IMG/VR virus record: IMGVR_UViG_3300049914_000102
Coordinates: 1 to 45,238 of that record
Length of the DNA: 45,238 nt
From: a virus
Direction: 5' to 3' (one strand)
In this document: one piece after another, positions 1 through 45,238 of the stretch
Numbering within the stretch: the stretch's first letter is position 1
How the letters are laid out: each line of letters opens with the position of its first letter
Notes under the pieces: generated by a model
The model's database searches: none
What the model was told of the DNA's origin: nothing
What the model saw: the letters and a program-made list of their open reading frames with translations, nothing else
Program-made: the position numbers and the translations under genes

Positions 1-52
1 GGAATAACTGAGACATTGCCTTCCCCACCCACCCCATCCCAACAATCTTTAT
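1..52. repeat. Terminal overlap, left copy (circular junction)
   Basis: Bases 1-20 are identical to 45187-45206. Bases 21-52 match 45207-45238 at 24 of 32 positions, and both copies end in CTTTAT. The mismatches cluster at the extreme right end in C-runs, as expected from poor read coverage. The left copy is the better one because it encodes a clean Rossmann N-terminus. I infer a circular or circularly permuted genome of about 45,186 bp. A short direct terminal repeat is a less likely alternative, given that the overlap falls inside a gene. Confidence 0.85.
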
Positions 53-58
53 CCCCAT
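1..58 (-). CDS. 5' end of the sugar-nucleotide dehydrogenase split by the contig junction
   Basis: On the minus strand an ATG at 58-56 opens a frame reading MGIKIVGMGWVGKAMSQLF, which runs off base 1 and continues at about 45186. This supplies the NAD-binding GxGxxG loop (GMGWVG) missing from the right-hand part (44486 onward). The joined gene is 759 nt, an exact 253 codons including stop. It overlaps the end of the upstream glycosyltransferase-like gene (stop at 51-49) by 10 bases, in keeping with the tight packing here. The N-terminus readable at the right end of the window (MGWGGKAMSQ) is a corrupted version of the same sequence. Confidence 0.85.
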   Translation of the reverse strand, partial: MGIKIVGMGWVGKAMSQLF

Positions 59-693
59 ATTTTCCTTCGCAAATTCTCAGATTCCCCCCAATAAGGAAGT
101 TCAAATACACAAGGCCCGTTCACTTGGGTATGTTTTCTCATTCCCTTACCAGTTTTCAAAGTTATAATTGGGTTTTTTAATTCACGAGTCTCCCAGTCTT
201 GTTGCATAAATATCATTACCCGGTTCCTATCATCAGGACTCCAATAAGGTCTGCCAATCATCGCCTTCTCTATCTCATTGATATACCAATCTCTTTTAGC
301 TATCTGGGCGAATGGGGCCGTCCCCTTGGGGAAAAACCCGCCATAACCATCTTTTCCCCACGCTTCTAAAACATAACTCGGTTTGAAACGGTAACATTGT
401 TTGCCGTCGGGTACAAATTGGAAGTAGTCCGGCGGGTAGAGGCAATCGGCTTCGCAAGAGATCACATAAGGAGTCTTTGCCGCCTTGCAACCGATCCAAA
501 TTTGTCTAAAGAGGTTATGGTCGGATGTTCCCACATCCCCGACACAAACATTCGTTCCGAAGTCTATCGGTTTCTGAGAAACAGAAACAATGGGAATGTC
601 GCCACAAACAGAAAGAAGTTTATCTTTTATCTTCTTCTCAAAAGATTCATCCTCTCTGCAACTTGTATAATATAAAATTGTGTAATCGTTCAT
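49..693 (-). CDS. Putative GT-A-like glycosyltransferase, member of a four-copy family
   Basis: Protein of 214 aa. It belongs to a family with three other members here (4173-4928, 5563-6264, and the C-terminal half of 42461-44053). Shared landmarks are an N-terminal strand ending in YYTS (about residues 8-11), the block SVSQKPIDFGTN (37-48), the VCVGDVG block, and an acidic triad EAD at 81-83 followed by LYPPDYF. The triad sits where GT-A enzymes carry their DxD metal/sugar-nucleotide motif. All copies end with a PFWG/PYWG motif. I infer a cytoplasmic sugar transferase; donor and acceptor are unknown. It starts at ATG 693 in an ATGA overlap with the upstream methyltransferase and ends 10 bases inside the dehydrogenase gene. 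Confidence 0.6.
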   Translation of the reverse strand: MNDYTILYYTSCREDESFEKKIKDKLLSVCGDIPIVSVSQKPIDFGTNVCVGDVGTSDHNLFRQIWIGCKAAKTPYVISCEADCLYPPDYFQFVPDGKQCYRFKPSYVLEAWGKDGYGGFFPKGTAPFAQIAKRDWYINEIEKAMIGRPYWSPDDRNRVMIFMQQDWETRELKNPIITLKTGKGMRKHTQVNGPCVFELPYWGESENLRRKIWG

Positions 694-1334
694 TTTTGTA
701 AGATTGAAACAATAGTAATCGGCTCATCGGAAAGTTCTTGCTTCTCGACCGTCTGAAACCCTTTAATAACAGATGAGAGCAAAAAGTCGTCTTGATAATT
801 CCAAATTTCGCAATCGTCCCCCATCTTTTCAATGTTCCACTGGTGTTGCATCATGTATCGATGGTTTTTGCCTTCATGTGCTAGGTGGCGTAAGTAAATC
901 CAACCGCCAGGTTTACAAACCCGGTACATTTCTTCCAATGCTCGTTTTGGATCAACACAGTGGTCTAGGGCGTTGGCACAGTGGACAATATCAAAATACT
1001 TATCTTCATAAGTCAAATCTTCCATGTCTTGTTTCTCAACGGGTGTGTACGGCTTAATTCCATAAAGTTCATAAAATTTTACATACTCATCTGCCCAAAT
1101 ATCAGAAGGATAGAGATGTACCTCGACTCCTTCCCAAGTATTCCCCGTTGTGGAGACCACTCCAGCTCCGAGATCAGCAATCCAAACTTCCTTCTTTTTC
1201 CCTATCATTTCCCTGAAATACTCGGGCAACGAAAACTCGTGATTGAATGTCTTTGCTTTCGTTGGCAACTTAGCCCTCCACCAGTTAAGGTTTATCTTCT
1301 TTCCTTTTTCCCACTTTTCTTTGATTGTGTTCAT
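690..1334 (-). CDS. Class I SAM-dependent methyltransferase
   Basis: Rossmann-fold methyltransferase of about 214 aa. Motif I reads DLGAGV, the acidic post-I region follows, and the motif IV/V stretch is FDIVHCANALDHCVDP then EMYRVCKPGGW, typical of the Methyltransf_11 group. It is a clear paralogue of 4925-5566, which shares LDHCxDPxxAxEEMxRVCKPGGWIYL. I chose the start MNTIKEK at 1334 because it makes an ATGA overlap with the upstream gene's stop (1333-1331); a start four codons upstream is possible. Context in the sugar cassette suggests methylation of a sugar or glycan, but the substrate is not visible from sequence. Confidence 0.75.
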   Translation of the reverse strand: MNTIKEKWEKGKKINLNWWRAKLPTKAKTFNHEFSLPEYFREMIGKKKEVWIADLGAGVVSTTGNTWEGVEVHLYPSDIWADEYVKFYELYGIKPYTPVEKQDMEDLTYEDKYFDIVHCANALDHCVDPKRALEEMYRVCKPGGWIYLRHLAHEGKNHRYMMQHQWNIEKMGDDCEIWNYQDDFLLSSVIKGFQTVEKQELSDEPITIVSILQK

Positions 1335-1966
1335 TTTTTTAACCATAGCCAGAAACCAAATTCATCTCTTGGTTCTGTTTTTAATAAATCAAACCCGATC
1401 TTCTTAATCAAAAAGCCTATTGACTGCTCGGTATACTCAACTCCTCCCCACCATTTATTCAAGTCAACCTTGTCAGACCTGATTAGCACCTTGAATACTC
1501 CCCCTTTTCTTAAAACCCGATAGATTTCCTTAAAGTTATCCTCTACAACATCCCGATCCTTTATGTGCTGAAAGACAAGATAAGAGAAAACGATGTCCAC
1601 AAAGTCGTCAGGCAAGGGAATCGACTGACCGTCGGTTTCCATTAACTCTACATTGAATAATCCCTCAAGCCTCCCCGCCGCTTCTGTAATCATTTTCCCG
1701 GAAACATCTGTCCCAACCACCAACATAAAGTCGTTTGCCATGAATTCTGTCATCCGTCCCGTTCCGCAACCAATCTCCAGCAAAGTACATTCCTTTAAAT
1801 TAAACCTCTTTGTGATGAGGGTGTCCTCGAGAATATACTTTTTGTAATCGCTTTCCCCACTTTCCCTAAACTTATCCTCTGTTATCCCATGGCCATAATC
1901 AGAGTTGATATAATATCGGGAGTTTTCCTCCGCCAATTTGTCCCAAAGTTGTTTTTGCTTGTTCAT
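1331..1966 (-). CDS. Class I SAM-dependent methyltransferase
   Basis: Protein of 211 aa with an unmistakable SAM-binding loop, LLEIGCGTGRMTEF (about residues 62-75). An acidic residue follows at the end of strand 2 (VVGTDVS), then DDFVDIVFSYLVFQHI and the motif VLRKGGVF. It is of the Methyltransf_11/25 type and less related to its two neighbours than they are to each other. ATGA overlaps on both sides (1966-1963 upstream, 1334-1331 downstream) point to coupled translation within the cassette. The acceptor is unknown; a sugar O- or N-methyltransferase is the likeliest role from context. Confidence 0.75.
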   Translation of the reverse strand: MNKQKQLWDKLAEENSRYYINSDYGHGITEDKFRESGESDYKKYILEDTLITKRFNLKECTLLEIGCGTGRMTEFMANDFMLVVGTDVSGKMITEAAGRLEGLFNVELMETDGQSIPLPDDFVDIVFSYLVFQHIKDRDVVEDNFKEIYRVLRKGGVFKVLIRSDKVDLNKWWGGVEYTEQSIGFLIKKIGFDLLKTEPRDEFGFWLWLKK

Positions 1967-2700
1967 AGGCTGTCGAGAATTCTTTGTATCCCTTCCTCAA
2001 GAGACACCTTATAATTACAGGGGTTCTTGCAAACGGTGTGTTCGATGTAAATCTCCGGTTTGGGGATGTACTTTGGCTTAACTTTCGTCCCAAGTTCTTT
2101 ATTTATCATCTTAATAACATCATTAAGAGAATAATTAACCCCAGTCCCAATCTCGACAATTCCCTCTTTGTCTTTAAACTTGATTATGTTGTCAATAATG
2201 TCGTCAATGTAAATGAAATCCCTTGTTTGCTCGCCATTCCCCCAAACAATAGGTCGTCTACCTTCTTTTATGTCTTTGGCGAATAGGTAAACGATACTTG
2301 AGTATTCCTTTTTGTGACTCTCCCCCACGCCATACCCGGCCGAGATTCGGACACCTAAAACATTCTTTGGGTAGATACTTGCCAGTGTCTCTAAAATCCT
2401 TTTACACTTGGCATAAGACGTCGTTCCTTCACTCACCGTCCCTGACGTCGGATAAATAAGTTTAATGTTGTTTCGTTGGCAGAATTCAACGGCGTTAAGG
2501 AAGTTTTCGATAGTTTCTCGGATACTATAACTCAAAGCATATTTAAACCAGTGGTTAGAAGAAGGAGAACCAAAGAGGAATAAGTACCCTACATCCGGTC
2601 TTATTGTTTCATAGGTCTTCCAACCTAATTTTAGCAGTCGCTTGTTTAGATTGCTACCGAGAAAGCCATGTATACCAGTAATCGAGCAGGATTTTTTCAT
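1963..2700 (-). CDS. NAD-dependent epimerase/dehydratase (extended SDR)
   Basis: Protein of 245 aa. The N-terminal NAD-binding loop is GIHGFLGS (G9, G12, G15). The catalytic region has PTSG followed by YAKCK (the YxxxK pair), then RISAGYG (family: R-x-x-x-x-YGPG) and a late substrate-binding stretch DFIYIDDI. This is the extended SDR family that interconverts nucleotide sugars (epimerases and 4,6-dehydratases). At 245 aa it is shorter than the usual 310 or so, mainly because the segment between the NAD loop and the catalytic Tyr is compressed. The reaction cannot be assigned. It overlaps both neighbours by ATGA. Confidence 0.75.
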   Translation of the reverse strand: MKKSCSITGIHGFLGSNLNKRLLKLGWKTYETIRPDVGYLFLFGSPSSNHWFKYALSYSIRETIENFLNAVEFCQRNNIKLIYPTSGTVSEGTTSYAKCKRILETLASIYPKNVLGVRISAGYGVGESHKKEYSSIVYLFAKDIKEGRRPIVWGNGEQTRDFIYIDDIIDNIIKFKDKEGIVEIGTGVNYSLNDVIKMINKELGTKVKPKYIPKPEIYIEHTVCKNPCNYKVSLEEGIQRILDSL

Positions 2701-3548
2701 TTTAACTCTAAATACATTTTAGCAACATTGTCAATATGATAAAATTCCGACCTTGCTAGGTTCTTTCTCGCCAGATCATCGTAAAGAAAAATGTCAGTTT
2801 TAAGTTTTTCGAGCCACATTATCATTTCGTCTATTGTGTTGGCCGGAAGGAAACATCCGTCAAACTCCATGAGGTAGTTTTTCTCAGGAAATGAGACTGT
2901 TGGTATTCCAAATGAACTGGAATTGCCCAATTTGTTAGGATTGGCAAAAGGAGCAAGAAGCGACCACTTAACTGTCGGCCTCCAAACTACCTGAACATCC
3001 AATGAATAGTAAAAATCAGCCACATTTAGCCTCATTTCAGGGCGACCTTTATGACCTTTGTAAACATTCCAATAATCTTCCTCATACTTCAATTCCATCC
3101 CGATACTCTCGACCATCTTCCTAAACTTGTCCGTCGGGTACTGAAAAGAACTCTTTTGACCGATAATCCCCACTGTCTTTACTTCTCTGGGCGGTCTGAT
3201 GCGTCTTTCAAAGTTACAATGCTGATGGGGAATAAAAATAATGTCATCTCGTTTAAGAATCTTGCTCATTTGTTCTTTGGCATAGAGAGAAATGGCAATT
3301 ACCCCGAACTCTGGGTGAGTTTTTAAGAACTCTAATTGTTTCGGGGAGTCATCCACATCGCAATAAACCCACTTCGGGTGTTTCTCCGGGGGGACAACCT
3401 TGCTATAAATACACAAATCGTTTTCGTATCCTTCTAGTGGTTTGTCTTTGGCGGTATGGCCGGGAAGTCCATTGAGATACTTAGCCATCTGATAGCCCCT
3501 GATGTATCCCGAACCGCCTCTTGTGTGAAAAAAACTAAAATTCGTCAT
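2697..3548 (-). CDS. Putative GT-B-type glycosyltransferase
   Basis: Protein of 283 aa. The N-terminus has a glycine-rich loop HTRGGSGYIRGYQMAKYL. The C-terminal half has the pattern PNKLGNSSSFGIPTVSFPE, resembling the donor-binding region of GT4-like enzymes in which a nucleotide-sugar site is followed by a G-[TI]-P strand. No transmembrane segment is visible. The start ATG 3548 overlaps the 3' end of the FkbM-like gene by 14 bases; the stop is in an ATGA overlap with the epimerase. A role in building the same glycan as its neighbours is inferred. It could also be a non-enzymatic GT-B fold protein. Confidence 0.55.
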   Translation of the reverse strand: MTNFSFFHTRGGSGYIRGYQMAKYLNGLPGHTAKDKPLEGYENDLCIYSKVVPPEKHPKWVYCDVDDSPKQLEFLKTHPEFGVIAISLYAKEQMSKILKRDDIIFIPHQHCNFERRIRPPREVKTVGIIGQKSSFQYPTDKFRKMVESIGMELKYEEDYWNVYKGHKGRPEMRLNVADFYYSLDVQVVWRPTVKWSLLAPFANPNKLGNSSSFGIPTVSFPEKNYLMEFDGCFLPANTIDEMIMWLEKLKTDIFLYDDLARKNLARSEFYHIDNVAKMYLELK

Positions 3549-4176
3549 TTTTCTTATAAACTATGTCATAACCGTGATTTCTACCCTTTTTTAAGGCAAA
3601 ATTCCGCCGGGCAATTTCCCGGTATCCGTGTTGTTGCATAAAGGACTCGATCTCTCCTACCAGACAGCCATCCTTATATGCCTCAAAATCCAACGCCTCA
3701 GTCTTGATATACTTAAAATTGTCTAAAATAGGCAACACTCCTTTTAAGACAAGCATTTCCGTTCCCTGGGTGTCTAAAACCAGCGCCTCATATTTGCTAA
3801 CGTCGATCTTCTCTTTTCGGCATAAGGTAGTTAGGGTTATTCCTTTTAGGGCAATTGTCTTTACATAGGTTATGTCGGGCCAAAGCTCGTAGTGATCTTT
3901 AAATTCCAGGATCGAGGAAGATTCGCACCTGTTGTTGGAGATATGGAACTTATACTCTTTGTCATCCATATCCGTAACCAGATACCTGAAGGCTTTTTGC
4001 TTGGGATGATTCCTGATTCTCTTTGCTAATAACTTGAAAACCCTCGGTGTCGGTTCAACCCAAACCACGTCCAATTTATATTGGTCATAAACATCTCTTT
4101 CCTGGCCATAACTGGCCCCGACGTGGATTACTCCCGAGACGTCTTTAAGAAATTCAGTTGTTGCTAAGTCAATCAT
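3535..4176 (-). CDS. FkbM-family SAM-dependent methyltransferase
   Basis: Protein of 213 aa showing the FkbM hallmark order. VIHVGASYGQE (SAM loop) comes first, then WVEPTP, a central region with a DMDDKEYKFHISNN type strand, then ITLTTL, then LVLDTQGTEMLVLKG (the family D-x-Q-G-x-E motif), and finally IKTEA. FkbM-type enzymes O-methylate hydroxyls on polyketides and, very often in bacterial and viral glycan loci, on sugars. Coupled by ATGA to the upstream gene (4176-4173). A glycan O-methyltransferase role is inferred from context; the family assignment itself is secure. Confidence 0.82.
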   Translation of the reverse strand: MIDLATTEFLKDVSGVIHVGASYGQERDVYDQYKLDVVWVEPTPRVFKLLAKRIRNHPKQKAFRYLVTDMDDKEYKFHISNNRCESSSILEFKDHYELWPDITYVKTIALKGITLTTLCRKEKIDVSKYEALVLDTQGTEMLVLKGVLPILDNFKYIKTEALDFEAYKDGCLVGEIESFMQQHGYREIARRNFALKKGRNHGYDIVYKKNDEF

Positions 4177-4928
4177 TGTCTTGGATTATCCCCCCAATAT
4201 GATAATATTTTTTCAGCTCGGCCCCAGAAGGGTATTTCAAAAGCCCTTAACGCCCCCAGAGACTTATGCGTACCTCTTGTCCTGGAGGTATCCTTGCGTT
4301 CCGGTATCCTAATAAAGCCATAACCCTCCGGATGGTTGAATTGAATAATGGGCGGATTGGAATAAAATTCCTCGGTGTTTCTAACCGTTACTCCCAATCT
4401 TTCCTCGTATCTTCCCGGATCGCCCCATCTGGATAAATCAATCTTGCTTTCGTCTGGGAACTTGGCGAATCTCTCTTCCATAGCGCTAACGATATAGTCT
4501 CTTGGGGAAATCAGGGCATTGACGACCTTCCTTCCTATCCTGAAAGAAAAGATGGGCGGCTCAGACCAGGTGAAGATAGACCAGCGGTTCATATCATAAA
4601 GGAACACATCATCCTTGCTTGGCCGTTTACAGTGGAAATGCTCCCAGGAGTAAAGAATATCATCCTCGACTGAAGCAACATACTTTGTCTTGGCCGCCCT
4701 CGCCCCAATCATTAACTGCCGATAGATATTTAAATGCGACCGGCCGACCTCGCCGATACAGATATTAGTGCAGTTATCCCCCAGCATCTTCGGCTTTTGG
4801 GAGACAATTATTAAAGGATAACCATCAAGTGCTTTAAGCAACTGATCTTCAATATTTTTAAGAAAGTAGGGATTAGTTTCCTCAAGGTGTGAAGATGTAT
4901 AGTAAATTGCGGTTAAATCTTCTCTCAT
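4173..4928 (-). CDS. Putative GT-A-like glycosyltransferase, member of a four-copy family
   Basis: Protein of 251 aa, second copy of the family described at 49-693. It carries YYTS (residues 9-12), IVSQKPKMLG (41-50), TNICIGEVG, and the acidic motif VEDD (87-90) followed by ILYSWEHF. The C-terminus ends in PFWG plus a short tail. Compared with the 214-aa copy it has an insertion in the second half (SFRIGRKVVNALISPRDYI and DLSRWGDPGRYEERLG). Similar RWxxPGRxxE wording occurs in 5563-6264, so these two copies are closest. The substrate is unknown. ATGA overlaps both neighbours. Confidence 0.6.
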   Translation of the reverse strand: MREDLTAIYYTSSHLEETNPYFLKNIEDQLLKALDGYPLIIVSQKPKMLGDNCTNICIGEVGRSHLNIYRQLMIGARAAKTKYVASVEDDILYSWEHFHCKRPSKDDVFLYDMNRWSIFTWSEPPIFSFRIGRKVVNALISPRDYIVSAMEERFAKFPDESKIDLSRWGDPGRYEERLGVTVRNTEEFYSNPPIIQFNHPEGYGFIRIPERKDTSRTRGTHKSLGALRAFEIPFWGRAEKILSYWGDNPRQ

Positions 4929-5566
4929 TTCTTTTGGGCGGTTGAGGTGATGTAACTCGCTCGGTTTCCTTTCTTTAAAGTATTGGTGAATCTCGGATAA
5001 ACTTCGGAGAGCAAAAAGACCTTTTCCCTATTCCTAAGCCAGAACTCACAATCCCCGTTCCCAGTCACATCAAGATTCCACTTGTGCATACCGTGATACC
5101 CTAATCTCTTACCCTCGTGGGCGTGATGCCAGAGGTAAATCCAGCCTCCAGGCTTACAGACTCTCACCATTTCTTCAATGGCCTTCCGGGGGTCAAGACA
5201 ATGGTCAAGAGCGTTGGTGCAGTAAACAATGTCAAAAGAGTTATCCTCATAGGTTAAAGAAGCCATATCCTGTGTCTCAATGGGAATGGGGCTTTGAATA
5301 TTAAGTTCTTCCCAGATTTGCTTGTATTCGTCCCCTAAGACATCCGAAGCGATTATGGTAACTTCCACCCCTTCTTTTTTGTTTCCTATCAGGTTTATCG
5401 CTCCAGCTCCTAAGTTGGCAATTTTTACCTCTTTCTTATCGCCAATCATCGGATCGAATAGTTTGATTAACTCTCTATCGCCTTGATACATAAATCCTTT
5501 TCGGGGGAACCACTCTCTCCAGAACCTGATCTCTTCGTTTGTTCCTTCTTCCCAACTATCTATCAT
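4925..5566 (-). CDS. Class I SAM-dependent methyltransferase
   Basis: Protein of about 213 aa from MIDSWEEG. This start at 5566 forms an ATGA overlap with the stop of the upstream gene; a start 28 codons further upstream would overlap that gene by 88 bases and adds unconserved sequence. SAM loop NLGAGAINL, then DMASLTYEDNSFDIVYCTNALDH, then EEMVRVCKPGGW. Close paralogue of 690-1334, including the same length and the same preceding glycosyltransferase-like gene, so a two-gene block (glycosyltransferase-like plus methyltransferase) has probably been duplicated within the cassette. Confidence 0.75.
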   Translation of the reverse strand: MIDSWEEGTNEEIRFWREWFPRKGFMYQGDRELIKLFDPMIGDKKEVKIANLGAGAINLIGNKKEGVEVTIIASDVLGDEYKQIWEELNIQSPIPIETQDMASLTYEDNSFDIVYCTNALDHCLDPRKAIEEMVRVCKPGGWIYLWHHAHEGKRLGYHGMHKWNLDVTGNGDCEFWLRNREKVFLLSEVYPRFTNTLKKGNRASYITSTAQKK

Positions 5567-6264
5567 ACGGAGCCCTCCCAATATTCGTGCCACAAATCTG
5601 TTGCCTTGCCCCAAACAGGAAGTGAATCCACTAAAGTTCTTCCATGCCAACTCTTTCTTCTCCCCCCTAAGGAATAACGGTAATTAAAGACGATTGTAGG
5701 TATTTTTGACTTGAAGTATTCAACCTTGGCGTTTGGTATCCCAAAATACTCATCATCCCTGCCCGGTTCCATCCAACGCCTTTGGGCGGATTTGTCCTGA
5801 TCTTGGTCTAAAGGAGGAAAATGGTCAAATCTTGCCTGGTAATTTTCAATCAGTTCTTTCGTGGGGCAAATACACTGACACATCCCCGTATCTCTCACTC
5901 CGGGTCTTTTGTGCCAAAACCGAGTTGACTCGGCATACCACCAGTTTAAGTTATAGGCGAAGGTATCATCAGTACTTGGCCGGTGGGTAAAGTATTCCTT
6001 GGTATAAAGGGTATCGTCATCGCAGACGGCAAGATACTTTGTTTTTACTGCCATCGCCGCAATAAGGGCCTGTTTGTGCATATTGTAGTATGATTGGCCT
6101 ATTTCTCCGACACAAATATTAGTACCGAAGTCTATCGGTTTTTGGGAAACACTAACAATGGGAATTTTACCCTCAGTAACTTCCAAAGTATGTCTCCTTA
6201 TGTTTCTCGCAACAATGTCGGGGATAGTATTAGACGTATAGTAAATAATGCTTATGTCGGTCAT
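5563..6264 (-). CDS. Putative GT-A-like glycosyltransferase, member of a four-copy family
   Basis: Protein of 233 aa. YYTS at 8-11, SVSQKPIDFGTN (38-49), ICVGEIGQ, then the acidic motif DDD (82-84) in CDDDTLYTKEYF, the most canonical DxD of the four copies. RWMEPGRDDEYFG in the middle is shared with 4173-4928. Near the C-terminus PVWG replaces the PFWG/PYWG of the others. Starts at ATG 6264 overlapping the stop of the upstream gene and ends in ATGA at 5566-5563. The four copies probably transfer different sugars onto one glycan; that is inference from copy number and divergence only. Confidence 0.62.
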   Translation of the reverse strand: MTDISIIYYTSNTIPDIVARNIRRHTLEVTEGKIPIVSVSQKPIDFGTNICVGEIGQSYYNMHKQALIAAMAVKTKYLAVCDDDTLYTKEYFTHRPSTDDTFAYNLNWWYAESTRFWHKRPGVRDTGMCQCICPTKELIENYQARFDHFPPLDQDQDKSAQRRWMEPGRDDEYFGIPNAKVEYFKSKIPTIVFNYRYSLGGRRKSWHGRTLVDSLPVWGKATDLWHEYWEGSV

Positions 6265-6761
6265 AATTCAAACTTCTCCAAACTAAAGAAATTACTGACC
6301 ACGCTCGTATGTGGGTGATATTTGGTAAAGTTGTAGCGATACTTAAACAAATCCCATATCCGACTGTATTTGTATGATTTATCAAACTCCGGGTTGGTAT
6401 CATGAATAACGATATAATCAGCTAAGTTGGCTAATCTCTTAATCTCAATGTGCCTTCTTCCTTCTGGCCCATGATCGATAAATGCTAGCCCCCAATGGTG
6501 ATTAACATCGACTTCATCATAATTCTCAACTTTAAACACCTTATGATAAAAGTTTGGAGTTTTTGTTGCTTTCATGTACCAAAACGGACTCGCTTCGTAA
6601 GAATAAAGCATCCGACCACTCATCTCGCAAAGCCACCTTAGAATCGCCGTTGAGAAGTAACCCGTCCCAATCTCAATCACATCCCCTTCAGACAAGGTAA
6701 ACGCCCTTACCAAAAGTGGTATGTGTGTGGCCGCCAAGATCATGTTATTTTTGGTAATCAT
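6261..6761 (-). CDS. Small class I methyltransferase-like protein
   Basis: Protein of 166 aa. It has a SAM-binding-type loop VIEIGTGYFSTAIL, an acidic residue at the end of the next strand (YSYEASP), and LAFIDHGPEGRR where methyltransferases of the Methyltransf_24/O-methyltransferase type have their FIDG or FIDA motif IV. IVIHDTNP follows. It is small for the family (usually 200 or more residues), with a minimal C-terminal part, so it may be a minimal or degenerate enzyme. ATGA overlaps on both sides place it in the same translation chain as the rest of the cassette. Confidence 0.6.
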   Translation of the reverse strand: MITKNNMILAATHIPLLVRAFTLSEGDVIEIGTGYFSTAILRWLCEMSGRMLYSYEASPFWYMKATKTPNFYHKVFKVENYDEVDVNHHWGLAFIDHGPEGRRHIEIKRLANLADYIVIHDTNPEFDKSYKYSRIWDLFKYRYNFTKYHPHTSVVSNFFSLEKFEL

Positions 6762-7327
6762 TGGTTTACCTCCTTAACCCACCAATAAACGGGTTGCTCG
6801 TCAGCCCCCCTATCTCTTATATGTTCCGAATAAGGATCGGTTAAATTAAACTTGATTCCATGAGCCTTCGTGTAAGCATCAACCGCTTCTATCACTCCGC
6901 CACCCCTCAATGGGTAGTAATCATCGCCGGAAACAATACCTCCAACCCTAACTCTCTTTGTCCACTCAATTAAATCCTGCATTACATAGTCAAAAGCGTG
7001 ATTGGAATCAATAAAAACAAAATCTAATGAGCCATACTTAAATCTTTTTACCGCATCCATACTCATTTCCTTTAAAATATGGGTGTTATACTTAGCCAAT
7101 CTTTCAGTGGCGGCTTTAAAACCATTCTTGTTGCGTTCACGACTCCCTGACCAACGATTCCCTTTGTATGGATGCCAGATGTCAATACACCAAAGTTCTA
7201 AGTCGGGAATCGCTTGACACATTGCTTCCGAGAAAAGACCACCGGCCACTCCAATCTCGGCTCCTTTTTTAAAGCCTAATTCGTTAAAATATTTCAATAA
7301 ATCGTATTTGCTGGAAAACTTTACCAT
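6758..7327 (-). CDS. Class I SAM-dependent methyltransferase (Methyltransf_24-like)
   Basis: Protein of 189 aa. The SAM loop reads GAEIGVAGGLFSEAM, the acidic strand-2 end is LWCIDIWHP, motif IV is LDFVFIDSNHAFDYV, and this is followed by GGIVSGDDYYP. These match the class of small methyltransferases often encoded with glycosyltransferases (Methyltransf_24, cephalosporin-hydroxylase-like group). ATG at 7327 overlaps the stop of the upstream glycosyltransferase by seven bases. Methylation of a sugar hydroxyl is a context-based guess. Confidence 0.7.
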   Translation of the reverse strand: MVKFSSKYDLLKYFNELGFKKGAEIGVAGGLFSEAMCQAIPDLELWCIDIWHPYKGNRWSGSRERNKNGFKAATERLAKYNTHILKEMSMDAVKRFKYGSLDFVFIDSNHAFDYVMQDLIEWTKRVRVGGIVSGDDYYPLRGGGVIEAVDAYTKAHGIKFNLTDPYSEHIRDRGADEQPVYWWVKEVNQ

Positions 7328-8136
7328 GTAGGAACAGGTTTAAATCTATCTATTAACCAACTAAGTTCATATCGTTGTTTATGCCAAACTTTACCAGTTC
7401 GCCATTTCTCAACAGCCATTTGTGCTTTAGTTTGTTCTTCTGATGGCAAACTCCAACCCCTTGACTCGGTTTTATGCCAGTGGGCATACCAAACCCCCTT
7501 GTTGACCATTACTTTGCCGCCAGACAGCCAACACTTAAACCCCACTTCTTGAAACTCATTAAAAAACTTCCCATAAATTTCTTCATCTTCCAACTCAAGC
7601 CAGTTAAAATAGTCTTTCCGCATGAACCAGACAGAACCCTGATTTGAACAAGTCTCATCAATCATCTTTTCTCTTAGTTTTGGATCGTGGTTCTTCTCAT
7701 CCCACACCACACCATGCAACTCACTATTTAAATAGTAGTAGTCAACTGGGTACTTATTGTCCTTCCTCTCCTCGATTTGCCACTTTTGGGGTTCTAGGGC
7801 ATAGCGTCTTGGCACACAAACCCAATCCTGCTCACATTGGGCTTTTAGAACCTCGTCGTAGTCCTGGCTGAACATACAGTGTGCATCGGTTTTTAAGATA
7901 AATTCGCCTTTAGCAATAGCAACCCCGGAGTTAATCGCATTTCTCATCCCTCTGGCGTTGCTGTAATGGATGTAAATAACTCTCGGGTCTTCGACAATCT
8001 CGGGTTCCAAAGGCCAATAACCATCGAGGGTAACAATTACCTGAACTTCGCCTTTGGCTTTTTTTAATAGGTCAAGAATAGTATTTTGAAGGTAGGATTC
8101 ATTCCGGGAAGGTATAACAACAGATACCGCACTCAT
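7321..8136 (-). CDS. Family 2 glycosyltransferase (GT-A)
   Basis: Protein of 271 aa and first gene of the cassette. It opens with SVVIPSRNE, the usual GT2 first strand, then VTLDGYWP, RGMRNAINSG and KTDAHCMF. The metal-binding motif is therefore DAH (84-86) rather than DxD, a variant found in the polypeptide GalNAc-transferase-like GT2/GT27 branch. The N-terminal half of 42461-44053 is the nearest relative in the window. The 40-bp gap upstream (8137-8176) holds a weak, degenerate match to the promoter element found before five other genes (TTGCCT at 8173-8168). Confidence 0.75.
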   Translation of the reverse strand: MSAVSVVIPSRNESYLQNTILDLLKKAKGEVQVIVTLDGYWPLEPEIVEDPRVIYIHYSNARGMRNAINSGVAIAKGEFILKTDAHCMFSQDYDEVLKAQCEQDWVCVPRRYALEPQKWQIEERKDNKYPVDYYYLNSELHGVVWDEKNHDPKLREKMIDETCSNQGSVWFMRKDYFNWLELEDEEIYGKFFNEFQEVGFKCWLSGGKVMVNKGVWYAHWHKTESRGWSLPSEEQTKAQMAVEKWRTGKVWHKQRYELSWLIDRFKPVPTW

Positions 8137-8176
8137 AAACTAGATTAAATCATATAGAAGTGTTTAGAGGCAAGAA

Positions 8177-8509
8177 TTACTTTTCGATAACAATGAGGGT
8201 TGATCCGGCTTCCCGACCAACAAAGGTTATTCTGGTAAACTTCTTACCATTTGTTTGAGTGGGGATACTAAAATCTACATATTGGCTAGCAGGGATAACC
8301 TCATCAAAGTTACCCGCCGTGCAATAATCTTCATCGGCGGTTGCCCATTTAAGATAGATGTCTTTAGAAATTGCATAAACTCTAATAAATGTGGTGTTTG
8401 CTTGGAGAGTTAATAGAAAAGAATCCCCGAGGGCTTGAACTGTTCGATTCAAAGTTAGCCCCTGCGGGGTAATTTGATTTTTGTATGTATCAATTGGTAG
8501 TTCTATCAT
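8177..8509 (-). CDS. Small virion-type protein, function unknown
   Basis: Protein of 110 aa, apparently all-beta. It opens with IELPIDTYKNQITPQGLTLN and contains alternating hydrophobic strands (FLLTLQANTTFIRVYAI, KKFTRITFVGREAGSTLIVI). No signal peptide or membrane segment. It follows the serine-repeat protein gene by only two bases, so it is probably a structural partner (cap, fibre tip or head decoration) of that protein or of the capsid. I recognise no family. It is the last gene before the sugar cassette. Confidence 0.6.
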   Translation of the reverse strand: MIELPIDTYKNQITPQGLTLNRTVQALGDSFLLTLQANTTFIRVYAISKDIYLKWATADEDYCTAGNFDEVIPASQYVDFSIPTQTNGKKFTRITFVGREAGSTLIVIEK

Positions 8510-8511
8510 AT

Positions 8512-9513
8512 TTAAATATCAGGATAACTTGGCGACGGCGACTCAGACACACTTGGCGAAGCCGACGGCGATGCTGATAAACTTGGACTCAAAGAGACTG
8601 AGACGCTTGGACTCACCGAAGGAGATTTGCTAATACTCACTGACGGACTCAAGCTGACTGAGACACTCGGGCTGACCGAAGGACTCTTGGAAATCGAAAC
8701 TGATGGACTCATGCTTACACTGACTGAGGGTGAAACACTTGGCGACCAACTTAGGCTTGGCGACTTTGAAGGTGAAGATGAAGGACTTGGACTCTTTGAT
8801 GGGCTAACTGACGGACTCACGCTCGGGCTTACAGAGACCGATACGGAAGGACTCAGACTTAATGAAATACTTGGACTGACTGATGGTGACACAGAGACAC
8901 TTACACTCGGTGACAAAGACAAAGATACGCTCGGGCTAACAGAGGGTGACAAACTGATTGAGACTGATGGACTAAAGGATACCGAAACTGATGGTGTAAC
9001 GCTTGGAGAAAGAGAAATACTTTCACTCGGCGATAAAGAGATTGAAACGCTTGGAGAGAGTGAGACTGAAACCGAAGGACTGACGCTGGGTGATAAAGAT
9101 AAAGAGACCGACGGCGAAACCGACGGCGATTTACTTATGCTCACTGAGGGGGATTTGGAAATAGACACCGAGGGCGAATATGACCCCATCGTTTCTGTCC
9201 CGCTAACCAATGACCAAGCGGCCGTGGTACTATCTCCGCTGTTAATATAAAGGTTTAATCCGGTTTTGTTTAAATGCCAAAAGAAAGCACCTTGCCTAAA
9301 ACCCTCATAACTTGTAGGCAACGAGTTTCCTTCTGCTTCTATAATCGTCCCGTCAGAATCCCACCTAATTACTCTATTTGTCAAATACGGGGCTAAAGCA
9401 GTCATAAACGCCGTCTCGAGTGTTTTTCTTTGAGCGGCGGAGATGGCTGAGATTCTTGTGATCTCAGTTTGTGTTTCTGCTGGTAGGTCTTCCTTTAATT
9501 CAAATATAGCCAT
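8512..9513 (-). CDS. Alternating-serine (SPSVS) repeat virion protein
   Basis: Protein of 333 aa. Residues 1 to about 112 form a compact domain (coiled-coil-like start, then a short beta segment ending SGTETMGSY). The remaining 220 residues are a low-complexity tract in which nearly every second residue is Ser (SPSVSPSVSVSLSPSVS and variants), ending PSYPDI. The position directly after the major capsid gene suggests a head fibre or tail fibre. The serine tract is a plausible O-glycosylation stalk. A good ribosome site (AAGGA) precedes ATG 9513. Two other proteins in the genome carry the same tract (34527-35183, 37736-41953). Confidence 0.75.
   Translation of the reverse strand: MAIFELKEDLPAETQTEITRISAISAAQRKTLETAFMTALAPYLTNRVIRWDSDGTIIEAEGNSLPTSYEGFRQGAFFWHLNKTGLNLYINSGDSTTAAWSLVSGTETMGSYSPSVSISKSPSVSISKSPSVSPSVSLSLSPSVSPSVSVSLSPSVSISLSPSESISLSPSVTPSVSVSFSPSVSISLSPSVSPSVSLSLSPSVSVSVSPSVSPSISLSLSPSVSVSVSPSVSPSVSPSKSPSPSSSPSKSPSLSWSPSVSPSVSVSMSPSVSISKSPSVSPSVSVSLSPSVSISKSPSVSPSVSVSLSPSLSASPSASPSVSESPSPSYPDI
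8520..9175 (-). repeat. SPSVS-coding tandem repeat (copy set 1)
   Basis: Degenerate tandem repeat of 6- to 12-bp units encoding (Ser-X)n with X mostly Pro, Val, Leu or Ile. Synonymous codons are mixed, so the DNA repeat is much less regular than the protein repeat, which suggests selection on the amino-acid pattern. It also keeps long open frames on the opposite strand, which are not genes. Confidence 0.85.
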
Positions 9514-9527
9514 CTTTTCCTTAGTAG

Positions 9528-9562
9528 GAAGGGGGCGAAGGGGTGAGCCTCAAGCCCCCTTC
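9528..9562 (-). promoter_or_regulatory. Hairpin between capsid and serine-repeat genes
   Basis: Perfect 9-bp inverted repeat (GAAGGGGGC / GCCCCCTTC) with a 17-base loop, in the 62-bp gap after the major capsid gene. On the transcribed strand it is not followed by a U-run, so it is not a standard intrinsic terminator. A partial terminator or an mRNA-stabilising 3' hairpin that keeps capsid message in excess is the likely role. Confidence 0.5.
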
Positions 9563-9575
9563 TCTACTTCAACTT

Positions 9576-10688
9576 TTAAGCGAATGTTGCGTACAACTCT
9601 GCGGCAAAATGTCGGCGAGAGTCTGTAACCTTGGCGCCATACACGAATAAATCTTTGTAGGCTGATCCAAAGTCACCAGTAATGTCTTCTTCGATGTTTG
9701 CCTCAAGCAACTTTTCTGCGAATGTACACCAGTTAGAATGTCCTGCGAGAATCCTGAATCCATCAGTATTATTCCCAGTCAGTCTGTTGGATTTAAACAC
9801 TTTGAAACCTTGTAATTCAGTGATAAATCCGTTCTTCACTAATTCTTGGTATGCTTCTGGAACATGAAGAACAACCCCGGACGAACGAACCAATGTGGAT
9901 TCGAACTCAGACGGTACAATCAAGAACCTATCTGAATCTGGAACAGATGAATATCCGTATCTCTCAGCAATATCTAGTTTTTGCTTTAAGAGAGAAATCT
10001 TCTGTAACAGATTTGATGTCGTGATGCTGATCGGCGAAATCGCCTCTACAACATAGGATGCTCCTGCGATTGCTCCACCGGAATAGTGAGAAGTGGCATC
10101 ATCTTCATCATCCTCAATAAACCCTGTGGTTGTATTGGTGACTGATTTAACCCGATACCATTTGGAATGACCAACAGCTTTAATGCCTCGTCCTTCCCAA
10201 GTTGAATCACACGGAGTTCCACCGGCAACGGTGAAGGCCCCAGTGGTCACAACAATAGTAATCGTGGTCGCATCGTCGGCATCAGTGCCGACTCTGTTTC
10301 CTGCTCCAACCTTAGCGTAAAGGCCAAGAACGTATGTGTCCATGTTCTTGTTCCTCTCATCTGCCTTTTGAGACACGATGGTTGAATGGGGATTCTTAAT
10401 ATAGGAAAGCCATTTGTCAATCGTATATTCTTTCCAGTAGAAAGATTTATATTGATTAATGGTTAAGGTGGCATTATTTTCGTACAGGTCTTCTGCCGTC
10501 AATCCACCTTTGGTGTAGGTCTGCTCTGAAATTCGGTTAAAGTTCAAAATATTGAGCTTTGAACCGACGCCGTTGATTTCCCCTTCATAGTCACGATTAA
10601 CAATGTTGTCAATCAAGCTCTTGTCATAAACCTCGAGCATTAACTTTTGGGAGAAACCTTCAGCTACTTTTGTAGCATATGCGGACAT
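9576..10688 (-). CDS. Major capsid protein (HK97-fold type)
   Basis: Protein of 370 aa. The N-terminal part (SAYATKVAEGFSQKLMLEVYDKSLIDNIVNRDY) and the mid segment with YWKEYTIDKW match coat proteins that bind a tape of N-terminal arm plus E-loop. The C-terminal half has the recurring coat pattern RYGYSSVPDSDRFLIVPSE, then VLHVPEAYQELVKNG and GFKVFKSNRL, ending in a conserved-looking RRHFAAELYATFA. Residues about 131-217 look like an inserted acidic beta domain (IEDDEDDATSHYSGG). No protease gene or prohead-cleavage signal is visible. It has the strongest ribosome site in the region (AGGAGG six bases before ATG) and its own promoter upstream, as expected for the most abundant virion protein. 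Confidence 0.85.
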   Translation of the reverse strand: MSAYATKVAEGFSQKLMLEVYDKSLIDNIVNRDYEGEINGVGSKLNILNFNRISEQTYTKGGLTAEDLYENNATLTINQYKSFYWKEYTIDKWLSYIKNPHSTIVSQKADERNKNMDTYVLGLYAKVGAGNRVGTDADDATTITIVVTTGAFTVAGGTPCDSTWEGRGIKAVGHSKWYRVKSVTNTTTGFIEDDEDDATSHYSGGAIAGASYVVEAISPISITTSNLLQKISLLKQKLDIAERYGYSSVPDSDRFLIVPSEFESTLVRSSGVVLHVPEAYQELVKNGFITELQGFKVFKSNRLTGNNTDGFRILAGHSNWCTFAEKLLEANIEEDITGDFGSAYKDLFVYGAKVTDSRRHFAAELYATFA

Positions 10689-10759
10689 GGTATCCTCCTT
10701 TATAATAATAAAAGATTCTTTACCAGTCCCATAAGGGGTTAGGAAGTTGATCTGTCTTT

Positions 10760-10789
10760 AGGTTAGCACGAGTCTCTATTTCTTGTCAA
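10760..10789 (-). promoter_or_regulatory. Promoter for the major capsid gene
   Basis: On the minus strand TTGACA (10789-10784) is followed after 18 bases by TGC-TAACCT (-10 at 10765-10760), which includes a TG extended -10. It lies immediately after the scaffold stop and predicts a leader of roughly 65 bases ending in the AGGAGG ribosome site. The -35 is perfect; the -10 hexamer is poor, so strength depends on the extended -10. Confidence 0.55.
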
Positions 10790-10792
10790 GTA

Positions 10793-11596
10793 CTAGAGTC
10801 CGAGTTCTATCTTACCCGACCTAAGAAGTACCTTGTACTTTTCGTAATTAGTAGTTCTTAGCACTCTTGCTTCCTCAATGCTAATCTTGTCGTTGGGTTT
10901 GCCTTTATCATTTGCTCCCCCGCTTCCGGTTGGAAACATCTGGCCCTTCTTCTTTGGTTCGGGTTTGGTATTAAACAGAAAAGCGGCAACTAAGTCTTCG
11001 AAGTCAACTCCTCTTCGGGTTGGTTTGGTGGCAAAAAGTTTAAACTCATTCTGTTTCCCATCTAGTTCGGGAAACTTAGTGATATTCTCCACACTAGCGA
11101 CAAACTCATCGACTTTAGTTACCCAGCCTTCTAAGTCTTTGTTCTCTTTGACAATCTCATCAAGAGCTGACATCCGGCGTTTGTTAGTTAAGTTATCCTT
11201 TGCCATCCTTTTCTCAAAGTCGTTCATCATATCCCAATCTGAATCACCAAACTCTTGTTTAAGTTCTTCTTCAGTTGGTTCGGGAGTGGCAAGTGCTTTA
11301 TCTAAGGCTTCATTCGTCTTTTTAACCTTAGCGTGGAGGACTTGAGCTTCTTGAGCCGAGGCCACAAGCCTTTCCTTTTCTCTTTTAGCTACATCCTTGA
11401 TAATCTCTTTGGAAGGTTCAGGTTCTTCTACTTTTTCTTCAACCGGGGTTTCCTCAACTGGAGTTTCCTCTACAATGGGGGTTTCTTCGATAGGTTCTTC
11501 TTTAGGAGTTTCCTTTAATGCTTCAGCTTCTTCCAAAGCCTTTTCAGTGCCTTCTTTAAGTTCTTCTTTAGTTGGTTTAACATGTAGTTTTACCAT
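10793..11596 (-). CDS. Capsid scaffolding-like protein
   Basis: About 267 aa from MVKLHVKPTKEELK, preceded by GGAAAGGAAAAT; a start 24 codons upstream is possible but has no ribosome site. Very acidic and helical: a Glu/Pro/Thr-rich stretch (PIEETPIVEETPVEETP) at residues 25-55, then long charged helices (KEIIKDVAKREKERL, EELKQEFGDSDW). A Gly-rich joint precedes a short C-terminal helix with basic residues (KYKVLLRSGKIELGL). Position between portal and capsid genes, charge and helicity all fit a scaffold. I base the call on context and composition rather than a recognised family signature. Confidence 0.65.
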   Translation of the reverse strand: MVKLHVKPTKEELKEGTEKALEEAEALKETPKEEPIEETPIVEETPVEETPVEEKVEEPEPSKEIIKDVAKREKERLVASAQEAQVLHAKVKKTNEALDKALATPEPTEEELKQEFGDSDWDMMNDFEKRMAKDNLTNKRRMSALDEIVKENKDLEGWVTKVDEFVASVENITKFPELDGKQNEFKLFATKPTRRGVDFEDLVAAFLFNTKPEPKKKGQMFPTGSGGANDKGKPNDKISIEEARVLRTTNYEKYKVLLRSGKIELGL

Positions 11597-11642
11597 ATTT
11601 TCCTTTCCGTCCTGATAACAGGGTTGGGATAAATAATAATAA

Positions 11643-11771
11643 CTATTTCTTTTTCTTTGGTTTAACATGAGCTGGTAACTTCTTCTTTCCTGTTAATTTT
11701 GCCCATTTATCTGCCCATGGCTGTTTCGTACTGAAAGCCCAACGCTTTTGTGCCTTACTCTTGAATGGCAT
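11643..11771 (-). CDS. Small basic phage protein (MPFKSKAQ-type)
   Basis: A 42-aa protein, MPFKSKAQKRWAFSTKQPWA and a Lys-rich tail (KLTGKKKLP, ending KPKKKK). The pattern 'pf.Sk.Q.rw......p..a..wa.......LP' recurs in very short genes near portal and capsid genes in many phages, but its function is unknown. It overlaps the end of the endonuclease VII-like gene by 17 bases. The strong basic charge suggests nucleic-acid contact or packaging in the virion. Confidence 0.7.
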   Translation of the reverse strand: MPFKSKAQKRWAFSTKQPWADKWAKLTGKKKLPAHVKPKKKK

Positions 11772-12150
11772 TTTTTTCACCCCCCAAATAAACAATCATT
11801 TTCTTTAATAAACCTGTATTATCTTGTACAAATCCTAATACCATATTGCATCTATCGCAAAGTAAACTTCGAACTTCACCAGTTTTGTGATTATGGTCAA
11901 CTACCAAACCTTTTTCATTCGGTGGTTCACCACAAACAAAACACAAACCTTTTTGTTTTACTACCCATTCAGTGAACTGACGACCATCAACTCCATACCT
12001 TCTTATTTTATTTCTCCGAGAATTTTGTTCGGAGTCACACTTCATGCAAGTTGTTCTTCGATAATTTCCTTGAAACCTAAATGGCCCCATCCCTCCACAC
12101 TTAGTACAAGGGGGTAAGCCATTGTCTCTCTTTCCTAATTGACGTCTCAT
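11755..12150 (-). CDS. Endonuclease VII-like HNH nuclease
   Basis: Protein of 131 aa. The C-terminal half has the recombination endonuclease VII signature: C70-x2-C73, LVVDHNHKTGEVRSLLCDRCN (the DHNH at 85-88 and C98-x2-C101), then GLLKKMIVYL. An additional N-terminal zinc knuckle is formed by CTKC (15-18) and CMKC (35-38). T4-type endonuclease VII resolves branched DNA before packaging, and the position beside portal and scaffold would suit that role. However, many relatives are free-standing homing-type nucleases, and the ATGA overlap with the upstream gene fits either. Confidence 0.8.
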   Translation of the reverse strand: MRRQLGKRDNGLPPCTKCGGMGPFRFQGNYRRTTCMKCDSEQNSRRNKIRRYGVDGRQFTEWVVKQKGLCFVCGEPPNEKGLVVDHNHKTGEVRSLLCDRCNMVLGFVQDNTGLLKKMIVYLGGEKNAIQE

Positions 12151-12458
12151 TTCTTTAATCCACTCATCGCCTGTTCTAAGGCTTTCTTTGCTTTCTCAGG
12201 CGTTAATAAAAAGGCTTCAAGCAACATATAATTTCTAAGTCTTGCTTTTAAAAATAAATCTTGTTTCGATTCGTAGCCAACCTTAATAAGTTCCTGCTCA
12301 ACACCGTCTCTCATGGCGGCAATATACTCTTTAACGCTCTCTAGTGTGATCTTTCTCTCGCTTAACGCTTTTAACCACGAGTTGAGTGTCTCACGTTCAG
12401 CTACATTCAGGTCTTCATACTTGAGGTTATACTTTTCAAGCACAGTATCGACGTTCAT
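12147..12458 (-). CDS. Small helical protein following the portal, unknown
   Basis: Protein of 103 aa, predicted entirely helical and charged (TVLEKYNLKYEDLNVAERETL, then KARLRNYMLLEAFLLTPEKAKKAL). Such genes are often found directly after portal genes in phages of this type and may be head-assembly or connector factors, but I do not recognise a family. It starts in an ATGA overlap with the portal stop and ends in an ATGA overlap with the endonuclease VII-like gene. Confidence 0.55.
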   Translation of the reverse strand: MNVDTVLEKYNLKYEDLNVAERETLNSWLKALSERKITLESVKEYIAAMRDGVEQELIKVGYESKQDLFLKARLRNYMLLEAFLLTPEKAKKALEQAMSGLKK

Positions 12459-14224
12459 CTGATTTGTCCTCCTTGCGGCATAGTATTAACTTGTGGTTGT
12501 GGTCTTGGTTGGACTGGCGGTCTTACTTGTGGTTGGCCTTGTGCCGGTGGTTGGCCGGGCATTGGTTGCCCCATCGGGCCACCCATTCCCATACTTATCA
12601 TATTTTCTTGTTTCTTCTTCTCGTAGTCCATGATCTGACTTATCTCATCTGGTGACAGATCAGCAAATTCAACTAACTTCCTCTTGTAAACCTCATCTAA
12701 TTTGGGGTTATCCGGCATTGTTAACTTGGCCGCGTTGAGTTTTTGTAGTGAATCCATGTCTTGAACCTTCTTCTCATCCTGGCTCCAGACTTTGACCTGA
12801 TAACCTGACTTGGTCATCCAGTCTTTAGGACTAATCTCTTTAGTAAAGATGTCGCTTGTGTTTCTCCCTTGTTTGTGAATCTTGACCGCCTCTAATTTAT
12901 CCCCGGCCGCCTCAACTAATTTAATGAATATCTCTCCTCTATCCTTCCATGCTTGGGTGTAGAACTTAGAAAGTCCTTTGACCCTCTCTTTTGCCTCACC
13001 TAAAGCAAGTTGAACCTCGCCTAATGTAATTTGTCTTTGGGCTTGCATCCCTTGTTGTGTAGCAGTTGCTCCAGTGGCTTTCTCAGTCATCTGAATTAAG
13101 AATTCCATCTCATCTAATGACTCACTTAAATCAGGAATATCTACTTTTTGCATGATGTCTTGCGGTTTGCCGGGCACACCATACCATCCCCACGGTACAG
13201 GGCTAAACGTCTGAGGTACAAAGCCTTCAATCGTTGAATCGTAGTAATGCATCCCGAAGTTTCTTAGAGTTCTATTCTCAACCACCTGGCTAAACCATGA
13301 ATTTAAGACTTTATTAGGTGTTCTGACAATGTCCCCCACTCCGTCACTCCAGAAGTCTTGTCTTTCAATGTCTCCCGCCCAGGTAACGTAAGGATAATGA
13401 TTCTTCCAGTAGTTGTCTTTGGTCTTGCCGATAACTTCGTCCAAGGGTTTCTTCATTAAAACTTCCATGTCGTCACACTCAACATATAAATACAGTTGTT
13501 CTTTATCCCCTTCGCCTTCGTAAACAAAATGCAAAGTCAATCCAACATAGGTTTCACCCAGGATTGGGTCATGGATGTCACTTACTCCCAAATCCGAGAG
13601 CTTCTTGTTCTTCTCATCGTTATCAGAGGCTTTAATCAGCCCTTGGTCGCTAGCGTGCCAAAGTTTGAGTTTTGCTACGGCCTCTTGGTCATAGGCCGGG
13701 TTATTCTCTAAGGTCTTTAAGGGGACAAATATGTTTGTGTGAATCAGGAAGCGTGACAAATTAAGATTAGAAGGATCACAATAGCGGTCAACCAGTATGT
13801 CTTCGGGGTCTTGGACAGTCATCTTGACCTTGCCGTCAACTATCTGCCATTGATCGAAAGACCGGCCATACAGGAACTGTTGTCTCTTGTCAATAATGTC
13901 CTGAATCTCCATCTTGTTATGCTCGGCGGTGTATTTCCAGTATTCGTTTTTAAATATCTCGGCTTCTTTGTCATTGTCTAGGTTCTCGAAGTGAAGTACC
14001 GGCATATCATCAATATCTTTTAGAAGAGTTTGGACTGCCAGTTTCATCATGGGAAGGTTGACGCTCTGGCGTTGTGTTAAGCGGTTGATAACTACCTTGT
14101 CTCTGTATAGTTGATAGTTCTCATCCCAGTCGGCGTGTCGTCTTTCCCGGTAATTGTAGCCGCTTGTCTTGTTAAGACGAAGCATTGTTAATACGGGGTC
14201 TTCCCGTTTTACTTGTTGTGGCAT
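12455..14224 (-). CDS. Portal protein
   Basis: Protein of 589 aa directly downstream of the large terminase, of portal size. The N-terminal quarter has the typical arrangement RRHADWDENYQLYRD, then MMKLAVQTLLKDIDDMPVL. The middle has DRYCDPSNLNLSRFLIH and the DFWSDGVGDIVRTPNKVLNSW stretch, where P22/podovirus-like portals have G-D-x-x-x-x-Q-x-x-x-N in the stem region. A long helical segment follows (LGEAKERVKGLSKFYTQAW). The last 45 residues are Gly/Pro/Gln-rich and disordered. The promoter element at 14260-14222 runs straight into its ATG with no ribosome site. Confidence 0.82.
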   Translation of the reverse strand: MPQQVKREDPVLTMLRLNKTSGYNYRERRHADWDENYQLYRDKVVINRLTQRQSVNLPMMKLAVQTLLKDIDDMPVLHFENLDNDKEAEIFKNEYWKYTAEHNKMEIQDIIDKRQQFLYGRSFDQWQIVDGKVKMTVQDPEDILVDRYCDPSNLNLSRFLIHTNIFVPLKTLENNPAYDQEAVAKLKLWHASDQGLIKASDNDEKNKKLSDLGVSDIHDPILGETYVGLTLHFVYEGEGDKEQLYLYVECDDMEVLMKKPLDEVIGKTKDNYWKNHYPYVTWAGDIERQDFWSDGVGDIVRTPNKVLNSWFSQVVENRTLRNFGMHYYDSTIEGFVPQTFSPVPWGWYGVPGKPQDIMQKVDIPDLSESLDEMEFLIQMTEKATGATATQQGMQAQRQITLGEVQLALGEAKERVKGLSKFYTQAWKDRGEIFIKLVEAAGDKLEAVKIHKQGRNTSDIFTKEISPKDWMTKSGYQVKVWSQDEKKVQDMDSLQKLNAAKLTMPDNPKLDEVYKRKLVEFADLSPDEISQIMDYEKKKQENMISMGMGGPMGQPMPGQPPAQGQPQVRPPVQPRPQPQVNTMPQGGQIR

Positions 14225-14260
14225 ATTTTGAGTCTATACAAATAAACTATTTAAAGTCAA
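14222..14260 (-). promoter_or_regulatory. Leaderless-type promoter element, copy before the portal
   Basis: Minus strand: TTGACT, 16 bases (TTAAATAGTTTATTTG), TATAGA, 8 bases, ATG. The same 39-base layout with a conserved AAATAGTT spacer core occurs before four other genes (27801-27839, 34485-34523, 37697-37735, 42436-42474). Spacing predicts transcription starting within a base or two of the ATG, so the mRNA would be leaderless. Confidence 0.6.
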
Positions 14261-14263
14261 CTA

Positions 14264-16288
14264 TTATCCCGGAAGGCCGGTGAAGAATGGTTTAATCCCA
14301 CCTACTCCCGGCATCTTTTTAATCGGGCCTATCGGTTTAAAACTGTTAATTGCATACCTAACTGAGTCCATACAATTAGAAACAAGAATTCCGCCATTGA
14401 TGGAATAACAACAAGTATCTTCTACTTCGAGGTTATAAACTGCTCTTTTGTAAGATTTTCTGGTAATCCTTTTAATCTGCGTCGTCTGGCTTTCATTTTG
14501 CAATTCTGGTGGCAATACTTTGAATGTATCCCAATATAAGTATTGTATTCTTTGCCACATTGTAAGCAATTTCTTTTTATCTTCTTTCTCTTTTGCCATG
14601 AGATTTTGCCAAGTTCTGAATGAAAGGTTAATCCTTCTTCCGAACCATGCCATTTTGAAGCCAGCACTCTGATTTTGTTTACCCATTTTCTTTGTCTCTG
14701 CCTCTTTTGGGGTGTCATATGATTGCTTAGATGAAAACGTCTTGGCACCAATTCCAGATTCCCTATTAAATTGTTGTGTGGATTCTCGTCTTTGTGGTGA
14801 ATTTGGAAATCTGTTGGAATTAACCCATTGTAAAATTCCCAAACAGCTCGATGTAAGCGTTTCCTCCCACGACTGAAGTATCTTTCGCCATGATAAAGTC
14901 TGTATTCCTTTCCATTGAATATCTGTATTTCCATAAGTAACTGATTGTATCATATCCATTGGGTAAAGTAAAGAGGCTGGACACCAATCTCCACTTTTTA
15001 ACTTGAAAGGATGTTCTCCCGAACAAAAAATCTTTCTACCGTCTATAAATTCCACTTCATATATTTGTTCTATCCCGATTTGCCTTACATCGTAGAATTT
15101 CCTAATTTTTCCATTTTCCGAATATAAATAACCTTTCTTACCAACTAAATTCTTTATCTTTATCTGACCTTTTGTTGTATCTACTAAAGTATTGCCATCT
15201 ACGCAGTGATTCATAAACTCTTGTGGCTCATTGATCGTCTTGCCTTCCTTATCGGTTATCCATAAGTAGTTGCGGTATTCTTTTATGAGAGAGACGCTCC
15301 GGGATGTGACACTAATCCTTTGTTGTTGGACATATTGAATCCCTTGTTTTACCGAATCAGGCCCCTTGACCGAGGGCATGACATTTATTCCCTTGCCCTC
15401 TAGTCTAAACAACTTAATCTCATCAATGCTCTTTGGCTCGGCACTGTCGGCAATCACTAAAGCGTGAGGTTGGTTAATCAGAACGTCGAAAATATCTCTA
15501 TTAGTCATGCCGTATTGGTAAGCAATCTCGTCTAAGATGTAGCCGCCGTTATAATAATAGATGGCAATAATGGCCGTCGGATCGTTTGTATAGCCAAAAT
15601 CAAGACCATAGCGCCTCAGTTGAGCTTCGTGGGGTATGTTCTCGAGTATTTGCCAGCCTTGGTATATTCTTGCCTCAACCACCCCTAATTGACCTAAACC
15701 ATAGACTTGCCACCACGCCACATTCCCTTTCCTCGCCTCAATCGCTTTGACGATATTTATGTCTAAGGCTTCATTGTCCTTGTAAGTCAATGTAAGGAAG
15801 TCCACATTGTCTAAATTCATTACATCGGTGTAAAACCAAAACTCCGCTTCCGGGTTCCAGTCTAACCAAATTATTTCTTTAGTCCTTACCTCTAATTGTG
15901 TATATGTTTCATAAGTCAAATGATTGGCTTCGTTGATAAAAAGAATATCTCGTCTTGCTCCCTTGACTTTTTCCCATGACTCAACACCAAAGAACTCAAT
16001 GATTGACCCCGTCTCGAAAGTGTAAATGGAATTAGTCTTTTCCCACCGATTATCTTGGAAGTAGTTATGTTCCTTCATTATGTTTAGAAAGTCTCTCATT
16101 GCACCCTTACGAAGGTGGGGCATTGATTCGGAGACGATTGAAATCACTTTGTTATCATTCTTTTGGGCATAGGTAATTAAGATAAGAAGAATAGAAACCG
16201 TTTTCGAGGCAGAAGTGCCACCAGATACTCCACGAATACGTTTACTCAGTTGTTGGAGTTTCTGAGTTGCTTGCGTTAGCTGATACAT
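14264..16288 (-). CDS. terL: Terminase large subunit with an intein
   Basis: Precursor of 674 aa. The ATPase part has a P-loop variant GGTSASKT (23-30) and Walker B/catalytic Glu DILFINEAN (114-122, E120). The nuclease part has GLDFGYTNDP (D230), VIADSAEP (D281) and the last acidic motif DSVRYA (D641). An intein of 277 residues (C362 to N638) interrupts just before that motif, so only the spliced 397-residue protein is a full nuclease. The host protein is of the Terminase_3/PBSX-like type. The start is ATG 16288 with AGAAGG seven bases upstream, overlapping the small terminase by 47 bases. Confidence 0.88.
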   Translation of the reverse strand: MYQLTQATQKLQQLSKRIRGVSGGTSASKTVSILLILITYAQKNDNKVISIVSESMPHLRKGAMRDFLNIMKEHNYFQDNRWEKTNSIYTFETGSIIEFFGVESWEKVKGARRDILFINEANHLTYETYTQLEVRTKEIIWLDWNPEAEFWFYTDVMNLDNVDFLTLTYKDNEALDINIVKAIEARKGNVAWWQVYGLGQLGVVEARIYQGWQILENIPHEAQLRRYGLDFGYTNDPTAIIAIYYYNGGYILDEIAYQYGMTNRDIFDVLINQPHALVIADSAEPKSIDEIKLFRLEGKGINVMPSVKGPDSVKQGIQYVQQQRISVTSRSVSLIKEYRNYLWITDKEGKTINEPQEFMNHCVDGNTLVDTTKGQIKIKNLVGKKGYLYSENGKIRKFYDVRQIGIEQIYEVEFIDGRKIFCSGEHPFKLKSGDWCPASLLYPMDMIQSVTYGNTDIQWKGIQTLSWRKILQSWEETLTSSCLGILQWVNSNRFPNSPQRRESTQQFNRESGIGAKTFSSKQSYDTPKEAETKKMGKQNQSAGFKMAWFGRRINLSFRTWQNLMAKEKEDKKKLLTMWQRIQYLYWDTFKVLPPELQNESQTTQIKRITRKSYKRAVYNLEVEDTCCYSINGGILVSNCMDSVRYAINSFKPIGPIKKMPGVGGIKPFFTGLPG
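14375..15205 (-). mobile_element. Intein in the terminase, with the endonuclease slot read out of frame
   Basis: Block A is CVDGNTLVDTTKGQIKIKNL, starting at the splice Cys (C362). Block B is FCSGEHPFKLKSGDW, with the conserved His. Blocks F/G read VYNLEVEDTCCYSINGGILV then SN before the C-extein Cys. The penultimate residue is Ser instead of the usual His. About 90 N-terminal and 35 C-terminal residues would form a minimal splicing domain. The roughly 150 residues between them are not an endonuclease in this frame but lie opposite an HNH gene in another frame (14422-14934). Insertion at a catalytic motif of terminase is typical of inteins. Confidence 0.85.
14422..14934 (-). CDS. HNH homing endonuclease nested in the terminase intein
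   Basis: Protein of 170 aa on the same strand as terL but in a different frame. It has an HNH_3-type core: RLHRAVWEFYNGLIP, then FQIHHKDENPHNN and GNLELVPR. Then come a basic stretch, a zinc knuckle (CLQCGKEY ... KYCHQNC) and a Lys/Arg-rich tail. It ends at 14422, within codons for intein block F. Homing endonucleases normally sit in-frame between the two intein halves; here it occupies that exact place out of frame. No ribosome site precedes ATG 14934, so expression could need internal initiation or frameshifting. Confidence 0.75.
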   Translation of the reverse strand: MEIQIFNGKEYRLYHGERYFSRGRKRLHRAVWEFYNGLIPTDFQIHHKDENPHNNLIGNLELVPRRFHLSNHMTPQKRQRQRKWVNKIRVLASKWHGSEEGLTFHSELGKISWQKRKKIKRNCLQCGKEYNTYIGIHSKYCHQNCKMKARRRRLKGLPENLTKEQFITSK

Positions 16289-16655
16289 TTTTACCTTCTA
16301 ATATTGGAATTGGCCTTCCTCCAGAAGTTAAATCAACAGCGGATTTCTCTATCATATCGTGATTAACTTTAAGAAGGAGAGCAATAATAGTAGCATTGAT
16401 TTCTTTACCTCCAAAGATTCCCGTTTTGATTAAAGCTTCCTTTTGTCTCATCTTTAATTCTTCTAAAGTGTCGGAAAACTCTGGATGAATTTTTGCCCAT
16501 TCGTAAAGTGTATCTCTAGAAATGCCTAATCTAAGCGCTATTCCTTCTATGGTTGGAATTGCCATATTTTCAGGGACAGCTTCTTCAAGGTACTTATTGA
16601 TTTCATTTATCACTTCAGGAGTATATAGTGTTGGTCTACCGCCGGGGTGTGTCAT
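16242..16655 (-). CDS. terS: Terminase small subunit
   Basis: Protein of 137 aa. N-terminal PGGRPTLYTPEVINEINKYL, then the helix-turn-helix IEGIALRLGISRDTLYEWAKIHPEFSDTL, a common signature of small terminases that recognise the packaging site. A helical oligomerisation segment (MRQKEALIKTGIFGG) and a short tail follow. Located directly upstream of terL and overlapping it. Its ribosome site (GAAG) is weak, and only 12 bases separate it from the stop of the Tad2-like gene, so it is probably cotranscribed with the early region. Confidence 0.85.
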   Translation of the reverse strand: MTHPGGRPTLYTPEVINEINKYLEEAVPENMAIPTIEGIALRLGISRDTLYEWAKIHPEFSDTLEELKMRQKEALIKTGIFGGKEINATIIALLLKVNHDMIEKSAVDLTSGGRPIPILEGKNVSANASNSETPTTE

Positions 16656-16667
16656 ATCTTCATTTAA

Positions 16668-16931
16668 TCAATTCGGATTAGTTATAGGCAAATTACAAAC
16701 AATATAATCCTCGCCCTTCAAATCGCCCTCGGAGATAATCCATTGGTAAAACTTACCATCTTCCTTGTGAAGCATTAAAAAGCCATCTTTCAAGACACCA
16801 TAGATATTGCCACTATTCCACTCTCTTTTAGTGATTGTGTTACCATCGATTATTAGTTTCATGGCCGCCGGGAAACCTAATCCGGCTTTCTCTACTCTTT
16901 GTGGTCTGGGGCTTTGTTTTAATTCTTTCAT
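16668..16931 (-). CDS. Probable Tad2-like anti-Thoeris protein (DUF2829-type)
   Basis: Protein of 87 aa. Residues 20-80 follow the DUF2829/Tad2 layout: FPAAMKLIIDG (F-x-x-A-x-x-x-I-x-x-G), then ITKREW (R36, W38), a short beta hairpin, and W64-x5-GDLKGEDYIV in place of the family's W-x-P-S-x-x-D-l-x-A-x-D-W-x-V ending. Tad2 proteins are phage-encoded sponges that bind the cyclic ADP-ribose-type signal of Thoeris defence. The assignment rests on pattern recognition; residues 1-19 are an extra tail. A strong GGAGG lies five bases before ATG 16931. An unrelated small beta protein remains possible. Confidence 0.6.
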   Translation of the reverse strand: MKELKQSPRPQRVEKAGLGFPAAMKLIIDGNTITKREWNSGNIYGVLKDGFLMLHKEDGKFYQWIISEGDLKGEDYIVCNLPITNPN

Positions 16932-16939
16932 GATCCTCC

Positions 16940-17191
16940 TTAAATTGATCTTAACATTACAAAATAACTTTTATTGCTTATAATACAAGCTCTTCTGATA
17001 TAGCCTTTAAGTAATAAACCTTTAATTGCATTAATTACTGCCGGGGCTTTGTGTTCTTGTTCTTTTGTTTTGGTCATTATTTCTTTTAATGGTATTGGTG
17101 TTTTCTCTTTGTGAACCCAATCAATAATCACATACATTATGTCTTTCTGTAATTTAGTCAGGTCGCTAATCGTTACATAAATTGTCTGCAT
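16940..17191 (-). CDS. Small winged-helix-like protein, unknown
   Basis: Protein of 83 aa. The order of elements (LTKLQKDIMYVIIDWVHKE, PIPLKEIMTKTKEQE, KAPAVINAIKGLLLKGYIRRA, then a beta strand NKSYFVMLRSI) reads like a winged helix: helix, helix, recognition helix and wing. This would suit a small DNA-binding regulator, but there is no family match I can name. It overlaps the end of the NinG-like gene by 26 bases and lacks a ribosome site, implying translational coupling. Confidence 0.5.
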   Translation of the reverse strand: MQTIYVTISDLTKLQKDIMYVIIDWVHKEKTPIPLKEIMTKTKEQEHKAPAVINAIKGLLLKGYIRRACIISNKSYFVMLRSI

Positions 17192-17543
17192 TGGACAGTT
17201 GTTCTATTATACTCCTTAGGAAACCTTTGTTTAATTTTTGAATGATGTGTCTTTTCTTTTGAAGCTCATCCGCCCATTTCATTCCTTTCTTCTTTAAAAT
17301 GGTTTGGATGATAATGGGGTCGCCAGACAAATGAAGCCTTGTGTGGCACTGAAGGCATAAGGCAACCAGATTCGACAAGTCGAAGCGGGTATTGTTGGAT
17401 TGTGATTTAAGAATATAATGATGCCCAATCACATTACCTTTCCCGCAAACTATACAAAAGTGGTGTAGCGAACAGAATTTAAGTTGTAGTAACCTATCCG
17501 CTTGAGCTATTAAAGACTTTAAAGATTGCTTTCTTGTTTTCAT
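17166..17543 (-). CDS. HNH nuclease, NinG/Rap-like
   Basis: 125 aa from MKTRKQSLK. Features are a C30-x2-C33 pair, GHHYILKSQSNNTRFDLSNL, and C63-x2-C66-H, followed by a helix pattern (IIQTILKKKGMKWADEL). The H-x-H-Y, R-F-D, N-L and CxxCH order follows lambda NinG, a recombination factor, though this protein is shorter and is best called a NinG-like HNH protein. I chose ATG 17543 because it forms an ATGA overlap with the upstream 54-aa gene; longer starts up to 17588 would run deep inside that gene. Likely role: processing recombination intermediates. Confidence 0.65.
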   Translation of the reverse strand: MKTRKQSLKSLIAQADRLLQLKFCSLHHFCIVCGKGNVIGHHYILKSQSNNTRFDLSNLVALCLQCHTRLHLSGDPIIIQTILKKKGMKWADELQKKRHIIQKLNKGFLRSIIEQLSNADNLCND

Positions 17544-17704
17544 TTTCTTACAAGTTGCCATAATTTTACCCATTGGTTTTTTATCCAAGGGTCAGACTTT
17601 TGATAAACTGGTCTACCTTGGTGAAAAGCACAGTAGCGACTCGGCCCGTTGCGTATTTTTTCGCAACCTTTAACACAACACCAAAAATTATATTTTTCTT
17701 TCAT
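17540..17704 (-). CDS. Small zinc-finger-like protein
   Basis: 54-aa protein, MKEKYNFWCCVKGCEKIRNG, continuing SRYCAFHQG and a Trp-rich basic end (DPWIKNQWVKLWQLVRK). The C-C-x3-C ... C-x2-H spacing suggests one zinc-binding knuckle. The frame is closed by a stop three codons upstream of ATG 17704, and its TGA overlaps the ATG of the NinG-like gene (ATGA), so the two are probably coupled. Phage genes of this size and pattern are common next to HNH genes, but function is unknown. Confidence 0.6.
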   Translation of the reverse strand: MKEKYNFWCCVKGCEKIRNGPSRYCAFHQGRPVYQKSDPWIKNQWVKLWQLVRK

Positions 17705-17823
17705 ATCCCGCAATTATCGCGCAAGTTATCGCGCAAGCTTTCAATTCTCTTTCGGGTAGGCAAGCAGACCCAGGAATGCCCTAGTTCAAACTTACCCTCC
17801 CGAAACAAAATTCAAGGATATTT

Positions 17824-17973
17824 TCATTCCTCCCCAATAAACATATCTTCAATAATTGAGTACGCCATCCACGCCTGACAGCAAAAGCACCCATAATTAA
17901 AGTCTGAACATTTTGGACCGGCGTACTTTTGGACTTTTGCTTTTAATTCTTTAAGCAACTTCTGGTTCTTCAT
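17824..17973 (-). CDS. Small cysteine-containing protein, unknown
   Basis: 49-aa protein, MKNQKLLKELKAKVQKYAG, then KCSDFNYGCFCCQAWMAYS and an acidic end. A textbook GGAGG ribosome site lies five bases before ATG 17973, which is the main reason to believe the gene. Four Cys residues in a short span (C-x7-C-x-C-C) could bind a metal. About 120 bases between its stop and the next gene (17705-17823) contain no convincing frame. Confidence 0.6.
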   Translation of the reverse strand: MKNQKLLKELKAKVQKYAGPKCSDFNYGCFCCQAWMAYSIIEDMFIGEE

Positions 17974-18065
17974 TTTTCCTCCAAATCTTGTATCCACTTA
18001 GAGAGTTAATAATTTTCATAATTTTGTGTATGGTTAGGCGGAAATAGTAGGAAATCATAAATTTA

Positions 18066-18329
18066 TTAGTTAGCCGAAATTCCAGTTAATTTACTAACCA
18101 TATATTTCTTTCTGGGAACAATATCTTCTCTCTCTGGAAATTTGAACCTAAATTTATCTAAATCCACTATCCAAACCTTTTTAAGATACGGCCTTATTTC
18201 CACATCAAAGTCATCTCCATAAATGTTACCAAGCACACAAAGAACGATTAAAATCAAACCGCCAAAGAATATCAAAACAGGTAATCCGAAGTAGAAAAAT
18301 AAACCGATTGTAATTAATGTCCAGATCAT
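18066..18329 (-). CDS. Small membrane protein
   Basis: About 87 aa from MIWTLITIGLFFYFGLPVLI. Two closely spaced hydrophobic segments (residues about 2-20 and 20-36, including LIFFGGLILIVLCVLG) form one hairpin or one long membrane stretch. A basic/aromatic cytoplasmic-type tail follows (RPYLKKVWIVDL, RKKYMVSKL). The start is uncertain: no ribosome site is near ATG 18329, and a TTG at 18353 would add eight residues. It follows the alanine-repeat gene closely. Possible holin-like or superinfection protein, but nothing specific supports this. Confidence 0.5.
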   Translation of the reverse strand: MIWTLITIGLFFYFGLPVLIFFGGLILIVLCVLGNIYGDDFDVEIRPYLKKVWIVDLDKFRFKFPEREDIVPRKKYMVSKLTGISAN

Positions 18330-18363
18330 TTTATTATAAATTTCCAATGCCAACTTTTTGTTT

Positions 18364-19101
18364 TCATTTCACCCACTCTCTTTTCTTGTAAGTTTTTAAA
18401 TCCTTACAAAGTTTTACAAAGTATTTTTGAATTTTGGAGGATGCCGCCGCAGGAGTCGCATGAGCCGCATCAGCCGCCGCATAAGCCGCATTAACCGCAT
18501 AAGCCGCCGCATTAGCCGCATGAGCCGCATCAGCCGCATAAGCCGCATCAGCCGCCGCATAAGCCGCATTAACCGCATAAACCGCCGCATGAGCCGCATA
18601 AACCCCCGCATAAGCCGCATTAACCGCATAAACCCCCGCATAAGCCGCCGCATGAGCCGCATCAGCCGCCGCATAAGCCGCATTAACCGCATCAGCCGCC
18701 GCCTTGCTTGGTTTTCTTAAATATCTCTTAGCCGCTTGGATTGCCTCTCTCAGTCTTTTGTCTTTGGGATATTCCTTCTCAAAAATTGGTAAAACCAACT
18801 CCGCCGAATAAATCGCCAATTTGACACTATCTTTCTTTGTCCAATTCCAAGCCTTTAAAATTCTCATTTCCGACCAAACTTGTTTATCTTTTTCTTCTAA
18901 GTGTTTTCCTTTAACTTCCACCTCAGCCAAGATTTCGCCTTGAACAAAAGAGAAGGCATCGTAAGGTTCAACCGAACAATGGAAACCTTTCTTGCACATT
19001 TCTAATTCACCCTTAAAATTCTTCCACTTGCCAAATTGCCATTTAGTTTCGCCGTGTTCCGACTTTAAATTAGTTCTAAGAAATTTATAAAGTTTAGTCA
19101 T
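18364..19101 (-). CDS. DUF7666-like protein with an alanine-rich tandem repeat
   Basis: Protein of 245 aa. The N-terminal 130 residues (KLYKFLRTNL, KWQFGKWKNFKGELEMCKKGFHCSVEP, GEILAEVEVKG) resemble the phage-associated DUF7666 type. Residues about 133-225 are a repeat of the kind AAYAADAAHAANAAYA, probably a helix or solenoid, ending in a charged helix (KIQKYFVKLCKDLKTYKKREW). Related proteins occur in many phages with variable numbers of alanine repeats; function is unknown. It starts at ATG 19101 in an ATGA overlap with the HNH gene. A 46-bp copy of this start region occurs inverted at 21422-21467. Confidence 0.65.
   Translation of the reverse strand: MTKLYKFLRTNLKSEHGETKWQFGKWKNFKGELEMCKKGFHCSVEPYDAFSFVQGEILAEVEVKGKHLEEKDKQVWSEMRILKAWNWTKKDSVKLAIYSAELVLPIFEKEYPKDKRLREAIQAAKRYLRKPSKAAADAVNAAYAAADAAHAAAYAGVYAVNAAYAGVYAAHAAVYAVNAAYAAADAAYAADAAHAANAAAYAVNAAYAAADAAHATPAAASSKIQKYFVKLCKDLKTYKKREWVK
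18436..18705 (-). repeat. 9-bp tandem repeat coding Ala-Ala-X
   Basis: On the plus strand the unit reads GCCGCATNA with occasional extra GCC triplets, about 28-30 units across 270 bp. All changes keep the coding phase (gains and losses are multiples of 3), and the variable base lies in the X codon (Tyr, His, Asp, Asn, Val). Such a tract should change length easily by slippage. Confidence 0.85.
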
Positions 19102-19134
19102 CGCATCTCCTCTTTCTTAAACTCATTGATAAAA
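19089..19134. repeat. 46-bp inverted repeat, copy A
   Basis: Covers the 3' end of the HNH gene and the start of the alanine-repeat gene. Its exact reverse complement is at 21422-21467. See the matching entry and the finding. Confidence 0.85.
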
Positions 19135-19709
19135 TAGTCGAGCCAATACTTTCGATTTCCGGTCGTTTTACTATGACAATGAACACACAAAGTCACTAAA
19201 TTGCTTGGATTACAGTTCTTTTTGTTATAGTCAGTGTGATGAACACATACCGCAGGTTCTCTCCCACAAACACGACAAGTATATTTATCCCTCTCTCTAA
19301 TTCCTCTTTTAAAAGTTTTAGTCCAATCAACCGAGTAAGGCTCAAAGGAAATTCCACCCTTCCACGATGGACTCAAATATCCTTTCTTCCCATATTGAGG
19401 ATTCAACTCTCCTTTTTTCGTTTCACTTAATTTCTTTTTATGTTCTTCTGTCGGATGTCTTCCAAACCATGGATGATTACTCCCACTTTTAGCCACCTTC
19501 ATTTTTTCTCTTGCTTCTAAAGACATTTTGTGTCCCATTAAAGATATACTTTGATGCTTCTTCCATTCGGCTGAGTGTTTTTTCCCAACCATATTTTCGG
19601 CACGGCATTTCCGACTACAAAACATAGACCGAGGGAGTCTTGCTCTCCAAGGAGAGTATTCTTTACCACAATTAAGACACTTCTTTATGACATTAGACCT
19701 TGACCTCAT
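19098..19709 (-). CDS. NUMOD3/HNH homing-type endonuclease
   Basis: About 203 aa from MRSRSNVIKK. An N-terminal zinc finger (CLNCGKEY ... CSRKC) is followed by NUMOD3-type DNA-binding repeats (GKKHSAEWKKHQS, GHKMSLEAREKM, GRHPTEEHKKKL), then the HNH core CRVCGREPAVCVHHTDYNKK, NPSNLVTLCVHCH. The ATG at 19709 sits in an ATGA overlap with the upstream stop, and its own TGA overlaps the next ATG, so the gene is inserted without disturbing either neighbour. Clear paralogue of 41950-42438 over the last 85 residues. Confidence 0.82.
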   Translation of the reverse strand: MRSRSNVIKKCLNCGKEYSPWRARLPRSMFCSRKCRAENMVGKKHSAEWKKHQSISLMGHKMSLEAREKMKVAKSGSNHPWFGRHPTEEHKKKLSETKKGELNPQYGKKGYLSPSWKGGISFEPYSVDWTKTFKRGIRERDKYTCRVCGREPAVCVHHTDYNKKNCNPSNLVTLCVHCHSKTTGNRKYWLDYFINEFKKEEMR

Positions 19710-20377
19710 CTCAATTCCTCCAGTTTCATCGCCACCATAAATCCTTTGACACAGTTCTTCCACTCTTTCGCTCCGCCCGGATTATAGACAAAGGCAAGTT
19801 CGGCAATGTTGTCTTGGTCTTGTCGCCATTCTTTGTAATATGAAAGAGTGGCGAGTTTACGACTAACCTTTTCAATTCCTTCAATCCAACTCTCAAAAGT
19901 TGTATTACAAGAATTCCACCCAAAAGCGTTAAAATGACAAGCCTGCTTACCGAAGGAGGATTCGCAACCCGATATACTAGCCATGAGATAAGGATTAGTA
20001 ATCCCATAAATCCTAGGAATCTCATAGAGCCACTTGCCCAGTCCAGCCATCGGTGATTTCTTCTTTGCCAAATAGCGATCAATGACCGCAATCGTGGTAT
20101 CGTGCCTCTCGTTAAGGGTTGAGGTGGTTGGCTTGGCCGAAGTTGTTGCCTCAATCGCCGGACATATAAATCCCGCGCTATCTCGGAGCGGAGCCAGATA
20201 TTCCAGAAAAGCTTTCTCTTGAACGCGTCTATATTCATAATACCTCCCTATCAGCCAGCAGAGTAAAACCATGGCCATTAAAACTATAATAACAATCCGG
20301 TTGGAGTGATAATCGGATTTCCGCGGCCTTCCCTTGCCGGATCGTTTTTTAGAGAAATACCGTTTTTTGTTAATCAT
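19706..20377 (-). CDS. Membrane-anchored lysozyme/transglycosylase-like protein
   Basis: Protein of 223 aa. Residues 1-26 are very basic, and 27-44 (IVIIVLMAMVLLCWLIG) form one transmembrane anchor. A linker follows, and then residues about 115-215 resemble the lysozyme-like fold: NPYLMASISGCESSFGKQACHFNAFGW, in which E139 would be the catalytic Glu, then FESWIEGIEKVSRKLA and YNPGG. This type of domain cleaves peptidoglycan. Its place among early genes, far from the lysis genes, is unusual. It could act on the host wall from the membrane, for example in superinfection control or as a second, signal-anchor endolysin. Confidence 0.65.
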   Translation of the reverse strand: MINKKRYFSKKRSGKGRPRKSDYHSNRIVIIVLMAMVLLCWLIGRYYEYRRVQEKAFLEYLAPLRDSAGFICPAIEATTSAKPTTSTLNERHDTTIAVIDRYLAKKKSPMAGLGKWLYEIPRIYGITNPYLMASISGCESSFGKQACHFNAFGWNSCNTTFESWIEGIEKVSRKLATLSYYKEWRQDQDNIAELAFVYNPGGAKEWKNCVKGFMVAMKLEELR

Positions 20378-20562
20378 TTTGCTCTCCTTTCTCTATGCCA
20401 GGCAACCCTAGTAATAAAACACTCGAGGCTTCTTACTTTGCTCCTAGGGACGCTAACTGTAAAGCGATCATCATCTACCCCTCTTGCCGGAACATGAATA
20501 TCGAGCATTTTAGCCCCCTCCCGGTATTCCCATGTAAAGCCGGATTTAAGTTGTCGCTTCAT
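20374..20562 (-). CDS. Small basic protein, unknown
   Basis: 62 aa from MKRQLKSGFTWEYREG. The start ATG 20562 has GGAGGGC just upstream and overlaps the stop of the 48-aa gene before it (ATGA); the alternative upstream TTG would place the ribosome site inside the gene. The protein has alternating strands (AKMLDIHVPARGV, RFTVSVPRSKVRSLECFI) and a basic end (WHRERRAK), suggesting a small nucleic-acid-associated beta protein. No family recognised. Confidence 0.5.
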   Translation of the reverse strand: MKRQLKSGFTWEYREGAKMLDIHVPARGVDDDRFTVSVPRSKVRSLECFITRVAWHRERRAK

Positions 20563-20705
20563 TCTGCCCTCCTCCAATAGTTAAGGCGCTGCCGCCAATT
20601 ATAATCCTCAGGGACGTTTTCGCCATTTTTACCTTTAAGCGAATAATTGTAAAAATAGTTAATATCCTTGTGGTATTTTATGTAAGTTATTAAATCTTTA
20701 AACAT
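20559..20705 (-). CDS. Small protein following a structured leader, unknown
   Basis: 48-aa protein, MFKDLITYIKYHKDINYFYN, then YSLKGKNGENVPEDYNWRQR and NYWRRAE. Ribosome site GAGGTAAG precedes ATG 20705 at good spacing. TGA overlaps the next ATG (ATGA). Rich in Tyr, Asn and Trp; no recognisable domain. It is the first gene after the 168-bp structured gap (20706-20873), so it may be the gene regulated by that RNA. Confidence 0.55.
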   Translation of the reverse strand: MFKDLITYIKYHKDINYFYNYSLKGKNGENVPEDYNWRQRLNYWRRAE

Positions 20706-20873
20706 TTTCTTACCTCGTTGGTGAATTGGTGTTTTATTAAAATAACCTCCGTTACTTTAAAACCAACTCACCGACCAAGAAAGAAACCTGCCCTCCTGGG
20801 GTAAAGCGGTTCCGTGATCCCGCTAGGGTACCGAGCCGCCTTTACCAGGCACTACTTGTAAACTTCCGAATTT
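20706..20873 (-). ncRNA. Structured 5' leader with two strong stem-loops
   Basis: No gene in this gap. Two imperfect stems are visible. Arms 20795-20809 and 20836-20849 pair over about 13 bp (CCTGG, TAAAG and CGG blocks, with two small bulges) enclosing an inner CCC/GGG hairpin. Arms 20720-20734 and 20759-20772 pair over about 13 bp with one mismatch. The second ends just before the ribosome site of the 48-aa gene. Likely an RNA regulator or leader read on the minus strand; not a tRNA or a riboswitch class I can recognise. Confidence 0.5.
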
Positions 20874-21041
20874 TTAAAGGTTCTTGCTAAGTAAATCCGC
20901 CATTCCAGCCGGCATAGTTTTTATTCTCTCTAACCTTTGGTGCTCAAAACATAATGATCTTCCGAAGGCGTGGAAGGAGTAGGAGGCCACTTTAGACCCA
21001 ATCCTTTTACCGCACTCCTCACACTTATCTTCGTATATCAT
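20874..21041 (-). CDS. Small zinc-ribbon protein
   Basis: 55 aa from MIYEDKCEECGKRIGSK. C-E-E-C at residues 7-10 and LCFEHQ later give a C-x2-C ... C-x2-H pattern for one zinc site; the C-terminal helix is RIKTMPAGMADLL. ATG 21041 forms an ATGA overlap with the upstream stop. An upstream in-frame start would add 12 basic residues but no ribosome site. Function unknown. Confidence 0.55.
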   Translation of the reverse strand: MIYEDKCEECGKRIGSKVASYSFHAFGRSLCFEHQRLERIKTMPAGMADLLSKNL

Positions 21042-21481
21042 TCCTTCCACCCTAAAAACTTTCCGCAATCGGCGCAACTTTTAAACCATCTTCCGGGGTT
21101 TTTCTCCGTTTTGCTTTGAGCGAATCTAACATTTATATGTTTACAAGTGTCTTGGTTTACTTGCTCCGGCTTGGCATCCCCATTCCCCTTACCATATTCC
21201 TTGACTGCTTGGGCTTGCTTCGTGCCATATCTTTCGAGTATGTAATCGTATTCTTGAGTCGCCACTCTCATTGCCTCTCTACGACCTTCAGGAGTGTCAG
21301 CAACACAATGGACAGAGTGTTTACCATCAGTGCTTAACCAAACTTCAAAAGTATAATGAGGAGCTTGAGTATCTCCGGCTTTATCTAGGACTTCAGTTTT
21401 TTCTCTTTCTTCGTTAGTCATTTTTATCAATGAGTTTAAGAAAGAGGAGATGCGATGACTAAACTTTTTTCTTAAACTCAT
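21038..21481 (-). CDS. Small protein with C-terminal zinc knuckle; 5' end altered by an inverted repeat
   Basis: Either 147 aa from MSLRKKFSH (ATG 21481, good site GGAAAGGATTAAA) or 127 aa from MTNEEREKTE (ATG 21421). The core has a beta stretch (PHYTFEVWLSTDGKHSVHCV), a helix (EGRREAMRVATQEYDYILERYG) and a C-terminal CKHINVRF ... KSCADCGKFLGW, which suggests a C-H-x-C-x2-C zinc site. The first 20 residues of the long form are encoded by the inverted copy of another locus (21422-21467), so they are probably a recent graft. Function unknown. Confidence 0.5.
   Translation of the reverse strand: MSLRKKFSHRISSFLNSLIKMTNEEREKTEVLDKAGDTQAPHYTFEVWLSTDGKHSVHCVADTPEGRREAMRVATQEYDYILERYGTKQAQAVKEYGKGNGDAKPEQVNQDTCKHINVRFAQSKTEKNPGRWFKSCADCGKFLGWKE
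21422..21467. repeat. 46-bp inverted repeat, copy B
   Basis: Exact reverse complement of 19089-19134. This copy lies inside the 5' end of the 21038-21481 gene in antisense. It also creates a local 15-bp hairpin with AATGAGTTTAAGAAA just upstream in that gene. Confidence 0.85.
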
Positions 21482-21482
21482 T

Positions 21483-21644
21483 TTAATCCTTTCCGTCATT
21501 AACTAATTCGCTAGGAAGATCATATTCGTCCTTGGCGAAGTTATCTATTAAACTTTGGCTTATCTTGCTCAACTCGCTTGAGACTTCCGAGAGCATAATC
21601 GTTTGCTCGTTTAGTTTTTTGAGTATCTCTTGTATGTTAATCAT
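21483..21644 (-). CDS. Small coiled-coil protein, leaderless
   Basis: 53 aa from MINIQEILKKLNEQTIMLSE. Heptad-like leucines and isoleucines through residue 35, then an acidic tail (DEYDLPSELVNDGKD). I chose ATG 21644 because a consensus promoter (TTGACA, 17 bases, TACAAT) ends six bases before it, which would put the transcript start essentially at the ATG; there is no ribosome site. A GTG 20 codons upstream would overlap the HNH gene. Probably an oligomeric early regulator or structural scaffold; unknown. Confidence 0.55.
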   Translation of the reverse strand: MINIQEILKKLNEQTIMLSEVSSELSKISQSLIDNFAKDEYDLPSELVNDGKD

Positions 21645-21650
21645 ACTGCC

Positions 21651-21679
21651 ATTGTAATCTTTGTAAAACCATATGTCAA
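21651..21679 (-). promoter_or_regulatory. Consensus sigma-70-type promoter, leaderless
   Basis: Minus strand TTGACA (21679-21674), exactly 17 bases, TACAAT (21656-21651). The ATG of the coiled-coil gene follows after six bases, so transcription should begin at or next to the start codon. Confidence 0.75.
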
Positions 21680-21693
21680 GTAGCAACTCAAGG

Positions 21694-22329
21694 CTATTTC
21701 CCACCCCTATGACACTCTTTACATAATGTTCTTCCGTTATTTATGTTCCAAAACTCTTCGCATTCTATCGCTTGCTCTAATGTTTTAATTTTATTTTCAT
21801 CAAATATTTTTGAAAAACTTTTAGGCCAATGGTCTGCTTCTATTCTCCCCCCTCTTTTCCCACATTTTTGGCAAGTAAAATTATCTTTTGTAAAAACATC
21901 TGATCTCCACAAACGATATTTGAAGCATTGTCTTATTTGATTCCTTAACTTAGTTATTCCACCCTTCCACTTCCAACTCTTTTCTTTTTTGTGTGCTAAA
22001 CTCATCTTCTGCCTAGTCTCTAGAGATCGCTTCTTTCCTTTTGTTGATTCGCTTATTTTCTTTTTAGTTTCCTCAGTAATAATTTGTTTTGCCCGAGCTT
22101 TCCTTATTTTTTCTTTGGATTCTTCTGAAACCCTTTTTCCTTTATTCCCTAATCCTATTTTTACCCTAGTCTCCTTACTATTTTTCCCTCTATGATGTAG
22201 GCTCATTTTTTCTCGGGCCTCTTGTGTGTGTTTTTTCCCTTTCCGATTGATATTCCCTGTATTCGCTAAACTAATTTTTCTTTTGTGTTCATCTGTGAAT
22301 TTTCTTCCTAACCAATACTTTCCCCTCAT
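21694..22329 (-). CDS. NUMOD3-repeat HNH homing-type endonuclease
   Basis: Protein of 211 aa. Residues 1-115 are five to six NUMOD3-like DNA-binding units (GRKFTDEHKRKIS, GKKHTQEAREKMS, GKNSKETRVKIG, GKRVSEESKEKIR, GKKRSLETRQKMS), each G-K-x-x-[ST]-x-E-x-[KR]. A GGI linker and an HNH part follow: CQKCGKRGGRIEADHWPKSF, NNGRTLCKECH. Its ATG overlaps the stop of the HTH gene (TAATG). A free-standing homing nuclease inserted between early genes. It is a different subtype from 19098-19709. Confidence 0.82.
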   Translation of the reverse strand: MRGKYWLGRKFTDEHKRKISLANTGNINRKGKKHTQEAREKMSLHHRGKNSKETRVKIGLGNKGKRVSEESKEKIRKARAKQIITEETKKKISESTKGKKRSLETRQKMSLAHKKEKSWKWKGGITKLRNQIRQCFKYRLWRSDVFTKDNFTCQKCGKRGGRIEADHWPKSFSKIFDENKIKTLEQAIECEEFWNINNGRTLCKECHRGGK

Positions 22330-22493
22330 TACTTCCTCCGCAAAAAGGCCGGAATATCGCTTTCCGTTATGTATTTTGTATAGTGAAGTCCCATGGATTT
22401 GACCGGAAGTTTGCCGCGCCGGATCCAGTTATAAATGGTCATCCGGGTAACACCAAGCATTTCCGCGACTTGAGTAGAAGTATAATATTTCAT
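22329..22493 (-). CDS. MerR/excisionase-like helix-turn-helix protein, leaderless
   Basis: 54-aa protein: YYTSTQVAEMLGVTRMTIYN, then WIRRGKLPVKSMG and YITESDIPAFLRRK. This is the HTH_17 fold: TxxVAxxLGVSRxTIxxWIRxGKLP, wing, then I-x-x-x-D-I-x-x-F-L. Such proteins serve as excisionases or small repressors. With no integrase in the genome, a transcription regulator is more likely. Its ATG follows a consensus promoter by eight bases and has no ribosome site. Confidence 0.75.
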   Translation of the reverse strand: MKYYTSTQVAEMLGVTRMTIYNWIRRGKLPVKSMGLHYTKYITESDIPAFLRRK

Positions 22494-22501
22494 TTAGAGA
22501 G

Positions 22502-22530
22502 AGTATAAAGCATAACTAACTATTTGTCAA
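22502..22530 (-). promoter_or_regulatory. Consensus sigma-70-type promoter for the HTH gene
   Basis: TTGACA (22530-22525), 17 bases with an AAATAGTT-like core, TATACT (22507-22502), then eight bases to the ATG. A leaderless transcript of the regulator and the HNH gene behind it is predicted. The promoter overlaps the 3' end of the upstream gene. Confidence 0.78.
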
Positions 22531-22837
22531 CTGGTGTCGCATCGAATATATTTTTTGCCGAATTGTAAGTATCGATATTTGTTTGTGGATTATCTCTTGC
22601 ATGTTGTAAGGCTCTTAACTTAATACCGATACTCTTAAACAACCGCATCTCCACTTGGTCACCCTTAGCCCGGGCTTGAAACCAAAGATTGGTCATGTTT
22701 TCTAAGGCTTTATCTAAATCACTTATCATGTTATTGATATTATTTCCAGCGATAGAGGAAAGAAGCATTGCCCCCCTACCCCCCACTGGGTAATTTATAA
22801 ACGATTGCTTAAAACCGCTTTTTCCGGTTAAGGCCAT
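22520..22837 (-). CDS. Small helical protein, unknown
   Basis: Protein of 105 aa. The N-terminal 23 residues are Gly-rich (NYPVGGRGAMLLSS); the rest is helical (DLDKALENMTNLWFQARAKGD, RLFKSIGIKLRALQHARDN). The start is uncertain: ATG 22837 has AGGTGG immediately upstream, while ATG 22768 has a good AGGGGGG site and would give 82 aa. No family recognised. Two short gaps on either side hold nothing clear. Confidence 0.5.
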   Translation of the reverse strand: MALTGKSGFKQSFINYPVGGRGAMLLSSIAGNNINNMISDLDKALENMTNLWFQARAKGDQVEMRLFKSIGIKLRALQHARDNPQTNIDTYNSAKNIFDATPVDK

Positions 22838-22891
22838 CCACCTATCGTTTGAAGGACACTTGGCCTTTTGCTTTGAAGTTATCGCCGCCGT

Positions 22892-23203
22892 TTAACTAAT
22901 GCTTCTCATTTCCTTGCGCCGACATTGTTCGAGTACGGCCCTCGGTATCAGAGTCAGGGTCTCGGCATCTTTTGTTCTCGCAGGCTCCGGACCACTTTCA
23001 GCATTGCCCACCTGCGCCAAATAACTTTTACTTGGTTTATATGGTAAGTCTAAATTGGCAACATAAGTTCTTGCGTGTGTCCCACATTTCGGACATTGAA
23101 TCCAAAGTCCTTTAGTTATATTAGACAAAGTATAATATGCCGGAACTTGTTTTCCACATCTCTCGCAAGTGTAATTTTTAGGTGATATAAATTTTCTACT
23201 CAT
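22892..23203 (-). CDS. Zinc-ribbon protein
   Basis: Protein of 103 aa. CERCGKQVPAYYTLS and IQCPKCGTHARTYV give a C-x2-C ... C-x2-C zinc ribbon in the first 50 residues. The C-terminal half is loosely structured with a basic helix (IPRAVLEQCRRKEM). Zinc ribbons of this size in early phage regions are often transcription- or replication-associated, but nothing more specific can be said. Confidence 0.55.
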   Translation of the reverse strand: MSRKFISPKNYTCERCGKQVPAYYTLSNITKGLWIQCPKCGTHARTYVANLDLPYKPSKSYLAQVGNAESGPEPARTKDAETLTLIPRAVLEQCRRKEMRSIS

Positions 23204-23234
23204 TTTTAAGCCTTATCCGTGGCTTCGCTTTCGG

Positions 23235-24341
23235 CTATACTTTTTTAAATATCAATAAGTCAGCAAAAGCCGCTAACATATATTTTTCTTTTCTTGCTCT
23301 GGAGATTTGAAAAGCCGCACCGCCGCCTCCAACCATATTAGTCGGGTAGGGAATCGATATTCTCTGGGTAGGCTGAAAGTATTTACTAAATATCTCATTT
23401 AATTTAAATCCGACATCCTCAAAGTGAATTTCTCCCCATCCGGGCATATTGGCGCATATAATTCCACAATACTTATAAGTTTTTAGTATCCGGTTCGCTT
23501 CTTGTGCCAAGTTATCCATTACTTGATAAAAGTCCTCGAACTGTAAATTAGCTAAATCCATTTTATTACCTGAATACTTGTCTTTTTGCGCCGATAACCA
23601 AGGGGGATCAAAAAACACAAAGTCGGCAACCTCCTTTTCAAGTGGTATTCCCATAGTTAAATCCGCTTTTTTTATATCTTTTCTTACTGGATTGAGGTCA
23701 AAAGCAATACAATTTCTTTTCATCATTTTACAAGCATCTATATCTGTTCCTGAACCGCCAAAGGCCGATACAAACAAATCATTTTCTTCTGTGTAATAAT
23801 GAAGCAAGTTAAGGGTTATCTGGCCGGGTATCCTTCCCGGATGGCCTTCCAGCCCCATTCTGGGGTCGCAACCACTAAATTTCCAACAATTACCATATTG
23901 AAGCCATTCGGGATAATCCTCTTGATTTTCGGCTTTATAAGCTCCAATCGCTTGTTTAAGTTGTCTTTGACTCCATTTTTTTTCTATCGCTTCTTTTTCA
24001 AATTTGTTTATTTCTTCAGTATTAAGCCTTGAGGTAGCTAAAACCTCATAATGATATGCTGGAAGTAGGAGGGTTGACCCTCCAAGTAGTTTAGGAAATT
24101 TTCTAATAGTGTTAAACGCCTCTTTTACTTGATTAGGGGAATATTTTAAATTAGGGTATTCGGCTACTTTTCTGATAATTCTCGCCTGTTCTCCATATTC
24201 TAATGTGCCAAGTGATTGTATTTCTTCATAAACTATTCTCCCGGCTTCAATAAATAAATTGTGTCTATCAACAAGATCATTAAGTTTGTCTACAATATTT
24301 TTAACTGTCTGGTCTTCTTGTTGTAGTGTAATTTTATTCAT
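23235..24341 (-). CDS. DNA adenine-type methyltransferase with a helical N-terminal domain
   Basis: 368 aa from MNKITLQQED (ATGA overlap with the previous gene). Residues 1-145 are a helical domain with a ParB/HTH-like end (KKWSQRQLKQAIGAYK). Then GHPGRIPGQITLNLLHYY, the SAM loop FVSAFGGSGTD (190-200) and the catalytic DPPW (245-248), followed by a helix-rich end. FxGSGT before DPP[YW] is the order of N6-adenine/N4-cytosine enzymes. It probably modifies phage DNA to escape restriction, or marks a replication or packaging site. No cognate restriction enzyme is present. Confidence 0.75.
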   Translation of the reverse strand: MNKITLQQEDQTVKNIVDKLNDLVDRHNLFIEAGRIVYEEIQSLGTLEYGEQARIIRKVAEYPNLKYSPNQVKEAFNTIRKFPKLLGGSTLLLPAYHYEVLATSRLNTEEINKFEKEAIEKKWSQRQLKQAIGAYKAENQEDYPEWLQYGNCWKFSGCDPRMGLEGHPGRIPGQITLNLLHYYTEENDLFVSAFGGSGTDIDACKMMKRNCIAFDLNPVRKDIKKADLTMGIPLEKEVADFVFFDPPWLSAQKDKYSGNKMDLANLQFEDFYQVMDNLAQEANRILKTYKYCGIICANMPGWGEIHFEDVGFKLNEIFSKYFQPTQRISIPYPTNMVGGGGAAFQISRARKEKYMLAAFADLLIFKKV

Positions 24342-24790
24342 ATAAAATCTCTCCACTCTAATTTTTCAACCAAAATACCAAAATCCCCTTTACCATTCCA
24401 AATCCTCAACTTGGTTGGCAAATAGTCGCCTTTCTCTATTATGTCCCGAACCCTAACCCGGCAATACTCATTACTATTTCTTATTATTAGATAATCAATC
24501 AATTCATTTTTATGGTTGCGAAGCTGATAACTCTTTAAAACAATTATTGGAAAGTGTCCAACCTCTTTTACTTCTAATAATTCTTGGGTTGTCGGGCATT
24601 CCAAATCACCTTTGTCTACAACACTTTCTAAATCGATGTGGGTTTCCTCTGAAATTACCACCCATTCCTTCCCGTCTATTCTTGACCACCGGGGACAAAT
24701 AACCTCTCTTAGTTTTCTTTGATGGGCATCAACATTCTTAAGGTATTCATCCTCGGTTCGGTTGTCAATCATAAAAGTTGCTTTATTCAT
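24338..24790 (-). CDS. Unknown protein coupled to the methyltransferase
   Basis: 150 aa from MNKATFMIDNRTEDEYLKN. Alpha/beta composition with KEWVVISEETHIDLES, GHFPIIVLKSYQLRNHK, LIDYLIIRNSNEYCRVRVRDII and a short C-terminal beta part ending WRDFI. The middle hints at a ParB/Srx-like or restriction-like fold, but no motif is clear enough to name. Its stop overlaps the methyltransferase start (ATGA), so the two are produced together and may work together. I chose ATG 24790 because it follows the stop of a 33-aa leader frame by one base. Confidence 0.55.
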   Translation of the reverse strand: MNKATFMIDNRTEDEYLKNVDAHQRKLREVICPRWSRIDGKEWVVISEETHIDLESVVDKGDLECPTTQELLEVKEVGHFPIIVLKSYQLRNHKNELIDYLIIRNSNEYCRVRVRDIIEKGDYLPTKLRIWNGKGDFGILVEKLEWRDFI

Positions 24791-24791
24791 A

Positions 24792-24893
24792 TTAGTAAAC
24801 CAAAAGCGACACCCATCTGTGTGTTCTGTTGAGAACGATAAGTGTCGCTTTCGATTTGCTAACAAAAAACACACAATTAGTTCTCAACTTCAT
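24792..24893 (-). CDS. Possible 33-aa leader peptide
   Basis: ATG 24893 lies six bases after a promoter -10 (24905-24900) and opens MKLRTNCVFFVSKSKATLIV, ending VSLLVY. The stop is one base before the ATG of the next gene. The stem-loop 24803-24851 is inside its coding sequence. The spacing (promoter, leaderless ATG, hairpins, coupled gene) suggests regulation by translation of this frame, but codon evidence alone is thin. Confidence 0.4.
   Translation of the reverse strand: MKLRTNCVFFVSKSKATLIVLNRTHRWVSLLVY
24803..24851 (-). promoter_or_regulatory. Nested stem-loop upstream of the methyltransferase operon
   Basis: Perfect 10-bp outer stem (AAAGCGACAC 24803-24812 with GTGTCGCTTT 24842-24851) enclosing a second 5-bp hairpin (GTTCT/AGAAC, 24823-24836). 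There is no U-run, so it is not a simple terminator. Possible attenuator or protein-binding site. Confidence 0.5.
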
Positions 24894-24899
24894 AGTTAA

Positions 24900-24928
24900 A
24901 ATTTAAACCTTTAAAAGAAGTAAGTCAA
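24900..24928 (-). promoter_or_regulatory. Promoter for the methyltransferase operon
   Basis: Minus strand TTGACT (24928-24923), 17 bases, TAAATT (24905-24900); a leaderless ATG follows six bases later. Five of six and four of six matches to consensus. Confidence 0.5.
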
Positions 24929-24958
24929 CTAGAAACTTCAATACCAAACCATATCAAC

Positions 24959-25270
24959 TTAGTGATGGTGGGTATTTGTCTGGTATAGCGTGCCTGCCTT
25001 TTTCCTTGCCTCTGCTTCTTCTTCTGACATTGGCGGTATCGGTGGTTCTTTTAACTTTTTTCTAAGTTCTTCGAGCTTGGCTTCCGCCAATTTATCTACC
25101 GCCTCATGGTTATATGTCCAATCCTGGCTATGGCTTCTTAACCAATGCCCATTCTGGTCGGCGGAAGAAGGTGTTTTTTCCTTTTCAAATTCTTCCGGCT
25201 CGGCTCCGCCTAATTTCTCTGCTTCCTCTAATTCTTCTTTTGTTAAAACTCTTGGTTCTTTCTCGGTCAT
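24959..25270 (-). CDS. Small acidic protein, unknown
   Basis: Protein of 103 aa, very charged: LTKEELEEAEKLGGAEPEEF, a central HWLRSHSQDWTYNHEAVDKL, then KLEELRKKLKEPPIPPM, and a C-terminal HHH. Mostly helical and probably partly disordered. Starts in a TAATG overlap with the upstream gene. No family recognised; acidic early phage proteins of this size sometimes inhibit host enzymes, but nothing here proves that. Confidence 0.5.
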   Translation of the reverse strand: MTEKEPRVLTKEELEEAEKLGGAEPEEFEKEKTPSSADQNGHWLRSHSQDWTYNHEAVDKLAEAKLEELRKKLKEPPIPPMSEEEAEARKKAGTLYQTNTHHH

Positions 25271-25497
25271 TATGGTTTTTCTTTTATAAGTTTAGCTAAC
25301 TCCGAAGGTGTTTTCTTGGCGCTGGCAATCATATTCGCCTCTTTGTCACCGGCCACTTGTCTTAATGGCAAGTCCCATAAAAACTGTTCGGCCATTTGCT
25401 CGGTCATCGGGCCTGCAAGGAATACTCCGTCTGAAATTCCCTTGACGGTAAACTCAATAAAGTAGTCATCCGGTGACGGTTTAAGTCTTTCGCTCAT
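25270..25497 (-). CDS. Small protein, unknown
   Basis: Protein of 75 aa: SERLKPSPDDYFIEFTVKGI, then GVFLAGPMTEQMAEQFLWDLPL and a basic end. A two-strand, two-helix layout is likely. It overlaps the end of the upstream gene by 17 bases and is stop/start coupled to the downstream gene. Confidence 0.5.
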   Translation of the reverse strand: MSERLKPSPDDYFIEFTVKGISDGVFLAGPMTEQMAEQFLWDLPLRQVAGDKEANMIASAKKTPSELAKLIKEKP

Positions 25498-25795
25498 GCC
25501 GGAATCCCACCCTTTCTTTTCGGCTAACTATAAAGTTAATCATTTCTGAATTTTTAATAAAAGTAATACTCAAACCATCTTCCTCCGCCCGGAGAACTGA
25601 ATCCCTCATCCCCGCCAACTGCCTTAACTGGTCAATCGCGTTTCCCCCCATTTCTTGAGCCTCGTTTAGCTGGCCCATTAGGAATCTCTCCATCTGGAAA
25701 ATGGTTTCAAAAAACTCCTCTCTGGTTATTTTCTCCGGTTTTTTTTCCGGAGGTTCGAGGATTTCTTTTATTCTCTGTTCTTGTTCTATGCTCAT
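25481..25795 (-). CDS. First early gene: small helical protein, unknown
   Basis: Protein of 104 aa. N-terminal SIEQEQRIKEILEPPEKK, a long helix (REEFFETIFQMERFLMGQLNEAQEMGG), then a strand DGLSITFIKNSEMINFIV and a basic tail. It is the first minus-strand gene after the late/early boundary and is preceded by a 50-bp dyad hairpin and the plus-strand RNA gene, so it is likely an early gene under their control. No family recognised. Confidence 0.5.
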   Translation of the reverse strand: MSIEQEQRIKEILEPPEKKPEKITREEFFETIFQMERFLMGQLNEAQEMGGNAIDQLRQLAGMRDSVLRAEEDGLSITFIKNSEMINFIVSRKERVGFRHERKT

Positions 25796-25805
25796 AATCT
25801 TTCTA

Positions 25806-25855
25806 TAATACTTAACTTACACACAAACCCTGGTTTCTGTGATAGTTAAGTATTA
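25806..25855. promoter_or_regulatory. 50-bp dyad at the late/early boundary
   Basis: TAATACTTAACT (25806-25817) and AGTTAAGTATTA (25844-25855) are perfect 12-bp inverted arms. Inside them CACACAAACC and GGTTTCTGTG pair at 9 of 10 positions, making a near-continuous 48-base palindrome. It ends 10 bases before the ATG of the first early gene. Candidate operator, replication-associated site or mRNA hairpin masking that start; no U-run follows on the minus strand. Confidence 0.6.
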
Positions 25856-25874
25856 ATGTTTTCTTAGCACTCAT

Positions 25875-25902
25875 TTGACAAACTGCTAGTAAGTGATACA
25901 AT
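25875..25902 (+). promoter_or_regulatory. Plus-strand promoter for the boundary RNA
   Basis: TTGACA (25875-25880), 16 bases, TACAAT (25897-25902) with a TGA extended -10. Predicted transcript start near 25908-25910. The only convincing plus-strand promoter I found in the genome. Confidence 0.6.
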
Positions 25903-25908
25903 CTACAT

Positions 25909-25976
25909 CAGAAAGCGAAGGGACGGGCTGCAACCCGTAAATCCCATTGACTGAGATCACCCCTCGCTTTTTATTA
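25909..25976 (+). ncRNA. Candidate small structured RNA with its own terminator
   Basis: About 65 bases. An outer stem pairs 25912-25922 with 25960-25970 (AAAGCGA-A-GGG with CCC-C-TCGCTTT, one A-C mismatch) and is followed by TTTTT ATT (25968-25975), as in an intrinsic terminator. An inner hairpin pairs ACGGG 25923-25927 with CCCGT 25934-25938 (loop CTGCAA). GGGA 25920-25923 can alternatively pair with TCCC 25942-25945, giving two mutually exclusive folds. No reading frame of note. It sits antisense to the path from late into early genes and could be a regulatory sRNA, a terminator guarding the boundary, or both. Confidence 0.55.
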
Positions 25977-25989
25977 AAACTTTGTCAAG

Positions 25990-26280
25990 TCAGAACCCCG
26001 TAAGTCCGTGTTCGCCCAATAAACCCACATTCATTTCATCTATCGGTTCTTCTTGTGAAATCTTGTGCATATACTTGTCTAACCCCCTTAAAAAGCTCAA
26101 AATTAAAGCCGCAAGAATTACTCTAACTGCATCCGGCAACCAAACCCTAAATAAAGCCAAAATATTAAAAATAACCCCATCGGTTAGTAACCAAGCGTAT
26201 ATTCCTAGTAGGCCATACCTTAATGGCTCTTTAATTGCCTCCAAAAGGGCTTCTTTGTGTGCTTCGTCCATATTCCTCAC
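25990..26280 (-). CDS. Holin-like membrane protein
   Basis: Protein of 96 aa. Two hydrophobic segments (about residues 22-44, LGIYAWLLTDGVIFNILALF, and 50-66, AVRVILAALILSFL) separated by a short loop. The N-terminus is charged and the C-terminus is acidic/hydrophilic. This is the shape of a class II holin or holin-like protein. It lies within the lysis group and ends directly before the boundary element. Confidence 0.6.
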   Translation of the reverse strand: MRNMDEAHKEALLEAIKEPLRYGLLGIYAWLLTDGVIFNILALFRVWLPDAVRVILAALILSFLRGLDKYMHKISQEEPIDEMNVGLLGEHGLTGF

Positions 26281-26281
26281 C

Positions 26282-26479
26282 TCATTTCACAAGTGGTTGG
26301 GAAATTCCAAATAGGCCAAATGCCCAAATAACAACTACTAAGCAAACAATTAAGTAAATTATTCTTAACCAAAAGGGGTCTAACCCAAACTTTCCAGCCA
26401 ATGCTTTTACAATTAACCACAAGATACCTAGAACAATGCAAGCTAGTACAATACTGAGTAACGCTGAAATCGTAATCAT
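26282..26479 (-). CDS. Small two-segment membrane protein (holin/antiholin candidate)
   Basis: Protein of 65 aa, almost all membrane: ISALLSIVLACIVLGILWLI and RIIYLIVCLVVVIWAFGLF with AGKFGLDPFW as the turn. Strong GGGGGTGAG ribosome site. Together with the next gene (25990-26280) it probably forms a holin pair. Which one makes the lesion cannot be told from sequence. Confidence 0.6.
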   Translation of the reverse strand: MITISALLSIVLACIVLGILWLIVKALAGKFGLDPFWLRIIYLIVCLVVVIWAFGLFGISQPLVK

Positions 26480-26484
26480 CTATC

Positions 26485-26586
26485 TCACCCCCTTTTAAAA
26501 CTTTTTAGTTTTTTCTTGGCCGCATATAAACCTCGTGCCAAGACATTCATAAACCTTAACTTTTTAGGAACTTTTGTTTTTGACAT
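26485..26586 (-). CDS. 33-aa basic peptide
   Basis: MSKTKVPKKLRFMNVLARGL, then YAAKKKLKSFKRG; 13 of 33 residues are basic. A strong AAGGGGG ribosome site precedes ATG 26586, and the frame fills the gap between the coiled-coil and holin-like genes with short overlaps. Probably membrane- or nucleic-acid-associated; function unknown. Confidence 0.55.
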   Translation of the reverse strand: MSKTKVPKKLRFMNVLARGLYAAKKKLKSFKRG

Positions 26587-26947
26587 TTTTCCCCCTTAGT
26601 CGTAATTTAACCCAGTCGACAAATCGACTTTTAGAAATAATAATAGTGTCTTTGCCTTTAATTTCTTTCCGCAAGTTTTCAACCGACTTGACTGCCGGTT
26701 GCATTACATCTGTCATCGCATCCTTAACCACTGCCTCTGTCTTTTTACTTAAATCATTAGTATCCCCCCGCATCATCTGAATTGTGTCACTTAACTTGCT
26801 CTGAGCCAACACGACATCGTCAATCTTAATCCGGTCATCGCCAATATCCTTTTTAATCTCGTTTGTAACTTTCTCTAAGTCGTCTATCCTCTGGCCGACC
26901 TTCCTGATTGCCTCAAGCAAAATTGTGTATTGCTTATCGTTTTTCAT
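26564..26947 (-). CDS. Coiled-coil protein in the lysis region
   Basis: 127 aa from MKNDKQYTILLEAIRKVGQR (ATGA overlap with the endolysin stop). Long heptad-containing helix to about residue 100 (RIDDLEKVTNEIKKDIGDD, KLSDTIQMMRGDTNDL, VKSVENLRKEIKGK), then a basic end (WVKLRLRGKNVKNKSS). No membrane segment. It may be a spanin-like or structural factor working with the membrane protein at 27357-27803. Confidence 0.5.
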   Translation of the reverse strand: MKNDKQYTILLEAIRKVGQRIDDLEKVTNEIKKDIGDDRIKIDDVVLAQSKLSDTIQMMRGDTNDLSKKTEAVVKDAMTDVMQPAVKSVENLRKEIKGKDTIIISKSRFVDWVKLRLRGKNVKNKSS

Positions 26948-27360
26948 ACCTTTGGGGACAACCACCCCATAACTCCTCTATAATTATGCTTTTGGTAGTG
27001 GCAAGGGGAGTTGGTGGGATAATTCTGGTCAAAGGTGATTAAATTATTAACACTTGCGGTCATACAAAGGGCTACATGGCCTGCCCAGCCTGTAACAAAG
27101 GGATAGTAGTTCCAAAAGATAATATCGCCTTTTAGGGGCACTCCAGACGGCGTATTCACTATTTTGGTAAAATGGGTATTTGAGGGGTTGAAGTTCTGAA
27201 AGACCTGTTTGGCGTACTGAACAGCAGGAAGGTCATAAGGATTAAGCCCTAAACATTCTTTTAGATATTGTCTTAATAAATCCATACACTGATAGCCCCA
27301 ATGACCATCGAAGTCGAGATATTTACCATTCCATTTGTCAAAAAAAACTTGTGTGTTCAT
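26944..27360 (-). CDS. CHAP-domain endolysin
   Basis: Protein of 138 aa. A single CHAP domain: GHWGYQCMDLLRQYL contains the catalytic Cys (C25), and PLKGDIIFWNYYP followed by GWAGHVALCM holds the His (H95). CHAP domains are cysteine amidases or endopeptidases that cut peptidoglycan. No signal peptide, so it needs the holin. It lacks any cell-wall-binding domain. Embedded between the membrane/coiled-coil genes of the lysis group. Confidence 0.82.
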   Translation of the reverse strand: MNTQVFFDKWNGKYLDFDGHWGYQCMDLLRQYLKECLGLNPYDLPAVQYAKQVFQNFNPSNTHFTKIVNTPSGVPLKGDIIFWNYYPFVTGWAGHVALCMTASVNNLITFDQNYPTNSPCHYQKHNYRGVMGWLSPKV

Positions 27361-27803
27361 TTTATAAACTTAATAAGTATTCCTATAATTGTCGCTACTA
27401 ACCCCGCCACCAAAGCCACCGTAGCCATCCCCTGTTGCTTCCCTACCCCTTCGCTTTGTCTGGCAATCGTTGCAACATTCAAAGCGTCAATCTTGTCATT
27501 CATACTCTTAATCATTACTTCCAACTCCGCCCTCGGCATTAAGTTCCTTTGCTGATCCGCAAGTGTACTGCGAAATTCGTTTACTGCGTCAAATCTCTTT
27601 TCACTGGCTTGCTCGGCTTTGTTGACTGCTCTGTCGGAAGCGACTAAGGCGGCTTGGGTAGCCTGCAAAATACTTTCAAACCTCTGGTTGTAGTTCCTAT
27701 CGTTAGCCTCAATTAACTCCTTGATATTGGAAAGTTGTGCCGAGAACAAATCTTTTAAATCTACTCCATCATTCCAAAGAAATTTTTTATCTCCGTTGGT
27801 CAT
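27357..27803 (-). CDS. Coiled-coil protein with C-terminal membrane anchor
   Basis: Protein of 148 aa. N-terminal soluble helix (LKDLFSAQLSNIKELIEAND), then ATQAALVASDRAVNKAEQAS and EKRFDAVNEFRSTLADQ, a pattern met in many phage lysis-region proteins of unknown function. The C-terminal membrane segment is MATVALVAGLVATIIGILI (about 126-144). Likely a holin or membrane-linked lysis accessory protein. The leaderless-type promoter element at 27839-27801 ends in its ATG, so it probably starts the lysis transcript. Confidence 0.65.
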   Translation of the reverse strand: MTNGDKKFLWNDGVDLKDLFSAQLSNIKELIEANDRNYNQRFESILQATQAALVASDRAVNKAEQASEKRFDAVNEFRSTLADQQRNLMPRAELEVMIKSMNDKIDALNVATIARQSEGVGKQQGMATVALVAGLVATIIGILIKFIK

Positions 27804-27839
27804 ATTTTTATCTTGCTCTTTATAACTATTTTAAGGCAA
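27801..27839 (-). promoter_or_regulatory. Leaderless-type promoter element, copy before the lysis genes
   Basis: TTGCCT then 21 bases, GATAAA, AATATG. Shares TTGCCT-AAAATA and the AAGATAAAAATATG end with the copy at 37697-37735. The -10 position is weak here (GCAAGA), so it may be a less active copy or need an activator. Confidence 0.5.
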
Positions 27840-30203
27840 TTATTTATACTTGTTTATAAGATCATCTCCATAAATCTTCCTTCGCTTGGCATCGGCAATA
27901 CTCTTAAAGTATTTGATTTGTTTTACCGCTTCTTCTCCACTAATTTTCCCATTTTTTAGAGCTTTCCCCAAGGCATTCTCGACTTTAGTGTAACTCGACC
28001 ATTCGGAGGTAGTTACCATTCTCTGATTACTTGGAGAGTTATTGCCACCATTGTTGACCCCAAATTCGAGAGGAACAATATGGTCTAATTTCATTTTGGG
28101 ATTATTCGCTTGGGCGGCTTTCTTAGCGGCAGTGGATTTGGCCACAGACATACGTTCAACAATAACCTTCCCTCCACTCACCTTGCTTACTTGCTCACCC
28201 TCTTTTATAACGGTAACATGATCTTTGTCCACACTAATTACCATTTGCCCTGCAAACATTTTATTAAATGCTTCGTCCGTGTTAACGTTATTTGCTTTCG
28301 CATATGTATTGATTGTTTCTATAAAACTATCATTGGTAATTATTGCACCTTCAGGAAGGTATTGGTTCATTAAATTTGAACCAGAATAGGTGTTAGTAGG
28401 TATCCCAAAGAAATCAGCAATAGTTATCGCTACTAAGTTTGCCGCTTTCGGGTTTTTCAGAGTATCTATGATATTTTCGATTCCGAGCGGAGCATACATT
28501 CCCTTTAATACACTCCCAACCGTCGGTTTATTTCCTTCTCTGGTTTGTCTATTTATTATTTCTACTAATTGGGCAGAAAATGGGGATAATTTACTCTCCG
28601 AAAAATCCTCTAATAAATCCATACTTGTCTTTGAACCAAATTTCCCAGTATTAATTTCTGAAATCTCTCCAGTCGTGCTACTTTTATACTTTCCCTCGAC
28701 TATCCTCATAGCAAGAGTTGTAAGAGAGGCCTTTTCATCAATAATAAAGCGAGTATCCCCTATCTTTATCTTTCCATAATCAGCACTTGTCGGGTCTTCT
28801 TCAACACTGTCCTTTTTCAACATTTTTGCTATTCCAAGAATAACTGCAACAAGAAGTATCTCTTGAAGCCTTGCCATTATTCCAAGTCCTCGAACATATG
28901 TACTTTTCTTCCCGGGTTGGTAAAAGAAAAACCCCTCGGCAGTTGCTACAAATTTTCTTAAAGAGAAAAATGGCGCATTGATAATATTTCCCACTGGTTC
29001 AAGTTTGCCAAGACTTCCCCTAGCAGTAAGGGAATTTACAAGTTGCCCCAAACCCGTATCGTGGACTGTTGCTAGTGTTATCTTTTGGTTAAACTTATCA
29101 CTTATCGAAAGGAATAAATCAAAAACATCGAGTCTATTTTTAAGTTGGAATCCACTAAAAGCTACTTCCGAAGCCTTGTATAACTTCCCTAATTTTACGG
29201 CCTCAAAAGTTTTGTATATTCTCCCCGATTTTAAATCTTCTGGTGTAATCTTCCCGACAATAGATTGAGGTAGATTGAGTGTCGCCTCAATAACTGATTT
29301 GGGGAAATCTTCTTCTGTTACCATAACTGCCAAATTCGCCTTTTTATACATTCCAGTAATATAGTTTGGCCTAGATACCGCATAAGCCCTTATCTCATCC
29401 CACGCTTCCTGACCTCCGATTGTCTTAACCATGTTTTGTAAAGAGTCTATAGCATTGTTCTTCCAGATATTGGCTGTCAATGCATTTGCAAGTGTCGGGA
29501 ATCCTTGATTAAGTAAGGCACTATCATCCATGGAAGCCTTACTTGCCTTTGAAGCATCTAGTGCCGAACTAACTATTTTTTTACCAAATTCTAAGGGGTG
29601 ACCAAGTTGTTCTTTGAGTGTCATGCTTGCTGCCTCTTGTTTAAGTTGGGTACTATAATTATCAAAGGCAATAACCGCTCTCCCGTATTTCATTAAGGCC
29701 TCGTTATTCGCCTTTCCTGTCTCTTTATTGTGTACAAAGTCAAACCGTTCTTTATTACTCATCTTTCCAAGAGTATCTATTTTCGCTACTTTCCCCACTT
29801 CTTCAACTGTATCGGCATATTCTACCAATTTGTCATATTGTTCTTTTGTAGGATCGATATTCAACTTCACTCTAAGAAGGTCTTTGAAAAGTTCTTTAAT
29901 CCCCGCTTTGTCGAGAGCCTTTTCAAGAGCTTGGACTTTAGATAACATATCTCTTTGTACAACTTTTGACCCTCCCAACTTTTTAATAAGATTAATGGCG
30001 GCCGTTTTTTGGTTCTTTACAAGAAGTCCTTCGTATAAACCATTTATTTTAGTCGCCGCTTCCTCACCAAGTATATTAGCAAACCACTCATGACGTTTCT
30101 CTGGACTTCGATCCGCCATCTTCTGTGGATTGCCATCCTTTTTAAGCTCCTCTAATAATTTGACTTCGCCATCGGCCGTTAAACACCATGTCATATTGGA
30201 CAC
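27840..30203 (-). CDS. Large internal virion/ejection-type protein with a C-terminal HNH-like motif
   Basis: Protein of 787 aa. Long helical body with a single hydrophobic stretch (LQEILLVAVILGIAKML, about residue 450). Near the C-terminus (about 707-735), KMKLDHIVPLEFG followed by NNSPSNQRMV is an HNH-like signature of the D-H-I-x-P-L-x-x-G ... N-N-x-x-x-N type, seen in nuclease ends of large polyvalent phage proteins. It overlaps the end of 30191-32533. I infer one of three proteins ejected with the DNA; the HNH-like end could act on host DNA or RNA at entry. Confidence 0.6.
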   Translation of the reverse strand: MSNMTWCLTADGEVKLLEELKKDGNPQKMADRSPEKRHEWFANILGEEAATKINGLYEGLLVKNQKTAAINLIKKLGGSKVVQRDMLSKVQALEKALDKAGIKELFKDLLRVKLNIDPTKEQYDKLVEYADTVEEVGKVAKIDTLGKMSNKERFDFVHNKETGKANNEALMKYGRAVIAFDNYSTQLKQEAASMTLKEQLGHPLEFGKKIVSSALDASKASKASMDDSALLNQGFPTLANALTANIWKNNAIDSLQNMVKTIGGQEAWDEIRAYAVSRPNYITGMYKKANLAVMVTEEDFPKSVIEATLNLPQSIVGKITPEDLKSGRIYKTFEAVKLGKLYKASEVAFSGFQLKNRLDVFDLFLSISDKFNQKITLATVHDTGLGQLVNSLTARGSLGKLEPVGNIINAPFFSLRKFVATAEGFFFYQPGKKSTYVRGLGIMARLQEILLVAVILGIAKMLKKDSVEEDPTSADYGKIKIGDTRFIIDEKASLTTLAMRIVEGKYKSSTTGEISEINTGKFGSKTSMDLLEDFSESKLSPFSAQLVEIINRQTREGNKPTVGSVLKGMYAPLGIENIIDTLKNPKAANLVAITIADFFGIPTNTYSGSNLMNQYLPEGAIITNDSFIETINTYAKANNVNTDEAFNKMFAGQMVISVDKDHVTVIKEGEQVSKVSGGKVIVERMSVAKSTAAKKAAQANNPKMKLDHIVPLEFGVNNGGNNSPSNQRMVTTSEWSSYTKVENALGKALKNGKISGEEAVKQIKYFKSIADAKRRKIYGDDLINKYK

Positions 30204-32533
30204 CTCACTAACTTAATAATATCGCCCCAGTCAGTTAATTTTGGGACTCTGATTTCTTTAATTTCTTTTTCGGCAATCTTATTGGTCACTTCCTCAATCG
30301 GTTTACCCCCATGAGTTTTCTTAAAAGTTGCTTCCTTAATCTGATAACGTTCATTTAGTGTTCTCGTGGGGGAATTTTTGTTTATCTCACTTAAAATACT
30401 TATCCTTTGGCCTAGGGCTGTTGCCTGAAGTGTCTCAAGTTTAGTCGCTAGACTAAAGTCATGTCTTGCAAGTTGATCCAAAGCGACATAGATAGACTCT
30501 GGAATTATGCCCTTTGGAGGTTCTACTTTGCCCTGCAAGACATCTAACGCCTCTTGTTGGTTATTTACTACATATTGGGAAGCTTTAGTAACTTGGTCGT
30601 CCTTATTCATTACATTATACGTAGATAACCCTAAGTCTTTGATTTGTTCTTCTGTCGCTTGGCCGATCACGCCCTTCATTCTTGCTTCCAACCTGCTTGC
30701 TTTTACTTTTCCTTCCCCCACTGGTAGTTGCTCTTTTGGAACACTAACTACTTTAGGTTTTATTTCTGGTGGTTTAACTCCCTCTGGGACTCCCCCCATT
30801 CCCCCCTTAATTGTTGAGCCAGAAGGACTCAAGAGCTTTGTCGAAGGCGTAGTGATGTTTCCGACAGAAGGTAACTGTCCATTTATGTTTCCCCCCTGTA
30901 AAGCGGGGTTTGATGTGGGCAAGTTGGAGGTCTTTTGTTGTGCCACATTTAAGGCACGTTGTATCTCGGAGTTTTGAAGAAGTTTTGGATTCTCTGTTAC
31001 CGCCATTTTTAGCTCTTCTCCACTTATGATTATAGGCGTTGACTTTGTCCCTATTTCGCTTCCTCCATTGGCTTTTAAGGTAGAGTTTAGAGCATCTAGC
31101 TGAGCAGTATTTAGCTTCCGCCCGTCTATTGATAATTGGTTGCCCGCATTTAATACAGTTGATGGTAGTTCATTTCCTTTCACTTTTATTCTAGCACTCC
31201 CCTTTGAAGATGTCAATAGGGGAGTATTAGGCATCTCTCCCCCTACTGGTTGAGGTTGGGAGGCTGGTTCACTTATCTTTATACTCTGTCCTTGTTGTTG
31301 GGCGGTTAAGGCGGCTTTGACAAGTTCTCTACCGTCGGGAGTATTCTGTAATGGAGTTCCGACAACTTTAGCGAGAACTTCGTCTGGAGTATATTCACCG
31401 GGAAAAATCTCGGGAGGTTGTTCAACATTCATTAATTCCCTCCCTGTCATTGATTCCCCGGGGAATTGTTTTTTTGCCCAAGCAATAAGATCGGGAATCT
31501 TGAACAAACCCGATCTACTAGAACGAACAATCTCGATATTCTGGTTAAATCGTTTTGTTTCGATTGTAGCTTCAATTATTTCATTGGGAGTGGCGTTTCG
31601 AAATCCACCCGGAATTTTATCAGGACTTATATCTCCTAACACACGTTTCCACTTAGCCTTGAACGCATTATCTGAATCCTCGGGCGAAAACCCGTAATAC
31701 TCAAGTTCTTTATAAGCCTTGTTAAGTTCCTGTTTGGTCGCTGTTCGTATCGGGTCTGGTTGCAGGTATCCGAAAATACCCCCGAGTACAAAAGCACCTG
31801 CGGCTTCTCCTTTATTAATTGGTTCGCCGGCAAGAACATTTAATCCTGTACTTATTCCTGCTCCTACCGTCCCACCCTTGAGTGCATTTAATGGGTTATA
31901 ACCCGAAGGAGGCCCTGATAAATTAACTCGTGGGGTCATCCCCGCCATCTGAAAATATATTAGGAACCCAAGCCTAAGATCGGCGGCGATCGATTTTCCA
32001 ACCCTTCCCCCTACGTATTCCTTTGGGTCAAAAAATTCCCTTAATTTAATACTTTCAGGAGAAGAAAGTGAAACTTTCTCGCCAGTAAAAAAGCCATATA
32101 TTGTTGAAATAGGAATGTCCCCGGCAATATCGACTACCTTTTGAACAGTACTTAATGCTTGATTAACTTTTTCTCCGGCTGGTGCGACTTTTTCCTGAGC
32201 CACTGGTGTTAATTTTGCCGAAGGTGTCTTTGGTTCCGAAGTAAGTTCTAACTGGGGAATGTTAAGTTTTTGAGGAGAAGTAATTAATTCTACTTTATTC
32301 CCGTTAGAAAGTTTTCCTTTAATGGTTCCTATTACATTTGAAATGGTAGAACCAATCTTTTGCCAAGCGTTCATCGGTTGACTAACCTGAGTCGGCTGGA
32401 TTGGTTGACTTACCTGAGTTGGTTGGGGAGTTGGGGTTGTTTTTGTTATTATCGGGGCAATAACTCCTGACCTTCTAACTGGAGAAGTTGTTGTTGAGGT
32501 TTGACCGTTGATAATAGGTGCTATTACTGTCAT
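30191..32533 (-). CDS. Large internal virion/ejection-type protein
   Basis: Protein of 780 aa. The first 150 residues are Pro/Thr/Gln-rich (TPTPQPTQVSQPIQPTQVS). The middle has Gly/Ala-rich hydrophobic stretches (LKGGTVGAGISTGLNVLAG, AAGAFVLGGIFGYL) that could insert into membranes, followed by TKQELNKAYKELEYYGFSPE, faintly like a J-domain helix pair without HPD. The C-terminal 170 residues (SRLEARMKGVIG, ALDVLQGKVEPPKGIIPESI, DFSLATKLETLQATALGQRIS) resemble domains of ejected phage proteins. The order of three big proteins between adaptor and lysis genes matches podovirus-like ejection proteins. Confidence 0.6.
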   Translation of the reverse strand: MTVIAPIINGQTSTTTSPVRRSGVIAPIITKTTPTPQPTQVSQPIQPTQVSQPMNAWQKIGSTISNVIGTIKGKLSNGNKVELITSPQKLNIPQLELTSEPKTPSAKLTPVAQEKVAPAGEKVNQALSTVQKVVDIAGDIPISTIYGFFTGEKVSLSSPESIKLREFFDPKEYVGGRVGKSIAADLRLGFLIYFQMAGMTPRVNLSGPPSGYNPLNALKGGTVGAGISTGLNVLAGEPINKGEAAGAFVLGGIFGYLQPDPIRTATKQELNKAYKELEYYGFSPEDSDNAFKAKWKRVLGDISPDKIPGGFRNATPNEIIEATIETKRFNQNIEIVRSSRSGLFKIPDLIAWAKKQFPGESMTGRELMNVEQPPEIFPGEYTPDEVLAKVVGTPLQNTPDGRELVKAALTAQQQGQSIKISEPASQPQPVGGEMPNTPLLTSSKGSARIKVKGNELPSTVLNAGNQLSIDGRKLNTAQLDALNSTLKANGGSEIGTKSTPIIISGEELKMAVTENPKLLQNSEIQRALNVAQQKTSNLPTSNPALQGGNINGQLPSVGNITTPSTKLLSPSGSTIKGGMGGVPEGVKPPEIKPKVVSVPKEQLPVGEGKVKASRLEARMKGVIGQATEEQIKDLGLSTYNVMNKDDQVTKASQYVVNNQQEALDVLQGKVEPPKGIIPESIYVALDQLARHDFSLATKLETLQATALGQRISILSEINKNSPTRTLNERYQIKEATFKKTHGGKPIEEVTNKIAEKEIKEIRVPKLTDWGDIIKLVRCPI

Positions 32534-32543
32534 ACATATTTAA

Positions 32544-33692
32544 TTATTGATTTCCCCATGCTACTATCTGGGCTAATGTTTCATCAGACTTTCCCCAAGT
32601 AGAAGTAGCGTCATAAGCCGCTTGAATTTCTGATGCTGTTAGAACACCTTTATAAGCCATGTAAATTTGCTGTAAGGTCGTTCCTGAACTTGCTGATATT
32701 TTTACATTTTCTATGTTCGCAGCCTTATCTCCACTTTTAGTTCCAGTTGTTCCCGCTGTTCCCGTTGTGGCGTTTCTTTGTGCCGCTGTTGGAGCAGTCT
32801 TTCCAATTACTTGCTTGTTTATAATATTTCCATCATTATCAACCGTCACAAAATAGTCATTGGTTCCGTCGCTATAACTCGTTGTTTGAGCTCCTTTAGT
32901 CTTATTCGCTTTAATTGCACTCTGGATCATAGTACTGGAAAGACCTGTTGCTTTGGTTAAGTTAGCAATATCCTGACCGGAAGCATTATTTAAGGCTCCG
33001 GCACTGAGGAGTGAATTGAATTGATTAAGGGCATCTTTAGAGGCTTGGGTATTAATATCATATTGTTTAGTGGCAAGATTCATTTGTGTTTCTACATCAG
33101 CTTTCTTCATGGCAATATCGCTTAGGATATTGGCGGTTCTTTCATCAAAAAGTTTCTGTAATTTCGCTTCCCGGCCAACACGAGAGGCTTCTGATAGAAA
33201 TGGGTTGTCGTTATTTTTTCCTTTAGCCTCGGTAAGGGCTTTTTGCATTTCCGAGTATTTAGTCTGTAAGTCGGCAATCCCGGCAGTTTGATAGGCTTGA
33301 TTGTAAAGCGACTGTAAATCAATCGTAGGCTGGGTGGTGTACCCTACCCCCGTTCCGGCGGTTTCTACGCCTGTTGTAGCGGCCGGAGTGACATTTTCTT
33401 GAGGAGTGGGAGTAACAGAGGCCGCCGGAGCAACCTGAGCCGATTGGTCTCTTTGTTGTTGCAAATAAGTTTCAAGTTGCTGAGGGCTTACTCCCTGTTG
33501 AGCGGCTGAAGCGGCATTTACTTGAGGAGAGACTGTCTGCCCTGCCCCTTGTTGATTTGATTCGGGGTGAATGACCCCCGGTTCAGACAAAGTTCCATTC
33601 CAATATTGCCTACCCGAATACCAACCGCCAGTCTGAAATCCTCCTGCTGGTGGAGTAACCCCTAAAGATGATGGACTATAAATATTACTCAT
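32544..33692 (-). CDS. Gln/Ala-rich internal virion protein
   Basis: Protein of 382 aa. The first 120 residues are disordered (NAASAAQQGVSPQQLETYLQ, VAPAASVTPTPQENVTPAA). Residues about 125-250 form a long helical coil (LQSLYNQAYQTAGIADLQTK, DIAMKKADVETQMNLATKQY). The rest is a mixed tail. First of three probable ejection proteins. It is ATGA-coupled to the 31-aa gene before it. No enzymatic motif. Confidence 0.6.
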   Translation of the reverse strand: MSNIYSPSSLGVTPPAGGFQTGGWYSGRQYWNGTLSEPGVIHPESNQQGAGQTVSPQVNAASAAQQGVSPQQLETYLQQQRDQSAQVAPAASVTPTPQENVTPAATTGVETAGTGVGYTTQPTIDLQSLYNQAYQTAGIADLQTKYSEMQKALTEAKGKNNDNPFLSEASRVGREAKLQKLFDERTANILSDIAMKKADVETQMNLATKQYDINTQASKDALNQFNSLLSAGALNNASGQDIANLTKATGLSSTMIQSAIKANKTKGAQTTSYSDGTNDYFVTVDNDGNIINKQVIGKTAPTAAQRNATTGTAGTTGTKSGDKAANIENVKISASSGTTLQQIYMAYKGVLTASEIQAAYDATSTWGKSDETLAQIVAWGNQ

Positions 33693-33784
33693 TTTTTAAT
33701 CCTCAATGCCTTTATTTTTGACTTAAGAAAAGCAATAATTTTTTTTGGCGACTTTCTAACTAAATTACAACACTTATCTTTCAT
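33689..33784 (-). CDS. 31-aa basic peptide
   Basis: MKDKCCNLVRKSPKKIIAFL then KSKIKALRIKK. ATG 33784 lies just after the adaptor stop and has GGGGG about ten bases upstream; its TGA overlaps the next ATG (ATGA). The amphipathic basic helix after a CC pair resembles the 33-aa peptide at 26485-26586 in size and charge. Function unknown. Confidence 0.5.
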   Translation of the reverse strand: MKDKCCNLVRKSPKKIIAFLKSKIKALRIKK

Positions 33785-33785
33785 T

Positions 33786-34487
33786 TTAAAACCCCCCTAT
33801 ATTATTTTTAACTTCTTGGTCAACATTACCAGCAAAATAGTCTGGCACTTCAAACATTTGTTTATCAAGCCTTTGATATTTAGCCTGCCTTTTTAGTATT
33901 TTGGAATACATATTAGATAATATTGCTATCGCTTCGGCTTCTTCCGCTTGGCCTTCTTGTTTGCGATTGGCTTGTGGTAGCAATACACCCAAAGACTTTT
34001 TAACTACTGCCTCGTTACCCATGATGCCTTCATGGGTAAAGATAGTCTCATCATCGTCATCTTCTAAAGGGGTCGCTACCTGTAACCCAAAGATAATGAT
34101 ATTAAGACCATCGACTGTCGGGGTAGGGTAAAGGAAGATTTGTTGTCCGTAGTCTGAGGAGATAGTCAAATCCTTCTCTCCGGTTTCGATATATTTATAG
34201 TTCAAAAAGTCGTCAAAGTTTTTAATTTCGTAAAGATCATCATCTACGATTACTCTTGAAACACTATCGACAATAAATCCTTCTGGGTAGTCGTAATAAT
34301 ACTGGTCTTTAACTGTTGTGGTAATTTTCGCTATCTCTAGTTGTGGCCATTGATAGATGGAAGTTGCCCAATTATAGGCATCAATCGCCGTAGCCTGAAT
34401 CTTAGTTGGAGTAAAGAAAGTTGAACCGACCGTTGTTCCCAACCGGTTAGTTATTTCTGTTACTATGTCTCCGAGTGTTTCTAACAT
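33786..34487 (-). CDS. Head-tail adaptor/connector protein
   Basis: Protein of 233 aa. N-terminal helix pair LGDIVTEITNRLGTT and TKIQATAIDAYNWATSIYQW, then a beta-rich centre (TTTVKDQYYYDYPEGFIVDSV, GQQIFLYPTPTVDGLNIIIF), and a C-terminal helix with AEEAEAIAILSNMYSKILKR. This is the layout of gp4/adaptor-like proteins that sit under the portal in podoviruses (helix bundle with a beta insert). The position at the start of the tail/ejection block agrees. Preceded by the promoter element at 34523-34485. Confidence 0.65.
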   Translation of the reverse strand: MLETLGDIVTEITNRLGTTVGSTFFTPTKIQATAIDAYNWATSIYQWPQLEIAKITTTVKDQYYYDYPEGFIVDSVSRVIVDDDLYEIKNFDDFLNYKYIETGEKDLTISSDYGQQIFLYPTPTVDGLNIIIFGLQVATPLEDDDDETIFTHEGIMGNEAVVKKSLGVLLPQANRKQEGQAEEAEAIAILSNMYSKILKRQAKYQRLDKQMFEVPDYFAGNVDQEVKNNIGGF

Positions 34488-34523
34488 ATTTTTACTTTAT
34501 ACTTTTATTATATTTTTAGGCAA
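34485..34523 (-). promoter_or_regulatory. Leaderless-type promoter element, copy before the adaptor
   Basis: TTGCCT, 16 bases (AAAAATATAATAAAAG), TATAAA, 8 bases, ATG. Identical spacing to the other four copies; sits directly after the stop of the upstream serine-repeat gene. Confidence 0.6.
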
Positions 34524-34526
34524 TTA

Positions 34527-35183
34527 TTATGGCGGTGCTGACACCGACGGGCTTAATGATATTGACACACTTGGACTCACGCTTGGGCTTAAAGAAATGC
34601 TGACGCTTGGAGAATTAGAAACCGATACCGATGGTGACACGCTCGGACTCGCACTCTTACTCACCGAAGGTGATTTAGAAACCGAAGTTGAGGGCGAAAC
34701 ACTGGGACTTTGTAACTGAATATCAGTAACAACTCCATTTGTTATCACAATTACCTGCCCATCTGCTGTCTGGAAGGCTCCGTTTACAGCACTATGCTCC
34801 CAAAGGTTCGTCGTATCAAATATCAAGTCATCCCCCGTTCCATATTTAACATCCACATAGGGAACACTTAGTTGTATTCCGTATAAACCTGAACCCAAAT
34901 CTCCTAACACAATTCTATCGACTATCCCGTCATTTATAATCAATCTTTTGTTAGTCGCATCTATACTTAACCATTCCCCAAAGTTGAAAGTCCCAGTTAT
35001 TGTTTGAACGGGGTTATCTGAAGTAAGTAATTTTGAATTTCTATCAAATAAAGAAATATCCTTATCGGGAATAACAGGTGGAGAATAAGTATCGGGGGGA
35101 TTTACTTCCGTTGGCTGATTAATTGGCATCCCTTCGGTTGGAAGGGTGGTATCGTTTAGAATTGGTGATATATATGTTGGCAT
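34527..35183 (-). CDS. Tail protein with a short SPSVS tract
   Basis: Protein of 218 aa. Residues 1-155 form a beta-rich domain (TGTFNFGEWLSIDATNKRLI, LSVPYVDVKYGTGDDLIFD, GQVIVITNGVVTDIQL). The last 60 residues are the alternating-serine tract (SPSVSPSTSVSKSPSVSKS, ending PSVSAPP). Probably a fibre or baseplate attachment protein. The tract shares its pattern with 8512-9513 and 37736-41953. Confidence 0.6.
   Translation of the reverse strand: MPTYISPILNDTTLPTEGMPINQPTEVNPPDTYSPPVIPDKDISLFDRNSKLLTSDNPVQTITGTFNFGEWLSIDATNKRLIINDGIVDRIVLGDLGSGLYGIQLSVPYVDVKYGTGDDLIFDTTNLWEHSAVNGAFQTADGQVIVITNGVVTDIQLQSPSVSPSTSVSKSPSVSKSASPSVSPSVSVSNSPSVSISLSPSVSPSVSISLSPSVSAPP
34530..34712 (-). repeat. SPSVS-coding tandem repeat (copy set 2)
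   Basis: Short version, about 60 codons, of the (Ser-X)n repeat. Includes Lys and Asn in X positions (SKSPSVSKS, SNSPS), which the long tract in the giant gene uses only rarely. Confidence 0.8.
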
Positions 35184-35184
35184 G

Positions 35185-36636
35185 TCATTCGAAATTTATA
35201 TAAATGGGTAAATAAATTTCTGGCGTTTCATTGGCACAAGGATTAAGAACTAAACCAAACCCAAAAATCATTCCCTCCGCCCCAATTAAAAAGATTGCCT
35301 CATTACCTTCGGTAAACGATTCTACTCCGTCAACCATCGTTGCTTGAATCCATTCTCCGTTTTTGTTAATTTCATAGTAAAGTTCAATCGAAGTTCCTTC
35401 GGGCATTGGTTTTGTTTGCAAGACTACTGACTTCCAAAGTAAGGGTCGGGCAAACTCTTTGGGGGCAACTAAATCAAGGCTGTAATAAGTTCCTACTCCT
35501 TTTGTATCGGGATCAACCCTCTTTACTCCATAAGTATCGCCTTCTTTATAAGAAATTAGAATATCGTCCACTACTGGAGTTGTCGGAGTTGTAGCAAATA
35601 TCCAACCATCATTGTTAGTTGTATCTATAGAATTAGCTCCAGCATTCCATGTAGCCCCACCCATTGCATTTGAGTTGCTTATATCAAGGTAATCGCATTG
35701 AACTGTTCCTGACGAAAAAGAAAGATAATGTTGCTGATCGCCCTCTACATTAGGATCAAAGTCTGAAACACTACTAATCGTAATATTTGAACCCATCACA
35801 CCTAATAAATTAGGAGCAACAAGAAAGGTTGTTGTAATTCCTTGCTGAAACCAGATTTCAACCGGAGTTTCATCAACTTCAAATTCATTAAATGTATTTG
35901 AACCTCTAATAATAAGTTTATCTGTTCCAACAATCATAAAATCATTATATATTTTACTTCCACCATCAAATATATTACTTGAAAAAGAACCTGAAATAAA
36001 AACTATCAATGATGTTTCAGGAACAATAGTTATAGCATCACTATAGTCTTGTGATTGTGCGTCCCACGAACCTGTTAGCCAAACTCCAGAACCCATAATA
36101 ATCGTAGGAGTAAAAAATCCTGTTTGTCCCCAAAAAGAGATATTTCCAGCAGTTACACTAAAATCATTGGCATCAAATGTTCCATTATAAATTCTTAATG
36201 ATCCGGTTACCGTTAAATCATCAAGAAGTGTATATGAGGCAGTTGGTTGTAAAGAATCTCCAATATTCATTTGAGGAATAGTTACTCCTTCTGTTGTAAT
36301 TGTTTCTCCTGTATCTGGAGAAACAATATTTATTACAAAACCAGTTCCAAATGTTATTCCACTCTCTAAAGTTAAGGAACCGTAAATTGGAATACTAACA
36401 AATTGTCCAGATTTATCTATTGTATAACTAAAACCAGTAGTAGAAGTAAAATCATGACAACCAACATGGGGATTAGCACTGCAAGTTATTGTTCCTCCAC
36501 TAATTCCAGATTGGTCATCTATAATTACATCATCAGTAGCAATAGGAACACTATCTCCACCTGCTCCACCGGAATCGGCGTCCCAATGTGCAGTATCACT
36601 CCAATCTCCGCTTCCTTCTACCCAGTATTTAGCCAT
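35185..36636 (-). CDS. Beta-rich tail/receptor-binding-type protein
   Basis: Protein of 483 aa. The N-terminus KYWVEGSGDWSDTAHWDADSG, then SVPIATDDVIID, is a pattern that opens many phage and bacterial adhesin-like beta-solenoid proteins (W-x-x-x-x-H-W, then P-T-x-x-D-x-V). Repeated strand/turn units follow (GSLTLESGITF, GSLRIYNGTFDANDF, GGSKIYNDFMIVGTDKLIIRG). The C-terminal 130 residues are a separate domain (DDILISYKEGDTYGVKRVD, TSIELYYEINKNGEWI). Likely tail fibre or sugar-binding spike. GGAGG ribosome site before ATG 36636. Confidence 0.6.
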   Translation of the reverse strand: MAKYWVEGSGDWSDTAHWDADSGGAGGDSVPIATDDVIIDDQSGISGGTITCSANPHVGCHDFTSTTGFSYTIDKSGQFVSIPIYGSLTLESGITFGTGFVINIVSPDTGETITTEGVTIPQMNIGDSLQPTASYTLLDDLTVTGSLRIYNGTFDANDFSVTAGNISFWGQTGFFTPTIIMGSGVWLTGSWDAQSQDYSDAITIVPETSLIVFISGSFSSNIFDGGSKIYNDFMIVGTDKLIIRGSNTFNEFEVDETPVEIWFQQGITTTFLVAPNLLGVMGSNITISSVSDFDPNVEGDQQHYLSFSSGTVQCDYLDISNSNAMGGATWNAGANSIDTTNNDGWIFATTPTTPVVDDILISYKEGDTYGVKRVDPDTKGVGTYYSLDLVAPKEFARPLLWKSVVLQTKPMPEGTSIELYYEINKNGEWIQATMVDGVESFTEGNEAIFLIGAEGMIFGFGLVLNPCANETPEIYLPIYINFE

Positions 36637-36645
36637 TCAATCCTC

Positions 36646-37356
36646 CTAATAAGTTAAACATACTGCTCCTATCTCATCACAATCTAAAGGATAATCTAAA
36701 TTCAAAACAAAAGGGGCGTTTTTGCGGTTTCTCCCCAGGGAATAAACACCGGGGTTGTCTCCGCCAAACATCCCAAACAACCCTAATCCGTCATCAACAT
36801 CTACCCCTCCTGGATTAACTTCACCCTCTCCAGGAATTGCTGTTATTGCCACTGAATTTATAAGGTCGGAATAAAAAATGCCTCCCTTATCCCCCGCTTG
36901 CATTAAGGTTAATTCGGTATCAACTATTCCATTGATTGCTCCTGAAGGGATTTCCTTTCTTTGAATAAAATTAAGAGCAGATTGTTCCCAAGTGTATAAA
37001 GCCCCTTTTTCCGAAGAATTATTCTTGTATGTGCCGATTACAACTAGATTTTGTCGTTCAATTATTGTTTTAGTCAACTCATCGGGATAGACTACTACCG
37101 CTTCAGTTGTATATGATTCGTCCCAACCAACCATTGCTAGCATTGAACCATTACAAATCATCAATGCCCCGTCAGCCACTTTCATCGTGTGCCAATCAAC
37201 ATCTTCTAAAGAACCAAAACTTTCAACATCTGACCAATCGGATGCACCTGGAAGTGGTTTTCTATATAAATATGTTCCACTTGCAAAATAAAGATAGTGT
37301 TCGCTACTATCATTTATCCATTCTGCCGCACCTGATATTGGATATATGTCTGCCAT
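36646..37356 (-). CDS. Beta-propeller-like tail protein, C-terminal part of a split pair
   Basis: Protein of 236 aa. Repeating blade-like strands: HYLYFASGTYLYRKPLPG, WHTMKVADGALMICNGSML, NLVVIGTYKNNSSEKGALYTW, LTLMQAGDKGGIFYS. The fold appears to continue from 37361-37699. The two genes are separated by four bases and lie in different frames, so they may be a naturally split or broken single protein. A position among tail genes suggests a tail-tube or nozzle component. Confidence 0.55.
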   Translation of the reverse strand: MADIYPISGAAEWINDSSEHYLYFASGTYLYRKPLPGASDWSDVESFGSLEDVDWHTMKVADGALMICNGSMLAMVGWDESYTTEAVVVYPDELTKTIIERQNLVVIGTYKNNSSEKGALYTWEQSALNFIQRKEIPSGAINGIVDTELTLMQAGDKGGIFYSDLINSVAITAIPGEGEVNPGGVDVDDGLGLFGMFGGDNPGVYSLGRNRKNAPFVLNLDYPLDCDEIGAVCLTY

Positions 37357-37360
37357 ATTT

Positions 37361-37699
37361 TTAGTCTGGTAGCTTCTCCATCGTATATACTAATGTCCAT
37401 TCTTTTGTTGCGGGATCACGCTGATAGATATTCCCAGCATCTCCGAATCCATAAGTATAACCATCAGACGCCGGGACAAAAAACATAATCAAATCGGTTA
37501 TCACTCCTTCACTTTCTTCAACCAATCCTTGCTGGCAAGAGATAGAATCATTTTGTTTTCTAATATCCAATCCGGAAGCGAATTTGAAGGAACCCAAAGT
37601 ACCCCTATCAGAATAGTCGCTAATTCCCCCAATTACACTTCTAATCTGAAATCTTTGCATCCTTGTATTTGGTATCTTTTCGGTTGTTGGTTGTGGCAT
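37361..37699 (-). CDS. Tail protein, N-terminal part of a split pair
   Basis: Protein of 112 aa: RFQIRSVIGGISDYSDRGTL, FKFASGLDIRKQNDSISCQQ, then FFVPASDGYTYGFGDAGNIY and a last strand EWTLVYTMEKLPD. Reads as the opening blades of a propeller-type tail protein, stopping in TAA right before the next gene's ATG (GACTAAAAATATG). The leaderless-type promoter at 37735-37697 precedes it. Confidence 0.55.
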   Translation of the reverse strand: MPQPTTEKIPNTRMQRFQIRSVIGGISDYSDRGTLGSFKFASGLDIRKQNDSISCQQGLVEESEGVITDLIMFFVPASDGYTYGFGDAGNIYQRDPATKEWTLVYTMEKLPD

Positions 37700-37735
37700 A
37701 TTTTTATCTTAGCCTGTCATAATATTTTTAGGCAA
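37697..37735 (-). promoter_or_regulatory. Leaderless-type promoter element, copy before the propeller genes
   Basis: TTGCCT, 21 bases beginning AAAAATATTATGACAGG, GATAAA, AATATG. Same 39-base spacing as the others; the -10 position is weak (CTAAGA), as in the lysis copy. Confidence 0.5.
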
Positions 37736-40700
37736 TTATTTATATGTTTTGTATTTGTTAGCCCAAACCGTTGGTTTTGCAGAATACTTATTGGTAAAAG
37801 TGTTCCCCACATTTGAATATTTATTTACATAAACTGTTCCCTTAAACTCATATTTATCTGTCCAAATAGGGGCTGAAGGTGAAGGACTAATACTGGCACT
37901 CGGGGAAAGAGATTCCGAAACGGATGGTGAGATTGAAGGACTAAGACTTTCAGATACCGAGGGAGATACCGAAGGGCTAATAGAGGGCGATAAACTTACC
38001 GAGGCCGAGGGAGAAATTGAAAGGGAAAGCGATGGCGAAAGACTAACTGAGATACTTGGACTTACCGACGGACTAACGGAAGGGCTTAAACTTACCGAGA
38101 CCGAAGGCGAGAGAGAAACACTAACCGATGGAGATACTGATGGTGAAAGGGAAAGTGACACACTCGGGCTAAGAGATACTGAGACGGATGGACTAATACT
38201 AACACTTACAGAAGGTGAAACGCTCGGAGAAATGCTAGGACTTAGGGAAACACTAACGCTTGGTGATACGGAAGGCGACAAGGAAACAGAGATAGATGGA
38301 CTGACGCTGGGCGAGAGACTAATTGATACACTTGGACTTAATGATACCGAGACGCTTGGGGATACGCTGGGGCTAAGAGAAATAGATACACTCGGACTAA
38401 CAGATGGCGACAAACTGATAGAGACTGAAGGACTGACGCTGGGCGATAGAGAAATTGAGACACTAGGGGAAACAGAGAGCGATAGACTTATACTAACCGA
38501 AGGTGAAAGACTAACGCTGACACTTGGACTTAACGAGATTGAGACCGAGGGGCTAACACTGGGCGACAATGAAATACTGACTGATGGGGAAACGGAAGGC
38601 GATAAACTTTTACTAACACTAGGACTTATCGAGGGAGAAAGAGAAATGGACACCGATGGACTAAGACTGATAGAAACACTCGGCGAGACCGAGGGACTCA
38701 GAGAAACCGAGACTGAGGGTGAGACCGAGGGAGAAAGAGACTTACTTACACTCGGACTCAAACTAATAGACACGCTCGGAGAAACGGACGGACTTAGAGA
38801 GATTGAAACTGATGGCGAAACGCTTGGAGACAATGAAATCGACACTGACGGGCTTACCGAAGGACTTAGACTAACCGATACGCTTGGACTTAATGATAGC
38901 GAAACACTTGGAGATACACTGGGACTCAGAGAAATAGAAATACTGGGTGATACGCTCGGAGACAATGAAATACTGACACTGGGCGAAAGTGAAATCGAAA
39001 CACTTGGTGAAATAGATGGAGAAAGGGAAATGCTAACGCTCGGGCTGACTGAAGGGCTAAGACTAATAGACACCGAAGGGCTGACGGAAGGAGAGAGACT
39101 CTCAGACACACTAGGTGAAAGGGAAACCGATACCGACGGACTTACTGACGGCGATAAACTAATACTCACGCTCGGACTCACCGAAGGTGACAGACTCTCG
39201 CTAACCGACGGAGACAACGACTCACTTACACTCGGTGAAAGGCTAATCGAGACTGAAGGACTTAATGAGATAGAAACACTTGGGGAAACACTTGGAGACA
39301 AACTGACTGATCCCCCTGCACTACAAGGTTCTTCCGCTCCCACCCCATAAAAAGTATCTGGAGCATTTTGGTTGTTGTATTCGCAAGTAACCCAACCGGC
39401 ACTTCTAGCGTCATTTACAATTCGCATCTCATCCATCAAGCCACTATTGGCGGCACCTTCTTGTGGGAATTTGGCTATAGAAACGCCTAGGGTTGGAGTA
39501 TTTACGTTTCCTTTGTCCCAAGCGGCGTTATAACCATCGTTATCCCCATTAAAGTATACGATTGCGCTTGTCGCAGTTGAATCATAAGTCATCTGGAGGT
39601 GAACCCACTCTCCAGTGGAAACATCCGTTGCTCCCGCTACTTCTGAACCATAGTCGTTTATCATGATACGAGCCTTATTATTTTCTACCCGCCAGTGATA
39701 GGCGACAGGAGTTGGTACTCTCCAATCCCATTTATTTATCAATATATTCTGCCCAGAGGTTTTTGTGCTTTGATACCAAGCCGAAAGAGTAAGTTTCGCC
39801 ATCCCGTCTAAATTGTCATTATCGGGAACTAAAATATAGCCGGGAGTGGAGTAATCAACCCCGTTCCCTAACATTCCAGCAGCGATAGTCGCGCTAGTGC
39901 TAGTACCGTGGTTAGCATTACCAGAGGAATCAACTACTTCGTCTTCAACCCCACTATATGAAGCCTCAGCGTGATGAAACACTAGCACAAAGCCATTCGA
40001 CCAAACCGCGTTCCTTCCGAACTCAGCGTCTACCGCATAGTCTGAAGCTCCGGCATTTCCATAATATATATAGAAGTCGGTGTCGGCATCCTTATCCAAA
40101 TCTCCTTTAAACCACAACTCTCCCGTATCAGAAGCGGCGGTGTAAGAAACAACCTCTCTTGGGACTTCAGTTTCCCCATCAGAAGTAGTTACCCGAATAT
40201 CCCTAGCGTCAGTCTGGTTGCAATGGGTATGAAATCCTGCTGGTAGATCGGATAAATCCACATAAACAGGGAAAGCAGACTGGTCTGCACCACCAACTAA
40301 GTCTTTGTCAACCGTTATCTTGACCCGGTAAGCCCAATCACAAGTACCGCCATACCAGCCCGAAATCGCCTCAGAGGCCGAAGGGCTAAGACTAACACTC
40401 ACACTAGGAGAAGCAGAGACCGAGGGTGATAATGATTCGCTTACGGAGGGGGAAAGAGAAACGCTAAGCGATTCGGAAACACTTGGGCTTAAAGATATAC
40501 TAACACTCGGTGAAAGGCTAACGCTTCCACCGCCTACAGTTGTGTCATATTTGACAATGACAATCCCTGAACCGCCACTCCCTGCAGTAGAAGTTATCCA
40601 AATTCCTCCACCTCCTCCACCAGTATTATCAACTCCAGCACCACCATTTGAAGGGTGAACTCCGCCTACTCCACCCCCACCTTTTCCTCCTGCGGCCTCG

Positions 40701-41953
40701 ATAGTAATAGAAGCTCCTCCACCACCCCCAGCAATATAATGAACGCCACCTACATCTACACCAGCTTCGGCAACAATTAATAAGTCAGAATAGTCACTTG
40801 TTCCGTCTCCCCCAATCCCTCCGTTATTTGCTGATGGTCCAACATGGCCTTCTTCTCCCGCTCCTCCACCACCTCCACCACCTTGATGGTCTGGTTGTGT
40901 ATCTCCACCATCATATCCTTGTCCTGGTACTCCTGCTCCTCCTGACTGTGGGTAATCTCCCCCACCACCCCCAGAACCACCTGGCCTCCCGTCACCGTCA
41001 CCTCCACCACCTCCACCACCTGTCGCTGATACTGTCCCGAAGGATGAAGCGACGCCATCATCACCGGGGTCAGATGCTCCACCAGAACCACCAGTTCCGC
41101 CACCACCGACAACTACATCAACACCAGTATCTGCAGTAACAGCAACTGTAGCATTGTGAACAAGCCCACCTGCTCCTCCCCCACCGCCAGCATAACATCC
41201 TCCACCACCTCCACCAGCAACTACTAAAACTTCTACATTACCGCTAAAATCAGGAGTAAAAGTACCATCAGAAGTAAACTTATGAACTTTATAGTCCCCG
41301 TCTGTATAAATGTTGTTTCCACCTGTTGCTGAACGTTCCTCTGCACCAGAAGTCGAAGGACTAAGACTGATGCTTATACTAGGAGAAACAGATGGAGATA
41401 ACGATTCGCTTATGGACGGTGAGACCGAAGGTGACAAACTAATGCTCACTGAAGGACTAACACTAACTGAAGCAATGTCATCTCTGTAGACATAGAAACA
41501 CCTATCGGCAACAGTATCTGAAGTCCAGCCATCATCCCATTCACAGTGATTTCCAGGATGAGACGGCGAAGTTGCATCATAATACCATGTGATATACCCA
41601 CCAGACTGAACTAAAACCAAAACATAATAGTTTCCGTTCGTAAGAACTATTTTGTTTGCTCCAGTGAAAGTGAAAGTTATTAGTTCAGGATCAACTCCGA
41701 TTATCGAACTATCTACTATCCCAGATGTAGCCAATACGTCCCCAGTAGGAATGCTATCCGTTCCGTAGGCAGTTGCGTGTGTTTCGGCATATATTCGTAC
41801 TACTAATGATTCTGATACTTCACCGTCATTCGCTAAATAGAGTTTTATACTATTAAGAGTCCCTCCATCTCCGGTAAAAGAACACCCTATCAGGGCACTA
41901 GCACCACTACCTGTTGCATTACTTTCACTATAACTATCACAAATCACGCTCAT
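37736..41953 (-). CDS. Giant serine-rich-repeat tail adhesin
   Basis: Protein of 1405 aa, the largest in the genome. In order: a beta-sandwich domain (1 to about 160, GGTLNSIKLYLANDGEVSES); a short SPSVS linker; a Gly-rich domain (about 215-480, VLVVAGGGGGGCYAGG); an SPSVS linker; a DUF2341-like part (YRVKITVDKDLVGG) joined to a LamG/concanavalin-like domain (ARIMINDYGSEVAGATD); a 470-residue alternating-serine tract (to about 1355); and a C-terminal NKY-repeat anchor (TFTNKYSAKPTVWANKYKTYK). The carbohydrate-binding-type domains suggest host-surface binding; the Ser tract is a stalk and a likely glycan carrier. Ribosome site GGAGGGC. Confidence 0.78.
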   Translation of the reverse strand: MSVICDSYSESNATGSGASALIGCSFTGDGGTLNSIKLYLANDGEVSESLVVRIYAETHATAYGTDSIPTGDVLATSGIVDSSIIGVDPELITFTFTGANKIVLTNGNYYVLVLVQSGGYITWYYDATSPSHPGNHCEWDDGWTSDTVADRCFYVYRDDIASVSVSPSVSISLSPSVSPSISESLSPSVSPSISISLSPSTSGAEERSATGGNNIYTDGDYKVHKFTSDGTFTPDFSGNVEVLVVAGGGGGGCYAGGGGGAGGLVHNATVAVTADTGVDVVVGGGGTGGSGGASDPGDDGVASSFGTVSATGGGGGGGDGDGRPGGSGGGGGDYPQSGGAGVPGQGYDGGDTQPDHQGGGGGGGAGEEGHVGPSANNGGIGGDGTSDYSDLLIVAEAGVDVGGVHYIAGGGGGASITIEAAGGKGGGGVGGVHPSNGGAGVDNTGGGGGGIWITSTAGSGGSGIVIVKYDTTVGGGSVSLSPSVSISLSPSVSESLSVSLSPSVSESLSPSVSASPSVSVSLSPSASEAISGWYGGTCDWAYRVKITVDKDLVGGADQSAFPVYVDLSDLPAGFHTHCNQTDARDIRVTTSDGETEVPREVVSYTAASDTGELWFKGDLDKDADTDFYIYYGNAGASDYAVDAEFGRNAVWSNGFVLVFHHAEASYSGVEDEVVDSSGNANHGTSTSATIAAGMLGNGVDYSTPGYILVPDNDNLDGMAKLTLSAWYQSTKTSGQNILINKWDWRVPTPVAYHWRVENNKARIMINDYGSEVAGATDVSTGEWVHLQMTYDSTATSAIVYFNGDNDGYNAAWDKGNVNTPTLGVSIAKFPQEGAANSGLMDEMRIVNDARSAGWVTCEYNNQNAPDTFYGVGAEEPCSAGGSVSLSPSVSPSVSISLSPSVSISLSPSVSESLSPSVSESLSPSVSPSVSISLSPSVSPSVSVSLSPSVSESLSPSVSPSVSISLSPSVSPSVSISLSPSISPSVSISLSPSVSISLSPSVSPSISISLSPSVSPSVSLSLSPSVSVSLSPSVSPSVSISLSPSVSPSVSISLSPSVSPSVSISLSPSVSKSLSPSVSPSVSVSLSPSVSPSVSISLSPSVSISLSPSISPSVSKSLSPSVSPSVSISLSPSVSPSVSISLSPSVSVSLSPSVSISLSLSVSPSVSISLSPSVSPSVSISLSPSVSPSVSISLSPSVSPSVSVSLSPSVSISLSPSVSPSISVSLSPSVSPSVSVSLSPSISPSVSPSVSVSISPSVSVSLSPSVSLSLSPSVSPSVSVSLSPSVSVSLSPSVSPSVSPSISVSLSPSLSLSISPSASVSLSPSISPSVSPSVSESLSPSISPSVSESLSPSASISPSPSAPIWTDKYEFKGTVYVNKYSNVGNTFTNKYSAKPTVWANKYKTYK
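37871..39310 (-). repeat. SPSVS-coding tandem repeat (copy set 3, about 1.4 kb)
   Basis: Longest of the three tracts: about 470 codons, with Ser at almost every second position and short sub-blocks SPSVSPSVSISL or SPSVSVSL repeated dozens of times. Synonymous codons vary from unit to unit. Two smaller pieces occur in the same gene near 40375-40535 and 41345-41475. Confidence 0.88.
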
Positions 41954-42438
41954 CTTGCCCTCCTTTCAAAGAAGTCTATCCAGTATTCCCTACGATGACC
42001 TGTTTTAGTATGACATTTTCGACAAAGCGTAATTAAATTATTAGGATTACAATTCTTTTTATCGTAATCAATATGATGAACATTGTCCCCATATTGACTA
42101 CAAAGTTGACAAATATAATTATCACGCTCTCTAATCGCTCTTTTAAGTGTTTCCGTCCAATCTATCGTGTATAGCTCAAAAGATATTCCGCCTCTCCAAT
42201 TAGGATGTTTTTCCCCAGTCTTTGCTCTCATCATGGCTCTTTGTTTCTCCGAAGGTTTTTGTCCTAAATGAGACACACTTAACCTTTTCTTGGTTTCTTG
42301 GCTTCTTTTCTTCCCCAAATTAGCCAATCTTATCTTTTCCCTCCACTCTTTAGAGAAAGGTGGTCTTTTTTTTCCCTTCATAGAAGCAGATATTATTGCC
42401 CGATGTTTTTCTGTTCTTGGGTAAATTCCTTTTGCCAT
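41950..42438 (-). CDS. NUMOD3/HNH homing-type endonuclease
   Basis: Protein of 162 aa: YPRTEKHRAIISASMKGKKR, then NUMOD3-like units (PPFSKEWREKIRLANLGKKR, SQETKKRLSVSHLGQKP), the linker WRGGISFELYTIDWTETLKR and the HNH part CQLCSQYGDNVHHIDYDKKN, NPNNLITLCRKCH. Shorter relative of 19098-19709 without its N-terminal zinc finger. It overlaps the giant tail gene by ATGA and has the leaderless-type promoter element directly upstream, so it is inserted at the head of the tail transcription unit. Confidence 0.82.
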   Translation of the reverse strand: MAKGIYPRTEKHRAIISASMKGKKRPPFSKEWREKIRLANLGKKRSQETKKRLSVSHLGQKPSEKQRAMMRAKTGEKHPNWRGGISFELYTIDWTETLKRAIRERDNYICQLCSQYGDNVHHIDYDKKNCNPNNLITLCRKCHTKTGHRREYWIDFFERRAR

Positions 42439-42474
42439 ATTTAAAGTTTATACAAAGAAACTATTTTAAGGTAA
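42436..42474 (-). promoter_or_regulatory. Leaderless-type promoter element, copy before the HNH/tail unit
   Basis: TTACCT, 16 bases (TAAAATAGTTTCTTTG), TATAAA, 8 bases, ATG. Closest match to the portal copy (shared AAATAGTTT-TTTGTATA). The element overlaps the stop of the upstream glycosyltransferase gene. Confidence 0.6.
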
Positions 42475-44053
42475 GTTTTATCTTGCCCCAGAAGGGTATT
42501 TCATAGGCAGATTCCCAATTAATGCAGTATTTTGGATTTCTAAAGTCTTTAGGACTCCACTTGGATTTAGTGAGATTGGCTCCATGCCTGATGTCCACAT
42601 TCGGCTGTTCTGATTTCCAGGCCACCCACCGATTATCCCTAGTTCCCGGTTCAAAACTAATTGTCTTCATACTAAATCCTTCCTTTTCTATCTTCTTCAC
42701 AATATCTTTGTAATATTGAATCGCCAAGTCCCGATAGCAACACAAACCGCTTAATTGGTTACAATCATAGTGAACCGCAAAACCATCGGTTGACCTTAAC
42801 CGCCAGACATTTTGGTTATAATAAAATAGTGAGTTGGATGGTGGGGTAAAGTTAAAGTGAGAAGGATGGTATAAAACATCGTGTTCACAAAAGAAGATAA
42901 TATTAGCCTCACTTGCCTCTAGCGCCGCTAAGATTTGCTTAGCTAGGGTCAAATATCCTCTCTTTTCGTGTATGACTATGTTCTTGCCGAAATTCATTGG
43001 TTTGAGACTGGAACTGATGATTGGCAATCCTATCTTTTTAAGTTGTTTTTGAACTTTATGGGCAATGTGAAGATTTAGTTGGTTGTCGGTGTAGAAGATG
43101 ATCCCTTTGGTCGGAGTCGAGATGCCTTTTAATTTATCTAAGTCTGCTTGTGTCCACTTGGGAACCGGCCAGAACTTCTCTACCAACCAAGACAAAGGGT
43201 GAATCGCTTTGTCCCACTTATTATTAAAGAATAAATCCTTTGCTTTTTTCTTGGCCGAGGAAACCTGATTACCCCCTAAAGGATAAGGAAAACCAAAATC
43301 CCCACCTTGCGTCCTAAACATATGAGCGTACCAAGTCTTATGGTTAATCATCACTCGCCCTCCCGAGAGCCAAGTCTTGCACGCCACCTCAATCCCTTGG
43401 CTTCCCCAACTCCCCATACTCTCGTCACAAAGGTTTAATTCCCAGTATTTATCCCTAGTAACCATAAAACACGATCCTTGTAGTGACATCGACTCTGTAA
43501 TGTCACCTTGGCCTTCTGGACGCTTCTTAAACTCCCCGAAGTACTGAAAGTGGGGTTCTATATCAAAACAATAGGAAGTGCTTTGTGGACTAGGTTTAGC
43601 GACCCACATTACATCCCGTTCAAATTCGGTTTTATTGTCACATTTAGGGCAGGAAGTCGGTGTCGGGCCTTGGTATCGCCTATCTCCGCACTTCTTACAA
43701 ACCCAATCAAAAGCATGAAGATTCCTCATTAAAGGGGCAACCGTCCAGTCGTCTTGCATATCAGCCATTAGTTTGACATCAAAACCTTTATCAAAAGCAC
43801 AATGAGCATCAACTTTCATTACAAATTTTGCTTTTGATAGTTTACAAGCCTCATTGGTCGCTGCTCTCTGGCCTATTGATTGGTTGTGATAGACAAGAGT
43901 TACTCTCGGATCATCAGCGACGGGAGGATCGGCCCAAGCGCCATCCAGAACACAAATAACTTCGGTGTCACCTTCGATATTCTCGAGGATGTTTTGAATA
44001 GTCTTAGAAAGGAACATCTCATTCCTTGATGGAACAAGTATACTCAAATCCAT
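42461..44053 (-). CDS. Two-domain glycosyltransferase: GT2 plus four-copy-family domain
   Basis: Protein of 530 aa. Residues 1 to about 300 are a GT2 enzyme (LSILVPSRNE, VLDGAW, DAH at 82-84) related to 7321-8136, with a zinc ribbon inserted (CKKC 119-122, CPKC 135-138). Residues about 315-530 are a member of the glycosyltransferase family found at 49, 4173 and 5563 (IIFYTDNQ, SSSLKPMNFGKN, then CEHDVLYHPSHF and a PFWG end). A fusion of two activities carried separately elsewhere in the cassette suggests two successive transfers. Starts ten bases inside the HNH gene. Confidence 0.75.
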   Translation of the reverse strand: MDLSILVPSRNEMFLSKTIQNILENIEGDTEVICVLDGAWADPPVADDPRVTLVYHNQSIGQRAATNEACKLSKAKFVMKVDAHCAFDKGFDVKLMADMQDDWTVAPLMRNLHAFDWVCKKCGDRRYQGPTPTSCPKCDNKTEFERDVMWVAKPSPQSTSYCFDIEPHFQYFGEFKKRPEGQGDITESMSLQGSCFMVTRDKYWELNLCDESMGSWGSQGIEVACKTWLSGGRVMINHKTWYAHMFRTQGGDFGFPYPLGGNQVSSAKKKAKDLFFNNKWDKAIHPLSWLVEKFWPVPKWTQADLDKLKGISTPTKGIIFYTDNQLNLHIAHKVQKQLKKIGLPIISSSLKPMNFGKNIVIHEKRGYLTLAKQILAALEASEANIIFFCEHDVLYHPSHFNFTPPSNSLFYYNQNVWRLRSTDGFAVHYDCNQLSGLCCYRDLAIQYYKDIVKKIEKEGFSMKTISFEPGTRDNRWVAWKSEQPNVDIRHGANLTKSKWSPKDFRNPKYCINWESAYEIPFWGKIKLTLK

Positions 44054-44499
44054 GAAATTAGTCTCCTTTCTATCGCCAACCTAGCGCAATAAGCCTCATC
44101 TTTATTCTGGAAATAACCAAGGAAAATCTGTTTTTTGTTGATAGTAATCCTAGCCCTCCACTCTTTTTTCCAACCTAGCCAAGTAACTCCCCTATACCCA
44201 GATTTACTATCTTTTCGGGTAATACTATTTAATATATTTAAACTTGGAGTAACAGTTCTCAAGTTCGATCCCCGATTATCCAATGTATTCCTATTTATGT
44301 GGTCTGTCCAATACCCATCTGGCGTTTGGTTTATAACTCTATGCATATGTATTGTTCGATTACCAATTCTCCTAACGGCATAACCACTACCAGAATTATT
44401 ACATCTCCATTTCCATTGGTTTATATACTCAAAATTTTCATCATCAACTAGGGCAAAAGTGTTGGGATGTTTTTTTGTACTAATATCAACTCTTTTCAT
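44044..44499 (-). CDS. HNH/AP2 homing-type endonuclease
   Basis: Protein of 151 aa. N-terminal HNH_3-like part (DDENFEYINQWKWRCNNSG, HMHRVINQTPDG, TDHINRNTLDNRGSNLR) followed by an AP2 DNA-binding domain (KSGYRGVTWLGWKKEWRARI, then IFLGYFQNKDEAYCARLA). This domain pair is typical of mobile HNH nucleases in phages. It is inserted inside the sugar cassette between dehydrogenase and glycosyltransferase, overlapping both by 10-14 bases, and is the only non-enzyme gene in that block. Confidence 0.82.
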   Translation of the reverse strand: MKRVDISTKKHPNTFALVDDENFEYINQWKWRCNNSGSGYAVRRIGNRTIHMHRVINQTPDGYWTDHINRNTLDNRGSNLRTVTPSLNILNSITRKDSKSGYRGVTWLGWKKEWRARITINKKQIFLGYFQNKDEAYCARLAIERRLISWI

Positions 44500-45223
44500 T
44501 TACCCACCTTTTGTTCCTTTCTAAAATTGCTCTAGTTATTTCTGGTTTGTATCCTAAAGACTCTGCCCACGCACACCAAGAGTAAACATCCTTCGGCAAA
44601 CACTTCGAGTTCATCCCCCGCTTGTCAGGATAGACAAAAGTCCACCAAAGGTTAAATCTCAGGTCGTCTCCATAAACCGCATCCCGAATCGTATAGTAGT
44701 CAATATTTGCCTTCTCACAAGCGTCGTACAACTCCTGACACTCGGCTACTTTAAAGGCGATTGCCCTATTCTCACTTAGTTTTATCACTTCTGCCTCTAG
44801 TCTACTAACCTGCCTTATCGTCACGTTGGCGTTATAAACTGTCGTGTAAAGATTGATTAACTCTCTCCTATCCTCTGGTTTTCCCCCGATAATCAAGAAT
44901 GGTCTTGTTTTAGGATCAAGAAATGGGTGGTTGGGAGTTTCACCTAAATATTCTGGTTGGTAAACAATTCTTTTGTGGTATCTACCAACTAAGTAATCGC
45001 AAGTCCCTGGGTTAACCGTTGATCTAATAACAATTAAACCATCTTTACTGTCTCGAACAACTTGCTCAACTATCGAAGTATCTAGTTTCCCTTCGTTAGG
45101 ATTCGGAGTCGGTACACAAACAAAAAGAATATCAGCCTTTTCTACATTGACATATCCTTGGGGTGGATCATGTATTAAGGCACTGGGGAATAACTGAGAC
45201 ATTGCCTTGCCCCCCCACCCCAA
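44486..45223 (-). CDS. UDP-glucose/GDP-mannose dehydrogenase-like protein lacking the C-terminal domain
   Basis: True N-terminus lies at window base 58 (see 1-58); joined length 252 aa. The NAD-binding domain has VFLF-type strands (DILFVCVPTPNPNEGKLDT), then RSTVNPGTCDYL, PEYLGETPNHPF and the catalytic-Cys motif SKCLPKD (family G-x-C-x-P-K-D). The usual C-terminal nucleotide-binding domain (about 120-150 residues) is absent and the protein stops shortly after the central helix. It may still oxidise a UDP- or GDP-sugar to the uronic acid, or have lost activity. It feeds or belongs to the sugar cassette. Confidence 0.78.
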   Translation of the reverse strand: MGWGGKAMSQLFPSALIHDPPQGYVNVEKADILFVCVPTPNPNEGKLDTSIVEQVVRDSKDGLIVIRSTVNPGTCDYLVGRYHKRIVYQPEYLGETPNHPFLDPKTRPFLIIGGKPEDRRELINLYTTVYNANVTIRQVSRLEAEVIKLSENRAIAFKVAECQELYDACEKANIDYYTIRDAVYGDDLRFNLWWTFVYPDKRGMNSKCLPKDVYSWCAWAESLGYKPEITRAILERNKRWVNEKS

Positions 45224-45238
45224 ACCCCCACACTTTAT
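45187..45238. repeat. Terminal overlap, right copy
   Basis: Repeats 1-52 as described there. The C/G-rich errors here corrupt the Rossmann loop coding (WVGK becomes WGGK). Confidence 0.85.

Follow-up and report, generated by a model that had tools for sequence, protein, structure and literature searches.

The recurring 39-bp element described here is a real, conserved phage promoter class. The best explanation overall, to which we assign a probability of about 0.8, is a sigma-70-type phage promoter, TTGCCTT-n-AAnTA-...-TAnnnT, predicted to set the transcription start (+1) at the first base of the initiator ATG and to yield leaderless mRNAs for the portal and several other, mostly virion, genes, with an upstream half that probably serves a phage factor or an altered contact and with a capsid gene that is leadered. 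The element was found in a window of 45,238 nucleotides, the whole of IMG/VR virus record IMGVR_UViG_3300049914_000102. The host is probably a CPR bacterium. In this very large and mostly uncultured group of bacteria, little is known, to our knowledge, of how either the cells or their phages initiate transcription and translation. The motif offers a testable late-promoter definition for CPR phages and helps both in assigning contigs to this phage group and in choosing start codons; it also points to leaderless initiation being widespread among CPR ribosomes.

The element and its genes in the window

Five 39-bp copies, all on the minus strand and each closed by the ATG of an ORF, lie where the original prediction had placed them (Table 1), far above chance expectation. 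With a matrix trained on the window copies themselves, the five score 54-56, the next site (16653-16691, before the terminase small subunit gene, TerS) scores 32.9, and all else falls below 27. A second matrix, built on portal upstream regions from other contigs only, ranks the window copies first. It gives six window matches of at least 13 bits (42474, 14260, 34523, 8173, 37735 and 27839) and no others, with an ATG after all six; ATG-coupled matches in 100 dinucleotide shuffles of the window average 0.1 and reach at most 1. The copy at 8134-8173, earlier suspected of being a degenerate sixth, proves to be a true member at 19.0 bits, with a spacer two bases longer. Scanning with the upstream half alone recovers seven sites with an ATG 36-37 nt on, namely the five, 8173 and 16691, plus four further ATG-linked matches that are weaker or at other distances. 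The site at 16691, missed by the earlier reader, combines a strong TTGCCT..AACTA half (13.3 bits) with a poor -10, and the -10 of the 27801 copy is weak as well.

Table 1. Promoter elements and associated features of the window
Feature	Positions	Strand	Details
GT2 glycosyltransferase gene	7321-8136	minus	GT2 domain
Sixth copy, before GT2 gene	8134..8173	minus	TTGCCT-N20-TAATCT-N5-ATG; upstream half 12.8 bits
Major head protein gene	9576..10688	minus	PHROG 267, E 4e-23; homologue in 12/12 relatives
Capsid-gene leader, about 65 nt	10689..10753	minus	Conserved CTTCCTAACC hairpin and SD AAAGGAGG
Leadered major capsid promoter	10760..10789	minus	TTGACA-N18-TAACCT; AAATA spacer core in common with leaderless copies
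Portal gene (earlier reader's name)	12455..14224	minus	No PHROG match; homologue in 12/12 relatives
Portal promoter, predicted leaderless	14222..14260	minus	TTGACT-N18-TAGACT-N6-ATG; -10 at 14231-14236; 21.6 bits
Terminase large subunit	14264..16288	minus	PHROG 2, E 1.7e-26
Terminase small subunit (TerS)	16242..16655	minus	PHROG 309, E 5e-11
Seventh, weaker copy, before TerS	16653..16691	minus	36 nt to ATG
Winged-helix protein, 83 aa, conserved, candidate late activator	16940..17191	minus	Just upstream of TerS
Promoter of ORF 27357-27803 (earlier reader's lysis unit), predicted leaderless	27801..27839	minus	TTGCCT-N18-CAAGAT-N6-ATG; 13.6 bits
Promoter of ORF 33786-34487 (earlier reader's adaptor), predicted leaderless	34485..34523	minus	TTGCCT-N18-TAAAGT-N6-ATG; 19.9 bits
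Promoter of ORF 37361-37699 (earlier reader's propeller), predicted leaderless	37697..37735	minus	TTGCCT-N18-TAAGAT-N6-ATG; 16.2 bits
Promoter of HNH gene 41950-42438, predicted leaderless	42436..42474	minus	TTACCT-N18-TAAACT-N6-ATG; 22.1 bits
ORF start codons ending the five copies	14224, 27803, 34487, 37699, 42438	minus	

The -10 had been placed behind a 16-base spacer and eight bases before the ATG, but at that position two of the five copies have no -10-like word. Read two bases further downstream, the -10 words are those of Table 1, the spacer is 18 and six bases remain to the ATG, so that the consensus becomes TTGCCT-N18-TAnnnT-N6-ATG and +1 falls on the A of the ATG. The 18-bp spacer is present in five of the seven leaderless window sites, and the box at -36 is TTG in six of the seven copies and TTA in one. 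These are the marks of a sigma-70-type promoter, with -35 and -10 hexamers 16-18 bp apart and T-12, A-11 and T-7 conserved. As judged from sequence alone, the placement is also that of a leaderless gene, with +1 set on the start codon by the -10 and SD absent. As originally observed, a ribosome site is missing: the 20 nt that lead up to each of the five ATGs, and to the ATG at 8136, contain no SD-like string. Four copies do begin 0-3 nt past the upstream stop codon, and the fifth, at 42436-42474, overlaps the final 14 nt of the upstream ORF.

On comparison with relatives, the proposal of a late leaderless regulon is upheld in two respects, namely a promoter common to mostly virion genes and the coincidence of the expected transcription start with the start codon; the late timing we infer. 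Two window copies precede non-virion genes and count against a virion-gene set, one before the GT2 gene at 8136 and one before the HNH gene at 42438, which itself precedes the giant tail gene. A dyad was considered as a possible reading of the element's upstream half, TTnnnTTnAAnnnAA. The exact pattern TTGCCT-N6-AAATA has no match in the phage's own genome, because the core lies nearer to TTGCCT, and an Rfam search of the window gave no match.

Conservation in uncultured relatives

Relatives were retrieved as 80 IMG/VR loci with the portal protein; in INPHARED, neither a DNA-level search (6.6 kb) nor a portal protein search found a relative. The geometry of the element, expressed as TTG-N8-YA-N10..13-YA...T-N4..9-ATG, fits 59 of 78 portal starts in the relatives (19 do not match), compared with 161 of all 19,035 ATGs that these loci contain, portal starts among them. 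Column conservation was taken from 33 distinct portal sites with TTG exactly 36 nt before the ATG. Outside TTG and ATG, the strongest columns are C4 (79%), T12 (91%), A13 (94%), T23 (88%), T25 (94%), A26 (97%) and T30 (97%), and a T or C occupies position 36 at 94% of the sites. T25, A26 and T30, which also fit the corrected -10 register, behave like -12, -11 and -7, so that position 37, the A of the ATG, would be +1. The phage element at these sites has a weak -10 and a strong upstream half. Lack of conservation of the spacer core in related phages had been named as an outcome that would speak against the element; the core is conserved. Across all IMG/VR, an exact pattern matched 17 stretches, and its reversed control matched 2.

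The element is also found before genes other than the portal gene. In twelve relative records, two of which (G001 and G002) have sequence in common, the matrix gives 44 matches of at least 15 bits, 37 with an ATG 2-13 nt after, compared with 1 match and no ATG-coupled one in reversed sequence; as the matrix was trained on portal sites partly from the same phages, the relatives' portal matches are partly circular, and those at other genes and in the window are not. The proteins encoded downstream are mainly portal, tail-like proteins, a small protein beside the portal and two sets of window-ORF homologues, those of ORF 33786-34487 (7 records) and those of ORFs 37361-37699/36646-37356 (7 records). 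One record, G003, has no ATG-coupled match of at least 13 bits. Among 41 ORFs longer than 60 aa in the relatives, with the G004 portal counted twice, the distance from TTG to ATG is 36 in 26, 37 in 10, 42 in 3, and 35 and 38 in one each, so 36 or 37 in 36 of the 41.

The capsid gene separates the core from the start codon. Capsid promoters were located without the matrix in 27 of 35 capsid upstream regions, and the ATG lies 86-137 nt from the TTG, about 60 nt beyond the -10 region. Nevertheless, 19 of the 27 have TA at 12-13, compared with 0-5 for the remaining positions between 7 and 24, and 24 have it at 25-26, the -10. Since the core is kept though the capsid ATG is distant, it belongs to the promoter DNA and not to the start codon. 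Capsid sites carry TTGACA in 30 of 33 cases, and portal sites most often TTGCCT (18/51). The capsid leader of the window and its relatives retains CTTCCTAACC..GGGACGGTAAAAG..CTTTTACC, with a covarying three-base stem (CCC/GGG, CTC/GAG, TTC/GAA, GTC/GAC), and two leader hairpins may share GG, as in a switch or attenuator. For 25 capsid leaders aligned with MAFFT, RNAalifold gave no predicted base pairs. When the stem was tested as CC[TA]AA[CG] against A-C/T-GG, taking the best of several regex fits per sequence, which leans to pairing, 22 of 25 leaders were fully paired, compared with a mean of 12.7 and a maximum of 18 in 2000 arm shuffles.

Start codons in the probable CPR host

The host is indicated by the relatives. 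One of the relative contigs belongs to the bin of a Candidatus Woesebacteria MAG, and the portal profile matches two of 379 genomes of that CPR phylum, G013 and G383. A 149-kb contig of G383 carries the portal gene, near which an integrase is encoded; polysaccharide genes lie on the left side and chromosome-like genes on the right. A 15-bp repeat occurs at C1:31412 and 65347, the latter being the 5' end of a tRNA-Glu, and these repeats would bound a 33.9-kb prophage in a CPR (Patescibacteria) chromosome. To the right of the prophage, a serine recombinase gene (L138:5411-6925) lies beside this tRNA; since this gene is also there, the site may be a hotspot. The window phage thus probably infects ultra-small CPR bacteria. 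The G383 prophage has its own recurring core, GTATAAAAATTGTTG, with the same geometry but different from the window core. It occurs in four exact copies before ATGs, with 36 nt (three copies) or 39 nt (one) from -35 start to ATG as judged by eye, and in a one-mismatch copy before the prophage capsid gene.

The same -10-to-ATG spacing is found on the host's own genes. Among the 487 G383 starts that follow a gap, 142 have TAnnnT exactly 6 nt before the ATG, compared with 16 and 33 at the neighboring distances and a background of about 15. The logo is TGnTATAAT, with T or C at -1 in 96% of 182 such genes. The proportion is 12/118 in G013 (from a fraction) and 23/185 pooled over 20 further CPR genomes, several of which singly have none, compared with about 7 expected; in E. 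coli, none of 39 genes has the 6-nt spacing. A sharp TGnTATAAT-N6-ATG on CPR genes (G383 and G013; L119-L183) is a sign of widespread leaderless transcription, and leaderless starts appear native to the CPR host lineage rather than a phage invention. In host DNA, the phage motif reaches at least 13 bits at 12 sites. Nine of these are in L119-L133 and L140-L143 and have no ATG after them; the other three lie in the flanks of G383:C1 outside the repeats, and one of them precedes an ATG, at a distance of 9 nt instead of 5-6.

Mechanism, alternatives and known systems

The leaderless reading is strong on the predicted positions of the starts, and the phage-specific parts are TTGCCTT and the AAnTA spacer core. 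That a bound factor uses them is a reasonable inference, because host leaderless-type promoters carry no TTGCCTT/AAnTA information. The best candidate activator, by co-occurrence, is the winged-helix protein (Table 1). Of the 26 loci whose sequence extends more than 3.6 kb beyond the portal on the upstream side, 24 have a homologue, located 1.8-3.3 kb upstream of the portal; the two without one are L003 and L033. Among the 379 CPR genomes, strong matches are confined to the two portal carriers, with four weak ones (E about 4e-4). The product matches Pfam LexA_DNA_bind below cut-off (E 0.002), and PHROG 1077, "transcriptional regulator," weakly matches 7 of 31 family members. The AlphaFold2 model is H-H-H-E-E (mean pLDDT 83.9), and its PDB matches are generic winged-helix proteins, none with E <0.01. 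As the gene adjoins TerS, a packaging role is also allowed.

We also considered whether a phage sigma factor might read the motif. Of 13 records, two had a Sigma70_r4 match above the cut-off, one of which looks like an HNH-like ORF on inspection by eye, and one had an r4_2 match; judged in the same way, the matches in G009 and G012 look like HNH-like ORFs, and a plausible 77-aa sigma-region-4-like protein occurs only in G005. The weak window match, 22329-22493, is by eye a 54-aa MerR/excisionase-like HTH. This small gene lies behind TTGACA-N17-TATACT-N8-ATG (22502-22530), an ordinary consensus promoter near the ATG. A search for single-subunit RNA polymerase matched 0 of 13 records, and its control likewise matched nowhere.

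The same leaderless promoters could be served by host sigma alone, with the spacer core as an unusual DNA contact or curvature and no phage factor. We regard this as plausible, if short of even odds: the complete -35 and -10 hexamers at 18-bp spacing, the perfect TTGACA of the capsid copies and the absence of a conserved phage sigma factor from the searches of 13 records all suit it. However, host leaderless-type promoters have no core signal and rely instead on the extended TGnTATAAT -10, the host-DNA matches are hardly coupled to ATGs, and the phage -10 is weak where its upstream half is strong. A promoter with a leader of 1-5 nt, rather than none, is unlikely. The distance to the ATG does shift by a base or two among relatives, but the most frequent spacing makes the A of the ATG the +1 position, with the same pyrimidine preference at -1 in phage and host.

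Least probable is an RNA signal between cistrons, acting as a translation enhancer or a processing site within one long polycistronic mRNA. It would fit the shared direction of all genes and the four copies that fill the stop-to-ATG gap, yet the element also lies well ahead of the capsid ATG, with a separate leader in between, folding of the five 39-nt elements is nothing unusual (z-scores -1.5 to +0.6), and the -35, the -10 and the -1 pyrimidine agree with transcription starts.

We favor the phage promoter that starts on the ATG. Transcription would begin on its A and give leaderless mRNAs for the portal and several, mostly virion, genes. Host RNA polymerase probably reads the -10. The upstream TTGCCTT/AAnTA half, from -36 to -24, is probably there for a phage factor or an altered contact that turns on the whole set at once; for such a factor, the winged-helix protein would be the best candidate. 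In the capsid gene, the same core with consensus TTGACA and a conserved leader would give the high output needed for a high-copy protein. A broader proposal, which we put forward as doubtful, is that a widespread CPR-phage group has a late regulon of leaderless virion mRNAs, a winged-helix activator reading TTGCCTT-n-AAnTA and a leadered, structured, consensus-promoted capsid mRNA, and that this is workable since 5'-terminal AUGs are routine start sites for CPR ribosomes.

The element would define a new class of late promoter, as a variant on the leaderless and activated promoters already described. T4 middle promoters have a MotA box, TTTGCTTTA, about 12 bp from the -10; they share a phage-specific box near -30 and a host-type -10 with the element but give leadered mRNAs, unlike the predicted leaderless products and 18-bp spacer here. 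The T4-type late promoter, TATAAATA alone without a -35, is ruled out by the TTG/TTA box at -36 in all seven window copies and its conservation in relatives. Lambda cI is expressed from PRM as a leaderless phage mRNA that starts at the AUG, yet it is a single repressor gene in lysogeny rather than a set of virion genes. In bacterial leaderless promoters, the -10 lies close to the start codon. Leaderless bacterial genes, which have no 5' untranslated region, are the subject of a Mycobacterium study (PMC3898074) and a survey (PMC3160421). In bacteria they are a host-wide feature, whereas here a phage regulon has its own upstream half and spacer core. CPR host promoters share the -10 exactly 6 nt from the ATG and the pyrimidine at -1 but differ in their extended TGnTATAAT, weak TTG and spacer of 17, compared with TTGCCTT, AAnTA, a weaker -10 and a spacer of 18 in the phage. 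In the literature searched, whose scope excluded most subscription papers and all bioRxiv preprints, leaderless starts in Patescibacteria, CPR or Parcubacteria/Microgenomates are unreported, and the relevant passages of PMC12641178, PMC6851277, PMC11665869, PMC10746230 and PMC13059738 do not treat leaderless starts or promoters in CPR bacteria or phages.

Two further features of the window were observed. A Tad2-like (Thoeris anti-defence 2-like) domain protein at 16668-16931 lies just below the Pfam cut-off (E 1.7e-4), with homologues in 11 of 12 relatives. Glycosyltransferase-like and sugar genes occupy both contig ends (49-8136 and 42461-45223), which suggests that the record is a cut circle, with the sugar cassette running across the join.

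Follow-up and report, generated by a model that had tools for sequence, protein, structure and literature searches.

An HNH homing-endonuclease-like gene nested out of frame in a phage large-terminase intein

The window, i.e. the whole stretch of 45,238 nt analysed here (IMG/VR record IMGVR_UViG_3300049914_000102), contains an open reading frame (ORF) for the large terminase subunit TerL that holds an intein. A gene for an HNH protein is located within the intein-coding DNA, on the same strand and in another reading frame. The relevant features are the following.

14264..16288, minus strand: terL, large terminase ORF holding the intein; 674 aa, exteins are residues 1-361 and 639-674
14375..15205, minus strand: intein of 277 aa, TerL residues 362-638; Cys1, Asn277, Cys+1
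14930..15205, minus strand: Hint N-half with blocks A and B; residues about 5-96 of the AlphaFold model, pLDDT about 90
14375..14485, minus strand: Hint C-half, a strand before block F followed by F and G, ending QIKRITRKSYKRAVYNLEVEDTCCYSINGGILVSN
14422..14930, minus strand: overlap, a linker in the TerL frame; mostly predicted to be disordered, low conservation in the host frame
14422..14934, minus strand: HNH homing-endonuclease-like gene of 170 aa with an ATG start, in +1 with respect to the terL frame
14944..14972, minus strand: promoter-like site TTTACT-17-TACAAT, the second hexamer preceded by TG; TGATACAAT at 14944-14952, its end 9 nt upstream of the HNH ATG
16242..16655, minus strand: probable small terminase, an ordinary neighbour named by position and sequence only
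12455..14224, minus strand: probable portal protein, an ordinary neighbour named by position

The TerL ORF matches Terminase_3 (9e-11) and Terminase_3C (1.3e-9) of Pfam and the terminase large subunit family phrog_2. An earlier note on this DNA, made from the letters alone, had placed an intein at 14375-15205, and our analysis recovered exactly these coordinates. The intein is preceded by EPQEFMNH and followed by CMDSVRYAIN, and its insertion point is DxxRY, a conserved motif in the nuclease domain of TerL. All four Hint splicing blocks (A, B, F and G) are present in the host frame, together with the nucleophile at position 1 (C1), the terminal Asn (N277) and one of C/S/T at position +1 (C+1); the +1 residue is Cys or Ser in 111 of 111 parsed nested loci from the survey described below. 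In profile searches the TerL frame matched Pfam Intein_splicing with an E value of 1e-7 (32.3 bits, under the curated cut-off of 35.8) and NCBIfam intein_Nterm with 5e-5 (slightly under the cut-off), and the +1 frame matched HNH_3 at 6.7e-13, which agrees with the description of Hint blocks in the terL frame and an HNH protein in another frame of the same strand. The penultimate His of block G is missing in the window intein, where SN is found at the position of HN in most relatives. This His is not universal among inteins. Judged from the motif, the exchange may result in slower splicing.

The window HNH protein is full length and retains every invariant residue. His47, Asn55, Asn59 and Leu60 are invariant in 52 HNH sequences, and the HNH catalytic and Cys residues are likewise invariant; besides the HNH motif, the protein has a four-Cys zinc-ribbon-like motif at its C-terminus. 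A profile search of PDB sequences gave I-HmuI as the sole match (E 8.5e-5). Foldseek of the HNH model (mean pLDDT 94) against the PDB also ranked I-HmuI first, with a weak E value of 0.23, and was otherwise uninformative. A second ORF of the window with an HNH-like pattern (CVVCGKGNVIGHH...NLVALCLQCHTRLH) is located at 17166-17588 on the minus strand, upstream of the terminase genes.

The AlphaFold model of the intein was built with 26 related inteins. Its Hint domain is confident in two pieces (residues 1-92 and about 241-281, with the blocks near 90 pLDDT), and the overlap in the TerL frame has a pLDDT below 50 over nearly all of model residues about 97-239. In Foldseek the Hint model matches DnaB, DnaE and RecA inteins (5.5e-8 for the Ssp DnaB mini-intein), and profile matches of the intein to solved inteins reach 1e-10. 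According to the AlphaFold models, the overlap therefore corresponds to a folded nuclease in one frame and to a floppy linker in the other. In the predicted structure it is located at the standard endonuclease insertion point between the Hint halves.

Alleles that lack the intein were found in three IMG/VR relatives with TerL identities of 82% (L205) and 70% (L206 and L207). With the joined window flanks as query, all three align ungapped across the junction, i.e. they carry a precise empty site, and the Cys at +1 is already present. Flavobacterium phage FpV9 is likewise uninterrupted at the same site (EPVDLYNH-SIDGMRY). From these alignments the intein is a real and precise insertion. The pair of Highwayman and BP10, with HNHs that are 50% identical (nested and free, respectively), was rejected as a clean empty-site pair; their TerLs are only 27% alike. 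Inteins of the same type are found 2-3 codons further along the TerL motif in L011, L034, L038, L059 and L069 (e.g. HHMD|C..N|CTRYA), which moves the insertion point within DxxRY.

Scans with the HNH protein and two HNH alignments, supplemented by GenBank phages, yielded 149 distinct HNH domains. The HNH was the productive query; the intein protein retrieved only four distant matches at 37% from IMG/VR, and a single scan of genome contigs gave one locus, a split form. Locus classes were assigned from HNH, Hint-N and Hint-C profile matches among all ORFs defined from stop to stop. The HNH gene is nested out of frame in one open TerL-intein ORF in 116 of the 149 cases (88 in the +2 and 28 in the +1 phase); since loci were placed in this class when one ORF held both Hint halves, the count is more fairly given as 116 open ORFs among 125 loci with both halves, the other nine being split. 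Further 21 HNH genes occur without Hint, often directly after an uninterrupted terL, and three loci are truncated by contig ends. An HNH in frame with the intein was not found in any of the 149 homologues. The nested form is present in three named GenBank phages, Tetrasphaera phage TJE1, Acinetobacter phage Highwayman and Rhodobacteraceae phage LS06-2018-MD07, each annotated with a single terL CDS and no HNH. The N-exteins match terminase large-subunit families (phrog_2 in 73 of 86; also Terminase_6N, Terminase_3 and others). The boundaries are conserved, with the HNH start fixed 26 codons past the block B His and the HNH end at block F. The observation made in the window is hereby confirmed as real and conserved, and of the two explanations considered in the earlier note, two proteins read from one stretch are supported by the 116 nested homologues in two phases; two frameshifts within a normal in-frame fusion are not.

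Relatives with a stop in the intein frame had been named as evidence against an overlap. Such relatives exist in nine loci (L021, L036, L048, L130, L133, L135, L137, L179 and L201), all of which have the HNH gene between Hint halves on separate ORFs with a new start of the C-half, and they represent another arrangement rather than counter-examples. With TerL broken into N-half, HNH gene and C-half and with Hint halves at the break, they are probable split inteins by their sequences. In L021, L133, L135 and L137 the HNH stop overlaps the start of the C-half (ATGA or GTGA), and in Lactobacillus phage CL2 (L048) the C-half at locus 2487-2771 is unannotated. Free HNH genes of the window's own clade (L060, L063, L172) begin a few tens of bases after an intein-less terL, and some family members sit between terL and portal. 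In Brevundimonas phage vB_BpoS-Poludnitsa (L040) a family member follows terL directly at 3480-3989, where no gene is annotated.

The earlier note had estimated from equal codon frequencies that the terL frame would rarely stay open by chance. A stricter null, in which synonymous HNH codons were permuted within each gene at fixed HNH protein and codon usage, points in the same direction. The window TerL frame has 0 stops versus 10.35 expected, and none of 400 permutations was open. The host frame is free of stops in 28 of 28 loci of the +1 class (10.2 expected) and in 88 of 88 of the +2 class (2.3 expected). The third frame is at expectation (10.5 versus 9.5 and 19.6 versus 19.7 stops), and in the 21 intein-free HNH genes the corresponding frames are open in 0 and 1 cases. 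Two free HNH genes without intein from GC-rich phages, Pseudomonas phage FBPa53 (L043) and Sphaerotilus phage SN1 (L044), have a +2 frame that is open or nearly so over more than 220 codons, a caution that the +2 phase opens easily by itself in GC-rich DNA.

Substitutions were counted in independent pairs of 70-97% nucleotide identity (8 in the +1 and 12 in the +2 class). HNH codon positions 1/2/3 account for 26/17/57% of them in the +1 pairs and for 27/21/52% in the +2 pairs, and the HNH amino acid identity exceeds that of the host frame in 20 of 20 pairs. As judged by this pattern, protein-level constraint acts on the HNH frame. The Hint strand ahead of block F (..TKKIKxI) is overlapped by the HNH tail HQNCKMKARRRRLKG. 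In six sequences the host-frame identity at this tail is 0.56, versus 0.38 (sd 0.035, maximum 0.495) on synonymous resampling. Since the observed identity exceeds the resampled values, both frames are constrained at the 3' end of the HNH gene.

Upstream of the ATG the HNH frame is closed by a stop, at a distance of 5 codons in the window and of 1-6 codons in the +1 class. Because such a nearby stop and the fixed start and end of the HNH gene fit separate initiation, we assume the latter rather than frameshifting. A Shine-Dalgarno-like sequence precedes the HNH start in 61% of the +2, 89% of the split and 57% of the intein-free genes. It is not enriched in the +1 class, with 11% of starts versus 14% of control ATGs, and for this reason a promoter was considered. 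The extended -10 sequence TGATACAAT ends exactly 9 nt before the ATG in 8 of the 24 non-redundant loci of the +1 class, the window among them. These eight are all homologous, and the exact motif is absent from two thirds of the +1 loci. This spacing is that expected for a leaderless HNH transcript, which is suggestive of a candidate promoter. Slightly degenerate extended -10 matches occur in 15 of 65 +2 loci. Synonymous nulls give 2.6 (sd 1.3) for the +1 and 5.0 (sd 1.7) for the +2 class, and TerL bodies have 0 and 1.3% matches per stretch. The nine bases of TGATACAAT are found in other reading frames too (L136, L144, L170), as well as in non-coding DNA before a free (L060) and a split (L036) HNH gene. 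The promoter is suggestive rather than proven, since the protein sequence partly dictates the motif and promoter-like sites in this stretch of the window are no more numerous than in shuffles. The sole other copy of TGATACAAT in the window is located at 25894-25902 on the plus strand (0.39 expected).

With a probability of roughly 0.86, we consider the locus to be a mobile intein that has an independent, overlapping gene for its homing endonuclease. The TerL-intein precursor would be translated straight through, and the Hint domain (blocks A, B, F and G) would excise itself and join the exteins, the overlap being tolerated as a mostly disordered loop at the usual endonuclease insertion point. 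The I-HmuI-like HNH nuclease would be made in the +1 frame with an ATG of its own as the start, perhaps on a short or leaderless mRNA from the embedded extended -10 promoter. Presumably, it cuts intein-less terL at the conserved DxxRY-coding site, and repair of the cut terL would copy the intein together with the HNH gene. The family is pre-adapted to terL, as it is also found free beside intein-less terL and between split terL intein halves, and selection would keep the intein frame open.

Several other explanations were weighed against an independent overlapping gene. In a single metagenomic virus record such as the window, sequencing or assembly indels could make a normal in-frame HNH-intein fusion look out of frame. 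However, the same architecture with two fixed phases and conserved boundaries recurs in 116 distinct loci, among them named GenBank genomes, and errors that disrupt a fusion would not keep the TerL frame stop-free where 10 stops are expected. The relatives, none of which is in frame (0/149), and the stop null rule out such a broken fusion, and we regard it as practically out of the question. Programmed ribosomal frameshifting that yields a fusion of intein-N and HNH, with no separate HNH start, would agree with the poor Shine-Dalgarno sequences of the +1 class. It is nevertheless highly improbable: the HNH frame of this class opens only a few codons before the ATG, the two phases would require two kinds of shift, and the +2, split and free forms have ATG starts with a Shine-Dalgarno-like sequence in 57-89%. 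The insert might also be removed as RNA, i.e. as a group I intron with an HNH ORF, its Hint similarity being incidental. HNH genes are indeed common in group I introns, but an intron fold was not detected (no Rfam match at E up to 1), and the insert is open in the TerL frame with Hint motifs and with profile and fold matches, so that this explanation was rejected as hardly conceivable.

The two remaining explanations concern the role of the HNH protein. It could be a domesticated packaging nuclease, like the HNH proteins beside the terminase in cos phages, instead of a homing enzyme. Family members between terL and portal fit this idea, and such HNHs can have a packaging role (PMC12724721). 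The resemblance to I-HmuI, the sporadic and precise insertion with empty sites, the spread decoupled from TerL and the position inside an intein argue against it, and we judge it very unlikely, if marginally less so than frameshifting. Alternatively, the HNH gene may be a decaying fossil and the open TerL frame may merely reflect the intein. Decay does occur, as demonstrated by a locus (L035:2197-2358) in which the HNH gene is down to its final 54 codons, still out of frame with a TerL-intein ORF that is open. By its sequence this locus is an apparent case of nuclease decay toward a mini-intein. The window HNH, on the other hand, is intact, and third-position substitutions are in excess among its relatives, which leaves little room for a fossil.

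The spread of the HNH gene does not follow that of its host. HNH similarity is decoupled from TerL, with 94 pairs in which the HNHs are at least 55% and the TerLs less than 32% identical, and the TerLs of the window (+1) and L074 (+2) are 56% identical at different phases. On a quick HNH tree, 3 changes are required for the +1 loci and 16 for the intein-free loci, where starred branches force at least 4; the tree does not give the direction of change. Based on these sequences, a terL-associated free HNH gene probably entered terL inteins as a complete gene, in the manner in which the entry of a free nuclease was proposed for composite mobile introns (PMC3984707). In the simplest history, the intein after entry either stays readable through the HNH gene or splits. 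On balance we lean towards a class of TerL inteins that is widespread in phages and has the homing endonuclease encoded by an independent, overlapping gene, which has a start and possibly also an embedded promoter of its own. This gene would have been acquired on more than one occasion (two phases) from free-standing HNH genes associated with terL, and split inteins would be an alternative outcome of the same invasion.

The closest published case is the ShiLan domain, described together with the Pacc40 gp60 insertion (Arsenault, Gosselin and Gogarten 2025, PMC11855218), where an HNH gene lies out of frame within the DNA methylase gene of a phage. Both systems are from phages and share an out-of-frame HNH in an insertion, an open host frame and a homing pattern, and a leaderless start was suggested for ShiLan as well. 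In contrast to ShiLan, for which no intein splicing domain or self-splicing element was found, Hint halves flank the window HNH, and the arrangement is conserved in more than 100 TerL inteins and in two phases. Full-text searches of the literature retrieved no earlier case of an endonuclease out of frame within an intein, which does not establish priority.

Canonical mobile inteins such as PI-SceI and the DnaB inteins (PMC6801210) have the Hint fold, the endonuclease slot between its halves and the insertion in a conserved active-site motif in common with the window intein. Their endonuclease is in frame, whereas that of the window is a separate gene in the +1 frame and lies outside the intein polypeptide. 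Inteins in TerL are also found in mycobacteriophages (PMC5050341), there in the ATPase domain and here at DxxRY in the nuclease domain at the C-terminus. The window HNH has the HNH core and the phage setting in common with I-HmuI (PDB 1u3e) and with related HNH homing endonucleases from group I introns. I-HmuI itself is located in an intron and has different DNA-binding parts, whereas the C-terminus of the window HNH is a four-Cys motif. In collaborative homing and composite mobile introns (PMC3984707), a free-standing nuclease and a splicing element similarly converge on one target and then fuse into a mobile element. This was described for introns, whereas in an intein the nuclease must coexist with a second protein frame.

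The nine split relatives resemble fractured genes in having an independent endonuclease gene between Hint halves, and differ in this from the window, where the intein is one continuous ORF through the nuclease gene. Split inteins whose halves flank a homing endonuclease gene are reportedly the subject of 'Fractured genes' (Dassa et al. 2009, NAR 37:2560, as cited in PMC10448857), and the endonuclease family there is reportedly EDxHD/Vsr-like, not HNH.

Inteins are described as carrying the endonuclease as an in-frame domain; more than 100 phage inteins in our set keep a separate gene in about 500 shared bases. A free gene beside terL, a nested gene in an intact intein and a gene between split halves form a natural series, which makes the joining of endonuclease and intein and the origin of split inteins directly testable. 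The long overlaps also provide a set for measuring the cost of dual coding. Ordinary annotation misses this HNH family, as gene callers report only the long TerL ORF in TJE1, Highwayman and LS06-2018-MD07. If our interpretation is true, it would describe a pathway for building mobile inteins parallel to that known for introns, and the overlaps might rank with the longest same-strand gene overlaps that are known to be recurrently conserved in phages.

Several host TerLs seem to contain a second intein further upstream. N-exteins of more than 600 aa occur in L093, L100, L124, L168, L170 and L190, and LAGLIDADG_3 matches 5 and Hom_end 4 of 86 N-exteins (counted over all N-exteins, not per locus).

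Follow-up and report, generated by a model that had tools for sequence, protein, structure and literature searches.

Setting and architecture of the unit

The locus studied here raises the question of why a phage whose genes run in one direction would carry a good promoter, followed at once by a compactly folding sequence, on the opposite strand. It lies in a 45,238-nt record from an uncultured phage (IMG/VR IMGVR_UViG_3300049914_000102, positions 1-45,238), the whole of which is referred to here as the window. An earlier sequence-only reading of this DNA had placed every protein gene on the minus strand, which holds for the large open reading frames (ORFs) and for all assigned genes. It had also described a plus-strand promoter with an extended -10 element and, directly behind it, a compact RNA with an outer stem, an inner hairpin, and a U-run, and our analysis confirmed both. 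We conclude that the locus very probably harbors a real, undescribed regulatory RNA gene with a predicted transcript of ∼65 nt. The features used in the argument are the following.

9576-10688, minus strand: gene for the major head protein
14264-16288, minus strand: gene for the terminase large subunit
16242-16655, minus strand: gene for the terminase small subunit
25481-25795, minus strand: gene for a 104-aa protein, the first gene after the unit (downstream neighbor)
25875-25902, plus strand: σ70-type promoter TTGACA-16-TACAAT with extended -10, 11 of 12 consensus letters (-35 TTGACA at 25875-25880, TG at 25894-25895, -10 TACAAT at 25897-25902)
25909-25974, plus strand: predicted small RNA of ∼65 nt, its start placed ∼7 nt past the -10 element and its end at the U-tract
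25912-25922, plus strand: 5' arm of the outer stem P1, pairing with 25960-25970 (10 pairs, one A.C mismatch)
25923-25938, plus strand: hairpin A, stacked directly on P1, with the hexaloop CUGCAA at 25928-25933
25941-25957, plus strand: hairpin B (3 bp, a C.A mismatch, 2 bp, and a 5-nt loop)
25960-25970, plus strand: 3' arm of P1
25968-25975, plus strand: U-tract UUUUUAUU, which makes P1 an intrinsic-terminator-like end for a plus-strand transcript
25990-26280, minus strand: gene for a 96-aa holin-like membrane protein (membrane character read from sequence), the last gene before the unit
25990-26479, minus strand: two small holin-like membrane proteins, upstream of the unit
26944-27360, minus strand: endolysin gene, upstream of the unit

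The unit occupies the plus strand of the 194 bases between the holin gene and the gene at 25481-25795, and the predicted RNA stops 15 nt short of the holin stop at 25990, overlapping neither gene. Family searches gave no convincing match for the 96-aa holin-like protein and assigned no function to the 104-aa protein. As for the idea that this site marks a late/early boundary, the lysis genes do lie upstream, but "early" is a loose label, since the first good minus-strand promoter is found 3.4 kb further on (22530-22502). This sense-strand promoter precedes a small helix-turn-helix gene and has an apparently orthologous counterpart in the related phage L009 (4091-4119). An imperfect 24-nt inverted repeat (88%, 2 nt between the arms; 25806-25855) lies in the interval between the unit's promoter and the gene at 25481-25795; it has no second copy in the window, is absent at the corresponding junctions of the relatives L002 and L009, and is possibly an operator or a leader hairpin.

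With the TG included, the plus-strand promoter reaches a total score of 12, and sites scoring this high are expected by chance 0.1 times across both strands of the window. There are two of them, the second one inside a gene for a 780-aa protein on the minus strand (30191-32533), and the promoter score alone is therefore no proof. Downstream of the promoter, the sequence at 25909-25977 is predicted to fold into a compact three-way junction with a U-tract end at -21.8 kcal/mol (z -3.6), a stability matched by none of 200 shuffled sequences. The stability of the interior by itself is ordinary (35 to 46% of interior shuffles are as stable), and the unpaired stretches of the RNA are short. A second pairing, GGGA/UCCC, which had been suggested to break the outer stem, does exist but is 3.1 kcal/mol less stable (-16.0 versus -19.1), and the letters needed to form it are missing from the relatives. 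A GGGA/UCCC switch was rejected on these two grounds.

Recurrence of the unit in related phages

Related phage contigs were collected by terminase searches of IMG/VR. Two of them carry an antisense unit made up of a promoter with 11 of 12 consensus letters, a three-way junction, and a U-tract at the junction between the holin gene and the next gene: L002 (a single contig that also appears under the identifiers L006, L090, and L095), whose terminase is 82% identical to that of the window without its intein-like part, and L009 (likewise also L091 and L092), whose terminase is 69% identical to that of L002. Their promoters are TTGACA-17-TATCAT with TG (minus strand, 2001-1973) and TTGACA-17-TATACT (minus strand, 1087-1059), respectively, and the gap between promoter and RNA is 6 to 8 nt. 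In both relatives, the slot of the 104-aa protein is taken by a metallophosphoesterase-like gene, whose start the -35 element overlaps or abuts. The RNA of L002 overlaps a stop codon; otherwise, there is no overlap with coding sequence. In the window, L002, and L009, only one antisense site per genome scores 11 or higher, and it is always the promoter of this unit, while all further sites of that score lie on the sense strand. The recurrence of promoter, junction, U-tract, and position supports the earlier proposal of an independent sRNA gene with its own promoter and a putative terminator of its own.

A descriptor combining promoter, stem, and U-tract, run over 986 kb from 87 loci, gave 8 matches compared with 2 in shuffled sequence. 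Full promoters were found in the units of the window, L002, and L009, which also had the top combined scores, all of them antisense at the junction between holin and next gene. With model R2, these three members alone reached a significant score in 981 kb, and the records of 25 other relatives gave no match. The same model gave no match in ∼1,000 bacterial genomes around metagenome-assembled genomes (MAGs) with related terminases, a search that used stricter filters and no positive control. A related terminase was located in a MAG titled Candidatus Woesebacteria.

Other searches were negative as well. Within IMG/VR, neither the exact RNA core pattern nor holin and endolysin as single-protein queries retrieved relatives. 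No new boundary loci came from scans with a zinc-ribbon protein, the metallophosphoesterase, and a small early protein, and the annotated phage collection contained no DNA similarity. The window, L002, L003, and L004 had no Rfam match at the gathering score, relaxed scans giving only matches far below it, none of them credible. Of the junctions inspected in other relatives, that of L015 has no gap, and that of L012 has a longer, different leader in place of a comparable unit. In the L012 phage (L094, G006), this leader lies in the lysis/early interval, at ∼16,682-17,000 of the reverse complement, behind a sense promoter TTGACA-17-TAATAT. No comparable unit is present at the L003 junction either, where the antisense side has just a weak promoter besides a simple stem with U8. 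As far as these collections show, the unit is confined to a narrow clade with three known members, all from uncultured phages.

Conservation of the fold

The three RNAs are only 51 to 58% identical in pairwise comparisons. Because MAFFT alignments misplaced the hairpins of the window sequence, a structure alignment with N placeholders (A12) was made by hand. In A12, 22 pairs are intact in every cell and 14 of them are changed on both sides, counts that lean towards structure given the manual alignment and come from three sequences. Compensatory stem changes, whose absence from relatives had been named beforehand as evidence against the RNA, are thus present. None of 500 shuffles reached this level of pairing, and controls with slid partners were 26 to 48% paired. 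When L002 and L009 were aligned without regard to structure, the outer stem showed 4 double changes, which 24 of 500 shuffles equaled for these two sequences. A covariance model built from the window alone matched the antisense elements of L002 (10.9 bits) and L009 (9.1 bits) from end to end, matches that are weak on their own (E values of 0.6 and 1.8 in 17 kb).

The interior geometry is also retained: with the outer stem fixed and the interior shuffled, a hexaloop hairpin coming first, with 0 nt between it and the stem, recurred in only 0.18%, 0.58%, and 0.45% of trials. Scanning the whole genome for stable three-way junctions turns up mostly coding sequence and is uninformative when taken alone. 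The letters kept in all three RNAs are the hairpin A loop, C-NGCN-A, and the C.A mismatch of hairpin B. The loop cores (UGCA, UGCA, and GGCC) are all palindromic, which, with three sequences, is only a hint at loop-loop pairing. Taken together, the comparison suggests an sRNA gene kept under selection despite the turnover of its sequence.

Proposed role of the RNA

We give a probability of roughly 0.55 to the reading in which this small-RNA gene acts in cis, in the manner of λ OOP, where the late lysis genes give way to the next gene block. The strong σ70-type promoter would drive a transcript of ∼65 nt against all other genes, and the outer stem and U-tract would end it just before the holin gene, so that a convergent transcription unit would separate the lysis genes from the block behind them. 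The RNA would be perfectly complementary to the junction in any lysis mRNA that reads through, and, with the palindromic loop lying in a hairpin on both strands, pairing could begin between the loops. The resulting duplex, a target for RNase III, might then, together with convergent RNA polymerase, keep lysis transcripts out of the genes behind. A cis role appears likeliest because of the fixed position, the built-in complementarity, the lack of a trans target within the phage, and the precedent of pO/OOP. Since the RNA reaches neither the holin gene nor the next gene, it would not be an antisense RNA against a coding region.

This mechanism is inferred, and the nearest functional analogue is λ pO/OOP. 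In λ, the pO promoter drives a short RNA that lies between genes, opposes the main operon, and ends at its own terminator; OOP acts via RNase III on the cII mRNA, and the pO promoter itself affects transcription reaching past pO (PMC3985674, PMC12197685). At the sequence level, the unit described here shares with it a dedicated promoter that faces against the operon, a short predicted transcript, and a predicted terminator. The pO promoter lies close to O, and the -35 elements of L002 and L009 are similarly placed with respect to the start of the next gene. In contrast to OOP, which pairs with the coding cII mRNA, the RNA here overlaps no coding sequence apart from the stop codon in L002, and the next gene is no recognized replication initiator (the 104-aa protein in the window and a metallophosphoesterase-like protein in L002 and L009). 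The three-way junction and its loop are also not known from OOP, the sequences having been compared through the Rfam scan only. Other small phage RNAs are antisense to phage transcripts, such as P22 sar, c4 of P1/P7, and PAK_P4as15 at an endolysin gene (PMC12197685). Their targets are coding or regulatory regions, whereas the RNA here spans an intergenic junction.

The main rival to the cis reading is likewise an sRNA gene, but one whose RNA would have host or phage mRNAs as trans targets or a protein as its partner, the intergenic position being just a convenient empty slot. We regard this as possible, though clearly the less probable of the two. Its weight comes from the conserved loop and mismatch, which point to an importance of the RNA itself: the C-NGCN-A hexaloop and the C.A mismatch of hairpin B are invariant while the stems around them change, a hint at a role beyond cis interference. 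The three-way junction is moreover more elaborate than a terminator requires, and the lack of coding overlap contrasts with the usual cis-antisense RNAs. However, exact complementarity to other sites in the phage does not exceed shuffled expectation, and the short unpaired stretches likewise speak against such a role.

Strand assignment and further alternatives

It is unlikely that the structure instead serves the sense (minus) strand, where its three-way junction would form the 3' end of the late lysis mRNA or signal its processing and the plus-strand promoter would be incidental. The minus strand of the window does fold much better than the plus strand (-30.0 versus -21.7), the conserved C.A positions become U.G pairs on the sense strand, and under the union structure 2 of 66 cells are broken on the sense strand compared with 7 of 66 on the antisense strand. 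Given that the sense strand folds too, and with fewer broken cells, pairing alone cannot choose the strand, and in L002 and L009 both strands fold about equally well. The better U-tract, however, is on the antisense-RNA side in all three phages (UUUUUAUU, UUUAUUUAUUUU, and UUUUUUUAG versus UUUCUGAUG, UUUAUAGUG, and UUUAUUAUGG), and a sense-strand function would leave unexplained an antisense promoter with 11 of 12 consensus letters that stands at a near-equal offset in each of three genomes and is the only one of its quality on its strand. Promoter and predicted terminator together decide the choice of strand in favor of the antisense RNA (plus strand in the window). A function on the sense strand, considered at first, was given up in view of the conserved antisense promoter and side of the U-tract.

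The palindromic core of the hexaloop would also be compatible with a self-assembling structural or protein-binding RNA that forms kissing homodimers or larger assemblies in a task other than antisense regulation, which we consider quite improbable. pRNA, GOLLD, and ROOL are oligomeric RNAs, and that of phage φ29, encoded by the phage, is a three-way-junction RNA with intermolecular loop pairing. The RNA here shares the three-way junction with φ29 pRNA, and its palindromic loop cores could pair loop to loop, but it is about half the size and has no Rfam match. A phage with a two-part terminase, such as this one, would not be expected to have a packaging RNA; the missing Rfam match and the presence of both terminase subunits speak against a φ29-type pRNA. 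Finally, a reading without a dedicated RNA, in which an intrinsic terminator works in both directions and the promoter beside it arose by chance, has hardly any credibility: terminators are common at operon ends and the L003 junction has a simple stem, U8, and only a weak promoter, but the promoter is kept in three genomes at nearly equal spacing and the interior geometry is kept with a chance of 0.2 to 0.6% each.

The unit matters in that small RNAs have hardly been mapped in uncultured phages. Its fold and loop motif are without an Rfam match at the gathering threshold, and promoter, fold, loop, and mismatch form a concrete, testable unit for how phage genomes with a single gene direction may part lysis transcripts from the next gene block. 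The covariance model can be used to find the unit in other phages.

Additional features of the window and its relatives

The terminase large-subunit gene contains an insertion of ∼280 residues after NHCVDGNTL, ending in VSNC, which is absent from L002 to L004 and looks like an intein. A perfect 46-nt inverted repeat has its arms 2,287 nt apart (19089-19134 and 21422-21467). Related short repeats occur in several large genes (8576-9153, 34542-34704, 37919-39325, and 40379-41473) and resemble SPSVS-type protein repeats of the relatives. In L002, a 188-nt intergenic stretch (3870-4057) has many paired motifs (GGGGTGTAAGTCCCC and others) and no Rfam match.

In the loci L039, L057, L062, L075, L085, L087, and L089, the terminase strand has, upstream of the terminase, large stretches that contain no standard-code ORFs; these may reflect stop codon reassignment or genes lying on the opposite strand. 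Although the record is listed as linear, the two ends of the window (1-52 and 45187-45238) have 22 identical bases in common (52 nt at 85%); either the gene order is circularly permuted, as it appears to be, or the ends are copies of a repeated tail gene.
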